64,000 bases of DNA from Thalassia testudinum. Its lineage: Eukaryota > Streptophyta > Magnoliopsida > Alismatales > Hydrocharitaceae. The stretch spans positions 92,482,001 to 92,546,000 of the forward strand of contig JAZHRO010000073.1 in assembly GCA_037157565.1 (NCBI GenBank), written 5' to 3'. Under the pieces are notes generated by a model that was not told the DNA's origin, did no database searches, and was given only the letters and a program-made list of their open reading frames with translations. The position numbers and the translations under genes are program-made. Below, piece by piece: positions 1-64,000 of this stretch (position 1 is its first letter; each line of letters begins with the position of its first letter).

Positions 1-1266
1 CCTAAGAATCTACTATAAGGATGAAAAGGTGAAGGGATTCCCATGCCAGTGTGGTTGTTGGACGTGGGGAACATGAACCTCCGTAGGAGAGACGGCAACG
101 AAGACAGGGAAAGGACGGCGATGGCTGGTATTACACGATGCGAAGGATGGTGAGGAAGATGAATCTTCCACTGGTATTGTGAAAGGATGACGAGAGGAGT
201 CGGAGAGAGACTGCTGGAGCTTGTGGAGAATTGAGTCCAAAGAGGAGAGATGAATAGGGGGAGTTCCAGCCGAATTTCAAGCTGAGGAGAATGGTTGAAC
301 CCTGGGGAGTATTTTATAGGTCTTAGGAAGAAGTTTTAAGCTTGGGAAGCAAGCTTCCCAAGCTTTAAAAGATCACCAGAGAAGGAAACTTCTTGATACC
401 CAAATCTCTCATGCACTCGCATGAGAGATTGGGAAAGATCTAGAGTACATGGACATGCTTAGATTGAAGGGAATTACGTGATGAATCTCCCTTCCAATTT
501 TGGAAGGGATTCATCAATCAATCACGGAGAAATCTCCTGTCAAAGATCGCCGGAGTAGGTTTTCTCCGCGATAATGGTGGAGGAACCTAATTGTGAAGAC
601 AACGAAGAAGTTAGGGGGCTGAATGTAAGGGTTTTTGAAAGTTGGGGGTATAAATGTAATCAGACAGGACCATTTTGCAAACTAAGTCAAGACAAGTTTT
701 CCTTGGGTCCAAATTTTGGTAAAAACCTAATTTTGACCTAAGTAATTCAATGGTGAAGTTGGATTTTGGTTTTTACCACATTTGGCTAGGTAATTTATGT
801 AAAAACCCAAATTAGGGCAAATATTTATCTGAGACACCATTTTAGGTTAAGATGGGTTCTAATGGCCGAATTGAAGATACTAAACCATAGAGAATATTTT
901 TCTATAATTTTTAGAGGGTTTAGATGAATTTTATCCTGACCAGAACCTTAATTAATTAAGTGGGTCTATTTTTAGGGTTTCAAAAGTCATTTAATTATCA
1001 AAACACACGCAAACCCTTTTCTGTATGATCAAACCCACTTGTTATCCAATTAAGACCATTTGACTTTTATTCAGTGCTTGAGAAAACCCGTGGTTGTACT
1101 GCATTCATGATAAGCTAGTAAAATTGTAGTTTTAATCCTAATTTCTTATTTTTCTCTAAGAATGTTTATACAGTGAGTTATGGTTCTCTGGCGGTTATGT
1201 TGGAGCATTTATTGACTCATTTGGGTTAAAATGAGCTAGTTATGGCTCATGATGGTATTCCCATCA
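1..1266 (-). mobile_element. Partial Athila-type LTR related to that of element J, cut by window edge
   Basis: Read on the minus strand, the LTR begins at 1266 with TGATGGGAATACCATCA, followed by the same CATGAGCCATAACTAGCTCA stretch that opens the LTR of element J at 52796. It runs off the left edge, so whether it is solo or part of a full element is unknown. A TATA-like box (CTATAAAATAC on minus) lies near 310-320. Three strong inverted repeats lie just upstream of it at 334-366, 403-430 and about 474-510. The insertion sits in a plus-strand gag fragment. No gene is seen inside; the short frames here look incidental. Confidence 0.8.
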
Positions 1267-1369
1267 ACCACTTTAGTCTAGACCACCAACGCACGAAATG
1301 TGAATGAAGAGCAGATGATCATGAGGCTTTTTCCCAACTCTCTCACGGATAAGATTGCACATTGGCATT
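1267..1369 (+). pseudogene. Athila gag fragment of the oldest element (E)
   Basis: The plus frame reads a short piece of capsid ending RNVNEEQMIMRLFPNSL..DK.AHW, nearly the same as the gag segment encoded at 17561-17806 on the minus strand. Element B then interrupts the reading, and the gag continues at 28763 on the far side. The fragment is therefore the left stump of one plus-strand Athila element whose 5' part lies outside the window. Confidence 0.8.
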
Positions 1370-3072
1370 TATTGAAGGTGGAAAAGTACGCGTTCAGAGC
1401 TGGATTCGAAAAGTCATCGTTGTAGTTCAAGTTGCAAAGAAATCCGTTCAACAGATAAAATTTATATCGAAAACTCCATAAAGAAATTTTGGGTCGAACA
1501 CAAGGAGGCTATGTCGATCTCAAAATCTGTAGTTATATTTTTTTTTGTATTTTTGTTTAAAGGGTGAAATAATCACAATGGAAGTAATATAAACAATAAG
1601 AGAGAGAGAGAAGGAATAATCACTTGGTATTCAAATAATGTTTTACAACTAGGAAAGCAGGAAATGATTACACTAGAAAGCAGGAAATTGTTACAACTAG
1701 AAAGTAGGAAATTCTACTCTAGAAAGCGATAAAAGAAAGGAGAGAGAAATTATCCTCCTCGATGAATGCTTGGAGGACGAGCCGGACGAAGGTGATGCCT
1801 GGAAGATGGAGGACGAGGTGGGAAGAAGGAGGATGAGGTCGGAAGAACGGGAATGAGGCAGCACGTCGTCGTTGTCGCAGGACCAGCTTACGAAATGGGG
1901 GCGAAAACTTGGCTTTAGCTCTTGAGGAGCATCCTGGGTGTGGGACAAGCTTCTCTTAAGCTTTGGAGAGGGAGAGAGGAGAAGGAAGGGATGAGAAATT
2001 CATAGGGTAGGGGTCTCCTTTTATAGTTGCAAAGATTGGGGGCATTTTGGACATTTCAACATCAAAAACATTAATTCAGGACCTCTAGTGACGGATTTAT
2101 CCGTCACTAAAGGCCTGAACATGGCCGATGTATGCGCACAGTACGTGCTCGCTCACCTTCGACTGCCTCAAATGCATACGCACATTCACGCACAATTAAC
2201 CGTCCGATCTCAAGATCGGACGGCTTAAAACACTCCTTGCCAACGTCGCGCGCCTGTGTGCGATCATGCATCCGGAGTGGCATGCGATCGTGTGTGGATG
2301 TTGGACACGATAAGATAGCACCGCGTTGCACCTTTCGAAGCCACTCGATGAAGATTATGTGGCGTAATTGCTCCCGTGCTTGTGCCCGTCTTTATTTGGA
2401 GGCTGGGCAGGATTCGAACGTGCACCTATCAGAGCTCGTAGAGTGCTAGACCAACCCGTTGCGGCGGCTTCCTTGCCTCGTTTAGGAATTAGGCGTGCGC
2501 GACCTGTGACCGTTGGATGGAGATCAAACGGCCCAGATCGTCTATGCCTTTGCCTTCAAAAGTTGAACGGAGGGGGGTGCTAGGTGTAGATGGTTGGGAT
2601 GGTGCCACTTGGCACCATCCTGACCGTCCGTCTTCTTTGTGTTGTAGACAATGCCACGAATGTCAGATTGGACCAATTTTGACGTCGTTAGGCTACAATC
2701 GTCGTTCTAAACCCATCCGTGTGGTTGGATTTGTCGTCTGAGGTGCAGATTAACACCATCTTTGCCCTTGATCTTTATGGTTCCTCGGTGTCTATCTGGT
2801 GTTGCGGATGCCCGATTAGGGCAATCTTGGAGTCGTTGAACTCCAATCGTCACCCTGATCAGATCCGTATGGTTGGATCTTCGATCTGATGCCCTGATAC
2901 AAACTTGCCCTGTCCTTAACCATAAAAGGAGATAATTACTATACAATTTACACAACTTGACCTAAATTCATGATTATGCATGTTATGCAATATTTACAAT
3001 GTATGATGCTAAAAATGGTACTAAGAACATGCATTAATAGATATTTTAGGGTAATCAGATGCTTGCACATCA
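1370..3072 (-). repeat. 3' LTR of element B
   Basis: About 1.7 kb, matching 19318-20264 plus 28003-28762. On the minus strand it starts TGATGTGC at 3072, next to the PPT (TAGGCATGGGGGTG on minus, 3073-3085). The TATA box (CTATAAAAGGAG on minus) is at about 2017-2028. Two strong inverted repeats lie upstream of it (2086-2109 and 2200-2223), and a tRNA-like stretch at 2405-2470. The start at 1370 reads TATTGAAGG instead of the TGCTGAAGG seen in the other copy, so the terminal dinucleotide has mutated. Confidence 0.85.
2405..2470 (-). other. tRNA-like A/B-box stretch inside LTR of B
   Basis: On the minus strand there is an A-box-like GGTTGGTCTAG and, about 35 bases later, a B-box-like GTTCGAATCC, in tRNA order. 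The acceptor and T stems do not pair properly, so this is not a working tRNA gene. The other B LTR has the matching stretch at 28090-28157, so it is an inherited part of the LTR. Confidence 0.5.
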
Positions 3073-3754
3073 CACCCCCATGCCTATCTTTTGCTAGTCC
3101 TTAACAAGAACTATATGTTATTTATAAAAGAATTAGGTTGGATTACTTGGGCACAAATCATTTTTAACATTAAGAAATTTTTACTTAAAACCTGAACTTT
3201 CAAAGACACAACAGCACCTGCGTATCTGCCACAATGCAGACCGCCTCAAGCCCTCGCCTTATTCAAAGAAAGATCACTTTTTCTTCTTTTCTATTTTTTT
3301 TGGATTTTTGAGTATAGGGTTACAAAGTGGCTTTCTATGGCCACTCAACCCACCCAAGATTTGATGAGAACCCTAAGTTCTAAGTATCTTTTTGTGAATG
3401 TGATGGACTCATTAATCGGTAATCAGAACAGACTTCGGGTTCTACGCCCCATGGTGACCTTAGAAAGAAATCTACCTAAAGGTCTATCTATACGAACAGT
3501 AGCTTTCTCCCTACTTTAATTTTTTATGGGGTCAGCACAAGGGTGAATCCAGTGTATATCTCCCTGGCTTATTCTACCTCTCCACTTCTTCTGAAGTGTT
3601 TTGGAAATTTTTAGTGCATTTCTTGAGCTGGGTTCTGGACAACTAGTCGATGAGCTGTTACCACCGACAACTTGCCAGCCATACTCGTGCGGCGAAGTGT
3701 GGCTTATTTGTTTTGTTTCATTTTCTTTTTGACTTTCTTTTTCTTTTTAAGTAG
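3073..3754 (-). other. 3' untranslated region and PPT of element B
   Basis: No gene seen. On the minus strand the region ends with a small hairpin (TTGTTAAGGACTAGCAA, 3091-3107) followed by the polypurine tract AGGCATGGGGGTG (3073-3085) abutting the 3' LTR. The remainder, ending at the GTGAC target site of element A, resembles other Athila 3' regions. Part (AACTTGCCAGCCATA) is echoed at 9759-9773, on the far side of A. Confidence 0.7.
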
Positions 3755-3759
3755 GTGAC

Positions 3760-4492
3760 TGTTGAACATTCGAATTGCTACGCTAACCTGTTTGGTTTTA
3801 AAACCTTGCCGTTATAGCTTGAAAGCGAAGAATTCATGTTCAACAAATAAAATTTATACCGAAATTGAAATTTTGGGTCTAACACAGGGAGGTTACGTTG
3901 ATCTATATTCGCAATTATATTTTTTTAGAATTTTTCTTAAAAAGTGAGGTGATGTAATTACAATGAAGCTATCAGACTAAAAGGAAGAGAGAGAGAGAGA
4001 ACATGCATTCAATATTTCAAAATGTTTATACAATAAAACCAAATAAGGATTACACTAGAAAGCAGAAAATCAGCTACACTAGAAAGCAGGAAAATTCTAC
4101 ATTATAAAGCTAAAAAGAAGAATGGGAGAGAGAAGTTATCCTCCACGATGATCGCTTGGAGGATGAGCCGGACGGGACAACTCCTGGACGAAGGAGAACG
4201 GAGCAGGACGAAGGAGGACGAAGCAGAAGAATGGGAACGGGGCAGCACGTCGTCATCATCACAGGATCCACTTCCGAATGAGGATGAAAATTTGGATTTT
4301 ATCTCTCAAGGAGCATCCCGGGTGTGGGACAAGCTTCTCTTGAGCTTTGAAGAGGTAGAGAAGAGAAGGAAGGGATGAGAATTTCATGTGGAGGGGGTCT
4401 CCTTTTATAGTTGCAAGGAGTGGGGGCAAATTGGTCATTACATCTTTAAAACATTAAATAAGAGGTCTTTAGTGATGGATAAAATCATCACC
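3760..4492 (-). repeat. Truncated 3' LTR of element A
   Basis: Matches the first about 740 bases (plus-strand order) of the intact right LTR at 8003, starting TGTTGAAC at both sites, with GA-rich microsatellite and TATA region (about 4403-4412) in common. Homology stops after about 4490, at the deletion junction. Confidence 0.85.
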
Positions 4493-6759
4493 TCGTGGGT
4501 TTGTGACCGAGTGGTCCGCTAACTGTAGCGTTACTGAAGTTGGCCAAAGTTCACCTAACCTTACGGGAAGTAGAAATTAGGTTGATGGATGCACCCAGAT
4601 CCAAAAGTGCTCTATCAAATGTGTAATCTCCGATAATGCAAGAAATCAATGGAGCACAAGGATCTCTCTTTTTCTAAGGGAGGTAGTGCAGGATAACAGA
4701 ACTAGCCTGCTCAAAGAGTACCACCTTCCTCGGAACAGATTCTCTCGACTTACGCTTTTGTGTACATAATTCCTTTAAAAATCTTTCATAAGTCGGTATG
4801 TGCTTGATAGCATCAAGAAGTGGAATATTGATCTCAACATTCTTAAATAGATTTAGAAGCTCCTCATTGCTATCAACAGACTTCTTCTTCTTTGGTTTGG
4901 CTAAGGCTTCAGGAAAAGGAACAGGAGTCAAATCTTTGGAATCAGGTTCCTGAGCCTTGATTTCTCCTCTCGAATTCTCCTCTCTCTCCTTAGGTTCTTC
5001 AGGATTCAAAAGATCAGAATAGTGTGGTTGTGGATCCTAATCCTGCTTACCACTCCTTAAAGTGACAGAATTTACTGATGCATAAGAATTTGGGTCTTGG
5101 GGAGGGTTAGGAAAGATTGGAGGGGCTTGCTTAACCATGAATTGTTGATTTGCAGAAGAAGAAGAAGACGAGGAACCCTGCTCAACCACCTGAGCATGTG
5201 CGTGTGGGTTCCTCTGATTTCCGTACCGGTTGGGATGGTAGAGATTCGGGTTGACGAGAGTTAGAAATGAGCCCAGATTGCAAGTTGCCTAGCGAATTTT
5301 TCATTTGCTTCATGAGCTGGAGCATGGATCCTTGCATCTCTACCATTTGACGGTTCAAATCAGCCTGCCCTGCGGGTTGACGGACATTCCAAGCTGGCTG
5401 ATTGACCTGATTCGGAGGCAACTGAGAATATACTTGACCCTGACTCATTGGTCATTGTGGAGCATAGTTGCCGGGTCGGAATTGGGTCTATTGCCTCTGA
5501 TTTTTCCAAGAGAAGTTAGGGTGGTTTCTCCAACCTGGATTATAGGCATTCGAGTAGGGGTTGGATCTAACATTCTCTTGTACAGCACAGACATCCTCAT
5601 AGGGTGAGGATGGAGAGAAAGAAAGGGAAGGATCAGAAAAACTGGGATCAAAGGCCCCAGTTTGGAACCCGTGGGGTTTCAAAAAATGCTGACTCACAGG
5701 TTGAGCCACATCGAGTTGATTCACGAACTCCCGTCCAGAAGGAGCTCGTGAGGAATGGAATCTCGAATTTTGGGATTGAGTGGATCGAGAGTTGTTCATA
5801 GAATTGCTAGCCATCCACTCTTCCATTCTCTTAGCAACCAAGTCCACCTTATCAAGTTTTTGACAAATCAATTCCATATCAAATGAATGAGAGTCATGGA
5901 CTTCATTGACTTTTGATCTGGGCTGCTGGGACCGCTTAAATGTATCCATGGAGGCATGATTGATTGAATTTTCACTCATTTACTCAAATAAATCATGTGC
6001 ACTATCTGCATCTTTATTGAGGAAATTGCCTCCGCAAGAAGCATCCACATGATTTCTGAGTTGCTCAGTCAACCCATGATAGAAGATCTGTACGAGTTGC
6101 CATTTTGGCACCTCGTGGTGTGGACACCTCCGCAATAAGTCCTAGAATCGCTCCTAAGCCACATGAAACTACTCCCCCAGCCACTGGGTAAAGGTAGTGA
6201 TTGCTCGTCTCAAAGCATTGGTACGTTCGACTGGGAAGAATTTCTTCAGAAAGGTCGATTTCAACTCAATCCAAGTTGTAATTGGTCTTCCTATTGTCCT
6301 ATTCCAATGCACGGCCTTATCCCTAAGAGAGTGGGGGAAGAGCCTGATGATCATTTGCTCCTCGTTTATGTTTCGAGCCTTGCTGGTCTGGACCAAAGTG
6401 GTTAAGTCCTCAAAGTGCTGAAACGGATCTTCGGAGCCAAGCCCATGATAATGTTTAATCAGGCTTAACACCTGGGGCTTGATTTCTACGTCACCGACTG
6501 GAATCTGGACGTCGGGACGTTCCCCGTAATTTGAAAGATCATAAAAATCCTTCAAGGGCTGAGCGTCCTGCATTCTCTGGAACCATTCCTGCATTCTCTG
6601 CATTTGTTCCAGCTGCCTTCGAAATTCTTCCTGTGGATTTCCAAGCAGAGGAGGTTGTTGTTCGGCCATGGGATCAATTTGACCAAAATCCAAGTTACTC
6701 CTCCTAGAATGTACTAATGGTCCTTCCAATCGGGGGTTCATTAACCGTCTTCCCAGCAT
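4493..6759 (-). pseudogene. gag and protease-region remnant of element A
   Basis: The minus-strand reading starts at 6759 with MLGRRLMNPRLEGP. The capsid region follows ([49 protein letters not shown]) in an open stretch to 6169. It continues through 5979-5488 ([13 protein letters not shown], an Athila gag signature), 5448-5182, and 5009-4674 (SKDLTPVPFPEALAKPKKKKS, INIPLLDAIKHIPTYERFLKELCTQ, the linker before protease). Stops and frameshifts separate these pieces, and the sequence ends in the protease region at the deletion. Gag would form the particle around the element RNA; this copy cannot. No CCHC knuckle is seen. Confidence 0.9.
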
Positions 6760-7981
6760 AAACTAGGAGAAGGTCGGAAGGACTGGCGATAGGGACCCTG
6801 CAACACAACAAAACAAGGCTATCCTTAAGTGGGGTAGCCTAAGGATCTACTGACTCCCAAAACCCGCCTTAAGACTATAAATGATTTACCCTAATTGCAT
6901 CTGTTTAATCCAACCAGCTAGAAGGAGGGACTGGGGAGATGGTTCTTCCTTCGGCTTTCACCTCCGGTTCCTAGTGTACCCCCCAGCCGCGGTCATTTGA
7001 TGCTACTCCCATAGCTAGACATCAGATTAATCAGTACAAGTAGGTTAATCAAAAATAATCTTAGACTAGGCCTTGAAGAGCGAATCAGACCTTAAGGCCA
7101 ACGTCTACTCAATTTTATTAAGGCTTGGGATTGTGTTGCTTATGGAATGTGATGAGCCGTTAAAATGGGTTGTGCCCTTAATGATTGATTGAGATTTGTG
7201 TAAGTGCATGCACAACCAGAGTTTTCAAGCAAGATTATTTGTGATGCGTGAATTTTAATGTTCAAATCTTGCTTAAGTAGCTTTTAAGGTTTCAAATTAG
7301 GTGGATTGCAATCAAGTTTCTAGGCAAACCAAGTTGTAAAACACGGGTGAAGATTATTTTCCTTTAAAACTAGAAAGAAAGTGGAGTGCCTGGAATAGAC
7401 CTTGATTGAAAACCCTAAGAAGGAGCTACTTGATGAGTTGATTTTAAATAGAGTGGTGCAGCCCAAACAACTCAAACAATTGGCTACAAATGCACCACTA
7501 AGTTAGGCACTCAAAGATTGTTAACCTAGAATGATTTCTACTCTGTTATGTGTTGCTTTGTGTGTACCGATTCCACAGATCAGAACCTGGTTGAGAAACA
7601 AATCAATTTGATTAAGTGCCTTGAATGTGGGTGTATGTTGTGTTTGTTGAAAATTACCCCACAAGATTATCTTTTTGTTGTTTTTTTTTTTTTATAAATG
7701 AGGGTGGAATGAATGTGAGTGAGAATCCAAACAACCAAACTATTCTTAGGATTTATGCAAACACCTAGGTTAATTGGAATTTGGATTTAATGTGGCGAAT
7801 GAAATCTATGGAGGGGGAAAGAATGGGGAGCACTTACAGTTGTCTTCAACTGCACTTTACTCCAGTCTACCGCTTGATGATTCCCTGATGGAGGTCTCTG
7901 CAAAATAATAGACACAAGAGAAAGCAAGTTAGAAAACAATAAAGTGCAAGAAATGCGAAAAGAAGATTGGAAATCGTTGCC
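6760..7981 (-). other. 5' leader of element A, no gene seen
   Basis: Noncoding sequence between PBS and gag, about 1.2 kb. It aligns by eye with the leader of B at 18095-19296 (shared CCCCCCAGCCGC and ACACCTAGGTTAATT stretches), so A and B are close relatives. Confidence 0.7.
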
Positions 7982-7999
7982 TCCCCAGCAACGACGCTA
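7982..7999 (-). promoter_or_regulatory. Degenerate tRNA-Asp primer-binding site of element A
   Basis: On the minus strand it reads TAGCGTCGTTGCTGGGGA against the expected TGGCGCCGTTGCCGGGGA (complement of the plant tRNA-Asp 3' end). It lies three bases inside the LTR end. Confidence 0.8.
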
Positions 8000-8002
8000 A
8001 AA

Positions 8003-9665
8003 TGTTGAACGTTCGAATTGCTTTGTTAATGTGTTTGGTTTTAAAACCTTGTCGTTGTAGCTTGAAATCGAAGAATTCGTGTTCAACAAATAAAATTTAT
8101 ACCAAAATTGAAATTCCGGGTCGAACATAGGGAGGCTACGTCGATCTATATTCGTAATTATATTTTTTTAAAATTTTTCTTAAAAAGTGAGGCGATGCAA
8201 TTACAATGAAGCTATTAGACTAAAAGGAAGAGAGAGAGAGAGAGAGAAAACATGCATTCAATATTTCAAAATGTTTATACAATAAAACCAAATAAGGATT
8301 ACACTAGAAAGCGGGAAATCAGCTACACTAGAAAGCAGAAAAATTCTACACTAGAAAGCTAAAAAGAAGAATGGGAGAGAGAAGTTATCCTCCTCGACGA
8401 TCGCTTGGAGGATGAGTCGGACGGGACGACGACTGGATGAAGGAGAAAGGAGCAAGATGAAGGAGGACGAAGTAGAAGAATGGGAACGGGTCAGCACGTC
8501 GTCGTTGTCGCGGGATCCACTTCTGAATGAGGATGAAAATTTGGACTTTATCTTGCGAGGAGGATCCCGGGTGTAGGACAAGCTTCTCTTGAGCTTTGGA
8601 GAGGTAGAGAAGTGAAGGAATGGATGAGAATTTCGTGTGGATGGGGTCTCCTTTTATAGTTGCAAGGAGTGGGGGCAAATTGGTCATTACATCTTTAAAA
8701 CATTAAATAAGGGGTCTTTAGTGACGGATAAAATCGTCGCTAAAGCCCCATCGTGGGTGTAGTGGACTTTGAACGCACGGCTGCTTGCTTCCACGCATGC
8801 CTTACGCTCACCGCACGTCCAGATGATTTCAGCCGTCCGATCGCGAGATCGGACGGCTTAAATCGCACCTTCGCCCTCCTCGTTGCGCGCCCGCCTGCGT
8901 TCGATGGTGCATCCTTGCCTCGCGTGAAATAGCACGTGGGTGCTATTGGATGATCTGAGCCACCCACAGCCGATCGGGCGGTCAACTTTAATCATGCGCG
9001 CCCACAGATCGTGAGTCGAACCCGCGTCTTGTGAACTCACAACGCCTCACGACCGCCGCACTACGCTAAGGAATGTGTCGCGCAGACGATTTGAGGCACA
9101 TGCGTCCACAGCCATTGGATCAAGATCCATTGGCTAAGAAGGGCGGATGCAGGGGCTTCAGCAGTTCTGTGCGAGCGATTGGGTGGCCGAGATGGTGCCA
9201 CGTGGTGCCATCTTGGCCGTCCATCTTCTGGATGATGTAGATGGTGCCACGGTGTCGGATTGACTCGATTTTTATGTCGTTAGGCTACGATCGCCGATCT
9301 GAATCCATCCGTGCGGTCAGATTTGTCGTTTGAAGTGCACATTTACACCATCTTGGCTCTTGATCTTCTAGGATTCCCCGGTCACTATCTGATGCTACAG
9401 ATGCCTGATTAGAGTGATCTTGGAATCGTTGAACTCCAATCATCGCCCTGATCACATTTGTATGGTTGGATCTTTGATCCGAAGCCTCGATAAAAAGTTT
9501 GCCTTGTCCAAGCACATAAAAGGAGACAATTAACCTCCATTTTATTCAAACTACTCTAAATGCAAGATGATGCATGTTATGCAATATTTATATCATGCAA
9601 TGCAATCCTTTGCTTAAGAACATGCATAAATAGACATCTTAAGTAGTGTAAATGTGTTTACATCA
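8003..9665 (-). repeat. Intact 5' LTR of element A
   Basis: 1663 bases, TG...CA ends (TGATGTAAAC on minus at 9665). The TATA box on minus is at about 8650-8661. A 12-bp perfect inverted repeat lies upstream of it (8831-8858, arms AGCCGTCCGATC and GATCGGACGGCT, loop GCGA). A tRNA-like stretch lies at 9011-9070. A (GA)n microsatellite is at about 8227-8248. Confidence 0.88.
9011..9070 (-). other. tRNA-like A/B-box stretch inside LTR of A
   Basis: The minus strand reads CTTAGCGTAGTGCGG (close to a pol III A box) and, about 30 bases on, GGGTTCGACTC (close to a B box), with an anticodon-arm-like GGCGTTGTGAGTTCACAAG between. The T stem is imperfect. It sits at the equivalent LTR position to the one in B. 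Confidence 0.5.
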
Positions 9666-9670
9666 GTGAC

Positions 9671-10347
9671 TTCCTTGGTCTAAGATTTACCTAAAGGCAG
9701 CAAGAAGAGAGTGGTCTAGTGCCTGGGCTCTAGACAACCTACCTATGGGTTGTTACCCACGATAACTTGCCAGCCATATCACCCTAGAACGTTCATTAGC
9801 TACCCAATTTCCATTAGGACCGCCAAACAACGAGTTAGTGATGAATAGTGTGTAGATGCTTAGACTTAAAGTTCCCACAAATCAGAGGGCGGGTTGATAA
9901 GTCGTGTACTTATCACCCAAACTTATTTAATCAAATTAAAATAGAATTCAGAAGGGCGAGGACTCGATAAACAAATCCACATTTTAGTGGATATTTGGGC
10001 TGATTAAGCCCAAAGACCTGAAGTGTCTTAGTGTTCAGATCCTACTATAATATTTCCTAAGATTGAAAGGTCCTAATGTCCAAGTATTCCTTCCTAATTC
10101 AATTTTTTTTTATAAAGAAAAACAGGTAGAATTTACAAAAATTCCATAGAGCTGAAAAAATGATTCAAAAATGAATCCACCCCCCCATGCCTAGCTGATG
10201 CAATGTCTGCATTGGGAATAAAAGACATGAAAGGAAGGGTAGAATGCAGAAAATATCACCTGAATATGAAGCTTGGGTTAGCTATGAGTGAGACTATACA
10301 ACTATTGAGTTTAATGTCGTTCACTAGGCGTAGTCTAGCGAAAGAAG
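9671..10347 (-). other. 3' region of element B downstream of pol, with internal polypurine motif
   Basis: No gene seen. On the minus strand, shortly after the integrase end, CAATGCAGACATTGCA leads into TAGGCATGGGGGGG (10179-10215). This is the same kind of second, internal polypurine motif found after the ORFs of J, C and D. Confidence 0.7.
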
Positions 10348-11807
10348 TCACAACATAGCTAGAGCAACCGTGCCTGAGACGGGTTCTGGAATAGTACGGT
10401 CAATAACAGTCTTTAGACCTTGACCGTTGACTTTGAGTGAATTACCCATCTTCAGGTCAAAGGTCTGAACAGCCCCGTTTGAAAATATATGATCAATAAT
10501 GAACGGGCCATTCCATTTTAACCTAAGTTTGCCGAAAAAGAGCTTAAGTCGAGAATCGAAGAGCCAAACCTTCTGGTTCGGCTCAAAGCTCTTATAGGAA
10601 ATCAATTGGTCATGAAGAGCTTTGGTCTGAACCTTGTAGATCTTGGCATTCTCGTACGCGTCATTTCTAAGCTCCTCCAACTCAGATAGTTGGAGTTTCC
10701 TGGTCTTCTCTGCTAAACTCAGATCTAGATTGCAATGCTTGATTGCCCAGAATGCCCTATGTTCAATTTCAATAGGTCAATGGCACACCTTTCCATACAC
10801 CAGACAAAACAGAGTCTTGCTGATGGGCGTTTTATATGTTGTACGATAGGCCCAAAGAGTGTCCTCAAGCTTTTGAGTCCAGTCTTTGCGATCAAGCATA
10901 ACTATTTTCTGCAGAATATTCTTGATCTCCCGATTGGAGATCTCGGCTTGTCCATTCGTCTGGGGATGGTAAGGTGTGGAGATTCTGTGATTAACCCCAT
11001 ATTTTGCTAGCAAATTATGGAATTGGGCATTAGTGAAATGAGTACCACCATCACTGATGGTGGCCCTCGAAATCCTGAATCAGCTGAAGATGTTCTTCTT
11101 GACAAAATCTATAACCACCTTGTGGTCATTGCTTCGAGTAGGAATAGCCTCGATCCACTTGGACACGTAATCAACAGCGATGAGAATGTATTGATGTCCA
11201 AATGAAGGGAGGAAGGGCCCCATGAAGTCGATGCCCCAAATGTCGAAGATTTCGACAGGAGAATTGGGTTTAGGGGCATCATGTCTCTCTTGGTTATTCT
11301 CCCAAGTGCCTGGCATCGAGAACACGACCTCGAGAATTCCTGGGCATCCTTGAATAGAGATGGCCAATAAAATCCAGATTGCAAAATTTTTGCAGCCATC
11401 TTTTTCCCGGAGAAGTGTCCACCACATGTAGATGTATGGCAGAACTCAAGTATACTCTTGAATTCGTTCTCCAAAACACATCGACGAATAATCTAATCAA
11501 AGTCGATGCGGTACAGTTTAGGGTGCTCCCAGAAGTAATATTTGGCCTCAAATTTGAGTCTATCTTGTTGTTGCTTGGTCAAATCCTAGTAAATTTGACC
11601 AACGGTCAAATAATTAACGATGTTAGCAAACCATGGGGTTTGAACACCTGAAACTGTAAGGATGGTTTCGTCTAGAAAAGTATCAGCAATCGGATTATCC
11701 AGGCGAGAAGAATCACTCAGAAGTCTTGACCGATGATCCACCACCACATTCTGTACCTTGGATTTATTCTTGATTTCAAGATCAAACTCTTAAAGCAGAA
11801 GAATCCA
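10348..11807 (-). pseudogene. Integrase region of element B pol (broken)
   Basis: Read right to left. The H2C2 zinc region is at 11474-11109 ([14 protein letters not shown] ... SCSRCQALG). The core starts [18 protein letters not shown] (frame of 11427-11080) and continues [27 protein letters not shown] (11013-10777). The C-terminal KLRLKWNGPFIID region is at 10680-10348. Frameshifts join these pieces, and TGA/TAG codons occur between them. In a live element integrase inserts the cDNA. No chromodomain follows, as expected for Athila. Identity to the integrase of J is obvious, but this copy is clearly older. Confidence 0.9.
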
Positions 11808-12997
11808 TCAAATAAGCTGAGGTTTGGCATCCTTTTTGGCCAAGAGATGTCTCAAGGCTGAGTGGTTGGTATATATGATGGCATGAGACCCTAAGAGATA
11901 AGCTCTGAATTTCTCCAAAGCAAATACTACAGCTAGTAATTCCTTCTCAGTAACAGTGTAATTCCTTTGGGCCTCGTCCAATGTTTCACTAGCGTAGTAG
12001 ATGACAAAGGGCTTCCTATCAATCTTCTGACCTAAAGCAGCCCCGACAGTGTAATCAGAAGCATCAGTCATGATCTCAAATGGGGCTATCCAAACCAATG
12101 GTTGCAACACTGGAGCACAAGTGACTGCCATTTTAAGAAAATCAAGTGCCATACGGCATGATTCGTCGAAATCAAATGGTGTTTCTTTGGCAAGAAGATT
12201 GCTCAAAGGACAAGCAACCTTCGAAAAGTCCTTGATGAATCTCCTGTAGAATCCCACATGACCAAGAAATGATCGAATTTGTTTGATAGATGTGGGAGGA
12301 GGAAGTTCAGCAATAGCATCAACCTTAGCTTTGTCCACTTTGATTCCCCGTTCAGATATTACATGACCCAAGATGATGCCTTGTTGTGTCATGAAATGAC
12401 TCTTTTCTTAGCTAAGGACTAGTCTTGTTTTGATGCATCATTTAAGAATCATTTCAAGATTAGCTAGACAAGAGTCAAACGATTCTCCAAAAATAAAGAA
12501 ATCATCCATGAAGACTTACATAAACTCTCCCACCATGTCAAAGAATATGGCCAGCATACACCTTTGAAAAGTAGCAGGTGCATTGCATAAGCCGAATGGC
12601 ATTCTACGGAAAGCAAAGGTTCTGTAGGGACAGGTGAAAGTTATTTTTTCCTGATCCTCAGGATGGATAGGGACTTGGTTGTATCTCGAGTAACTGTCAA
12701 GGAAACAGAAGTACTTATGCCCAGCTAATCTTTCCAAGATTTGATCAATGAAGGGCAAAGGAAAATGATCCTTTTTCGTGGCTGTGTTAAGCTTCCTATA
12801 ATCAATACAAACTCTCCAAGAGGAAGCTGAACGAGTTGTGACAGATTCTCCTTTCTCGTTAGTCACAACAATAATCCCGACTTTCTTAGGAACAATTTGC
12901 ATGGGACTTACCCAAGGACTATCAGAGATCGGATAAATGATTCTTGCATCGAGCTACTTGATAATCTCCTTCTTGACCTCTTCTCACATATTAGGGT
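11808..12997 (-). pseudogene. Reverse transcriptase and RNase H of element B pol (broken)
   Basis: RT runs from 12902 ([60 protein letters not shown]) to a stop near 12520, where the FMDD-type active site lies around a broken codon run. RT thumb and RNase H follow from 12392 (GILHV-type [62 protein letters not shown]). Several stops and frameshifts mean no polyprotein can be made. Domain order RT-RNase H-integrase is that of Ty3/gypsy. Confidence 0.92.
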
Positions 12998-14898
12998 TTA
13001 ATCTCCTTTGCATCTAGCAAGAAGGGCGGGATCCATCTTCCAAAAAATTATGTGATTGCAATAAGATGGCTCAATCCCCCTAAGGTCATGAATGGTCCAA
13101 CCAATTGCCTCCTTGTGTTTCTTAAGGACCTTAATCAGTTTAATCTCCTTCTCCTTTGTTAATTTAGCACTGATAATCATAGGAAGTGTCTTATGTGGTC
13201 CTAAAAACTGATTTTTCAGATTCTGAGGCAATGGTTTCAGTTCAAGCTGGGGCGGGTTGATGATTGAAGGTAAGGAAGATGCTGGTGAAGACACATCAAG
13301 AGGAAGAGGTTGAGAGTGAACAAAATCAATAACCTCTTCAGAAGGTGGTAGGTTTGCCATAGAGGGTTGCGGGTCCAATTAAACATCAGAGGAGGAACTT
13401 TCAAATGTAGAAGCCGCCATACAAGTTTCAATATTCACGTTATCGTCCTCAAGTTCCTCAATAAATCAACAATCCTGGAATTTGTTAATCACCTTAAAAA
13501 TATCCAATTTCATTCTTTGATCCCCAAAGGCGATTTCCGTGCTACCGCTCTCACAATTAATGTTTTTCTTGGAGGTAACCAGGAATGGACGCCCTAGAAT
13601 GATGGGCGTGTTCCTCAGATTTTTAGGTACATCCATGTCAAGGACAAGGAAATCTATAGGAAAATAGAAATCCTTAACCTTAATGATAACATCTTCAATA
13701 ACGCCTCGTGGATTTGTGGCCGAACGGTCCGCTAACTGCAGTGTTACTGAAGTCGGCTGAAGTTCACCTAATCCAAACTTCTAGTAAAGAGAAGTCAAAA
13801 TTAGGTTAATGGATACACCCAGATCTAGTAGTGATCTATCAAAGGTGTAATCTCCGATGACACAAGAAATCAGAGGAGCACCTGGATCTCTCTTTTTCTG
13901 AGGGAGGTGGTGTAGGATAACAGAACTAGCCTGTTCAGAGAGTACCACCTTCCTCGGAATAGATTCTCTTGACTTACGCTTCTGTGTCCATAAATCCTTT
14001 AAAAATTTTGCGTAAGCCAACATATGCTTGGTAGCATTGAGGAGTGGGATATTGATCTCGACATTCTTGAAAATATTCAGAAGCTCCTCATTACTATCAA
14101 CAGACTTCTTCTTCCTTGATCTAATCAAGGCCTCAGGAAAAGGAACATGAGTCAGATCTTCGAAATCAGGTTCCTGAGCCTTGATTTCTTCTCCAGAGTT
14201 CTCCATTCTCTCCTCAGGATCTTCAGGATTCGATAAATCAGAACATTGTGGTTGTGGATCTTGAGTTTGTTTACCTCTCCTCAAGGTAATAGAATTAGCA
14301 GATGCATACGGGTTTGGGTCTTAGGGAGGGTTAGGAAAGATTGGAGGGGCTTCATTAGCCAAGAACTATTGATTTGAGGAAGAAGAAGAAGAGGAAGGAC
14401 CCTACTCAACCACCTGAGCATGTGCGTGTGGGTCCTTCTGATTCCCTTACCCATGGCCTTGATTGCCTGGATTCTGGATATTACGCGGGTTGGGTATGGG
14501 TTGAGATGGTAGAGATCTGGGTTGCCAAGAATTGGCAATGAACCTATTTTGCAAGTTGTCCAGCGAGATTTTCATTTGTTGCATGAGCTGGAGCATAGAT
14601 CCTTGCATCTCTACCATTTGTCAGTTCAAATCAGCCTACCCTACGGGTTGACGGGCATTCCAAGCTGGCTGATTGACCTGATTCGGGGGTAGCTGAATGT
14701 AAACGTGACCGTGACCCATTGGTCGTTGCGGAGCATAGTTGCTAGGTAGGAATTGGGTCTGCTGCCTTAGGTTTTTTAAGAAGAAGTTAGGGCGGTTCCT
14801 CCAACCCGAATTGTAAGCATTAGAGTATGGGTTGGACCTAACATTCTCCTGTACAGCATAGACATCCTCATAGGGTGAGGATGAAGAGAAAGAAAGGG
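12998..14898 (-). pseudogene. Protease, linker and C-terminal gag of element B (broken)
   Basis: On the minus strand the stretch 14284-13781 carries [58 protein letters not shown] and the protease site LLDLGVSINLI, where Athila has DLGASINL (A to V). Protease continues at about 13770-13500 (LQLADRS, VKDFYFPIDFLVLDMDVP in broken frame). The RT-proximal linker follows at 13378-12998. C-terminal gag lies upstream to 14898, where solo LTR I interrupts it. Confidence 0.88.
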
Positions 14899-15139
14899 AG
14901 GGATGATAAACGCCAGTTTATCATCATTTTTATGCATTAAAACAAACCTAGCTCTTAGGATTTTGCTCAGCAAATGGGTTTTTGGGCTGCATTTAGGCAT
15001 CAATTAGGTTAGGCATGCACTGCACCTTTTATTGTCTTTTTAATGTGTTTTTGTGAGTGTTAGGGATATACAGATTGTCAGAACTCCAAAACCGTAGCAC
15101 TTAGGAAGGCAACTGGTGAAGAAGAAGCTCAGACTAACT

Positions 15140-15720
15140 GGAACTCAGCTTGATCCAGCTCACCATAGCTGGATTCCAACTCACTTCAACTAGGGTTAGC
15201 TCATCTTAGCTCCATTCAGCTCACTTGAGCTGAATAGCAGCTCAAGAGAGCTCATCTTAGCTCACCTTAGCTTAGGTCAGCTCAGATCCAGCTCAACTTA
15301 GCTGAGTCTAGCTCATCTCAGCTCCCATTAGTCCACAGGGAGCTCTAGCTAGCTCAGCTGAGTTGATTGGAGTTCACCCCGGCTCAGGTCCAGCTACATC
15401 CAGCTCCACTCAACTCCTGCCAGCTGAAGATGACTTCATTCCTGCTTAGGAAGCTCAAGTCCATCTCCCGAGGACTTAGCATAGCTCAACTTAGTTGACC
15501 TAAGCTACCTTAGCTGCCTCACCCAGCTTGATCCTCCCCGGGAGCATTAGACCCAACTCACCTTAGCTCCTTTCAGCAGAAGCCAACTTGCTTTAGCTTG
15601 GCTTAGTAGCTAGCAAAGAACTAACAAGCCAAGCCAACTAAGGTAGCTCCTTGCAGCTCTCTTCAGCAGCCACTGGCTCTAGTGCAGCTCAAGATGACTA
15701 CCTCCAGCTCTTCTCCCTAA
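15140..15720. repeat. AGCTCA-rich degenerate tandem tract in solo LTR I
   Basis: Dozens of AGCT cores spaced 5-12 bases apart (TTAGCTCA, CAGCTCA, CTAGCTCA). The tract lies upstream of the TATA box, in the U3 part of the LTR. Confidence 0.85.
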
Positions 15721-16080
15721 ATACCCTAGCTCCAAATGCCTCCAACTCTACTCCCTACTAACTAAGCTAGCTAAGCTACTTAACTTAGCTAGTCCACCTC
15801 CATGGCACCAAAACCTACTACCCTACTACCTAAGCTCCAGCAAAAAGACCACCTACTCCTACTTTATTTTGGTGCCAACTATCCCTTCCATCACCACCCT
15901 ACATCCACCATCAAAACCCATCTCCACCCTCCATTTCTTCCCTCCAAAATTGCCTTCTAGAAGGAATTTTTAGAGGGAAAACCAAGGCACCTTTTCATTT
16001 CCCTCCCATTTTTCCCTCCAAAAATATCCAAGCACCCCTTCATTTCCCTCCAAAAAAAACCATAACCACCCCTTCCCATC

Positions 16081-16091
16081 CTATAAATACC
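16081..16091 (+). promoter_or_regulatory. TATA box of solo LTR I
   Basis: CTATAAATACC in a pyrimidine-rich setting. Transcription would start about 30 bases downstream. It marks the U3/R boundary of this LTR. Confidence 0.6.
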
Positions 16092-16975
16092 CTACCCTAC
16101 CACCACATAATTCCCATCCTCCATTAGTGTATTTTTCTACTTATAACCACCTACACCTATGGCCAAGAAGAAGGAGTAGAGAGGAAGATTAAAGGGGCAC
16201 ATCACTAGCCCCTTTGGTGCCTTCTTCTCCCCACTCTCTTCAACTTGGGCGACGCCAAGGAGGAGGACTTTTCTACTTCAAGGAGGATGGCCAGGAAAAG
16301 GAGGACCTAGGGTGCACGTCCACCCTTGGAGAAAAGCTTAGAGTACACCCCCTTAGGGCTTGCTTTGGAGGACATCACCTTGGCGGAGCGTAGCAAGGAA
16401 GGAGTTGGAGGACTCTTTTCAAGCTCGGGAGCTACCAAGCTTGGAGCAAGAAGCCCTCTTCTTCACCATCTATCTAGAGGATTTGTGTTTTCTTTTATTT
16501 ATTGCAATTTTCTAGTAGTAGAAGCATTCATCTACTAGGCTTTTCTATAAAACACTTTCTTACTAATCTAGTTGCCTTCTTTGCAATTTCTTTAGTTGCA
16601 TTTTTAATTCCTTTGTTTTTAACATTCTTCACTCCCTCTCCCTAATTATTCTAGGCCTCCACTTGCCTAGAGTGAGCTTAGGGAGAGGCTCTACTTGCCA
16701 CTTTAGAAGTAGTGTATTGAGTTTAGTGTAAGTCACTTTCTCGACAACAATTTCGCATGTTGCCTTAATTTCAAAAACATAAAAATGATATATTGAAAAA
16801 TACCAAAAATAAAGTTGAGATCTATTTTGTAAGCAAGAGAATTAATTTTGCAAACATATTGCCTCCTTGGACGACCCTAGATACCCCACTATCTAGGTTT
16901 ATAAATTTAAGACTTGATCGATTTTGCGCGTTACAACAACGTATTTTACAATCGGGTAAAATCCGTATCAAGGGA

Positions 16976-18094
16976 TCAGAGAAACTGGGATCAAAGGCCC
17001 CAGTTTGGAACCCATGGGGTTCAGAATAATGTTGACTCTCAGGTTGAGCCGCATCAAGTTGATTCAGGAACTCCCGTCCAGAAGGAGCTCGCGATGAATG
17101 GAATCCTAAATTCTTAGATTGAGTGGATCGAGAGTTGTTCATTGAGCTTCCAGCCATCCACTCCTCGATTTTCTTGGCAACCAAGTCCACCTTATCAAGT
17201 TTATTACAAATCAATTCCATATCGAATGAATGAGAGTCGTGTACTTCGTTAACATTCGATCTGGGCTACTGGGACTGGTTAAAAGTACCATGGATTGATC
17301 AAATTCTCACTCATCTCCTAAAACAAATCGTGCATTCTATCTGTGTCTTTGTTGAGGAAATTGCCTCTACAACAAGCATCCACATTATTTTTGAGTTGCT
17401 CAGTCAACCTATGGTAGAAGATTTGCACGAGTTGCCATTTCAGCATCTCGTGATGTGGACACCTCCACAATAGGTCCTAGAATCGCTCCCAAGCAACATG
17501 AAACTGCTCCCCTGGCTGCTGGGTGAAGGTAGTAATTGCCCATCTCAAAGCATTGGTACATTAGACAAGGAAGAATTTCTTCAGGAAGGACGATTTCAAC
17601 TCATTCCAATTTGCAATTGGTCTTTCTATAGTCCTGTACCAATGAGCGGCTTTATCCCTAAGAGAGTGGGGGAAGAGCCTCATGATCATTTGCTCCTCAT
17701 TCACGTTTCGTGCCTTGGTAGTCTGGACCAAAGTGGTCAAGTCCTCCAAGTGATGAAACGGGTCTTCAGAGCCAAGCCCATGGAAATGTTTGATTAGGCT
17801 TAACACCTGGGGCTTGATTTCTACATCTCCGGTAGGAATCTGGATGCCGAGATGTTCCCCATAATTTCAAGGGTCATAAAAATCCTTCAAGGGTTGAGCA
17901 CCCTGCATTCTCTGGAACCATTCTTGCATTCGTTGCATTTGTTCCAACTGCCTTTGAAATAACTCCTGTGGATCATGAGGCAGAGGGGGCTGTTGATCAG
18001 CCATAAGATCAATTTGGCCAAAATCCAATCTACGCCTCCTGGAATACTCTAATGGTCCTTCCAATCGGGGATTCAATGACCTTCTTCCCAACAT
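16976..18094 (-). pseudogene. N-terminal gag of element B
   Basis: Starts at 18094 with MLGRRSLNPRLEGPLEYSRR. It runs through LEQMQRMQEWFQRMQGAQPLKDFYD, then after a break SEDPFHHLEDLTTLVQTTKARNVNEEQM..LFPHSLRDKAAHWY (17806-17561), then MELICNKLDKVDLVAKKIEEWM (from 17220) up to solo LTR I. It is nearly the same protein as gag of A. Stops and frameshifts occur near 17870, 17550 and 17280. The N-terminal M-x-GRRS is shared by gag of A, B, H and J. Confidence 0.9.
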
Positions 18095-19296
18095 AAACTA
18101 GGAAAGACTAGGGATAAGAACCCTGCTGCACAACAAAACAAGCCTATCCTTAAGTGGGGTAGCCTAAGGATCTACAGACTCTGAAAACCCACCTTAAGGT
18201 TATAAATGATTTACTATACTTATGCCTGCTTAATCCAACCAGTTAGGAGGGACTGGGGAGAAGGTTCCTCCTTTGGCTTGCGCCTCCGGTTCTTAGTGTA
18301 CCCCCCAGCCGCAGTCGTTTGATGCTACTCCCCTAGCTAGACATTAGATTGATCAGTGCAAGCAAGTTAATCGTAAACAATCTCAGCCTAGACACCGAAG
18401 AGGGAATTAGTCCTTAAGGCCAATGTCTACTTGATTTTATTTAGGCCTGGGATTGTAGTGCTTATGGAATGTGGTGGACCCTTATGATGGGTTGTACCCT
18501 AAATGATCAATTGAGTATGTGTAAGTGCATGCACAACCAGGGTTTTCAAGCAAGATTATTTGGGATGAGTAGATTTTAGGGTTCAAATCTTGCTTAAGTA
18601 GCTTTTAGGGTTTAGAATTAGGTTTAATTCAATCAAGTTTGAGGCAAACCAGGTTTTCAAGCACGGGTGAAGATCGCTTTCCTTTTAAAATCAGAAATAA
18701 AGTGGAGTGCTTGGTATGAACCTAGATTGAAAACCCCAAGAGGAAGCTACTTGGTGAGTTGATTTTAGGTTGAGTGGTGCGACCCAAACAACTCAAACAA
18801 TTGGCCACAATTGCACCACTGAGTTAGGCACACAAAGTGATTAACCCAGACTAATTTCTACTCTTTTATGTGTTGATTTATGTGTACCAGTTCCACAGAT
18901 CAGAATCCAGTTGATTAGAAGAAAATCAATTAAGTTATGTGCCTTGAATGTGGGTGTATGTTGTGTGTATGTTTGATTTATCCCACAAAAGTATCTTTTT
19001 ATTTTCTTTATATGTGAGGGTGAAATGACTGTGGGTGGAAATCCAAGAAACCAAACTAATCCTAGGTTTTATACAAACACCTAGGTTAATTAGAGTTTGA
19101 ATTAATGTGATGAAATGAAATCTATGGAGGGGGAAGAATGGGGAGCACTTACAATCGTCTTCAACTGCACTTTACTCAGATCTATCACTTGACGATTCCT
19201 TGATAGAGGTATTTGCAAAAGAATAGACAAGAGATAAAGCAAGTTAGAAAATAGTAAAGTGTGCAAAATGCGAAAAGATGATCGAAAAATCGTTGC
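18095..19296 (-). other. 5' leader of element B, no gene seen
   Basis: About 1.2 kb between PBS and gag, similar to the leader of A at 6760-7981. It contains only short chance frames. Confidence 0.7.
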
Positions 19297-19314
19297 CTCC
19301 CGGCAACGGTGCCA
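19297..19314 (-). promoter_or_regulatory. Degenerate tRNA-Asp primer-binding site of element B
   Basis: The minus strand reads TGGCACCGTTGCCGGGAG, with one substitution and one lost G compared with the tRNA-Asp complement. It lies three bases from the LTR start at 19318. Confidence 0.8.
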
Positions 19315-20264
19315 AAATGCTGAAGGCGAAAAACTACGCGTTCGAAGTTGGATTCGAAAACCCATCGTTGTAGTTCATGTTGCGAAGAAATCCATTCAAC
19401 AGATAAAATTTATACCAAAAAATCCATAAAGAAATTCTGGGTCGAACACAGGGAAGCTACGTCGATCTCAAAATCCATAGTTATATTTTTTTTGTATTTT
19501 TGTTTAAAGGGTGAAATAATCACAATGGAAGTAATGAAAACAATAAGAGAGAGAGAGAGAAAGAACAATCACTTGGTATTCAAATAATGTTTTACAACTA
19601 GGAAAGCAGGAAATGATTACACTAGAAAGCAGGAAATTATTACAACTAGAAAGTAGGAAATTCTACTCTAGAAAGCGATAAAAGAAAGGAGAGAGAAATT
19701 ATCCTCCTCAACGAATGGTTGGAGGACGAGCCAGATGGAGGCGATGCCTGGAAGACGGAGGAGAGGCGGGAAGGAGGACGAAGTTGGAAGAACGGGAATG
19801 AGGCAGCACGTTGTCATCGTTGCGAGATCCACTTCCGAAACGGGGGTGAAAACTTGGTTTTAGCTCTTGAGGAGCATCCTGGGTGTAGGACAAGCTTCTC
19901 TTAAGCTTTGGAGAGGGAGAGAGGAGAAGGAAGGGATGAGAAATTCGTAGGGTAGGGGTCTCCTTCTATAGTTGCAAGGAGTAGGGGCATTTTCAACATT
20001 TCAACATCAAAAACATTTAGGAACTTTAATGATGGATTTATTCGTCACTAAATTCCTGAATGTGGCTGAAGAGCACGCGCCGTGCACGCCCACTTTCCTT
20101 TGATTGCCTCAAATGCATGCGCATGTTCGGGCACGATTAGGCATCCGATCTCAAGATCGGACGGCTTAAAATGTTCCTTGCCAACGCCACGTGTCCGCGT
20201 GTGATCGTGCGTTCGGAGAGGCATAAGAGGCGTGCGATCACGCGTGGGTGTTGGACGTGTTGAG

Positions 20265-21939
20265 TGACCGAGTCGATCTTTCGCTTTTAAGTCGTTTGTA
20301 GTTTAATGTGGTGGAAAAATCGACTAATCAATTTTTAACAAGAAATAACCACTCGCAGAGGAGCGGGTCGTTTCCACAGGGAGACAATAACGTATTAAAA
20401 TTCGCGCCACTTAAAAATGTTTGTTCGGAGTCAATTTGGACAAGAACCAAGCCAAGATTGCCTTTAGATTAAGGTTTAAGCAAGAAATAATGCTGAAATG
20501 GCAATTATGAGAAACTACAGGATATTTTCCGCAATGCAGAGTGAATAGAATATGAATAAAATCTGGCAATGGCAGAAAATGTAAATTTTAATCAACGTTT
20601 TACTGTAGCAAAACAGGGGAATTGTTCCCCGTTGTCTTGCGCGACGAGGAGCCGATGGTCGGGCACGGGAAGCTCGGAGGAGGTCCCTTGGATCAAGGGC
20701 TTCGAATCGGTGGTGGCGGCGAGTCGCGCGGCGGTCGGAGGTGGCCGGACGAGCTCCGGCGGAGGTGCTGCAGGGGTGGCTGCTGCGGCTGGCGTGTGCG
20801 GTGAAGTGAGCGGTGGTCGGTTGGGCGGTCTGCAGATGGCTGTGCGTGGGCGCGCGGAGGGTCTGCTGAGGGCGCTGGCGCGCGGAGGCGTGGCTGCGGT
20901 GGTCTGCAGGCGCGGGGAAGAGGGCGTGTGTAGTGAGGCGTGTGCGGGACTGCTGGCGAGATGGCGTAGGGGGGTGGTTCTGCAGGTGCTGTTGCAGATG
21001 GTGGGGCGCGCACTGCAGTCGGTGCGGGAAGGTGCTGTGGGTGGACTTCAGACGGGTGCGCCGGTGGTTGCACATGGAGATGGCGAAGGCTGCAGGCGCA
21101 GGGAAGGTGGCGTGAGCGGCCGTGAGGGCTGGAGGTTGTGCACGCCTTGCATGCGGTTGGAGATGAGCGGGCTGCTGCGGCGTGGGTGGTGGAAGTGAAG
21201 TGAGAGGACGGAGATTGCTGCTGGAGTGGGGGTGGACTTCAGACGTCCGGGAAATTTCCCGGACGTCTTAAGTGACTGAAAGGGTGATTTCACAGTGGCT
21301 CGGCGGTGGTGGTTGGTGACGACGGCGAGGGAGATGCACGCTGATGTGCTCACGGTAATGCGGGCGAGCTCCGGATGGCGGTGTGGCCTGTCACACCACA
21401 CGCCCACGGTGGTGGAGACTCGCCGCCACGGTAGAGGCCGGCAGTGTGGAGTGGAAGAGAGTGGTTCTCTCTGCACAGTGGTGGGTCGGTGGCGGAGGCC
21501 TTCTGAGCTCGGCTGCCTCCGTGCTCCTTTTGTAGTGTCTTGAACAATTTTGAAATCAGCCGCCGACCAGATCCACCACATCCGCTCCCCCTTGAATGGC
21601 TTCATCACTGCAGCAGCCGGGCGTTGGAGCGGCAGCCAGTCGTTCTGAAAGAAGACGAATAAAGAAAATATTATTAAAATATTAGGGTTATTTATGTATA
21701 GACCCTCAACTTCTATGTTAATAAAAACAATATACCTAATTGGTTATCTAATTAGATGAATGCTATTCTAAGCTAATTCTAAATGCACTTAAGATATGAA
21801 TGCAATGTATGGATTATGTAATTAGATTAAAACTATGAATTAATCTATTTACATCCTAATTTATACTAAATAAATGTTAGAATTAACCTAATGTGTAGGC
21901 ACTTAAATACTTAAATATCCCACAACTATGGGCTAATCA
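20265..21939 (-). repeat. 3' LTR of element C
   Basis: 1675 bases; on minus it starts TGATTAGCCCATAGTTGTGG and ends GACTCGGTCA. It has AT-rich ends and a very GC-rich core (about 20640-21540). A perfect 28-base palindrome lies at 21241-21268 (arm AGACGTCCGGGAAA). The TATA-like sequence CTATACATAAATAACC (minus) is near 21685-21700. A plus-frame ORF at 20569-21198 is antisense to transcription, and a minus ORF at 21608-21048 (186 codons) is LTR sequence present in both LTRs. Confidence 0.9.
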
Positions 21940-21978
21940 AATACCCCCATGCCTAGTTTTTGCTAGTCCCTAGCAAAA
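21940..21978 (-). promoter_or_regulatory. PPT and PPT-proximal hairpin of element C
   Basis: On the minus strand TTTGCTAGGGACTAGCAAA (a hairpin with GGGA/GGA loop) is followed at once by AACTAGGCATGGGGGTATT and the LTR start. The same module stands before the 3' LTRs of D and J, with a weaker form in B. Confidence 0.8.
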
Positions 21979-23050
21979 TTAAGCGAAACCTAGCACTCTA
22001 AGTAGACTAGTCAACTCACTTAGTCTTCCTTCAGAAGCATATTAAGTTCAGGTTCTAAACCCAAGGTTCCTAAGCAGTTGCTAAGTTACAGACTAGGTCG
22101 GCTAAAGACGAGTTGCAAGCACAAGTTTCCTTGATTTCTGACTCTACCCTAAAGTTTATTGATCCCTGAGATTAAAGCATCCGTGCTTTTGCATTGGTCC
22201 GAGTTATTTGAGTTAAAGGGATTTTTTTTTTTTTTTAATATATATACCTTTTTTTTTTTTTTTTTTTTATTCTTCTAAGTCTAACCTCAGATCAGCTATC
22301 AACACGGTATGTGTCGGATTCATTGTCCCCATTACCATACCTCGAAGGGTGCCTGGCTTTCGATGCTTCGAGATAGCACCGCCCATAACGACCCCAAGAA
22401 CTCCTGGCAATCGACACTTCGAGATAGTATCGCCCATGGATTTCTTAAGCGAATTCAGGCCTATGGCAATCGGCACTTCGAGATAGGGCCGCCCATGGTA
22501 CCTGAACCGCGCAATGCGCTTACATGCCCCCAGTAGGATGGATATCCTAAGAGACAAGCGCTGAGGAGGTAATATGTTATCATCGCATCCTCAAGGTGAG
22601 TATATACTCGACCTCTCCTGCGGCGGGAACTCTTCCAATCAAAATGTGTTTTCAAGCCTCTCTTAAGCCAAAACTAAGAGAACCAAATCTCTTTTCAGAA
22701 ATTAAGTTAATTACCAGACCAAGTGTGAAAAATTTGGATGCTTGGGTTACAAGGACCCGTAAACCAAAAGGTAGAATAAGACTCCAGGTACTACCCCACC
22801 TTTTAACTCAAACCCTAGCTTCCCTTCCTCAACCTCTTGAAGAATGGTCCGCAACTTAACTCCTACTTAAGTTTTTAAGTCCACAGAGGACCCTAAAGGT
22901 CTAAAGCTAGTAGCTTATTTAGCTTCTAAAGTTTGACCCTAGAATTAATTTAGTCTACGCTAGAGTTCTGATTTGCTTAAGAATGCAGGACTTAGCCAGT
23001 TAAGCTCAAAACTTTTTTTTTTTTTATATGTACAAATGTATGCAATTATG
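21979..23050 (-). other. 3' region of element C with three-unit stem-loop array
   Basis: No protein gene seen. On minus, the region after the ORF has GAGTTCCCGCCGCAGGAGAG (near 22612-22632). Three tandem units of about 50-60 bases follow, at about 22441-22500, 22391-22440 and 22350-22390. Each contains CTATCTCGAAG (or a close form) inside a GGCG...CGCC or GGCGAT...ATTGCC stem. The array ends in a GTGTTGATAGCTGATCTGAG stretch. Poly(T)/poly(A) runs lie near 22223-22268. Confidence 0.75.
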
Positions 23051-25048
23051 CTATGTATATCCCCAAGTACACCCCCCCATGCCTAAAATCTGCAATGTCC
23101 TCATTGCATAGAAGGATATTACCTGGGTCAAAGCTGGGCTGAATAGCCGAAGAACCTGCAAATAAGGTTCAAGAATTGCAGAAATAGGCCCTAAAAAGGA
23201 GCAAAGCAAAGTTGGCCTAGAAAATAGGTAACCTAGGATGTTGGCGAGCTGATGATGAATCCCGATAACAAATGCTCGCCCAACTAAAATGGGAATGAAA
23301 TCTTCCCAGGTCACCAGAAGAGGTTCTAAAGGATAAACAGTTAAAATAACCTCCAAAGGGGTAGGGGTAGGATGACAAGGATCCTCCAAAAAGAATGGGG
23401 AAGGAATGGTATAGAGATAAACCCCCAGGGTAATGGACTGACTAAAGAAATCATCAATCCATACCCGATACTCCATTACAGAAAATATTGGTCTGTTAAG
23501 CCCCCTAGTCAGAACAAAAATGAGCAATTCTCTAAGGCAAGGATCGTCTAGGGTGTCCAAGTTACGAGGTTGTGGGATGGCCATAAGATCTAGGTTGGGT
23601 TTAATCAGCTTGGTGTCCATCCCAAACACTCTTTCTAAATCCTCAATTTCATCCCTAACATTCCTTGCACCATCACGTGGATCTTCCTGCTCTTCATCAG
23701 GAGTCACAATTTCACTTTCAGATATAAGAGAATCAGAGGGTGACTTCGAAGTGAATGAAGGCAGGTTGGAAGCAACAGATCTAGGGATTATCCTATTAAT
23801 GTCATCCCCGGGTTTTTGTTCTTTACTCAAATCTTCCTCGGAGTCTATATGTGAATCCACATAAATCTTAGAAATTGCTTCCAAATTTTCCATCATTTTA
23901 TCATGAGGAGAAATATCATCAATGGGTGTGCCAAGGAAACCTAATTTGGTCAAATTTGTGACATCCTCAGGGGCTAACTCTTCAAATAAGACATAATCAC
24001 CCTTAGTGTCACTCCAAATCTTGAATGTAGGTTCCTCATATAATTCGTCTTCCTCCTCATCACACAATTCATCATGTACCCGAGGTCTAGAATCATTTAA
24101 TATCTCAGCAGATCCCCTAGGGTGCTCTATCTGAGGTAAATTATTTACATTGGTTACATCAGACTCCTCAGATAGGTCAATTTCTTTAGGGTTAGGTTCC
24201 CTAAGGGTGGGTTTGAGTTCCATATCGTGATCAGAAGGGAGGGTAGGATTAACAACTTGACTTTGACCCACTTCATCAAATGTCACAAAAATACTATCAT
24301 CTGGGTCGAGGTCTTCCAATGGTACCATCATTCCCTTCTTTTGACTCCAATATAATTCAGGTGGATACTCAACCTTATCATCATCTTCCTCGGGTTGCCA
24401 CCTTTCTTCATCCAATGCATAGCTACTTTCATGTGTATTTTCCTCCCACCTAAAGTGTAGATCTCTCAAGGAAGTGTCATCTAATGGGGAGGTTTCAAAA
24501 TCGATCCTCGAAAAGTAGCTATTCTCCCCAGAATTTCCCTTCAACTTAAAGTGTAGCTTTCCCACGGGAGATGAATCTATTGTAGAGGGGTGTACGTCAT
24601 CATCAATGGGGCAGATTGGGTGGCTAATTTCATCTCTTTCTTGTTGGCCTGCTCTCAAAGATTCTCCTAACAATTCACTCATTTCATTTTGCATTTTCTG
24701 TATTTCCATCTTCAAAGAGGAGAGGTCATTTCTATCATAAGAGAAGTCAGGCTCAGGCTTATAGTACCCAGGAGTGTTTGTCCAACCATTATAAGTTTTC
24801 AGGGAGGGTGGGTTGGGTATTTCTTTGGTATGTGGGATATTGGGCAAAGCAAATCCCTCTCCTGAGTTCTGCTCACTAATTTGGGGCTTAACTAGGCCAA
24901 TACTCCTATAATAGGAGTAAAACGGATCCCAATGATTGTCATTATGTCCATCAAGGAATGGACCATCTCGGCGTCTGGGATCGAAGGATGTAGAGTGGGG
25001 GTGAGGGTGTGGGCAAGATGTGAAAGGATGAAAATCAATGTGGTCCAT
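23051..25048 (-). CDS. Unknown 665-residue acidic protein of non-autonomous element C
   Basis: I do not recognise a family. The frame is open for 665 codons from ATG at 25048, with a homologue of about 89% identity by eye in element D. Seen in order: a His/Pro-rich start (HPHPHPH, residues 14-18); aromatic-rich residues 40-105; a short predicted coiled coil (107-128, SLKMEIQKMQNEMSELL); and a long acidic middle (140-460). Two copies of a roughly 30-residue motif W-S-x-x-KG-x-x-V-x-(L/F)-E-(D/E)-L-x-P-(D/E)-D lie at 231-261 and 341-370. A C-terminal third (505-650) is rich in hydrophobic residues. No gag capsid, CCHC knuckle, DLGAS protease, FMDD or integrase motif is present. The end of the frame runs into the internal polypurine motif (residues MRTLQILGMGG). 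A role in RNA or particle binding would be pure inference. Confidence 0.8.
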   Translation of the reverse strand: MDHIDFHPFTSCPHPHPHSTSFDPRRRDGPFLDGHNDNHWDPFYSYYRSIGLVKPQISEQNSGEGFALPNIPHTKEIPNPPSLKTYNGWTNTPGYYKPEPDFSYDRNDLSSLKMEIQKMQNEMSELLGESLRAGQQERDEISHPICPIDDDVHPSTIDSSPVGKLHFKLKGNSGENSYFSRIDFETSPLDDTSLRDLHFRWEENTHESSYALDEERWQPEEDDDKVEYPPELYWSQKKGMMVPLEDLDPDDSIFVTFDEVGQSQVVNPTLPSDHDMELKPTLREPNPKEIDLSEESDVTNVNNLPQIEHPRGSAEILNDSRPRVHDELCDEEEDELYEEPTFKIWSDTKGDYVLFEELAPEDVTNLTKLGFLGTPIDDISPHDKMMENLEAISKIYVDSHIDSEEDLSKEQKPGDDINRIIPRSVASNLPSFTSKSPSDSLISESEIVTPDEEQEDPRDGARNVRDEIEDLERVFGMDTKLIKPNLDLMAIPQPRNLDTLDDPCLRELLIFVLTRGLNRPIFSVMEYRVWIDDFFSQSITLGVYLYTIPSPFFLEDPCHPTPTPLEVILTVYPLEPLLVTWEDFIPILVGRAFVIGIHHQLANILGYLFSRPTLLCSFLGPISAILEPYLQVLRLFSPALTQVISFYAMRTLQILGMGGCTWGYT
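23070..23107 (-). promoter_or_regulatory. Internal polypurine motif of element C
   Basis: The minus strand reads CAATGAGGACATTGCAGATT then TTAGGCATGGGGGGG. It sits at the ORF end and about 1.1 kb before the terminal PPT. It is shared with D (45151-45187) and J (62274-62310), and in weaker form with B (10179-10215). Confidence 0.7.
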
Positions 25049-26302
25049 TCTAACTCACACTTCAATCAGAATTCCCCAAGCAAGACACAATTCAAAAAGG
25101 ACCTTTTAGGTCTTTCCCAATTTAGGCTTTTGATTTTAAGTCAGATTGTAGGTGACAATACAATTTGTTCAATCAATTTACGCGCCTATTATCGACCTAC
25201 GGTTCGCCTAAGAAGACCTAGTTGGAGCTTAGGTGTTCTTCCCTAAATCTCAAATGGTCAAGTAAATCCAAAGACGAAAGATCGAGGGATGCAAGCAAGC
25301 TTAAGCCTTCCTTTGAAGCTGTGAATTCGCGGTGCTCCGCAACTACCCCCAAAAATCCGTGACAGGGTATCCCCCTCTTTGGACTTGCAAAACCTTTGAT
25401 CTAAAGTTCCGAACACTTCAGAATCCAATGAAAGGAGGACTCTTGTCCTAGTATTTCCAAACCTAAGGAGTGTCTAGAAGTGTGCCGTGATGCAAGTGAA
25501 ATAAGTGTGCATACACCGTAAAAGATTTTGAACTTTGAATCGCACACCAAGTTTGAAAATCAAATCCTTGGTTTTTAAAATGTCCTTCCTTTAATTAGTA
25601 CTTTTTCTAAAAAAATGTGACCACTTGTTAGATTTATTCAGTACAGATTAGGTGGTCTTCGCATTAAATCCTAAATGCAATGCGTGATCAAAAATAAGAT
25701 GCAAAGTAAGAGAATGCGTACCTTGCCTCCAGCGATCTACGATGCAAGAATGCACGCAATGCAGAAAAGTAAATCTAGAGGCTGCTCATACAGACCTAAA
25801 TGGTTCGTCCTAGGGCAGGCAGCTTCTAGCAGGCAGCTCATTTTTTTTTCTTTTTCTATTTTTTTTTAGAACTACTTATGCACAAGCAAATAAAAGAAAT
25901 AATAATAATAAAAAAAATAAACCTAAATCTAAAGAAAAGGGAACAGGCTCCCAAAAATTACCCAACACGGGTCCAAAACAAAATCTGGGAACAAACCCCT
26001 CAAAATTTGCCCCAGAACAAGGGTTTCAAACTAACTGTAATGAAAAATTAAGTCTTCAGTCTTAATTCTATTCCAATTAAATTAGCGATTAAATACAGTG
26101 GTGTCCGTCGCGTCCTCGTCCTTCTCCTCCTTTCAAAATTGCTTGTCCACTTCTCGTCTGGCGACGTCAAGGGTCGCCTCTCACAGTGGTTGATTCTTGC
26201 ACAAAATTTCTCGCACAGAAAAGAAAATAATAGATGGTCAAATCTCTGTGCAATTGACAAATAATCAAAATAAAATTAGGCAAAATTATTACGTCTGTTG
26301 CC
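25049..26302 (-). other. 5' leader of element C with PBS-proximal hairpin
   Basis: No gene seen. On minus, about 125 bases after the PBS, lies GGCGACCCTTGACGTCGCC (26160-26178), a 6-bp perfect stem, also present in D at 42102-42120. The remainder aligns with the leader of D. The 110-codon frame seen in D (42708-43040) is not open here, so it is unlikely to be a gene. Confidence 0.7.
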
Positions 26303-26320
26303 TCCCCGGCAACGGCGCCA
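26303..26320 (-). promoter_or_regulatory. tRNA-Asp primer-binding site of element C
   Basis: On minus a perfect TGGCGCCGTTGCCGGGGA, the complement of the 3' end of plant tRNA-Asp including CCA. It abuts the 5' LTR. This is the priming site for minus-strand cDNA. Confidence 0.93.
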
Positions 26321-26321
26321 T

Positions 26322-27997
26322 TAGACCGAGTCGATCTTTCACTTTTAAGTCATTTGTAGTTTAATGTGGTGGAAAAATCGACTAATCAATTTTTAACAAG
26401 AAATAACCACTCGCAGAGGAGCGGGTCGTTTCCACAGGGAGACAATAACGTATTAAAATTCGCGCCACTTAAAAATGTTTGTTCGGAGTCAATTTGGACA
26501 AGAACCAAGCCAAGATTGCCTTTAGATTAAGGTTTAAGCAAGAAATAATGCTGAAATGGCAATTATGAGAAACTACAGGATATTTTCCGCAATGCAGAGT
26601 GAATAGAATATGAATAAAATCTGGCAATGGCAGAAAATGTAAATTTTAATCAACGTTTTACTGTAGCAAAACAGGGGAATTGTTCCCCGTTGTCTTGCGC
26701 GACGAGGAGCCGATGGTCGGGCGCGGGAAGCTCGGAGGAGGTCCCTTGGATCAAGGGCTTCGAATCGGTGGTGGCGGCGAGTCGCGCGGCGGTCGGAGGT
26801 GGCCGGACGAGCTCCGGCGGAGGTGCTGCAGGGGTGGCTGCTGCGGCTGGCGTGTGCGGTGAAGTGAGCGGTGGTCGGTTGGGCGGTCTGCAGATGGCTG
26901 TGCGTGGGCGCGCGGAGGGTCTGCTGAGGGCGCTGGCGCGCGGAGGCGTGGCTGCGGTGGTCTGCAGGCGCGGGGAAGAGGGCGTGTGTAGTGAGGCGTG
27001 TGCGGGACTGCTGGCGAGAGGGCGTAGGGGGGTGGTTCTGCAGGTGCTGTTGCAGATGGTGGGGCGCGCACTGCAGTCGGTGCGGGAAGGTGCTGCGGGT
27101 GGACTTCAGACGGGTGCGCCGGTGGTTGCACGTGGAGATGGCGAAGGCTGCAGGCGCAGGGAAGGTGGCGTGAGCGGCCGTGAGGGCTGGAGGTTGTGCA
27201 CGCCTTGCATGCGGTTGGAGATGAGCGGGCTGCTGCGGCGTGGGTGGTGGAAGTGAAGTGAGAGGACGGAGATTGCTGCTGGAGTGGGGGTGGACTTCAG
27301 ACGTCCGGGAAATTTCCCGGACGTCTTAAGTGACTGAAAGGGTGATTGCACAGTGGCTCGGCGGTGGTGGTTGGTGACGACGGCGAGGGAGATGCACGCT
27401 GATGTGCTCACGGTAATGCGGGCGAGCTCCGGATGGCGGTGTGGCCTGTCACACCACACGCCCACGGTGGTGGAGACTCGCCGCCACGGTAGAGGCCGGC
27501 AGTGTGGAGTGGAAGAGAGAGGTTCTCTCTGCACAGTGGTGGGTCGGTGGCGGAGGCCTTCTGAGCTCGGCTGCCTCCGTGCTCCTTTTGTAGTGTCTTG
27601 AACAATTTTGAAATCAGCTGCCGACCAGATCCACCACATCCGCTCCCCCTTGAATGGCTTCATCACTGCAGCAGCCGGGCGTTGGAGCGGCAGCCAGTCG
27701 TTCTGAAAGAAGACGAATAAAGAAAATATTATTAAAATATTAGGGTTATTTATGTATAGACCCTCAACTTCTATGTTAATAAAAACAATATACCTAATTG
27801 GTTATCTAATTAGATGAATGCTATTCTAAGCTAATTCTAAATGCACTTAAGATATGAATGCAATGTATGGATTATGTAATTAGATTAAAACTATGAATTA
27901 ATCTATTTACATCCTAATTTACACTAAATAAATGTTAGAATTAACCTAATGTGTAGGCACTTAAATACTTAAATAGCCCACAACTATGGGCTAATCA
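26322..27997 (-). repeat. 5' LTR of element C
   Basis: 1676 bases, about 99.3% like the 3' LTR by eye. It holds the same perfect 28-base palindrome (27299-27326) and GC-rich core. The start shows TAGACC rather than TGACC, a one-base change at the terminus next to the PBS. The promoter used by the element should be the TATA-like sequence near 27743-27758 (minus). Confidence 0.92.
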
Positions 27998-28089
27998 TTG
28001 AGATAGCACCGTGTTGCATCTTTCAGAGCCTCTCGATGAAGATCGTGTGGCAGAATTGCAGTCGTGCTCGCACCAGTCTTGATTTGGAG

Positions 28090-28157
28090 GCTGGGCGGGA
28101 TTCGAACGTGCGCCTATTAGAGCTCGTCGAGCGTTGGACCAACGCGCTGTAGGGGCT
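28090..28157 (-). other. tRNA-like A/B-box stretch inside right LTR of B
   Basis: On minus GCGTTGGTCCAACGCTC and, about 35 bases later, GTTCGAATCCCGCCC. It matches the copy at 2405-2470. Confidence 0.5.
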
Positions 28158-28762
28158 TCTTTGCTTCATTTAGGAATTAGGCATGCGCGATCTGCGGCCA
28201 TTGGATGGAGATCCAATGGCCCAGATCGTCTGCACCTTTGCCTTAAGAAGTAGAACAGAGGGAGGGGCGGTCGGGTGTGGATGGTTGGGATGGTGCCATG
28301 TGGCACCATCCTGACCGTCCATCTTCTTTGTGTTGTAGACGGTGCCACGGGTGTTGGATTGGATCGATTTTCATGCCATTAGGCTTCTATCATCTATCCA
28401 AACCCATCTGTGCGGTCGGATTTGTCGCATGAGATGCAGATTAAGACCATCTTGGATCTTGATCTCTAGGGTTCCTTGATCCCTATCTGATGCTACGGAT
28501 GTTCGATTAGGGCAATCTTGGAGTCATTGAACTCCAATCGTCGATCTGATCATATCCGTATGGTTGGATCTTCGATCTGAGGCCTTGATAAAATGTTGCC
28601 CCTGTCCCTGACCATAAAACGAGACAATTACTATACAATTTATACAACTTGACCTAAATGCATGATTATGTATGTTATGCAATATTTACAATGTATGATG
28701 CTAAAATGGTACTAAGATATGCATTAATAGACATTTTAGGTTAATTAGATGTATGCACATCG

Positions 28763-31206
28763 GTATTGAACGATTGGGAGGCTGATAGCTACCTAGAATG
28801 ATCTCAAATTGGCCTTCCTAAAGAAAATTTTCCATGTTGGGTGTACCATTGCATTGTGATGGGCAATTACTACTTTGGTCCTACAGCTGGGGGAACTACT
28901 TCATGGTGCCATGGAGCTATTCCAAGATCTATTGCAGAAGTGTCTACACCATGAGGTGACGAAATGGCAACTTGTGCGAATTTTCTATCACGGGTTGACT
29001 GAGCAACTCCGTAATCACATGGATGCTTCTTGCGAAGGGAATTTCCTCAACAAGGATGCAGATAATGCGCATGGCTTGTTTGAGGAAATGAGTGAGAATT
29101 ATATCAATCATACCTCCATCGACACTTTTAACCAATCCCAGCAACCTAGATAGAATGCTAATGAGGTTCAGGGTGCTTATTCATTCGATATGGAATTGAT
29201 TTGCAACAAACTTGCTAAAGTGGACCTAGTTGCATAAAGAATGGAAGATTAGATGGATGGAAACTCTATAAATACTTTTATATCCACTCAATACTAGACT
29301 TCAGGATTCCAATCTTCACGAGCTCCTACTGTATGAGAGCTTGTAAGTCAATTAGAAGTGGCTCAACCTGTGAGCCAGCATTGCTCGGAACCCTAAGGGT
29401 TCCAAACTGGCACCTTTGATCCCAGTTTCTCTAATCCTTCTCCTTTCCCACCATCCTCTCCCTATGAGGATGTGTATGCTATACAGGAAAATGTTAGGCC
29501 CAACTCATATTCTAACTCCTATAACCCAGGTTGGAGGAACCACCCTAACTTCTCCTAGAGAAACCCATGGCAGCAGATCCAAATCCGACCCAGTAATTAT
29601 GCACCGCAAAGACCAATGGGTCATTGTCATGTATACACTCAGCTGCCCCCTAATCAGGTCAATCAGCCAACATGCAATGCCCTTCAACTTGTAGGGCAAG
29701 CTAATCTGAACCGTCAATGGTGGAAATGCAAGGATCCATGCTCCAGCTCATACAGCAAATGAAAACTCGCTGGACAACTTGCAATCCGGACTCATTGCTA
29801 ATACCTGACAAGATCTCTGCCATCTCAACTCATACCCAACCCTCATAACATACAAAATTAGGGCAATTGAGCCTAAGGGTAAGAGAATTAGAGGGACGCA
29901 CATGCACATGCTCAGGTGGTTGAGTAGAGTCCTTCTGCTTCTTCATCCAATCCTAGATATCTGGTTAATCAAGCCCCTTCAATCTTTCCTAACCCTCCCC
30001 AAGACCCAAACTCGTATGCTTCTGCAAACTCTGTTACCTTGATGAGTGGAAGGCAAACCCAGGATCCTGAACTACCCTCTTCCAGTCAATCAAACCCTGG
30101 TGAGCCTGAGGAAGAAAAGGAAAAAATTGAAGAAGTAACCAAGGCTCAGGACACCGAATCTAATGATTTTACTCATGTACCATCCCCTAAAGCCTTCTTA
30201 AAACCCAGGAAGAAGAAACCTGTTGATAACAATGTTGAGCTCTTGAATATATTCAAGAATTTTGAAATCAATATCCTGCACCTTGATGAGATTAAGCATA
30301 TTCCAACTTATGCTAAGTTCTTGAAAGATTTATGCACTCAGAAGCATAAGCCAAAGGAATCTACTCCAAGGAAGGTGATACTCTCCGAGCAGGCTAGTTT
30401 TGTTATCTTGCATCACCTTCCTCAGAAAAAGAGAGATCCCGGTGCCCCTCTGATTTCATGTGTTATTGGGGATTTCACCTTTGACCAGGCACTCTTGGAT
30501 TTAGGTGCATCCATAAACCTAATTTCGACTTCCCTGTATGAAAAGTTTGGATTAGATGAATTCAGGTCAACCTCAATAACACTGCAATTAGCAGACCGCT
30601 CGGTCACAAACCCAAAAGGTGTTTTTGAGGATGTTATTGTTAAGGTCAAGGATTTCTATTTTCCTGTAGATTTTCTTATCCTTGACATGGATGTACCTAA
30701 AGACTTAAGGAACACGCCCTTCATTCTGGGCCATCTGTTCCTACCTACCACCAAGGCCAATATCAACTGTGAAAGCAGTAGTATGGAGATCGCCTTTGGT
30801 GATAGAAAATTAAAATTTGATATTTTTAAGGAGATTAACAAATTTGATGATTGTGGATATATTAAGGAACTCGAGGATAATGATTTGAATCTTAAGACTT
30901 GTATGGTTGTTACTGTTTTCCAGGATTTCTCCCGCACCAATGAACCTGAACCACAACCCTCTGTGGCAAACACACCATATTTCGAAGAGGCTATTGATTT
31001 TGTTCATTCACAACCTCTTCCACTGGATCATCCTGATGGATCTTCATCAGCATCCTTCTTACCTTCTATTATCAACCCTCCCTAACTAGAACTTAAACCA
31101 TTGCCAAAAATTTTGAAATATGAGTTCTTAGGACACAAGAAGACACTCCCTGTGATTATTAGTGAAAATTTAACCAAGGAGAAAGAATCAGAATTGATTA
31201 GGTTCT
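28763..31206 (+). pseudogene. gag and protease of the oldest Athila element (E)
   Basis: Continues the gag begun at 1267-1369. It reads WRD-type capsid remains, then LLQKCLHHEVTKWQLVRIFYHGL (from 28875), [32 protein letters not shown] (about 29520) with several stops. A long open frame of 348 codons (30039-31085) carries VPSPKAFLKPRKKKP, LSEQASFVILHHLPQKKRDPG, the protease core [15 protein letters not shown] with catalytic Asp intact, and [18 protein letters not shown]. The frame ends at 31085, a little before RT. The sequence is cut at 31206 by LTR F, so RT and integrase are absent. The intact protease frame is probably chance survival, as gag upstream is ruined. Confidence 0.88.
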
Positions 31207-32666
31207 TGATATAGACACATCTATTTAGGTTAAAAAGCCTATTCATGCATGTTCCTAGGCTTAGATTTGCATTTCTTGTTATAAATTTTGTAGAGCATGC
31301 ATCATTCTGCATTTAGAGTAGTTGTATATAATTTAAGTTAATTGCATCTCTTTGTGGTCAAGAGAGAAGGATATTTATTTTAGAGCCTCGGATTGATGAT
31401 CCGATTATACGGATCTGATCAAGATGATGATCGGAGTCCAACGCCTCCGGAATCGCCTCGATCGGAGTCCCGTAGCACCATTTGTAATCCAAGGAAGATC
31501 AATAGTCGAGGGACTAGGTGACACAATCCAAAGCATCAAACGACAAATTCGACCTCAGGGATGGATTCGAGTCAATTATCACATCCCAACGTCGAGAAAA
31601 TCAACTCAATCCGACCTCTGTAGCATCCCCTACAAAGGAAAGAACATGGACAGCCCAGATTGTGCCATGTGGTCTAACCCAGGCCACCCATGCACACACA
31701 CAAGCCACCACATGCGCGGAGGCATGCACGCGCAAGCGTGACGCGTGCGGAGCGGCATAGCACATGCGTGGAGGCAGCGGCACGTATCGCGCGTGCGCGT
31801 GTGACAAGGGTGCATGGAGCGTGCCCCAGCACAGGAGCGGGTGGGTGCATGAGCTATATTCAGCGGCGTTTGCAGCGAATCTTCAGCGACGTTTGCAGCG
31901 AATCTTCAGCGACGTTTATGACCATCACTAAATGTCCTGTATATGAATTTGATTCTTTCCTCCACTATAAAAGGAACCTTACCCCTCCCATTTTTCTTTA
32001 CCTCTTCCTTTCTTCCTCTCACCACCTCCAAGGCTCTAGAGAGAGCTTGTCCCAAGTTGGGATGCTCCTCTAGAGTAGAAAATCAAATAGTTTTCCCTCT
32101 CCTCATCCCCATTCGTGGAACATCTCGTGGCCATCCTCTCACCTCCCTTTGGGAAGAAGATCCTCACTGCGATGTCGTCCTGCCCCATCCTCCGTCCTCT
32201 GGTTCAATCCTCCTTTGTCCCGCTCCTCACCACCTTCCTCCTGGCGACGTCAGTGCGAGTAGTCCTCTGAGCAACCGTTGAGGGGCATTTCTCTCACCTC
32301 TTTCTATCTTTTTACGCTTTCGTAGTGTAGTTTTCCTACTTTCGTAGTTGTTCATGAATAGATGATTATTTCTCTCTTTCTCTCTCTCTCCCTCTCTCTC
32401 TTATATTTTTCCAAGTAGATAAAGTTCTCATCGACCTAATCTCTTTGTTGTTAAAAATACCAAAAAAATTAGAAATGATAAAAATTACCAAAAAGAAATA
32501 AAAGTGAAGCACGAATTTCATAAAACCAAACATTCGCCTCCCCGTGTTCGACCCGAGAGTCACTTTTTGAGTTTTGGTATAAATTTTATCTGATCATGCG
32601 TTTTGCAACTACGACGACGGGTTACTCGTAACCCTAATTTTTAAACTCGCGAAACATGTGCGATCA
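31207..32666 (+). repeat. LTR F (5' LTR, plus orientation) of a truncated Athila-type element
   Basis: Starts TGATATAGAC at the exact point where E's RT-proximal frame breaks and ends GCGATCA three bases before a PBS. It is 1460 bases. The first 250 bases resemble the LTR of A read on minus (CCTAGGCTTAGATTTGCAT; GCATTTAGAGTAGTT), so it is a related family. The TATA box ACTATAAAAGG is at about 31965-31975. Confidence 0.82.
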
Positions 32667-32669
32667 TTT

Positions 32670-32687
32670 TGGCGCCATTGCCGGGGA
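32670..32687 (+). promoter_or_regulatory. tRNA-Asp primer-binding site of element F
   Basis: TGGCGCCATTGCCGGGGA, one mismatch (G to A) to the tRNA-Asp complement. The short leader that follows (to about 32820) is the only internal sequence left before LINE sequence begins. Confidence 0.88.
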
Positions 32688-32821
32688 GGCAACACTCTTT
32701 GGTTTTTTTTTTCCCATGCGTTTTTCTACCTTACCTAACTTTTATCTCACTTTTTCTCTGATCTTACTATGATTGCAGGTACACTTTTGAGGTAGGCCAG
32801 AGCAGTTAGATCACCTGCCAT

Positions 32822-33249
32822 TTAAGGGGATGCAAGAATCTGCCTTCAGATTTGATCCCTTTCTAGAAGAAGCATTTCCGCAGCATATGGAGCCTCTTGC
32901 AGATCGGCTTTGGTGCCTTGAAAATGGAGAAAAAGAAGACAAGGATAGAGGTGATGACCAAGTTCAAGAGGATAAGCCTTCCTCCTTTCGAAAAGTAACA
33001 GCTTCTCCAACTCTCCAACTTAGCCACTACCCTCTCAAATATGGAGTTCCAATCACTCTTTCTCAATTTGGTGTCTCATAGGGGCAGCCCCAAGTCTTTC
33101 ACCGGTATAGATATAATGGCCGTATGGAGGTTAGTTGATAAGTCTTCACTTTCTTGACCTGTCAGTTGAAAACAAACTAGAGAGGACTTCATTCCATTCA
33201 ACTTTAGCTCGGAAACTTCCCCAAACATGGAGACCATTGTGTAGGGGAT
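32822..33249 (-). pseudogene. L1-type LINE, RT 3' part (minus strand), continues at 35093
   Basis: Minus frame (33066-32863) reads RKSDWNSIFERVVAKLESWR..FSKGGRLILLNLVITSILVFFFSIFKAPKPICKRL, the region after the RT catalytic core of plant L1 elements. The same segment is in the plus LINE at about 36475-36650. The upstream half of the same LINE is at 35093-35755, separated by solo LTR G. There is no poly(T) at the left boundary, so the 3' end is missing. Confidence 0.88.
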
Positions 33250-35092
33250 TGATGGGGTGCATTTCGCGAATCAAAAACAAGGTTTGGGGTAACCCATCAT
33301 CGTAGATCGCAAAATGCATCTATCAGATAAAATTTATAATCGAAACTCAAAAAGTGAGCCCTGGGTCGAACATGGGGAGGCGAACGTTTTGTTTTCAAAA
33401 TCCATGTTTCTCTTTTATTTGTTTTTGGTCATTTTTGTCTTTTCTAACTTTTTTGGTATTTTTAATTGGGCAAGAGATCAGGTCAATGAAATCTAGATAA
33501 TCTACTTGCAGAATAAAAAGGAAAGAGAGTGAGGAACAATCACATATATTTCTGAATCCAATGTTTTCTACAACTAAGAAAGTGGGAAAAACTACACTAG
33601 AAAGCAGTAAGGATAGATGGAGATGAGAAAGTCCCCCTTGATGGTCGCTCGGAAGATGACTAGCTCTGACATCGCTTGAAGGAAGGTGGTGAGAGGTGAG
33701 ATGGAGGACGTAGCTGGAGGATGGGGTAGGATGGCATCGCAATGAGGATCTTCCTCCCGAAGGGCGGTGAGAGGATGGCCATGGGATGCTCCACGAAGGG
33801 GGATGAGAGGTGGGAAAAATATTTGGTTTTCTACTCTAGAGGAGCATCCTGGGCTTTGGGACAAGCTCTCTCTAGAGCCTTAGAGGTGGTGAGAGGAAGC
33901 TCTAATGGAGAGTTGGTAGGCTTGCTAGAGCTTAGGAGTAGGTAGGAGTAGAGTAGGTAGAGATGAAGAGGAATGGGGGGTGTAGGGGTGTTTATATAGT
34001 GGAGGGAAGAAGAGCATCCCACGCATAGGCATTCAGTGATAGCTATAAGTGTCACTAAAGGCCGCTCAAGCTGTCGCCAAAAGATCTGTGCCTCTTCAAT
34101 GCCTTGGCTGGCGCACGCACTACGCAGGCCATTTAGTGAATAGCTACAAGTGTCACTAAAGGCCCGCTCTTCTGTCATTGTAAATACTGCACCCAACACT
34201 CATGCCCATAGCTATCATAAGCAAGATGATCATCGGCCGTTGGATCAGGCGTGGATGGCTGTGATTGTGAGAGGAGAGAGCACGCCTTCCAGCATTTGAA
34301 ATTCACACCATTGGCGTGTGTGCTGGCAACCATCGGATGAGGCATCGCATGGTCGAGGCGCGCCAATAGATAGCATGCCTTGCGTTATTGTGAAGATCAG
34401 ACGGCGGGTGCTGCTCGTGGTAGACTTAAATGCACGCCCCAGATGGCATTCATGTGATCTAGCGTACACCTTCGTGTGGGTGGGCAGCGTTGGATCATGC
34501 ATGGGGAATCTTGACCGCTTGATTGTGATCGAGCAGCCCTGCTGTAGCTGACACTGTAGCGGGCGTGGCGAATCGTGGCTCGATCTCGTGCTCACTCTTT
34601 GAGAGTGCTTGTCCTCACCGTTGTACCACATCTACAGGTGTGTTGTGAAGTAGAATTGCGACCACGTGGTGAGTGCGGCCTCTCAGCCATTGGATTTTCA
34701 TCCAACGGCTTAGATCACTCAATGGGAAGCCTTCAGAGATGTGGCAGGAGGCTTTGGGCACTCCAGATGGTACCACATGGCAGCATCTAGACCGTCCACC
34801 CTTCATTGCTTGCAGAGGATGCCACGGTGCCTGGATCGAGGTGATTTCTATGTTGCCGGATTGTGATCGTCTCTTCGGATCCATCCGTACGGTCGGATTT
34901 TTCATCCGAAGTGCATAAGGGCATTGCATTGCATCTTGGCCATATAAAATGAAGGAATTAATATACAAAACATACAACTATCCTAAATGCGATGTAGTGG
35001 ATTTTATGAAGTATTTATAACATGATATGCAATGCTACACCTAGGAACAATCATAAATAAGCAATTTGTCATAAATTCATGTTTGTTTATCA
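33250..35092 (-). mobile_element. Solo LTR G with target duplication GGGAT
   Basis: 1843 bases with TGAT...ATCA ends and GGGAT at 33245-33249 and 35093-35097. It interrupts a minus-strand LINE whose reading resumes exactly on the other side. The TATA box on minus (ACTATATAAA) is at about 33991-34000, giving minus orientation. It has no internal region. The sequence near 33340-33390 (AAATTTATAATCGAAACTCA, GGGTCGAACATGGGGAGGCG) resembles the equivalent part of LTRs A, B and F. Confidence 0.88.
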
Positions 35093-35755
35093 GGGATCTT
35101 AGCTTCATTTCTCCCTCCTTTCACGAAGAAAATAGTGTCATCTTTGCATTGTAAAATCAGTGCCAGTGCTCTAGAGTTGAATAAGAAATACCCTCTCATC
35201 AATCCCACATTTGAGAGTTTGCAAGTAAAGTAGGCCAGGGTTTCCATATCTAGATTAAAAATAAGTGGAGATAAGGGGAAACCCTACCTAGCCTCACATT
35301 GGGGTTGGATCCAAGCCCCGCATAGCTTCCCATTGATTAAAGGAGAGAAGGACGAGGTTGCAATACATCTCTTCATCCATTGAATCAACTTTGCTGGGAA
35401 TCCCCTCCTACTCAGGGTCTCCCAAAGATAAGGCCACGAAATCAAATCCAAAGCTCTACTGAAATCCACCTTCCAAATGAATGCTTTGCATCTTCGTCTA
35501 CACCATCTGGCAACCATCTCTTGTGCCACTATTAACAACTCTTGTAGCAATATGTTGGGGAGGAAGGATGATTGCACGAGATTTATTAGATGTGATGGAG
35601 CTCCCCTCAGTCTATTTGCCAGGACTTTGCCAATTATCAAGTAGATAGAGTTTGTCAAAGCAATAGGTCTGAACTCCTGTAGACTCTCCACTCCGTGTTT
35701 CTTTGGCAGTAGGAAAAGATATGATTTGTTAATTCCTTCAAAACTTGAGTTGCCC
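35093..35755 (-). pseudogene. L1-type LINE reverse transcriptase, 5' part (minus strand)
   Basis: Minus frame 35691-35284 reads LQEFRPIALTNSIYLIIGKVLANRLRGAPSHLINLVQSSFLPNILLQELLIVAQEM, KAFIWKVDFSRALDLISWPYLWETL, matching the palm/finger region of L1 RT. Upstream residues (FEGINKSYLFLLPKKHG) run to about 35745, where a plus-strand LINE begins in head-to-head orientation. A stop follows GAWIQPQCEAR. In a live element RT performs target-primed reverse transcription. Confidence 0.9.
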
Positions 35756-37480
35756 TAAAACTTTGGCCAATAGACTGAAGAAGGTATTGAAGGATTTGAT
35801 CAGCCCAGTACAGTCTGCTTTTCTCCCAGACAGATCTTTGCAGGAATCCTTTGTTATTACACAGGAGATAGTGATGGGATTGCGCCAAAGGAGGTGTAAG
35901 GCCTTTATGTGGAAGGTAGACTTCAGAAGGGTCTACAATTCAGTCTCTTGGCCCTATCTTTGGGAAATAATGAAGAGAAGGGGCGTCCCTCACATCTGGA
36001 TCTAGTGGATGAAAAGATGCATAACTACTGCATCCTTTTCTCCACTGATTAATGGAAACCATGTGGTAATTGGATCCAGCCACAATGTGGAGTAGGACAA
36101 GGTTGTCCTCTAGTTCCTCTGATTTTTAATTTGTCTTTGGACACTCTTGCTAGATTTGCATATAAATTATCCAATGTAGGAGTGGTGAGAGGGTACTCGA
36201 TGACAAACTCTTACTCCTTGGCCCTAATCCTACAATATGCTGAAGGCACAGTCTTCTTTGTAGAGGGGAGGAAGAGAGGAGGCTGACATATTGTACAGCA
36301 TGGTGTCCATATTTGGGGAGATTTCTGAGTTGAAGCTTAATCGTGACAAATCCTCACTGATTTGTTTTGGCATGGAAGGTTGGGAACAGGATGTGATATC
36401 TGATGGGCTGCACACGCCAACTACTACGCTTCTTGTGAAGTACTTGGGGCGGCCTTTAAGAGACTCAAAACTGAAAAAGAATGATTGGAATGTTCTATTT
36501 GACAAAATCTCAGCCAAACTGGAAAATTGGATCGCTCGTTTCCTCTCGAAGGGTGGTAGACTGATCCTCCTTAACACGGTTATCACATCTATTCCAGTGT
36601 TCTACTTTTCTATGTTTAGGGCACCAAAATCTGTTTGGAAGAGATTGGACATGATGCGCAAAAGGTTCTTTTGGAAATGGGAAAAATGTGATGGGAGGTT
36701 CCTCCAACCGGTGAGATGGCAATGGTTGTGCAAACCCAAGAAAAGTGGTGGCATGGGGATATGTTCATTGCAAGAATTCAACGACTATTTGTTGCTGAAA
36801 TGGGCAATCAAATTGCTTGAGGGGGCAGCAACACTTGGTCAGATCTGACGTGGGATTCACATAGCTCCTCACATGTGGACTAGGCAAGATTGAACCCACA
36901 CAAACCTTCACCTTTTTGGATTTCAGTTATTAAGGCTTTGCAGAATAATTGGAATCATTTCTAGCCAGTGGTTGGAGACGGCATAGACTTTGCCTTCTGG
37001 ACTGATGAATGGTCGTAGCAGGGTTTGCTGAAGGAGAGGTACCCGCGTGCCTTTGCTGCCACGCAAAACAAGTCAACCTCAGTGGCTTCCTGCTGGGATG
37101 TAGAACACAAGATGTGGGCTCCTGCTGGCTACAATGCATGTAATAATGTAGAACACGTGAAGAGGTTGACAGAATGGTACAAGAGTTGGATGCTTTTGAA
37201 CCAAAAGGTGGTTTGGACAGATTTTAGTGGTCTGCTGGGAGATATTATGCTGCTGAAGGCTACATGATCTTGATGCATGAGAGGGTTGCTACCAATGTGG
37301 ATGAGAATGTGAACTAGTGCACACAGATATGGAAGTTACGCATACCTCTCAAAGTCAGGATCTTCCTTTGGCTATGTCGAAATGAAGGACTTGTCACAGG
37401 GGAACTGCGACAAAGAATGATGGGTACCCAGCCAATGAATTGCCCTCTTTGTACTTTCTCTACTAATAATGTGAGGGATA
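35756..37480 (+). pseudogene. L1-type LINE RT through C-terminal zinc region (plus copy 1)
   Basis: Starts inside RT (TLANRLKKVLKDLISPVQSAFLPDRSLQESFVITQEI, KAFMWKVDFRRVYNSVSWPYLW). It continues after breaks with LKYLGRPL-type sequence and ENWIARFLSKGGRLILLNTVITSIPVFYFSMFRAPKSVWKRL (36291-36848). It ends in the L1 C-terminal region, RIFLWLCRNEG..TGELRQRM...MNCPLC (about 37330-37445). It lacks ORF1, endonuclease and the RT start. It runs into LINE copy 2 with no poly(A) tail between. Confidence 0.88.
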
Positions 37481-37489
37481 ATTTCCAAT

Positions 37490-38720
37490 TGATGGAGGGT
37501 GATCATGGGGAGATAGGTGGGAGGAACCGTAATGCTAAGGGATGGACAACATGGAGATCTAGGGCTTGGAGATGGAAAGGAGAGGTTTCATGGCCAATGG
37601 CAGATGGGAGGCGGGTATGAGGAGGACAAACAGTGGTAGGTCATGGGGCAACAGGGAGATAGTTTGCTTTATATGTTAGCGTCGAGGTCATATGGCGGTG
37701 GTATGTCGTTCCCCCCTTATGTGCCTTGTGTGTGGAGGACATGGCCATAAGCAGGACTCGTGTAAGGCCAATAGTAGGCAGATGAAGGGTGAGTCTAATA
37801 TGCACCCTGGAGGTTCAAATTTTAGGGCACAACCACCACCACCGCTGCCTCCTCCTACATATGGGGTCATAGATCGATGTCGAAGTTCCTATGATAGAGG
37901 ATATTAGAATGGCGGAACTAGTGCTAAGAGGGGCTCTGAACGGAGAGGTAATGACTGGCAACCCATCCTCAGAGAAGCTCCAAAAGCTGGTAAGCTCTTT
38001 ATCCCCATCGACTGATGGTTGGAAAATCACTTTTCTATCCCCCACACAATTTGTGCTTTTTGGCTTGGGGATGATGGACGTCGAACATTTGCATTTTCAG
38101 TCGAGTTCTTTTGAGGGGTTGATGGTGATATGAAGATTAGTCTCTCCTTTTGATGGAGCTTTGCCGGAGTGGTTGCCCCAGAGGATAGGCTCTAGATCGG
38201 GGAGACTAGAGAATAAATGTCTGCCGCTTCACCTAAGATCAAGAGTGGTGGTGGCAACCATGATTTTTGGGTTTGCTTTTGGTTGAAGATGCAGATGTTG
38301 GTTTGATTGAGGGTGATGGTCGGGTTCTTAATGTCATGGTGGATGTCTTCAAGGCAGGATCGGTCCCAGATAGATTGAGCCTTCGATGTGGGGGAAGCTC
38401 TTGGTTGCTGATCTTGAGATTCACAGTGGGTGATAATGTTGTGGAGAAGGGGCAGCATAAGACGTCTTATATGCAGGTTGTTGAAGAGACGAATGTACAT
38501 GTGCCGAGTAGGCTTTCATTAGATGAGTCACCGGCATCAAAAAAATGTAAGGACCACCACCTTGGGGAAATGGGGGAGATGATGAATGCGGAGTAGGTGG
38601 AATCATACAGGAAAGAGGCAATGATGACCATGATTGAGGCAGCAGGTGATCCACAGCCAACGACTGATAAAACTGAGGTACAAGTCTTGAAAGAGATCTC
38701 GAATAATTCCTTGAGAACCT
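37490..38720 (+). pseudogene. L1-type LINE ORF1 (plus copy 2), zinc-knuckle protein remnant
   Basis: A short frame at 37492-37620 and a frame at 37692 encode CLVCGGHGHKQDSCKA (37710-37765), a CCHC knuckle (C-x2-C-x4-H-x4-C) typical of plant L1 ORF1, followed by a Pro-rich run. After frameshifts it continues TDGWKITFLSPTQFVLFGLGMMD (37891-38133) and acidic tail pieces up to about 38720. ORF1 would be the RNA-binding chaperone of the LINE. At least four frame breaks. Confidence 0.75.
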
Positions 38721-38916
38721 AATTGAATTTAAAAGATGTGGAAGGCCTAAAGTTCAGTACTGGACCAGATACCAAGGTTGGTGTGGGTAGATCGTCCTAC
38801 AGGCTTAGACAGAGGAGCTTGAAATCAAACCTGAACCTAGATGAAAATGCAGTGGCTACGATTATGAAGGTTAGTAAGAGTCAAAACCAAAGGAGGGAGG
38901 GTTCTCAAAAAGGAAG

Positions 38917-40286
38917 ATGGGAGTCCTTAGGTGGAATGTGCGTGGGTTGCGCGACAAGAGTCAGAGGGCTTCTCTGAGGAGATATTTGAGAGAGTGGGAG
39001 ATCGATTGTGCGATAATACAAGAGACTCACATTGAGAATGAATCTGATAGGGTTTTGAATGATATTAAGGCTGCGTTGGCAAATGAGTGTGTGATGCTCA
39101 TTGCGCATGGCAGGTCTGGTGACATTGTTATATGGTGGAGAAGGGCTTGGTTACATCTGCTAGAAGTACACAAAGCTTGTCATCTGGTGACCTATAAATT
39201 CCAAAGAAATCATGGGCAAGATGGCAATTATATTACCGACGTTTATGGTCCATGCGTTGCCTCGATGAGATAGGAACTTTGGGATGATTGAACAGCAGCT
39301 GCAGAGCTTGTGCAAGGGGATGCTTGGCTAGTAGGTGGGGACTTCAACTGTGTACTGACAGGGAATGATAGGCCGAATGGGGCCATGGATAGTACTTCTA
39401 TTGGATTTCAGCTGGTGATCCAATCACTTGGTTTAAATGAGTACCCATCCTTAGGAGTTGAATTCACTTGGCGAAATGGCAATGGCCTTATGTCAAAGAT
39501 TGACAGATTCTTTGGGAATGCTACTCTCATCGATAGGTTCCAGCTCTCTGCCATTGCTGGAATGGAACGCCCCTTCTCAGACCACACTCCTTTGGTCTGG
39601 GATAGTAGGGAAGAGGCTCAAATAGGCTCCTACTTCAAGCTTAGAAGATCGTGGCAGAGAGAACCTGGTTTTCGCGAGATGATTGGTTCGTAGTGGAGGA
39701 CCAAACAGATGGAGGGCTCAGCAACTATCAGACTTGCTTCCAAGCTGTCTGCTCTGCGCACAGTTTGAAAGAGTATGGAGCTGCAGTGTCTACTCCAAGG
39801 TAGTAGAGGCATTTCGAGGCTCTAAATAAAATCCAGATCTTGGATTCTAAGGAGGTAGCAGGTCCACTATCTGATGATGATCTTGAAGCTAGAAGAATAT
39901 GGCAAGGTATGGCAGCGGAGGACGATCTCAAATAGGAGATGGACTGGAGGGAGAGGTCTAGACAGCTCTGGCTCAAGGAGGGGGACACCAACACAAAATT
40001 TTTTCACCTCGCAGCCAGCTCTCGTAGATGGGTTAACTTTATTTCATCCATCCACAAAGATGGGCAAAGACTGTCATCTATGCAAGAAATTAAAGTGGAG
40101 GCTGTCAAGTATTATAGGGACTCATCATGGGCAGCAGAGAGAGGTTGTTGGAGGATAGCTACGAGTGATGCTCCTAGAGTCTCAAATGAATAGGCTTCTA
40201 AGCTGATGGCTACTATCACTGAAAAAGAAACTATAGATGCCATAAAAGAATTAAACAATGAGGGCTCCCTTGGATCGGATGGTATT
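38917..40286 (+). pseudogene. L1-type LINE ORF2: APE-like endonuclease and start of RT (plus copy 2)
   Basis: Starts MGVLRWNVRGLRDKSQR with the N of the endonuclease active site, then IIQETHIEN (catalytic Glu). After a break it reads WLVGGDFNCVLTGNDR (Asp/Asn of the active site), LGVEFTWRNGNGLMSKIDRF, FSDHTPLVW (catalytic Asp-His). The linker LWLKEGDTNTKFFHLAASSRR (39939-40010) and the RT approach KETIDAIKELNNEGSLGSDG follow, where element D is inserted (GTATT duplicated). RT continues at 48019. Frameshift near 39275-39305 and several stops. Confidence 0.9.
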
Positions 40287-41961
40287 TGATTAGCCCATAT
40301 TTGTGGGCTATTTAAGTATTTAAGTGGCTAGACATTAGGTTAATTCTAACATTTATTTAGCATAAATTAGGATATAAATAGATTAATTCATATTTCTAAT
40401 TTAATTACATAATTCATGCATCTTATTCATATTTAAATGCATTTAGAATTAACTTAGAATTGCATTAGTTAACTAAGTAGGTACATTGCATGCATTAATT
40501 TAGGCTAACATAAAAGTTGAGGGTTTGTATATAAATAACCATAATATTTTATCATTATTTTTTATTCTTCTTCTACGTGCAACGGCTGCATTTCTTCCTC
40601 CAGCTGCTACAGTGAAGAACCCAATCAAGGAGGAGCGGATGTGTTGGACCTAGTCGGCCAGCTAATTTCAAAAGAGAGGAGGAGGCAGCCGAGCTCAGAA
40701 GGCCACCACCCCAACTATCCACACTGTGCAGAGAGTCCATCTCATCCATTTCACCACCGCCGACCTCAACCACGGCGATGAGCCTCCACCACCGTGGGCA
40801 TGTGGTGTGACAGGCCACACCGCCATCTGGAGATCGTCCGCATTACCGTGAGCACCTTCCCGTCCACCTCCCTTACCGTCGTCACCAACAACCACTGCCG
40901 CAGCCACTACAATTTCACTACTCAACCAGTTAAGACGTCCGGGAAGTTTCCTGGTTATCTAAAGCTTCGACCCCCCCACTCTAGCAGTAACCACACTCCC
41001 CCACTTCACCTCCAGCACCAACCGCCTACCCTCGCCCGCTCACCTGCAGCACCAACCCCGCGCGCGCTCACCTGAATTGCCAACCCTCACCTGCTCACTC
41101 CACACCCGCATCACACCTCCAGCACTAACCGCCAGCACCCTGCAGTGCACGCGCCTACAGCCTCCCCGCCGCTACCTGCAGTGCTGCACCAGTGCATGTG
41201 CACACTCACCTGCAGCGCCAAGCCCACGCTCACCAGTAGCCTACAGCAGCGCCAAGCCAGCACGTCTGCTCCAGCGCACCCACACCTTCCGCCTGCAAAG
41301 CATCTCCGCCAACAGCAGCGCACCCCACTTCCGCCTGCAATGCCTCCAGCAATGCATGAGGAATCAATGCACGCAACAATAGGCCGCGCGCACCGCCCGC
41401 AAGCAGCCTTCGTGCATGCACAGCTGCCCCTTCAGCAGCTACCTCCTCCGTTGGCAGCCACCTTCACCAGAGCTCCGTCCGGTCGGCTCCGACCACCGCG
41501 CAACTCGCCGCCACCACCGCTGCGAAGCCCTCGGTCCAAAGAACTTCCTCCGAGCTTCCCGCCTCCGGCCGTCCACTCCTCTTCACGTGTGGCCAAGGGG
41601 AATAAATCCCTTATTTTGCTACAGTATTCATGCCATTAATAATTACATTTTCTTCCATTGTCATCTTTTAATGATATTTTATTGAATCTTCATTGCAAAA
41701 AATATCCTCTAGTTATTAAGAATTGCTATTTCAGCATGATTTCTTGATTTAAACTTAATCTGAAGGCAAATTTGGCTTGATTCTCGTCTAAACTAACTAC
41801 GAACAAACATTTTTAACCGGTGCAAATTTAAATACGTCATTGCCTCCCTGTGGATATGACCCGCTGTTCTGCGAGTGGTTATTTCTTTTTAAATATTGAT
41901 TAGTTGATTTTTCCACCACATAAAACTATAAACGACTTTAAAGTGAACAAACGACCCGTCA
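40287..41961 (+). repeat. 5' LTR of element D
   Basis: 1675 bases, TGATTAGCCCA...CCCGTCA. The TATA box TATATAAATAACC is at about 40527-40540, so U3 is only about 240 bases and most of the LTR is R/U5. The GC-rich core (about 40600-41600) holds several overlapping frames with low-complexity Pro/Ala/Ser products that I do not call genes. The palindrome seen perfect in C (around 40942) is decayed here. Confidence 0.9.
40527..40540 (+). promoter_or_regulatory. TATA box of element D 5' LTR
   Basis: TATATAAATAACC, conserved in the 3' LTR (about 46568-46581) and, as TATACATAAATAACC, in element C. It fixes the transcript start about 30 bases downstream. Confidence 0.6.
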
Positions 41962-41964
41962 AAA

Positions 41965-41982
41965 TGGCGCCGTTGCAGGGGA
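41965..41982 (+). promoter_or_regulatory. tRNA-Asp primer-binding site of element D
   Basis: TGGCGCCGTTGCAGGGGA, one mismatch (C to A) to the tRNA-Asp complement, three bases after the LTR end. Confidence 0.9.
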
Positions 41983-43209
41983 GGCAACAAACACAATAAT
42001 TTCACCTAATTTTATTTTGATTATTTCTGAACTGCACAGTGATTTGACCATTTATTATTTTTCTGTGCAAGAAATTTGTGCAAGAATCAACCATTGTGAG
42101 AGGCGACCCTTGACGTCGCCAGAGGAGAATTGGTCGAGCTACTTTGAAAAGGAGGAGAAGGATGAGGACGTGACGGTCATCATTGTACATTTAGTCGCTA
42201 ATCTGATTAGAGTAGAATTAAGACTTTAGATTTAATTTTTCATTGCATTTGGTTTGAAACCTTGTTCTGGGGTATATTTTGAGGGGTTTGTTCCCCGATT
42301 TTGTTTTAGGCTCGTGTTGGGTAATTTTTGGGAGCCTGTTCCCTTTTCTTTAGATTTAGGTTTTTAGTTTATTGATTACTTTTATTTTCTTGTGAATTAG
42401 TTTTAAAAAAAAAAAAATGAGCTACCTGCTAGAAGCTGCCTGCCCTTAAGACAAACCATTTAGGTCTGTATGAGCAGCCTCTAGATTTACTTCTCTGCAT
42501 TGCGTGCATTCTTGCATCGTTGATTGCTGGAACAAGGTACGCATTCTCTTACTTTGCATCCTATTCTTGATCACGCATTGCATTTGGACTTAATGCAAAG
42601 ACCACCTAATCTGTATTGAATAAATTAAACAACTGGTCACATAGTTTCTAGAAAAAGGACTAATTAATGGAGGGACATTTTAAAAACCAAGGATTTGATT
42701 TTCAAACTTGGCATGCGATTCAAAATTCAAAATCTTTTGCGGTGTATGCACACTTATTTCGCTTGCACCACGGCACGCTTTTAGACACTCCTTAGGTTTG
42801 GAAATACTAGGACAAGAGCCCGCCTATCGTTGGATACTAAAGTGTTCGGAACTTGAGATCAAAGGTTTTGTAAATCCAAAGAGGGGGATACCCTGTCACG
42901 GATTTTTGGGGGTAGTTGAGAAGCACCGCGAAAGCACAGCTTCAAAGGAAGGCTTAGGCCTACTTGCATCCCTTGATCTTCCGTCTTTGGAGTTGCTCTA
43001 CCATTTGAGATTTAGGGAAGAACACCTAAGCTCCAACTAGGTCTTCTTAGGCGAGCCGTAGGTCGACAAGAGGCACGTAAATTGATTGAATAAATTGTAT
43101 TGTCACCTACAATCTAACTTAAAATCAAAAGCTTAAATTGGGAAAGACCTAAAAGGTCCTTTTTTAATTGTGTTTTGCTTGGGGAATTCTGATTGAGGTG
43201 TGAGTTAGA
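41983..43209 (+). other. 5' leader of element D with PBS-proximal hairpin
   Basis: About 1.2 kb. Hairpin GGCGACCCTTGACGTCGCC lies at 42102-42120, as in C. A 110-codon frame (42708-43040, MACDSKFKIFCGVCTL...) is open here but not in the younger copy C, so I treat it as chance. No other gene seen. Confidence 0.7.
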
Positions 43210-45237
43210 ATGGACCACATTGATTTTCATCCTTTCACATCTTGCCCACACCCTCACCCCCACTCTTCATCCTTCGATCCCAGACGCCGAGATGGTCCAT
43301 CCCTTGATGGACATAATGACAATCATTGGGATCCATTTTACTCCTATTATAGGAGTATTGGCCTGGTTAAGCCCCAAATCAGTGAGCAGAACCTAGGAGC
43401 GGGATTTGCTTTGCCCAATATCCCACACACCATAGAAATACCCAACCCACCCTCCTTGAAAAATTATTATGGTTGGATAGACACTCCTGGGTACTATAAG
43501 CCTGAGCCTGACTTCTCTCATGATAGAAATGACCTCTCCTCTTTGAAGATGGAAATACAGAAAATGCAAAACGAAATGATTAAATTGTTAGGAGAATCTT
43601 CGAGAGCAGGCCAACAAGAAAGAGATGAAATTAGCCACCCAATCTACCCCATTGAGGATGATGTACACCCCTCTACAATAGATGCATCTCCTGTGGGAGA
43701 GCTACACTTTAAGTTGGAGGGAAATTTTGGGGAGAATAGCTACTTTTCGAGGATCGATTTTGAAACCTCCCCATTAGATGACACTTCCTTGAGAGATCCA
43801 CACCTTAGGTGGGAGGAAGATACACATGAAAGTAGCTATGCATTGGGTGAAGAAAGGTGGCAACCCGAGGAAGATGATGACAAGGTTGAGTATCCACCTG
43901 AATTATATTGGAGTCAGAAGAAGGGAATGATGGTACCATTGGAAGACCTCGACCCAGATGATAGTACTTTCGTGACATTTGATGAAGTGGGTCAAAGTCA
44001 AGTTGTTAATCCTACCCTCCCTTCTGATCACGAGATGGAACTCAAGCCCACCCATAGGGAACCTAACCCTAAAGAAATTGACCTATCTGAGGAGTCTGAT
44101 GTTACCAATGTAAACTATTTACCTCAGATAAAACACCCTAGGGGATCTGCTGAGATATTAGATGATTTTAGGCCTCGGGTACATGATGAATTGTGTGATG
44201 AGGAGAAAGACGAATTATATGAGGAACCTACATTCAAGATTTGCAGTGACACTAAGGGTGATTATGTCTTATTTGAAGAGTTAGGCCCTGAGGATGTCAC
44301 AAATTTGACCAAATTTGGTTTCCTTAGCACAACCATTGATGATATTTCTCCTCATGATGAAATGATAGAAAATTTCGAAGCAACTTCTAAGATTTATGTG
44401 GATTCACATATAGACTCCAGGGAAGATTTGAGTAAAGAACAAAAACCCAGGGATGACATTGATAGGCTAATCCCTAGATCTATTGCTTCCAACCTGCCTT
44501 CATTCAGTTCGAAGTCACCCTCTGATTCGCTTATATCTGAAAGCGAAATTGTGACTCCTGATGAAGAGCAGGAAGATACATGTGATGGTGCAAGGAATGC
44601 TAGGGATGCAATTGAGGATTTAGAAAGAGTGTTAGGGTTGGACATCGAGCTGATTAAACCCAACTTAGATCTTATGGCCATCCCGCAACCTTGTAACTTG
44701 GACACCCTAGACGATCCTTGCCTTAGAGAATTGCTCACTTTTGTTATGACCGGGGCGCTTAACAAACCAATATTTCCCGTAATGGAGTATCGGGTATGGA
44801 TTGATGATTTCTTTAGTCAGTCCATTACCTTGGGGGTTTATCTTTGCACCATTCCTTCCCCATACCTTTTGGAGGATCCTTGTCATCCTCCCCCTACCCC
44901 TTTGGAGGTTGTTATACTTGTTTATCCTTTAGAACCTCCTCTGGTAACCTGGGAAGATTTCATTCCCATCTTAGTTGTGCGAGCATTTGCTATCAGGATT
45001 CATCATCAGCTCGCCAACATCCTAGGTTACCTATTTTCTAGGCCAACATTGCTTTGCTCATTTTTAGGGCTTTTTTCTGCAATTCTTCAACCTGATTTGC
45101 AGGTTCTTTGGCTATTCAACCCAGCTCTGACCCAGGTAATATCCTTCTATGCAATGAGGACATTGCAGATTTTAGGCATGGGGGGTGTACTTGGGGATAT
45201 ACATAGCATAGTGCATTCATTGCATACATTTGCATAA
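43210..45237 (+). CDS. Unknown 675-residue acidic protein of non-autonomous element D
   Basis: Homologue of the ORF at 25048-23051. The same start MDHIDFHPFTSCPHPHPHS, the coiled-coil stretch, the acidic middle, both W-S-x-x-KG-type repeat motifs and the hydrophobic C-terminal third are all present. About 70 of 665 positions differ by eye, yet there is no stop or frameshift until the last codons. There, one fewer G in the polypurine run shifts the frame, so D ends VLGDIHSIVHSLHTFA where C ends CTWGYT. An ORF that stays open across copies of different age suggests it is used by the element. The family is unknown to me; gag, protease, RT and integrase motifs are absent. An envelope-like or accessory role cannot be told from sequence alone. 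Confidence 0.82.
   Translation: MDHIDFHPFTSCPHPHPHSSSFDPRRRDGPSLDGHNDNHWDPFYSYYRSIGLVKPQISEQNLGAGFALPNIPHTIEIPNPPSLKNYYGWIDTPGYYKPEPDFSHDRNDLSSLKMEIQKMQNEMIKLLGESSRAGQQERDEISHPIYPIEDDVHPSTIDASPVGELHFKLEGNFGENSYFSRIDFETSPLDDTSLRDPHLRWEEDTHESSYALGEERWQPEEDDDKVEYPPELYWSQKKGMMVPLEDLDPDDSTFVTFDEVGQSQVVNPTLPSDHEMELKPTHREPNPKEIDLSEESDVTNVNYLPQIKHPRGSAEILDDFRPRVHDELCDEEKDELYEEPTFKICSDTKGDYVLFEELGPEDVTNLTKFGFLSTTIDDISPHDEMIENFEATSKIYVDSHIDSREDLSKEQKPRDDIDRLIPRSIASNLPSFSSKSPSDSLISESEIVTPDEEQEDTCDGARNARDAIEDLERVLGLDIELIKPNLDLMAIPQPCNLDTLDDPCLRELLTFVMTGALNKPIFPVMEYRVWIDDFFSQSITLGVYLCTIPSPYLLEDPCHPPPTPLEVVILVYPLEPPLVTWEDFIPILVVRAFAIRIHHQLANILGYLFSRPTLLCSFLGLFSAILQPDLQVLWLFNPALTQVISFYAMRTLQILGMGGVLGDIHSIVHSLHTFA
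45151..45187 (+). promoter_or_regulatory. Internal polypurine motif of element D
   Basis: CAATGAGGACATTGCAGATT leading into TTAGGCATGGGGGG, inside the last codons of the ORF. Same motif in C and J. Confidence 0.7.
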
Positions 45238-46006
45238 AAAAAAAAAATAGTTTTGAGCTTAACTGGCTAGATCTTGCAGTCTTAAGCAAATCAGAACTCT
45301 AGGGTAGACAAAGTTAATTCTAGGGTCAAACTTTAGAAGCTAAATGAGCTACTAGCTTTAGACCTTTAGGGTCCTTTGTGGACTTAAAAACTTAAGTAGG
45401 AGTTAAGTTGCGGACCATTCCTCAAGAGGTTGAGGAAGGGAAGCTAGGGTTTGAGTTAAAAGGTGGGGTAGTACCTGGAGTCTTGTTCTAGCTTTTGGTT
45501 TACGGGTCCTTGTAACCCAAGCATCCAAATTTCACACACTTTGTATGGTAATTAACTCAATTTTTTTCTTTCTGAAAAGAGATTTGGTTCTCTTAGTTTT
45601 GACTTAGGAGAGGCTTGAAAACACATTTTGATTGGAAGAGTTCCCGTCGTAGGAGAGGTGGAGTATACACTCACCTTGAGGATGCGATGATAACATATTA
45701 CCTCCTCGATGCTTGTTTCTTAGGATATCCATCCTACTGGGGGCATGTAAGTGCATTGAGCAGTTCAGGTACCATGGGAGGCCCTATCTCGTAGTGCCGA
45801 TTACCATAGGCCTGAATTCGCTTAAGAAATCCATGGGCGATACTATCTCGAACTGTCGATTGCCAGGAGTTCTTGGGGTTGTTATGGACGGTGCTATCTC
45901 GAAGCATCGAAAGCCAAGCACCCTTCGAGGTATGGTAATGGGGACAATGAATCCGACACAGACCGTGTTGATAGCTGATCTGAGGTTAGACTTAGAAGAA
46001 TCAAAC

Positions 46007-46039
<33 letters not shown>

Positions 46040-46312
46040 AAACTTTTTCCTTTAACTCAAATAACTCAAACCAATGCACAGGCATGGATGCTTTAATCTC
46101 AGGGATCAATAAACTTTAGGGTAGAGTCAGAAATCAGGGAAACTTGTGCCTGCAACTCTCTTTAGCCGACCTAGTCTATAACTTAGCAACTACTTAGGAA
46201 CCTTGGGTCTAGAGTCTGAACTTAATATGCTTCTGAAGGAAGACCAATTGGGTTGACTAGTTAACTTGGAGTGCTAGGTTTCGCTTAATTTTGCTAGGGA
46301 CTAGCAAAAACT
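45238..46312 (+). other. 3' region of element D with three-unit stem-loop array
   Basis: No gene seen. GAGTTCCCGTCGTAGGAGAG (45640-45659) is followed by three units of about 55 bases at about 45771-45815, 45829-45870 and 45885-45930. Each carries CTATCTCG(A/T)A in a GGCGAT...ATTGCC type stem, ending ACAGACCGTGTTGATAGC (45957-45974). The PPT-proximal hairpin TTTGCTAGGGACTAGCAAA is at 46290-46308. An (AT)n microsatellite lies at about 46009-46026. Confidence 0.75.
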
Positions 46313-46327
46313 AGGCATGGGGGTATT
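46313..46327 (+). promoter_or_regulatory. Terminal PPT of element D
   Basis: AGGCATGGGGGTATT directly before the 3' LTR; primes plus-strand cDNA in this class of element. Confidence 0.85.
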
Positions 46328-48018
46328 TGATTAGCTCATATTTGTGGGCTATTTAAGTATTTAAGTGCCTAGAGATTAGGTTAATTCTAACATTTATTTA
46401 GCATAAATTAGGATGTAAATAGATTAATTCATATTTCTAATTTAATTACATAATTCATGCATCTTATTCATATTTAAATGCATTTAGAATTAACTTAGAA
46501 TTGCATTAGTTAACTAATTAGGTACATTGCATGCATTAATTTAGGTTAACATAAAAGTTGAGGGTTTGTATATAAATAACCATAATATTTTATCATTAAT
46601 TTTTATTCTTCTTCTATGTACAACGGCTGCATTTCTTCCTCCAGTTGCCACAGTGAAGAACCCAATCAAGGAGCGGATGTGTTGGATCTGGTCGGGCAGC
46701 TGATTTCAAAAGAGAGGAGGAGGCAGCCGAGCTCAGAAGGCCACCACCCCAACTATCCACACTGTGCAGAGAGTCCATCTCATCCATTTCACCACCGCCG
46801 ACCACAACCGCGACGACGAGCCTCCACCACCATGGGCGTGTGGTGTGACAGGCCACACCGCCATCTGGAGATCGTCCGCATTACCGTGAGCACCACGCCG
46901 TCCACCTCCCTCGCCGTCGTCACCAACAACCACCGCCGCAGCCACTGCAATTTCACTCCTCAGCCAGTTAAGACGTCCGGGAAGTTTCCCGGATGTCTGA
47001 AGCTTCGACCCCCCCACTCCAGCAGCAACCACACTCGCCTACTTCACCTCCAGCGCTAACCGCCTGCCCTCGCCCACTCACCTGCAGCAACAAGCCCGTG
47101 CGCAATCACCTGATCCGCCAGCCCTCACTCGCTCACTCCACGCCCGCATCACACCTCCAACACTAACCGCCAGCACCATGCAATGCGCGCGCCTTCCGCC
47201 TGTAGCGCCTCCACCAGTGCGCACGCCTACAACCTCCCTGCCGCTACCTGCAGTGCCGCACCAGTGCGTGCATGCACTCACCTGCAACGCCAAGCCCACG
47301 CCTGCCAGCAGCCTGCAGCAGCGCCAAGCCCGTGCGTCCACTCCAGCGCACCCGCACCTTCCGCCTACAAAGCATCTCCACCAATAGCAGCGCACCCCGC
47401 TTCTGCCTGCAGCGCCTCCAGCAGTGCGCGCAACAATAGGCCGCGCGCACCGCCCGTAAGCAGCCTTCGTGCGTGCACAGGCGCCCCTTCAGCAGCTGCC
47501 GCCTCCGTTGGCAGCCACCTTCACCGGAGTTCCATCCGGTCGGCTCCAACCACCGCGCGACTCGCAGCCACCACCGCTGCGAAGCCCTCGGTCCAAAGAA
47601 CTTCCTCCGAGCTTCTTGCCTCCGGCCGTCCACTCCTCTTCACGCACGGCCAAGGGGAATAAATCCCCTGTTTTGCTATAGTATTCATGCCATTAATAAT
47701 TACATTTTCTGCCATTGTATTCTTTTAGATGTATTTTATTGAATTTGCATTGCAAAAAATATCCTCTAGTTATTAAGAATTGCTATTTCAGCATGATTTC
47801 TTGATTAAACCTTAATCTGAAGGCAAATTTGGCTTGATTCTTGTCTAAACTAACTACGAACAAACATTTTTAACCGATGCGAATTTAAATACGTCATTGC
47901 CTTCCTGTGGATACGACCCACTCTTTTGGGAGTGGTAATTTCTTTTTAAATATTGATTAGTCGATTTTTCCACCACATAAAACTACAAACGACTTTAAAG
48001 CGAACAATCGACTCGTCA
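46328..48018 (+). repeat. 3' LTR of element D
   Basis: 1691 bases. It matches the 5' LTR with about 4% substitutions and small indels (for example a 3-base gap near 46667). The GC-rich core includes a half-decayed copy of the C palindrome near 46972-46998. Confidence 0.9.
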
Positions 48019-48351
48019 GTATTCAAGTTTTCTTCTATAAGGAAATGTGGAGTGTGATTGGCAATGAGGTGATGGATGTTACTAGAGAGTTTGAGAGGGG
48101 CAATGCAGGCTTTGACAAGATCAATAAATCTTTTCTCCTTCTGTTGCCAAAGATACAAGGGGCTGAGAAATTTTCTGATTTTAGATCGATCTCTCTTTCG
48201 AACTCCATTTAGTTAGTAGTGAGCTATATATTTGCTAATAGACTGAGGACTGTTCTGCAACACTTGATCCACCCTATCCAATCAACCTTTCTGCCTAACA
48301 AATCTCTTCAGGAATCGTGCATTGTGGCCCAGGAAATGGTGTGTGGGTGGC
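48019..48351 (+). pseudogene. L1-type LINE RT continuation (plus copy 2) after element D
   Basis: Resumes the RT of the LINE broken at 40286: VFFYKEMWSVIGNEVMDV, FDKINKSFLLLLPKIQGAEKFSDFRSISLSNSI, then a stop, then IFANRLRTVLQHLIHPIQSTFLPNKSLQESCIVAQEMV. It is cut at 48351 by the LTR of element H in the same RT region that begins the head-to-head copies near 35755. Confidence 0.9.
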
Positions 48352-49571
48352 TGATTGTACTGCAAAAATACACATGCAATTGTGCCGTCTTGTGCTATTT
48401 CCTAGCAGTACCAGTGCATATTAGGTATCCATAGTGGCATTTGCAAAAATACACGCATGCATGCATTTAATTGAAAGGGGAGGAGAGTGAATAGAATGGC
48501 CTTGAAATTTACATTTTTCCTCAAGTGCTGCTTTGCAAAATTCACCATCTTTTTATTTTTAATTTTATTTGTCTTTGGAATTCTTCCCACAACTTCAAGG
48601 CATGGCCTCTTCTTCCCCTTCGTGCCATGCTCTGCAGCAAGCTTGCCCTGCAGCCGCAAGCCCTGCCAAGCCATGCCAGCCATGCACAGCCAGGGCATGG
48701 CTGTGCATGCCACCACTGTGAATCCACCACCGCCCAGCTCATCAAAGAGTCGGTGGGCGTGGTGGTCTTCTCTGTTTAGACACAACTCCGCAATTGCCAC
48801 AAAGCTTCAAGCTTTGAAGCTCAACCGGCCACCGCAAGCTCCACAGCAGCAGCAGCAAGGCGGCAGCAGCGCACGCAGACCATTGCGTGCACCTGCAGGC
48901 TGCCCCTGCCTTCAGCTTCTTCGTGTACACCCACCTCTCCGCGCACTCTGTCGCGAGTTTCTCCCGTAGCCCAGCCGGTGCATCCTCTTCCGCGCGTGCG
49001 GTGAGTCGTCCATGCCTCCCCGCACTCACGGAACCGGGCACACCCGGTCGCGCGGCTCGCCCCGGTACTGTAGCCACTGTTCACGTGTTTCAGCGGAACA
49101 CTGTGGCTACAGTGCGATGACCGGTAAGTTTCTCAATTAACTGGTCACCCGGTGAGCCACAACCACTGCCAGCCCGCGCTCGCGTCCAGCCCCGCACCCA
49201 CTCTAGCACCCGCCCGCGCGTCAGCCTGCGCCCGCTTCCTTCGCCCGCTCCCAGCGCCCGTGTCTGCCAACCCGCACATGCCTCTCCACGCAGCGCTGTG
49301 CACTGTGGTTCTTTCCTCCGCGCCACTCACTCCAGCGCGCATCTCCCCACGTGCCTCCACAACTGTGCGTGCGCGTGAATCACCAGACGGCGTTTGGAGG
49401 CTGCAGACGACTTAATGCCCGCTCCTTCACTCCAGCAGTCTCCCTCTCTCTCTCACTCTCACAGCACTCTCGTACTCTCTCTCTACACACACACACACAC
49501 ACACACTTACACTCGTACACACACCTATACACTAATATATACTTATATATATTTATAGGTACATATATATA

Positions 49572-49625
<54 letters not shown>

Positions 49626-50730
49626 CATATATAGATATATGTATATACTTATATCTATACATATAGTAGTACCTATATAACTAAGTATTATTATACATAT
49701 ATACATACATATATATATATATATATCTATATACTTATATATATATATATATACACATATATATTTATATATACATATACTTATATACGTATAAATATAT
49801 ATATATATATATACATCTATATAGTTATATATACATACATATACATATATATATATATCTATACATATATCTATCTATACATATATTTCCATATCTATAT
49901 ATATATACATATATACATATATATACACAAATATAACTACATATATACCTATATATTTATAACCTTATATATATATACATATAGATATATTTACATATAT
50001 ACATATATATATATATTTTCATATTACTTATCATACGTTGTATCGTGAGAATATCTGCACCAATTGCTGATATTCCCCGATACATGTGTATAGAAAGCGT
50101 GTTCACATTCATCTTCCACCATCCATCTTACACTCCACGTGGCACTTCGTCCTATTGGTTGCGTCTTCCTAGACGACGACCAACTCGACACCGTGCTACA
50201 CTCCATCTCCACCTCCACCCCCACCTTTTTATACATATATAGTATATACATATATATCTATACTGTATTTACTTTATATATGGTTCTCTTTCGTGCCAGT
50301 AAAGAGATAAAAAAAATATATATATATATAAAAGAGAAATGATAATTCTTGACTTGCAGGTACTCAGTCTTGCGAATAGCAAGACCAGTTTTCAACCCTA
50401 ATTTGGCTCCAAGCCAAGAACCTGATTTTAAGGGTGTACCTCAAGGACAAAGATTACCAGAAAAAAAATCTTAAATAGAAAAACACCAAAAACACAATAA
50501 ATGAATGGAAGAGATTCGTTGTAGGAAAGGCATAGAAACTTCACTTCTAATCCCACTTCCCTGAGTTCGACCCTGGGCCTAACAGTGACCAAGGTAAAAT
50601 TAAGTAGGCCAGGTCAAAAAATTTTGTAAAGAGATGGTTAGGCTCGATTTAGGTTAACCACTATAATCATTATAACGATAAAATCACCATATTAACACAA
50701 CCTATCCGGGTCCAAACCCACCTCTTCACA
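48352..50730 (+). repeat. 5' LTR of element H
   Basis: About 2.38 kb, from TGATTGTACT at the LINE break to the PBS; the 3' end is uncertain by two bases. It has a GC-rich middle (48590-49430). An inverted repeat with arms built on ACTGTAGCCAC and GTGGCTACAGT lies at about 49067-49113. A long TA-rich microsatellite lies at 49536-50035. The frames in the GC-rich part (for example 48487-48969) encode low-complexity products and are not called genes. Confidence 0.75.
49536..50035. repeat. (TA)n-rich microsatellite tract in LTR H
   Basis: About 500 bases of almost pure A/T with long ATATAT runs broken by C or G every 10-30 bases, preceded by CT and CA microsatellites (49440-49510). It lies in the LTR between the GC-rich block and the PBS. 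Confidence 0.95.
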
Positions 50731-50748
50731 TGGCGCCGTTGCCGGGGA
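50731..50748 (+). promoter_or_regulatory. tRNA-Asp primer-binding site of element H
   Basis: Perfect TGGCGCCGTTGCCGGGGA, directly after the LTR end. Confidence 0.93.
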
Positions 50749-52114
50749 AGTGCGTATTCAAGTAAATTTCTATTCCATTCCTTTCATTTTTCTCTTCTCT
50801 CTTCACAGGTGTGTTTGTTTATTACTGTGCAAGTGAACCTGTTGCAAGGAGAAGGCAGGCAGATGAAGTCGGAAACGTGGGCAGATCCAAGGTGGGAGAG
50901 AGAGCATGAAGATGCCGACACCACACTGGAGCTCTGCACACGTTGCTGAACAAGTAGGTCTTTCTTTCTTAGCAACCTAGGTTAACTTGTCACCTTAATA
51001 AAAAAAAATAATAATAACTAAAAACTAGAAAAACTTCTTGAGATCTCTTGGGGCAAGTGGATTAAAATTCACTTGTTTGATTGCTTGTCATTACTCCCAC
51101 CGCCCCGGGATTTCCCGCCAAACTTCGCATAGCGAAAATCCAAGAATCTTGATTCTTGAATTTTTCGCCGTGTGTAGCATTCTTTGAGGCAAAAAAAAAG
51201 ATTGATTACACCCCTCTTTGCCTCATTTATCTACATTTCGGGATCACCTTTTTGGTGGGGAGACTTGGAATTGAGTTGATTCCAACCCCACCATGACTTT
51301 TCACGTGCCTAAGATTCGATCCCGAATATTTCAACCCCAACAAATTGATTTTCTTTATCTTTTGGTTGAGCCTTGCGTGTGGAAATCATTTTGGTGATTG
51401 GGAGCACTTGAATTGAAGTGGTTTGGCTCCCTTTCACACTAATCTAAAACTGATTCGTGCATCCACACATAGAAATCTCCATTTAGGCAAGCCCATTGCA
51501 TTTTAGCATGCATTAACCAATTGACATTGAAGAGGGGTTTGTTGGGCTTAGAATAAAACTTGTATTCTCTCAAAAACTCGAAGATTGGTTGAATTGGTAA
51601 TTTAGAGAAATCCTAAAATCCATACTTCTTAAGGTTGAATTCTGAAAACCATTCACCAATTAAAACTTCAGTTCGGGGAGATTTCCCCATTGCATGCTTG
51701 TTTTACACACTTGAGAAATCAATCACTTGGGCATTACCCGTAAATAACGCCCTTCACATTCCAGAAGCTCTTGATCCTAAGCCTCTAACTAAAATTAGTA
51801 GCAACTTGACCCTTATTAAGGATTGGAGGTCTAAGTACCTACGTGTAGCGCCTACGTGCTAGTGAGGGTTCCCGCGTGCTATCGGGTGTCTAAGACTGGG
51901 ACAAACGACCTTTCAATCTAGCCCAGTGGTTCCACGCTGCTAGCATTCAGTTCCGTAGTTCGTGATAGTTGGTAACTTAGATCTTTAGGTCTAAGGGCAC
52001 ACTGTAGAGGTTAGGAATTTGATTGAATTGATTTGTCATTAAGTGTACCTTTGCGGCGTCATTTCTCTTATCTCTTTTCCCTTCTTATCTCCCCAATTCT
52101 TCCTGTGGTAGTGC
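50749..52114 (+). other. 5' leader of element H, no gene seen
   Basis: About 1.37 kb of noncoding sequence between PBS and gag start. A frame at 51635-51862 (75 codons) has no recognisable motif. Confidence 0.7.
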
Positions 52115-52795
52115 ATGTTTGGGAGGAGGTCACAAAACCCTGAACTGTGTGAATTTTCTGATAAATCTAAAAAAGAAGCCAAATCGACCTCCTCCTCCAC
52201 AAACATGGCTGCACGCCCACCCCCAAATCCTGAGGGAGGAAACCGCCCTCAAAACCCACCAGGTGGTGGAGCCTTAGATCCCATAACCTGCCTCCAAGCC
52301 CAAATGGAAATATATAATGAGCAAATCGAAACCATTAGGGAAACATTGGAGGAAATACAGAACCCTCCCAAACGGGAGGAGCGTAGGTCTCTTAGCTCCT
52401 ATCAGAATCCCGCTGCTACAGAGACCATAGGACAAATTCGGGTCCCCATGGGTGGGGACGACTTTGAATTGAAACCTAACATAATTGTCCTGATAAATTT
52501 TTACTTCCATGGTCTTGCAAGTGAAGATCCTTTTCTCCACTTGGAAGACCTAACCCGATTAGCTGAAACTGTTAAATCAAGAAATATCGGGTTACCAATA
52601 GTCCTCATGAAAATGTTTCCATTTTCATTGCAGGATAAAGCGTCGTAATGGTTACGCACCCTTGGGAGAACCATCCACTCTTGGGAAGAGATGCGAACAT
52701 CGTTTCTCAAGAAGTTCTTCGCAATCAGGCGAATCAATGCGCTTCGCCGTGCCATCACTTCATTTACGCAATAAAATGGTGAACAATTTCATGAG
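52115..52795 (+). pseudogene. Athila gag of element H (broken)
   Basis: Starts MFGRRSQNPELCEFSDKSKK. It continues through a Pro/Asn-rich linker, IRVPMGGDDFELKPNIIVLINF, FHGLASEDPFLHLEDLTRL, LMKMFPFSLQDKAS, then a stop at 52646-52648 where the capsid W would be. The reading continues WLRTLGRTIHSWEEMRTSFLKKFFAIRRINALRRAITSFTQ, a second stop at about 52769, and is then cut by J. Two stops within one capsid domain mean the copy is dead. It is more like gag of J than of A/B in its N-terminal half. Confidence 0.9.
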
Positions 52796-53720
52796 TGATG
52801 AGAACCTCATCATGAGCCATAACTAGCTCATTTTGACCCAATACAAAGGATAAAAGCTCCTACATATCTCAAGGAAAAGCTTAACTCAGAGAATTCTGAG
52901 TTTGAGAAGAAAACAAGTCATAAGGGGTAAAAGTGCAATTTTACCAGTATAATCTGCATACAGGGTAATTCAGGGCCCAAACATAGGTCAAAACAGCTTA
53001 ATAAGAATAAAAGTGGGATGAGATGATCTAGCAAGGGCTACAGCACTTCCAAGGAACCAAATGATAATCTGTAACCCTAAAACAACCCACTTCAATTCAC
53101 AAGGTTCGAGGCAAAGTAAAAATAGAATAAACCCTCTAAAATTCATAGAAAAATAATCTCTGGGGTTTAGAACCATCAATTTGGCCTTTAGAACCCATTT
53201 TGACCTACATTGAGAACCATGCCCAATTAATAACTTAATTTGGGTTTTTGCGCAAATTGACCGGTCAAACAAGGTTTAATATGAAAATAAAATTCACCAT
53301 CAGATTCCTTAGGTCCTAATTAGTCATGTATAAAAACTTGAGCCTAAGAAGAAACCTCCTTGACCGACTTCACACTTTGGTCCTCATATATTTACTCTTT
53401 GGCCCTCAACTTTTGAACCCTCGCATTTTGGCCCCTAACTCTTCTTCGTTCTTTGCAAACAGGTCCCTCCTGCAAAACCCTGCCAGCACCATGCTCCGGC
53501 GACCTTGCGCGGAGCATGGCGCCGCGCAGGGTGAGGTGGGGGACCTGGCAAGTGTACCGGGGGTGCCCTGCGTCGTCAGCCGTCGCAGGAGCACCCCCAT
53601 GGTCACTGTAGCCCCCCATACCGGCCGTGCGAACGCACGGACGGTATGGGTTCGTATTCCGACCATTCTCCGGCGAGGGAGACACGTCGTCTCCCTCCGC
53701 CTTCCTCCCTGCTTCAACCC

Positions 53721-53730
53721 TATAAATACC
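53721..53730 (+). promoter_or_regulatory. TATA box of element J
   Basis: TATAAATACC after a pyrimidine-rich stretch. Predicted transcript start near 53750, giving a leader of about 2.7 kb before gag. Confidence 0.65.
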
Positions 53731-54967
53731 CCCCGCCGCTCCACCGACGAAGGCAGCCTGGACCTGACGGAGAAAACCCCCAGCTTTCTTCTCTTCTTTC
53801 TCCGGCAGACGCTCACCAGCTCCGGCGACTTCCTCCCCCTCCACCTCTTCGCTCTGCCGCACTACCAGCAGCAGAGACCTCCTCCCCTGCTCTTCCCGCG
53901 CCACGCCGCACCCAGCTGGCGCCTCTCCAGCCTTCTGCTCGCCGCCGCCCCTCTCCCTGAGCATCGTCTTCTCCGGCGACAGTCGATACGACTGTCGCCC
54001 TGTTCCTCCCCCTTCGTCCCTGCAGTTAAGTTAGACTTACTCCCCTTCTTCTCCTCTTTCTTTCCCCGCTTTCGATTTAGTCAATTAAGCCCTCTACCGA
54101 CCCTGTTCACCCTCATCCTCTCCGCCTCCGACCACCCTCCGGCGAGCCGCTCCCATCACCTCAGCGACCCACACGGCTCGCCGACTACCGCAGAACCTCC
54201 GCCTCCTCACCCTGATCCTCTTCCGCCCCTCCACTTCCCACCAAACACCCTCTGCAGACCCACCGAACACACCCACTCCCTCGGTCACAGTTTGACCTAG
54301 GACGACCTAACAGCTCCATCTCGCCCCCTGCAGACCCCCTGACCACCTTCGCCGTGCCACGGCGAAGGTCCCCCGCCTGTGTGATCTGGCCGAGAGGCCG
54401 TGCCATTGGTTTCAGGTTCCAGGCCTTGACCGCCATTGGCGAGGAAGCTCGAAGCCTGCTCGAGGTTGCTCCAAGCCGAGATATCCCAGGTTGAATAGCC
54501 ACGGCCAGCGCGGAAGAGTCTCACGCACACACCCTGGCCCTCGATTGGAGCTGTACGCCTCAACAGCCGATGCAATTGGGAGCACCATCCCTGCTGCAGG
54601 CGTAAGAGAATTGGGGTGGGACATTTAGTCCCACCTCGGAATCTCTCAAAGGCGCGCGGATGCATAAAGGCAAAAACTGCCTTATGCTGTTTGCCTCAGT
54701 TACCACGGGGTGAGGTCCCTCTCACCCGACCCGACCCGACTCGGCCTCGTCCGTGACCACGCTCCGCGGACCTGGCCCGACCCGATTAGACTGACCTGCA
54801 CTCCTCGCCCACCACGCACGCCGGTGGGCCTGGACCCGGGCCTGACCCGAACCCGATTACCCGGTAGCGCTCTGGGAGAGCTTCCGAAGAGTGATTTCAG
54901 AGAGAGAGATACGCGGGGGAGGGGGGTAGAGTAGGTTTTTGCCTTGACGAATAAACTCTGAAGTGTG

Positions 54968-55320
54968 CAGGCCAAAGAAGAAGAAGAAGACCCGCTGAAG
55001 AAAAAGGAAGAGCAACAGCCATCGCGAAAGAAGAAAAAGAGAGGTCAAGGCAGGTGAAGACAAAGCAGAAGAAAGAGAAGCAAGAAGCAAGAAAAGAAGA
55101 AGACGATCTGACGAAAAAGAAAGAAAGGAAACAAGGAAGAACAGAAGAAGAGCACGAGGGGAAAATCTGAAGAAAGCAGAAGAAAAAGAAGAAGAAGAAG
55201 AAGAAGAAGAACAGGAAGAACCAAAGACAAAGAGGAAGATCTGAAGAAAGCAAAGAAGAAGAAGAAAGAACAGGAAGAACCAAAGACAAAGAGGAAGAAA
55301 GAAGAAAAGAAGAAGAAGCC
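54968..55320 (+). repeat. GAA-rich purine tract in U5 of element J
   Basis: About 350 bases almost entirely A and G, with (GAA)n runs up to nine units near 55183-55210 and two near-identical blocks ending AACAGGAAGAACCAAAGACA. Frames on the opposite strand (poly-Ser/Leu/Phe) are a by-product. Confidence 0.9.
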
Positions 55321-55515
55321 AAATTTTCATCTCTCTCTCTCTTTATTTTTGTAATAGAACTTGTATATCTCTAGAATACAACTTGCTCCCTGAGTTCGAC
55401 CTCGGGAACTCTTTTATTTTTCCGAGTAAAAAATTTTATATGAAAACGTTGGTAACAACCGGCTTTACTACAACGATATAACCGAAACCGGTCGACAAAC
55501 TAACGCTTATCATTT

Positions 55516-55533
55516 TGGCGCCGCTGCCGGGGA
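55516..55533 (+). promoter_or_regulatory. tRNA-Asp primer-binding site of element J
   Basis: TGGCGCCGCTGCCGGGGA, one mismatch (T to C) to the tRNA-Asp complement, three bases after the LTR end. Confidence 0.9.
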
Positions 55534-56438
55534 GCAACGGCTAATTCTAGAGGTAAACATTCCTGTATCTTTTAATTTCTGATAATCTCCTCTCTTTTGT
55601 GCAGCTACAGGAACTCAAGAAGACAAGCAACCACACGACAACCACTCCGAAGACAGGTAAATCTTTTCTCTCACTATTAACCCCTACACTCTAAAGAGAA
55701 AGAAAAGAAAAGAACAAGCAATATAGGGCTAACCTGTCTTCCATATTTAGTAACCATAAAAGTTGCATGTTTTCAACTCATTATTTCTGCACACTATCAA
55801 GGGTATTTAAGGGCTAACACATTCTTGCTTGAGCCCTAATTACCCAACAAAGAATTAACTGGACCAAGTAGAGCCAACCTAGGATCCAACACTAGGGATT
55901 TAGAGACACACTACTTAACTCAAGAATTGAGAAAACCAAATAAAGTGTGCCCAAGCCCTTGTCTGAAAATACCTATACAAGAAAAATCCTAAACAATTGG
56001 CTCTCTCTAAACACTTGAACCCTAAAAGACAGGACCTAAAAGCTCTTAAAGAAAACAATAGGTAAAGTTGACCCCTTGGGTTAACCAACCTTAAATTAGG
56101 TCACTCTTTGCACTTAAAAAGACTAAAGTTCAAGTGAAACCTTAAGCACCCTGATCTTAAAATTGGTAGACTTAAGAGGTCAAGATCCCCATTCTGGTCT
56201 ACCTGGAACCGCAGTGACAAGAGAGGTCGGGTGGGGGAAACCCTGTAACCCGTGGGGACGCTCTACCGTGTAGGGGTCTTCGCGGGACTCTCCCTCTCTG
56301 GCTGCCCAGGTAATTCTCAGGTGGACGATCTTTCTGATCAAGGGGTCCATCTGCCCCGCACCTCTATAGTCACCCAACACATTTTTGGGTGTCTTGATTG
56401 GGTCCATCACCTTCTAAACTTACCTCTCCCAACTGTGC
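55534..56438 (+). other. 5' leader of element J, no gene seen
   Basis: About 0.9 kb, A-rich in the first half. No frame with recognisable motifs. It ends at the gag ATG in CATGTACGGAAGG. Confidence 0.7.
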
Positions 56439-59400
56439 ATGTACGGAAGGAGGTCTCTAAGACCACCCTTAAGACCTCCTTTAGAAATTCACTCTCGTCA
56501 AGGCCAAGCCTCGACGCCCGTGTTTGTGCAGCAACACCCTCACATTATTCTATCTTCTGATTCAGAACCAAGTTCTTCTTCTTCCCCCATCATGGCTCAG
56601 CCAGTTGAGGAAGAAAATAATCTGGAACACCAGCTCCAGCGACTCAATGACCTCTTCCAAAACTTCGTGCACCCACCACAGCGTCCTATGATGCGGGACC
56701 ACTACAATCCTGCTGCGGTGGCAATTGAGCCTCGAGTTAGAATCCCGATTGGAGGACCTGATTCCGAACTAAAGCCCAACATGATTCACGCTATACCTAA
56801 ATTCCATGGGCTTAATTCTGAAGATCCCTTCCAGCACATCAAACAGCTTAAGCATCTGGCCCACACTTTTGGATCAGATGCGCAAAATCGGGATATTCTC
56901 CTCATGAAGATGTTCTCCTTTTCTCTTATGGACAAGGCCGCCCATTGGTATCAAACTCAGACCCGGCCGATCAACACTTGGGAAGAACTTCAATCCGAGT
57001 TTTTGAAAAAGTTCTTTCCCGTTGGTCGGACCAACGCCTTGCGCCATCAGATTACACACTTCACTCAACAATCAGGAGAACCTCTCCATGAGGCATGGGA
57101 TCGTTTTCAGGATCTCATGAGGAAGTGCCCCCATCACGGAGTTCCTAAATGGGAACAAGTCCAATCTTTTTACCAGGGACTCCGTGAGGACATCCGCCTT
57201 TTCGTCAATGCAACCTGCGGAGGAAACATCATGGGTCAACATGAAGACACCGTATGGGAGATTCTCGAAAACATGTGCGAGAACTCCATCAACAATGACT
57301 CCATGGGATTATTCGACAGGACGAATACCCGCGCAGCGACGAATCTTAAGGGAGCACATGAGACGCAGGGCCTGTCCGCATCAGTCGACCTGGAATTAAT
57401 GGCCAGTCGATTGGACAAGGTCTCAATTATTGAAAAGAAGGTGGATGAGCTGACTCAGCACTTGCAGCGAGCCACCTCTGCGCGTAACTCCTTTGCACAA
57501 CCTCCTTCCACACAGGAGACTGTGCAAAACATCCTACACCGATCCTCCCCTGGGATGGATCCATATCCATCCCCATCTGATTCTTGGACTGGAAGATCAT
57601 CCGATCCTTTCTTCACCAGCCGGGGGAACTCCATTCCCCCTTTCCCTGATTCTCAGGAGGTTCCTCAGACCTGCGAGGACCTCAACGCCATCCAGAACGA
57701 CCCATTCTCCAACACTTACAACCCTGGATGGCGAAACCATCCAAATTTTCAGTGGGCGGGAAATTCTCAAACCCAAAGACCACCTTTTCAGTCCCGCCCA
57801 CAGCCCTCTCATCACTACCAGCCGCCTCAGCCTCGGCCCAACCCTACTTATCCATCAGGGCCAAATCAAGATCAAATGTCCTTAATCCTTCAGACTCTGG
57901 CTGACATTCAAAAATCGAATGCGGCCATTCAAAAACAGCACAAGGACGAGCTTACTGAAGTTAAAACTCAGCTGGCCCAGTTGGCAAATTCTCGCCAGCC
58001 AGGCACACTCCCTTCCCAACCCCTTCCTAACCCAAATAACGTGCCAACACAGAAGCGCGTTATGAATCCAAATTTAGGCCAAGCTCAATGGATTTATCAG
58101 GCCCCCACTGCTCCATCTCCAGACGAGATGGAAGCCTCTACTTCTCGTACGGGATTTCAGCAGCAGCCACCCCTCCTACCAAATCCAAACCAAAATCAGG
58201 CCGGATTAAATTCTGTAACAACACGTAGTGGTAAGACAACTCAGGACCAGTATTATCCAAACCACGCCCAGCCTGATAATCATGACCCTAGGATAGTTAT
58301 CCAAGGTACCGCTGTTCCAGACCCACAACCAGGACCTATCCTAGAGGAACCAACCAAGATCCCGTTTCCCGAAGCCCTGACCAAGGGAAAGAAGACCACC
58401 AAGCCCGTGGCCCCTGAGGAGGACCTGGTCAAGCTCTTTGAGCAGGTCCACATAAACATCCCCTTGATGGATGCAATCCGCCACGTACCAGCTTACGCAC
58501 GATTTCTAAAGAATATATGTACACCCCAGCGTAAGCCGCGAACCAAGGGAGGGAGCCCAATTGTTCTGTCAGAGCAAGCCAGCTCTGTAATCCTTAGTAG
58601 ACTCCCACCCAAGGCAAAAGATCCTGGAACTCCCCTGATCTCCTGTAAGATAGGTGGTACCCAATTTGACAGAGCATTGTTAGACTTAGGTGCATCTATA
58701 AATCTGATACCCACATCCTTACTTGACCATCTGGAAGAATCTGAGCTGAAACCAACCGAGGTGACATTACAATTAGCAGATCGATCTATAAAGTCACCAA
58801 AAGGGATTCTCGAGGATGTTATCGTGAGAGTGCGGGATTTCTATTTTCCAGTGGACTTTATAGTCTTAGACATGGATGCACCTGAGAACCCTAGGGATAC
58901 ACCAATCATTCTAGGGAGACCTTTCTTGGCTACTGCTAGAGCCAACATCAGCTGTGAGGAGGGCCAAATAGAGCTTAAGTTTGGAGATCAAACACTGAAA
59001 ATTGATATATTTAAGGCCCAACAAGGAATTAATTGCGGCGTCATCGAACAAATTTGTGACATCAAGACTTTGGTTGATGAATCACACCTCCATAATGACT
59101 TGAGTATTCCTCATCAACCACAGAAGGATCTTGACCCGCAAATAGAGGAGTCCATTCCGGATGTGAACAACCCAGTAACTCCCACCCTTGAACCTCACAT
59201 CTATACTGAACCACCCGCTGCTGCTGAAAACCCCATCCTTGAACTGAAACCCCTTCCTGCTCATTTGAAATACATCTTTTTGGGTTCTAATCAGACCCTT
59301 CCTGTGATCATCAATTCCAACCTCAATCCTGAACAGGAATACCGTCTGATTGTTGTCCTCCAGCAACATCGCAGAGCCATCGGATGGACCCTCGATGATT

Positions 59401-62138
59401 TGACTGGAATAAGTCCCTCTTATTGTACTCATCATATCTATTCAGAAGAGGGCACACGACCTTCTCGAGAAATGCAGAGACGCTTAAACCCCAATCTGCA
59501 GGAGGTCGTGAAAAAGGAGATCATCAAGTGGTTAGATGCCGGGATCATCTACCCGATCTCCGATAGTCGTTGGGTGAGCCCGATTCAGGTCGTGCCTAAA
59601 AAGGCAGGACTCACCACTATAACGACTGAGACCGGAGAAATCATTCCTACCCGATTAGCCAACTCGTGGAGAGTCTGTATAGATTACCGTCGACTCAATT
59701 CCTCCACGAAGAAGGATCATTTCCCACTACCCTTCATTGATCAAATTCTCGAAAAACTAGCGGGAAATAGGTTCTTCTGCTTTCTTGACGGGTACTCCGG
59801 TTATAACCAGGTGGCAATCCATCCTGAGGACCAAGAAAAGACCACATTCACCTGCCCCTTCGGAACATACGCTTTCCGAAGGATGCCTTTTGGTCTTTGC
59901 AATGCACCCGCTACTTTTCAGCGATGCATGCTTGCCATATTCTCAGATATGGTAGGTGATTATCTGGAAGTCTTCATGGATGACTTTTCAGTTTTCGGAG
60001 CATCATTCGACGATTGCCTCCAGCACTTGGTCCAGATACTCAGGCGGTGCATCGACGTGAATTTGGTTCTTTCCTGGGAAAAGAGCCATTTCATGGTGCC
60101 TGAGGGAATTGTCCTGGGACACTCAATTTCGGAGAAAGGTATCCAAGTGGATCGAGCTAAGGTTAATCTGATTTCTCGCCTTCCCATGCCTAGCTCGATC
60201 AGGGACATCCGCTCCTTTTTAGGGCATGTCGGTTTTTATCGACGATTTATCCCTGATTTTTCAAAAATCGCACGCCCCCTGACCACTCTTCTCTCCAAGG
60301 ATGTTCCCTTCGAAATCTCCAAGGAATGCACTCAAGCATTTGAAATCCTGCGTGACCGAGTCACCCAAGCCCCGATCCTACAGTCCCCTGATTGGTCTCA
60401 ACCCTTTGAGATCATGTGTGATGCATCCGACTTCGCTGTAGGAGCGGTTTTGGGGCAGAAAAATGACAAGAAACCTGTGGTCATTTACTACGCCAGCAAA
60501 ACACTCGATGAGGCTCAGCGTAACTATACAGTTACTGAGAAAGAGCTGCTAGCTGTAGTATTTGCCCTAGAGAAATTCAGATCATACCTTCTGGGTTCCC
60601 ATGTCATCATATACTCGGATCACACGGCTGTGAGGCATCTCCTTGCAAAGAAGGACGCGAAACCTCGATTGATCCGATGGATCTTGCTGTTGCAAGAATT
60701 TGACCTCGAGATTCGCGATAAAGCGGGAAAACAAAACGTGGTAGCTGATCACTTGTCCCGTCTTCCTTCTGAAATGATAGACCCTTCCGGACCCATCACT
60801 GAGCATTTTCCCGATGAGCACCTACTGACTATTGGTACTAGCCTTCCGTGGTTTGCTAATATTGTAAATTACTTGGCATCTCATCAAACCCCGTCCGATT
60901 GGCCGAAGGCCAAGAAAGACAAATTACGCTCCGATGCCAAGTATTACATTTGGGAAGACCCGTACCTCTTCCGCATAGGTGCCGATCAGATCATCCGGAG
61001 ATGTATCCCGGAAGGGGAAGTCAACAATATCCTCTCTTTCTGCCATGACCAGGCATGCGGTGGCCATTTTGCCGGGCATAAAACCGCATCAAAAGTCCTC
61101 CAGTGCGGCTTTTACTGGCCCACACTGTTCAAAGACGCATACAGTCATTGCAAGGCATGCAGTCGTTGCCAGACTTTGGGCAACATGAGCCATCGCGACA
61201 TGATGCCTATGCAACCGATTCTAGTATGCGAAATCTTTGATGTATGGGGGATTGATTTTATGGGCCCCTTTCCTGTTTCGGATGGTTTTGAATACATTCT
61301 GTTGGCTGTGGACTACGTGTCCAAATGGATCGAAGCCATACCGACCCGAACCTGTGATCACAAAATCGTTCTCAAATTCATTCATCAACACATTTTCTCA
61401 AGGTTCGGGATTCCTCGTGCAATAATCTCTGATGGGGGGACCCATTTCACAAATGCTCAGTTTAGGTCACTGATGACCAAATACGGGGTGTCTCACCGAA
61501 TCTCTACTCCTTACCACCCCCAAACTAATGGTCTAGCTGAGCTGTCGAATCGGGAGATCAAGAAAATCCTACAGGTCACTGTTCGACCTGACAGGAAGGA
61601 CTGGTCGTCCCGACTTCCGGAAGCATTGTGGGCCTATAGGACCGCCCACAAGACCCAATTGGGCATGTCTCCCTTTAGATTGGTGTACGGAAAGGCATGC
61701 CACCTTCCCGTCGAACTGGAGCATAAAGCCTATTGGGCAGTACGGAACTGTAATCTAGATCTTTCCAAGGCTGGGACCCACAGAAAACTCCAAATCAGCG
61801 AGATCGATGAATTACGCACAGACGCGTACGAGAACTCGCAAATCTACAAGGAGCGGGTTAAAGCCTTCCACGACAAACACATCTCGAGAAAGATCTTTCA
61901 TCCTGGTCAAAAGGTCCTACTCTTTGATGCCCGACTCAAACTCTTCCCAGGAAAACTGAGATCTAAGTGGGTCGGACCATATTTGGTCCGACAGGTTTTT
62001 GGAAATGGAGCAATCGAAATCAGTCCACTCAGCCACGATTCTGAACCTTTCATCGTGAATGGTCAAAGACTCAAGCCGTTCATTGATGTAACTTCTACTG
62101 ATTTGGCTGAGGCATCTCATATCCTCCTTTCCCCTTGA
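56439..62138 (+). CDS. gag-pol: Athila gag-pol polyprotein, intact
   Basis: One uninterrupted frame of 1899 codons. Gag: M-YGRRS start; capsid about 100-300 ([62 protein letters not shown]); Athila signature [11 protein letters not shown] at about 425; Gln/Pro-rich linker; no CCHC knuckle seen. Protease: [10 protein letters not shown] with catalytic Asp 749. [22 protein letters not shown] from 1080, FMDD at 1179-1182. RNase [14 protein letters not shown] with Asp 1328, [19 protein letters not shown]. Integrase: zinc site H1536/H1543/C1574/C1577, core Asp 1606 (GIDFMGPF), IISDGGTHF, Glu in [10 protein letters not shown]-terminal [12 protein letters not shown]. No chromodomain. Length and order are normal for an Athila gag-pol. 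All catalytic motifs look complete, so the element may be able to move. Ribosomes must cross a 2.7-kb leader. Confidence 0.97.
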
Positions 62139-63581
62139 GCTTATTGCGCCCAGCCGATGGCGTAAAACTCAGCGCTTAACGGGAGGCAGCCCGTCATTCT
62201 CTTTGAAAACCTGAAACTTGTTCTGACACCTTTCAGCACTCGAAGTTCACCCTGAACTAAGACCCCCTAGGTTACAATGAGGACATTGCAAATCTTAGGC
62301 ATGGGGGGGTAGGAAAGTGCAAAAACTTGTAAGAAAAGGTTTCAAACAAAAAAATTCACATATGCCAAAAATACCATAAAAATTAAAAAAATTTTTTCGA
62401 AAAAGAATAAGAGGAAAAGAGGAGAAGAAAAATTTCGTGAAGGAGAGAAGAAACAAAATGAAAAAGGAGCACAAAATTATAAGAAAAGTTGATAGTCATT
62501 AGTAAGGAACTAAGGAATTAACCTAAGTTCTAGACCTCATTCAAGAAAATAACTGAAAAGTGCACAATGAGATTAGTAAGAATGCAAACCTTAGGCATTC
62601 TTGAATAGACTCTTAGTACTCATTAAGATCTGGACACTCCTCAAGAGGTTGAGGAAAATGAAAAGCTGAAGTATTAGGTCTAAGGCTTAGGGAGTATTCG
62701 GCCTCGTTAACTAATTTTTGGTTTACGGGACTCAGTAACCTAAGCACCCTAATCTCACACACAGCCTGGTTCAGTAAGCGTAAAAATCAGAATCACGCAG
62801 AAGCGTCGCAAAAATCTGAAAAGAACACCTAGAATAGGAATGGCCGATCAACACAAGTTGATTTGGACGAGTTCCCAGCGCGGAGAGGCGGGAAATCCCC
62901 TCGAAGATGCGTAACAAAATATCATCTCCTCGGTGCTTGTCTCTTAGGATATTTACATATCCTACGGGGGGCATGTAAGCACTCTGCTGGTTCAGATTCC
63001 ATGGATGGCATTATCTCGAAGTGTCAATTGCCAGGGTCTGGATTCGGCCACGGAATACCATGGATGGGATTATCTCGAAATCTCAATAGCCAGGGTTCCG
63101 GGGGTTGCCATGGGCGGTGCTATCTCGAAGCATCGATCGCCAGGAACCCTTGAGGATTGATGATGGGAGCAAGGAATCTGATACAGACCGTGTTGAAAAG
63201 CCAATCCTAGACTAGAACTAAAAAGAAAAAGAGAGAGAAAACTCTCCAAACAGAAAAAACTTTCTATCTCTCTCTTACAAAACGCACTGCGAACTGAGCC
63301 AGGGCTAAAATCATTTCAAGCACGGGTGCTTTAACCACGAAGTCCAATAAACCTTAGGTTAGTTCTTGTGGGCCTTAAAAACCTTTGCTAAAAGACTGAG
63401 GCTAAGGCTAGACAGATTTGGATCTTGATTGGTACTAGAGTATCTTTTAGGCCTATGGTCAGCATTCTAACCTAATCTATGCTCAAATAAAAAGGCACTT
63501 ATCTAAAACCATTGAAAACTTCATGGTCTAGAACAAGGGTTGAAACCTTAAGTTTTTTTTGCTAAGGGACTAGCAAAAGCT
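62139..63581 (+). other. 3' region of element J: internal polypurine motif, three-unit stem-loop array, PPT hairpin
   Basis: About 1.46 kb with no envelope-like or other gene. The motif CAATGAGGACATTGCAAATC leading into TTAGGCATGGGGGGG is at 62274-62310. GAGTTCCCAGCGCGGAGAGG lies at 62870-62889. A three-unit array lies at about 62999-63155, each unit with TATCTCGAA in a stem (TGGCA...TTGCCA; GGCGGT...ATCGCC), ending ACAGACCGTGTTGA (63183-63196). The hairpin TTTGCTAAGGGACTAGCAAA is at 63558-63577. The same pieces in the same order are in C and D. Confidence 0.8.
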
Positions 63582-63594
63582 AGGCATGGGGGTA
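63582..63594 (+). promoter_or_regulatory. Terminal PPT of element J
   Basis: AGGCATGGGGGTA directly before the 3' LTR start TGATGAG at 63595. Confidence 0.85.
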
Positions 63595-64000
63595 TGATGA
63601 GAACCTCATCATGAGCCATAACTAGCTCATTTTGACCCAATACAAAGGATAAAAGCTCCTACATATCTCAAGGAAAAGCTTAACTCAGAGAATTCTGAGT
63701 TTGAGAAGAAAACAAGTCATAAGGGGTAAAAGTGCAATTTTACCAGTATAATCTGCATACAGGGTAATTCAGGGCCCAAACATAGGTCAAAACAGCTTAA
63801 TAAGAATAAAAGTGGGATGAGATGATCTAGCAAGGGCTACAGCACTTCCAAGGAACCAAATGATAATCTGTAACCCTAAAACAACCCACTTCAATTCACA
63901 AGGTTCGAGGCAAAGTAAAAATAGAATAAACCCTCTAAAATTCATAGAAAAATAATCTCTGGGGTTTAGAACCATCAATTTGGCCTTTAGAACCCATTTT
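63595..64000 (+). repeat. 3' LTR of element J, first 406 bases
   Basis: Identical by eye to 52796-53201; cut by the window end. Confidence 0.93.

Follow-up and report, generated by a model that had tools for sequence, protein, structure and literature searches.

The window analyzed here, 64,000 nucleotides of the Thalassia testudinum genome (contig JAZHRO010000073.1, positions 92,482,001 to 92,546,000), contains two LTR elements, C and D, and a third element, E, of a separate family (Table 1). The initial annotation had described C and D as complete elements, and this was confirmed by paired LTRs with TG..CA ends, 5-bp target site duplications (TSDs; TTGAG on each flank of C and GTATT on both sides of D), PBSs, and PPTs, which together place them among the LTR retrotransposons. 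The PPT, GGCATGGGGGTATT, directly adjoins the 3' LTR in both elements. The two LTRs of C, about 1,675 bp each, are 99.3% identical, which corresponds to an insertion age of about 0.25 Myr at a rate of 1.3e-8 per site per year. The final base of the C 5' LTR is changed relative to the 3' LTR. D is an older copy with a similar long open reading frame (ORF) behind a different LTR, which has about 72% identity to that of C (26 to 29% different). Divergence between C and D is 5.5% in the ORF, 9.2% in the leader, and 7.0% in the 3' region. Seven PBS-like sites with at most three mismatches to the tRNA-Asp-type 18-mer were found in the window, against 0.01 expected; the 18-mer is assigned to tRNA-Asp following PMC9744471 and PMC1142308.

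Table 1. Positions of elements C, D, and E and of their parts within the window
Feature	Positions	Strand	Description
Element C	20265..27997	-	Complete, young LTR element, 7.73 kb; LTR pair, TSD, PBS, PPT
C 5' LTR	26323..27997	-	Paired with C 3' LTR
C PBS	26303..26320	-	tRNA-Asp type; 0 mismatches to 18-mer
C leader	25049..26322	-	Fixed differences from gag-pol relatives confined to about the last 190 nt
C payload ORF	23051..25048	-	665 aa, acidic, no recognized family; occupies gag-pol position
PPT-like motif	23073..23106	-	CAATGAGGACATTG..GGCATGGGGG; payload 3' end; coordinates derived from element positions
C 3' region and PPT	21940..23050	-	95% to one gag-pol relative; partly alignable (70 to 75%) to element E
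C 3' LTR	20265..21939	-	From LTR pairing
Element D	40287..48018	+	Complete, 7.73 kb; C-type payload
D 5' LTR	40287..41961	+	89.4% to D 3' LTR
D PBS	41965..41982	+	tRNA-Asp type; 1 mismatch to 18-mer
D payload ORF	43210..45237	+	675 aa; protein 88% identical to C payload protein
D 3' LTR	46328..48018	+	89.4% to D 5' LTR
Element E	52796..64000	+	Separate family with gag-pol; 3' LTR from 63595, extends beyond window
E gag-pol	56439..62138	+	Single open frame, 1,899 codons; Pfam gag, protease, RT, RNase H, integrase

The LTRs of element E are 99.93% identical over 2,717 bp, with a PBS at 55516 and the TSD ATGAG. Judged from its PBS and domain order, E is probably Athila-type. In its 3' region E shows a distant relationship to C and D, and the PPT-like motif at the end of the C frame recurs downstream of pol both in E and in the three gag-pol relatives read there. 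A literature search for precedents of a second PPT found nothing useful.

A long frame of no recognized family

Searches of C and D with Pfam, tblastn, and hhalign detected neither gag nor protease, RT, or integrase; the best tblastn match of the 1,899-aa E gag-pol had an E value of 0.54 and lay within the LTR. A single long ORF, the payload, stands in their place, and the C protein is acidic (122 D+E against 54 K+R). Pfam searches of the payload proteins at E ≤ 1 gave one match for C, at 0.37, and none for D, and the best PDB matches had E values of 0.068 (single sequence) and 0.31 (profile), with nothing credible. In a word-based comparison with a collection of 5.8 billion proteins, no match was obtained at E ≤ 0.001 (7,933 candidates), and a further search gave none at E ≤ 10 (7,989 scored). 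The E gag-pol, used as a positive control for the protein collection, retrieved 286 proteins, many of them from plants. Of the 120 matches listed for it, those with a name came from eudicots and one Carex; wheat and barley were absent. A diverged gag or pol was rejected as the identity of the payload, with BLASTP, tblastn, and hhalign all negative; against an alignment of 14 gag-pol proteins, the payload profile, which is shallow (Neff 1.09), gave an hhalign probability of 0.1%. On the missing replication genes and the unfamiliar frame, the initial annotation therefore held.

The payload protein has an internal repeat scoring 69 in C and 57 in D, and 0 of 200 shuffles of C reached 69, which hints at an organized protein. 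Confidence of the predicted structure was a mean pLDDT of 29.6 for the whole protein and 38.9 for the C-terminal 210 aa. The last 17 or so codons read through the conserved PPT-like motif, and a one-base change in its G run makes the C and D frames end differently.

Relatives with gag-pol ends behind the same LTR

We searched outside the window for relatives by LTR similarity to C; 40 of 6,612 candidates were scored and 15 LTR pairs were read, 10 further LTRs in the scored set having no partner in the list. The spacing was about 6.1 kb in 10 pairs (C included), 9.64 to 9.65 kb in four, and 7.57 kb in one. The payload ORF was found at one or both ends of nine of the 10 short pairs (the tenth was not among the loci fetched), and in every one of the 30 loci fetched from 67 scored it lies between the leader and 3' region. 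Elements of the 9.64-kb type, which were read at their ends only, have the LTR, leader, and 3' region of C but gag-pol ends where C has the ORF. The C 5' LTR is 98.3% identical, gaps excluded, to that of one gag-pol relative. An integrase end was seen in three of the four long pairs, at 53 to 60% to E (53 to 63% for the pol pieces of relatives overall), and one of the three has an in-frame stop. The gag start could be matched to E at the protein level in one of these three pairs and also in the 7.57-kb element; the remaining two of the three align in DNA to these gag-start-bearing elements. No stop interrupts the 489 aligned RT-INT residues of the 7.57-kb element.

The initial annotation would have taken full-length gag-pol relatives with the same LTRs as evidence that C and D are simple deletion products. 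Half of this was borne out: relatives with gag-pol ends do exist, but at the gag-pol position of C and D stands an unrelated block of about 2 kb, which simple deletion does not explain. It is extremely unlikely that they are deletion derivatives with a frame open by chance: nothing corresponding to the frame was detected in the E gag-pol or the 14-protein gag-pol alignment, and the longest open stretch is 667 codons, against a maximum of 244 in 1,000 Markov sequences of internal-region length.

Alternatively, the ORF could be what is left of a third, env-like or accessory gene once located between pol and the PPT-like motif, with gag-pol lost from C and D and the ORF lost from the 9.64-kb relatives. 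This would fit the position of the ORF next to a motif found downstream of pol both in E and in gag-pol relatives, and Arabidopsis Athila includes gag+env families without pol (PMC2410132). However, the payload protein has no 19-residue Kyte-Doolittle hydropathy window above 1.6 as a candidate transmembrane segment, pol lies upstream of the ORF in 0 of the 30 fetched ORF loci, and the ORF is accompanied by about 190 nt of the leader just upstream of it, which makes this origin quite unlikely.

One chassis with two payloads

Among the fetched young copies, with three to four gag-pol loci compared, no fixed differences between the ORF kind and the gag-pol kind were found in the LTRs (0 of 1,672 and 0 of 1,671 columns) or the 3' region (0 of 948). 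In the leader, 17 of 1,200 columns are fixed-different, all 55 to 188 nt upstream of the ATG, and the old copy D carries the ORF-type base at 16 of the 17. In one tree, which has no support values, ORF and gag-pol LTRs do not form separate groups; the loci had been picked for LTR similarity to C, a sampling that favors mixing. LTR-pair ages are 0.25 to 0.84 Myr for seven ORF pairs and 0.43 to 0.84 Myr for three gag-pol pairs (0.43 Myr for the deleted one), and the 3' region diverges slightly more between kinds (2.2%) than within them (1.8% and 1.1%). The lack of fixed LTR and 3' differences, the leader differences near the frame, and the ORF-type bases of D indicate that there are two alternative payloads on one common chassis and that the payload is older than the present chassis; its presence in D behind so different an LTR indicates the same age order. 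Since the ORF sits exactly where the sisters have their replication genes, C and D look like passengers on the sisters' machinery.

From these patterns, C and D very probably represent a non-autonomous branch of Athila-type Ty3/gypsy elements in which gag-pol was replaced by an unrelated block and which is mobilized in trans. The block would be about 2.2 kb, made up of roughly the last 190 nt of the leader and the 665-codon frame, with the LTR, most of the leader, the PPT-like motif, the 3' region, and the PPT retained. Such elements would be transcribed from their own LTR, and their RNA would be packaged by Gag and then copied and inserted by the RT and integrase of the sisters. Both kinds of RNA probably enter shared particles, because template switching is the simplest way to keep the two kinds free of fixed differences in LTR, leader, and 3' region, although gene conversion could also account for the homogeneous chassis.

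Selection on the payload

Of the best-scoring young payload copies, 58 of 67 are stop-free, and stops were found in 58 of 66 scored D-like copies. Thirty payload copies gave w = 0.30, and 40 random pairs of them diverged by 0.9% in the ORF, with no gaps, against 2.2 to 2.5% in the flanks; both results were set aside as biased because these copies were ranked by protein score. Payload ends chosen by LTR instead gave w of 0.89 and 1.02. The 43 changes fixed between young and old copies comprise 29 N and 14 S, with 28.6 N expected without selection; they give w = 0.55 before mutation-spectrum correction, and neutrality fits after it. Amino-acid-level purifying selection was not detected in the LTR-chosen ends or in these fixed changes, where moderate constraint is still possible because they number only 43, and the dedicated protein of the initial annotation is not borne out at this level. 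In frame tests of C versus D, which are weakened because both were picked for their open frames, the absence of stops gave P = 0.035 and, in a second run, P = 0.011 (2 of 124 changes would singly create a stop), and the indel test gave 1 versus 16 (P = 0.0008).

It is possible, if doubtful, that the frame is captured host-gene or unrelated-virus sequence, open mainly so that translation stabilizes or routes the RNA, with the amino acids irrelevant. Young copies that are mostly stop-free yet have an N count at the neutral expectation would agree with this, as would w at the LTR-chosen ends, whereas the uncorrected w of the fixed changes, the internal repeat, and the lower C-D divergence in the ORF than in the leader or 3' region speak against it, and the fixed changes are few enough to leave room for moderate constraint. 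Most likely, the frame encodes a real protein or stays open for RNA translation and stability, and the data do not separate the two. A bolder reading, which seems unlikely to us, makes the 665-aa protein a new type of helper encoded by the retrotransposon, with a role such as packaging, assembly, or anti-silencing. It would then be an exchangeable cassette that has persisted beyond its LTR chassis and is spread through template switching with the gag-pol sisters, and payload and chassis would evolve as separate modules.

Much of large plant genomes consists of non-autonomous elements, which raises the question of how these stay matched to their helpers. With gag-pol replacement and mobilization in trans as the preferred reading, the results suggest that an unrelated long frame can occupy the gag-pol slot through more than one burst. 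In young copies from a single genome, payload and chassis can be distinguished nucleotide by nucleotide, and therefore co-packaging and template switching become directly testable.

Comparison with known systems

TRIM, LARD, and TR-GAG are non-autonomous LTR elements with a PBS and PPT; TRIMs are tiny, LARDs are noncoding, and TR-GAGs keep gag. C and D differ from them in having one non-gag ORF, and a LARD, which has no coding capacity, is ruled out by the 665- and 675-codon frames. LTR swapping between autonomous and non-autonomous elements, with a non-autonomous interior joined to a new LTR, was reportedly seen in soybean by Du et al. in 2010. The tRNA-Asp PBS of C and D, which themselves have no pol, is that of Athila-type (Ty3/gypsy) elements.

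As described by Marco and Marin 2008 (PMC2410132), non-autonomous Athila elements of Arabidopsis resemble the C/D kind in lacking pol, keeping an ORF, and recombining with other Athila elements. The ORFs kept there are gag or gag+env and are reported to be under purifying selection, whereas selection was not detected in C and D, and their lack of a gag ORF sets them apart from the gag+env non-autonomous families.

C and D are best read, from their sequence, as non-autonomous, Athila-type LTR elements mobilized in trans, like the RLG_Sabrina_NA variants of wheat and barley. According to Wicker et al. 2021 (PMC9744471), these Athila-type elements have the gag-pro region replaced by unrelated protein-coding segments, four of the replacement proteins have no homology to other wheat proteins, and a change of helper through LTR transfer is proposed. 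The likeness is one of description: C and D are also non-autonomous, with a tRNA-Asp PBS and a coding region exchanged for an unrelated ORF, as judged from gag-pol relatives read at their ends only. Comparable replacements are thus already known from wheat, and the C/D payload protein is without a match in anything searched. The wheat replacement proteins are termed short in that paper (PMC9744471), and the C protein has 665 aa. Sabrina and its likely partner RLG_Wilma are described there as having hardly more in common than the PBS, the LTR ends, and one LTR motif; unlike that pair, the C kind and its gag-pol sister have the LTR, most of the leader, and the 3' region in common without fixed differences.

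Structure of elements C and D

Elements C and D are genuine, complete elements. The features claimed for them in the initial annotation were all found again: each has 5-bp target duplications, a tRNA-Asp-type PBS, a PPT adjoining the 3' LTR, and a single sense frame of 665 (C) or 675 (D) codons, which lies between a leader of 1.27 kb and a 3' region of 1.1 kb. The open stretch in C is 667 codons, against a longest of 244 in 1,000 simulated sequences, so the length of this frame is not due to chance. The two proteins are 88% identical and both acidic. The C protein has a repeated acidic/WS..KG motif with a score of 69, which none of 200 shuffles reached; the best score in D is 57.

The LTRs of D diverge unevenly (identity is 97% at the start, drops to about 85% midway, and is 92% at the end) and with many gaps, unlike the ORFs of D and C, which align almost gap-free. 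Conversion or a mosaic LTR is possible, which leaves the age of D unsure. Each LTR of C contains a 38-nt near-perfect palindrome that recurs in many relatives and in the 3' LTR of D; the RNA fold of this region has an energy of -26.7 kcal/mol.

Features in the window and ORF copy pairs elsewhere in the assembly
Feature	Position	Strand	LTR identity	TSD	Description
Element C	20265-27997	-	99.3%	TTGAG	Young
Palindromes in C LTRs	27294-27331; 21236-21273
Gag/protease region	28755-31208				Next to C; gag and protease matches, no RT/integrase match
Element D	40287-48018	+	89.4%	GTATT
LTRs of D	40287-41961; 46328-48018
Tandem array	49535-50016				AT-rich, units of 6-20 bp
Gag match	52319-52783				Stops directly before E
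Element E	52796-64000, continuing into fetched locus L031	+	99.93% over 2717 bp	ATGAG	Athila-type gag-pol, single frame of 1899 codons
ORF copy pair	G000:C41:43530113-43538173				Same strand, 6.07 kb apart
ORF copy pair	G000:C1:12479426-12487517				Same strand, 6.10 kb apart

The near identity of the E LTRs indicates a very recent insertion, and E may interrupt another element, as the gag match ends at its border. The gag/protease region is perhaps a semi-autonomous Athila-type element.

The ORF protein and its copies

The annotated view that the protein belongs to no recognized family held: there was no family match in Pfam and no convincing match among solved structures, and a word-based search across 5.8 billion proteins gave no match. 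In a control, the same collection returned 286 relatives of the E gag-pol, so plant retroelements are present in it. A profile comparison, proposed in the initial annotation for Athila gag, was run against 14 Athila-type gag-pol proteins and gave a probability of 0.1%, and a diverged gag or pol was rejected. Hydropathy predicted no transmembrane segments. Structure prediction yielded no usable model, probably because there are too few diverse relatives. Word searches of the literature, which can miss a description, found none of this protein.

We searched the 4.26-Gb assembly for ORF copies. With the C protein, 67 of 33,996 candidates were scored; all were full length with 98 to 100% identity, and 58 had stop-free frames. 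With the D protein, 66 of 34,334 were scored; they had 88 to 93% identity (D itself excepted), and 58 contained stops. These are best scorers only and not copy counts. In all 30 loci fetched from the 67, the ORF lies between the leader and 3' region known from C. One of them, L016, has a gag-like match directly past the 3' region, outside the C-matching part. The spacing of the two tabulated ORF pairs is as expected of tandem elements with a common LTR.

Evidence on whether the amino acid sequence matters is mixed. The best young copies are mostly open and D-like copies mostly broken, which suggests that the ORF source stayed open from burst to burst, with both lists biased toward open frames. 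Copies chosen by LTR are near neutral, with N/S ratios of 0.89 (10 first parts, 2 with a stop) and 1.02 (7 last parts), and a comparison of 30 young with 3 old copies gave 43 fixed changes, 29 nonsynonymous and 14 synonymous, where 28.6 nonsynonymous changes would be expected without selection. Both results agree with a serious rival explanation, that the ORF is translated for the RNA's sake. The fixed-change set is small and two of the three old copies were picked as stop-free, so moderate constraint on the protein is possible. Given this mixed evidence, we keep the rival.

Gag-pol sisters with the same chassis

Using the 5' LTR of C, we scored the best 40 of 6,612 candidates and read pairs from their coordinates. 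There were 15 LTR pairs, 10 at about 6.1 kb (including C, and one with a broken LTR), 4 at 9.64 to 9.65 kb, and 1 at 7.57 kb; 10 further LTRs had no partner among the matches listed. Of the four long pairs, three were fetched, each at its two ends, and their description here covers these ends. All three align with C over the LTR and leader up to about element position 2913 to 2918 and rejoin it from position 4966 onward, with an alignable PPT-like motif preceding. In all three, the non-C stretch ends in an integrase similar to that of E (53 to 60% identity), with an in-frame stop in the one from contig C57. At the protein level, the gag start matched E weakly and in only one long pair, at 33% over 49 residues; the 7.57-kb element gave 31%. 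In the other two long pairs, the gag start aligns with these two in DNA, in the same frame. The 7.57-kb element has an open stretch with 489 aligned RT-INT residues. As read at the ends, the frame of C therefore occupies the gag-pol slot. Same-LTR relatives with gag-pol ends, named in the initial annotation as one case against its reading, do exist, but an unrelated block takes the place of gag-pol in C and D, which speaks against simple deletion.

We compared ORF with gag-pol loci, 11 with 4 on the 5' side (the 4 including the deleted 7.57-kb element) and 8 with 3 on the 3' side. No fixed differences were found in 1,672 columns of the 5' LTR, 1,671 of the 3' LTR, or 948 of the 3' region, where the between-kind distance (2.2%) is slightly above those within kinds (1.8% and 1.1%). 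The leader has 17 in 1,200 columns, all 55 to 188 nt upstream of the ORF ATG. In its first 1,100 columns, ORF-to-gag-pol (2.2 to 2.3%) and ORF-to-ORF (1.8 to 2.5%) distances are alike, whereas in the last stretch they are 13.5% and 1.8%. At 16 of these 17 leader sites, D carries the base of the ORF type; its LTR is 26 to 29% different from both kinds. In an LTR tree without support values, the two kinds are intermixed and D lies outside. The loci were picked for LTR similarity to C, a choice that alone favors intermixing of the LTRs; it bears less directly on the findings for the leader and 3' region. LTR ages overlap, at 0.25 to 0.84 Myr (7 ORF pairs) and 0.43 to 0.84 Myr (3 gag-pol pairs). 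These ages assume the rate of 1.3e-8 given in PMC9744471, which may not suit this plant.

Proposed mobilization and comparison with known systems

The coding block is replaced, as seen at its ends, on a common chassis of LTR, leader, and 3' region, and insertion ages overlap. We infer that ORF elements may borrow Gag, RT, and integrase from the gag-pol sisters; RNAs of both kinds would enter the same particles, where template switching could hold the chassis in common. In an Arabidopsis family, pairwise recombination is described as frequent during bursts (PMC5668417), and in wheat, LTR transfer has been proposed as a way to a new helper (PMC9744471).

By its description, the closest kind to C and D is the wheat/barley RLG_Sabrina_NA group, which has unique coding segments in place of gag-pro, two of them reported to be capsid-like in structure (PMC9744471). 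Among Arabidopsis Athila elements, there are families without pol that retain gag or env (PMC2410132). Compared with these groups as described, C and D lack gag, have a longer frame, and have a closely similar gag-pol sister.
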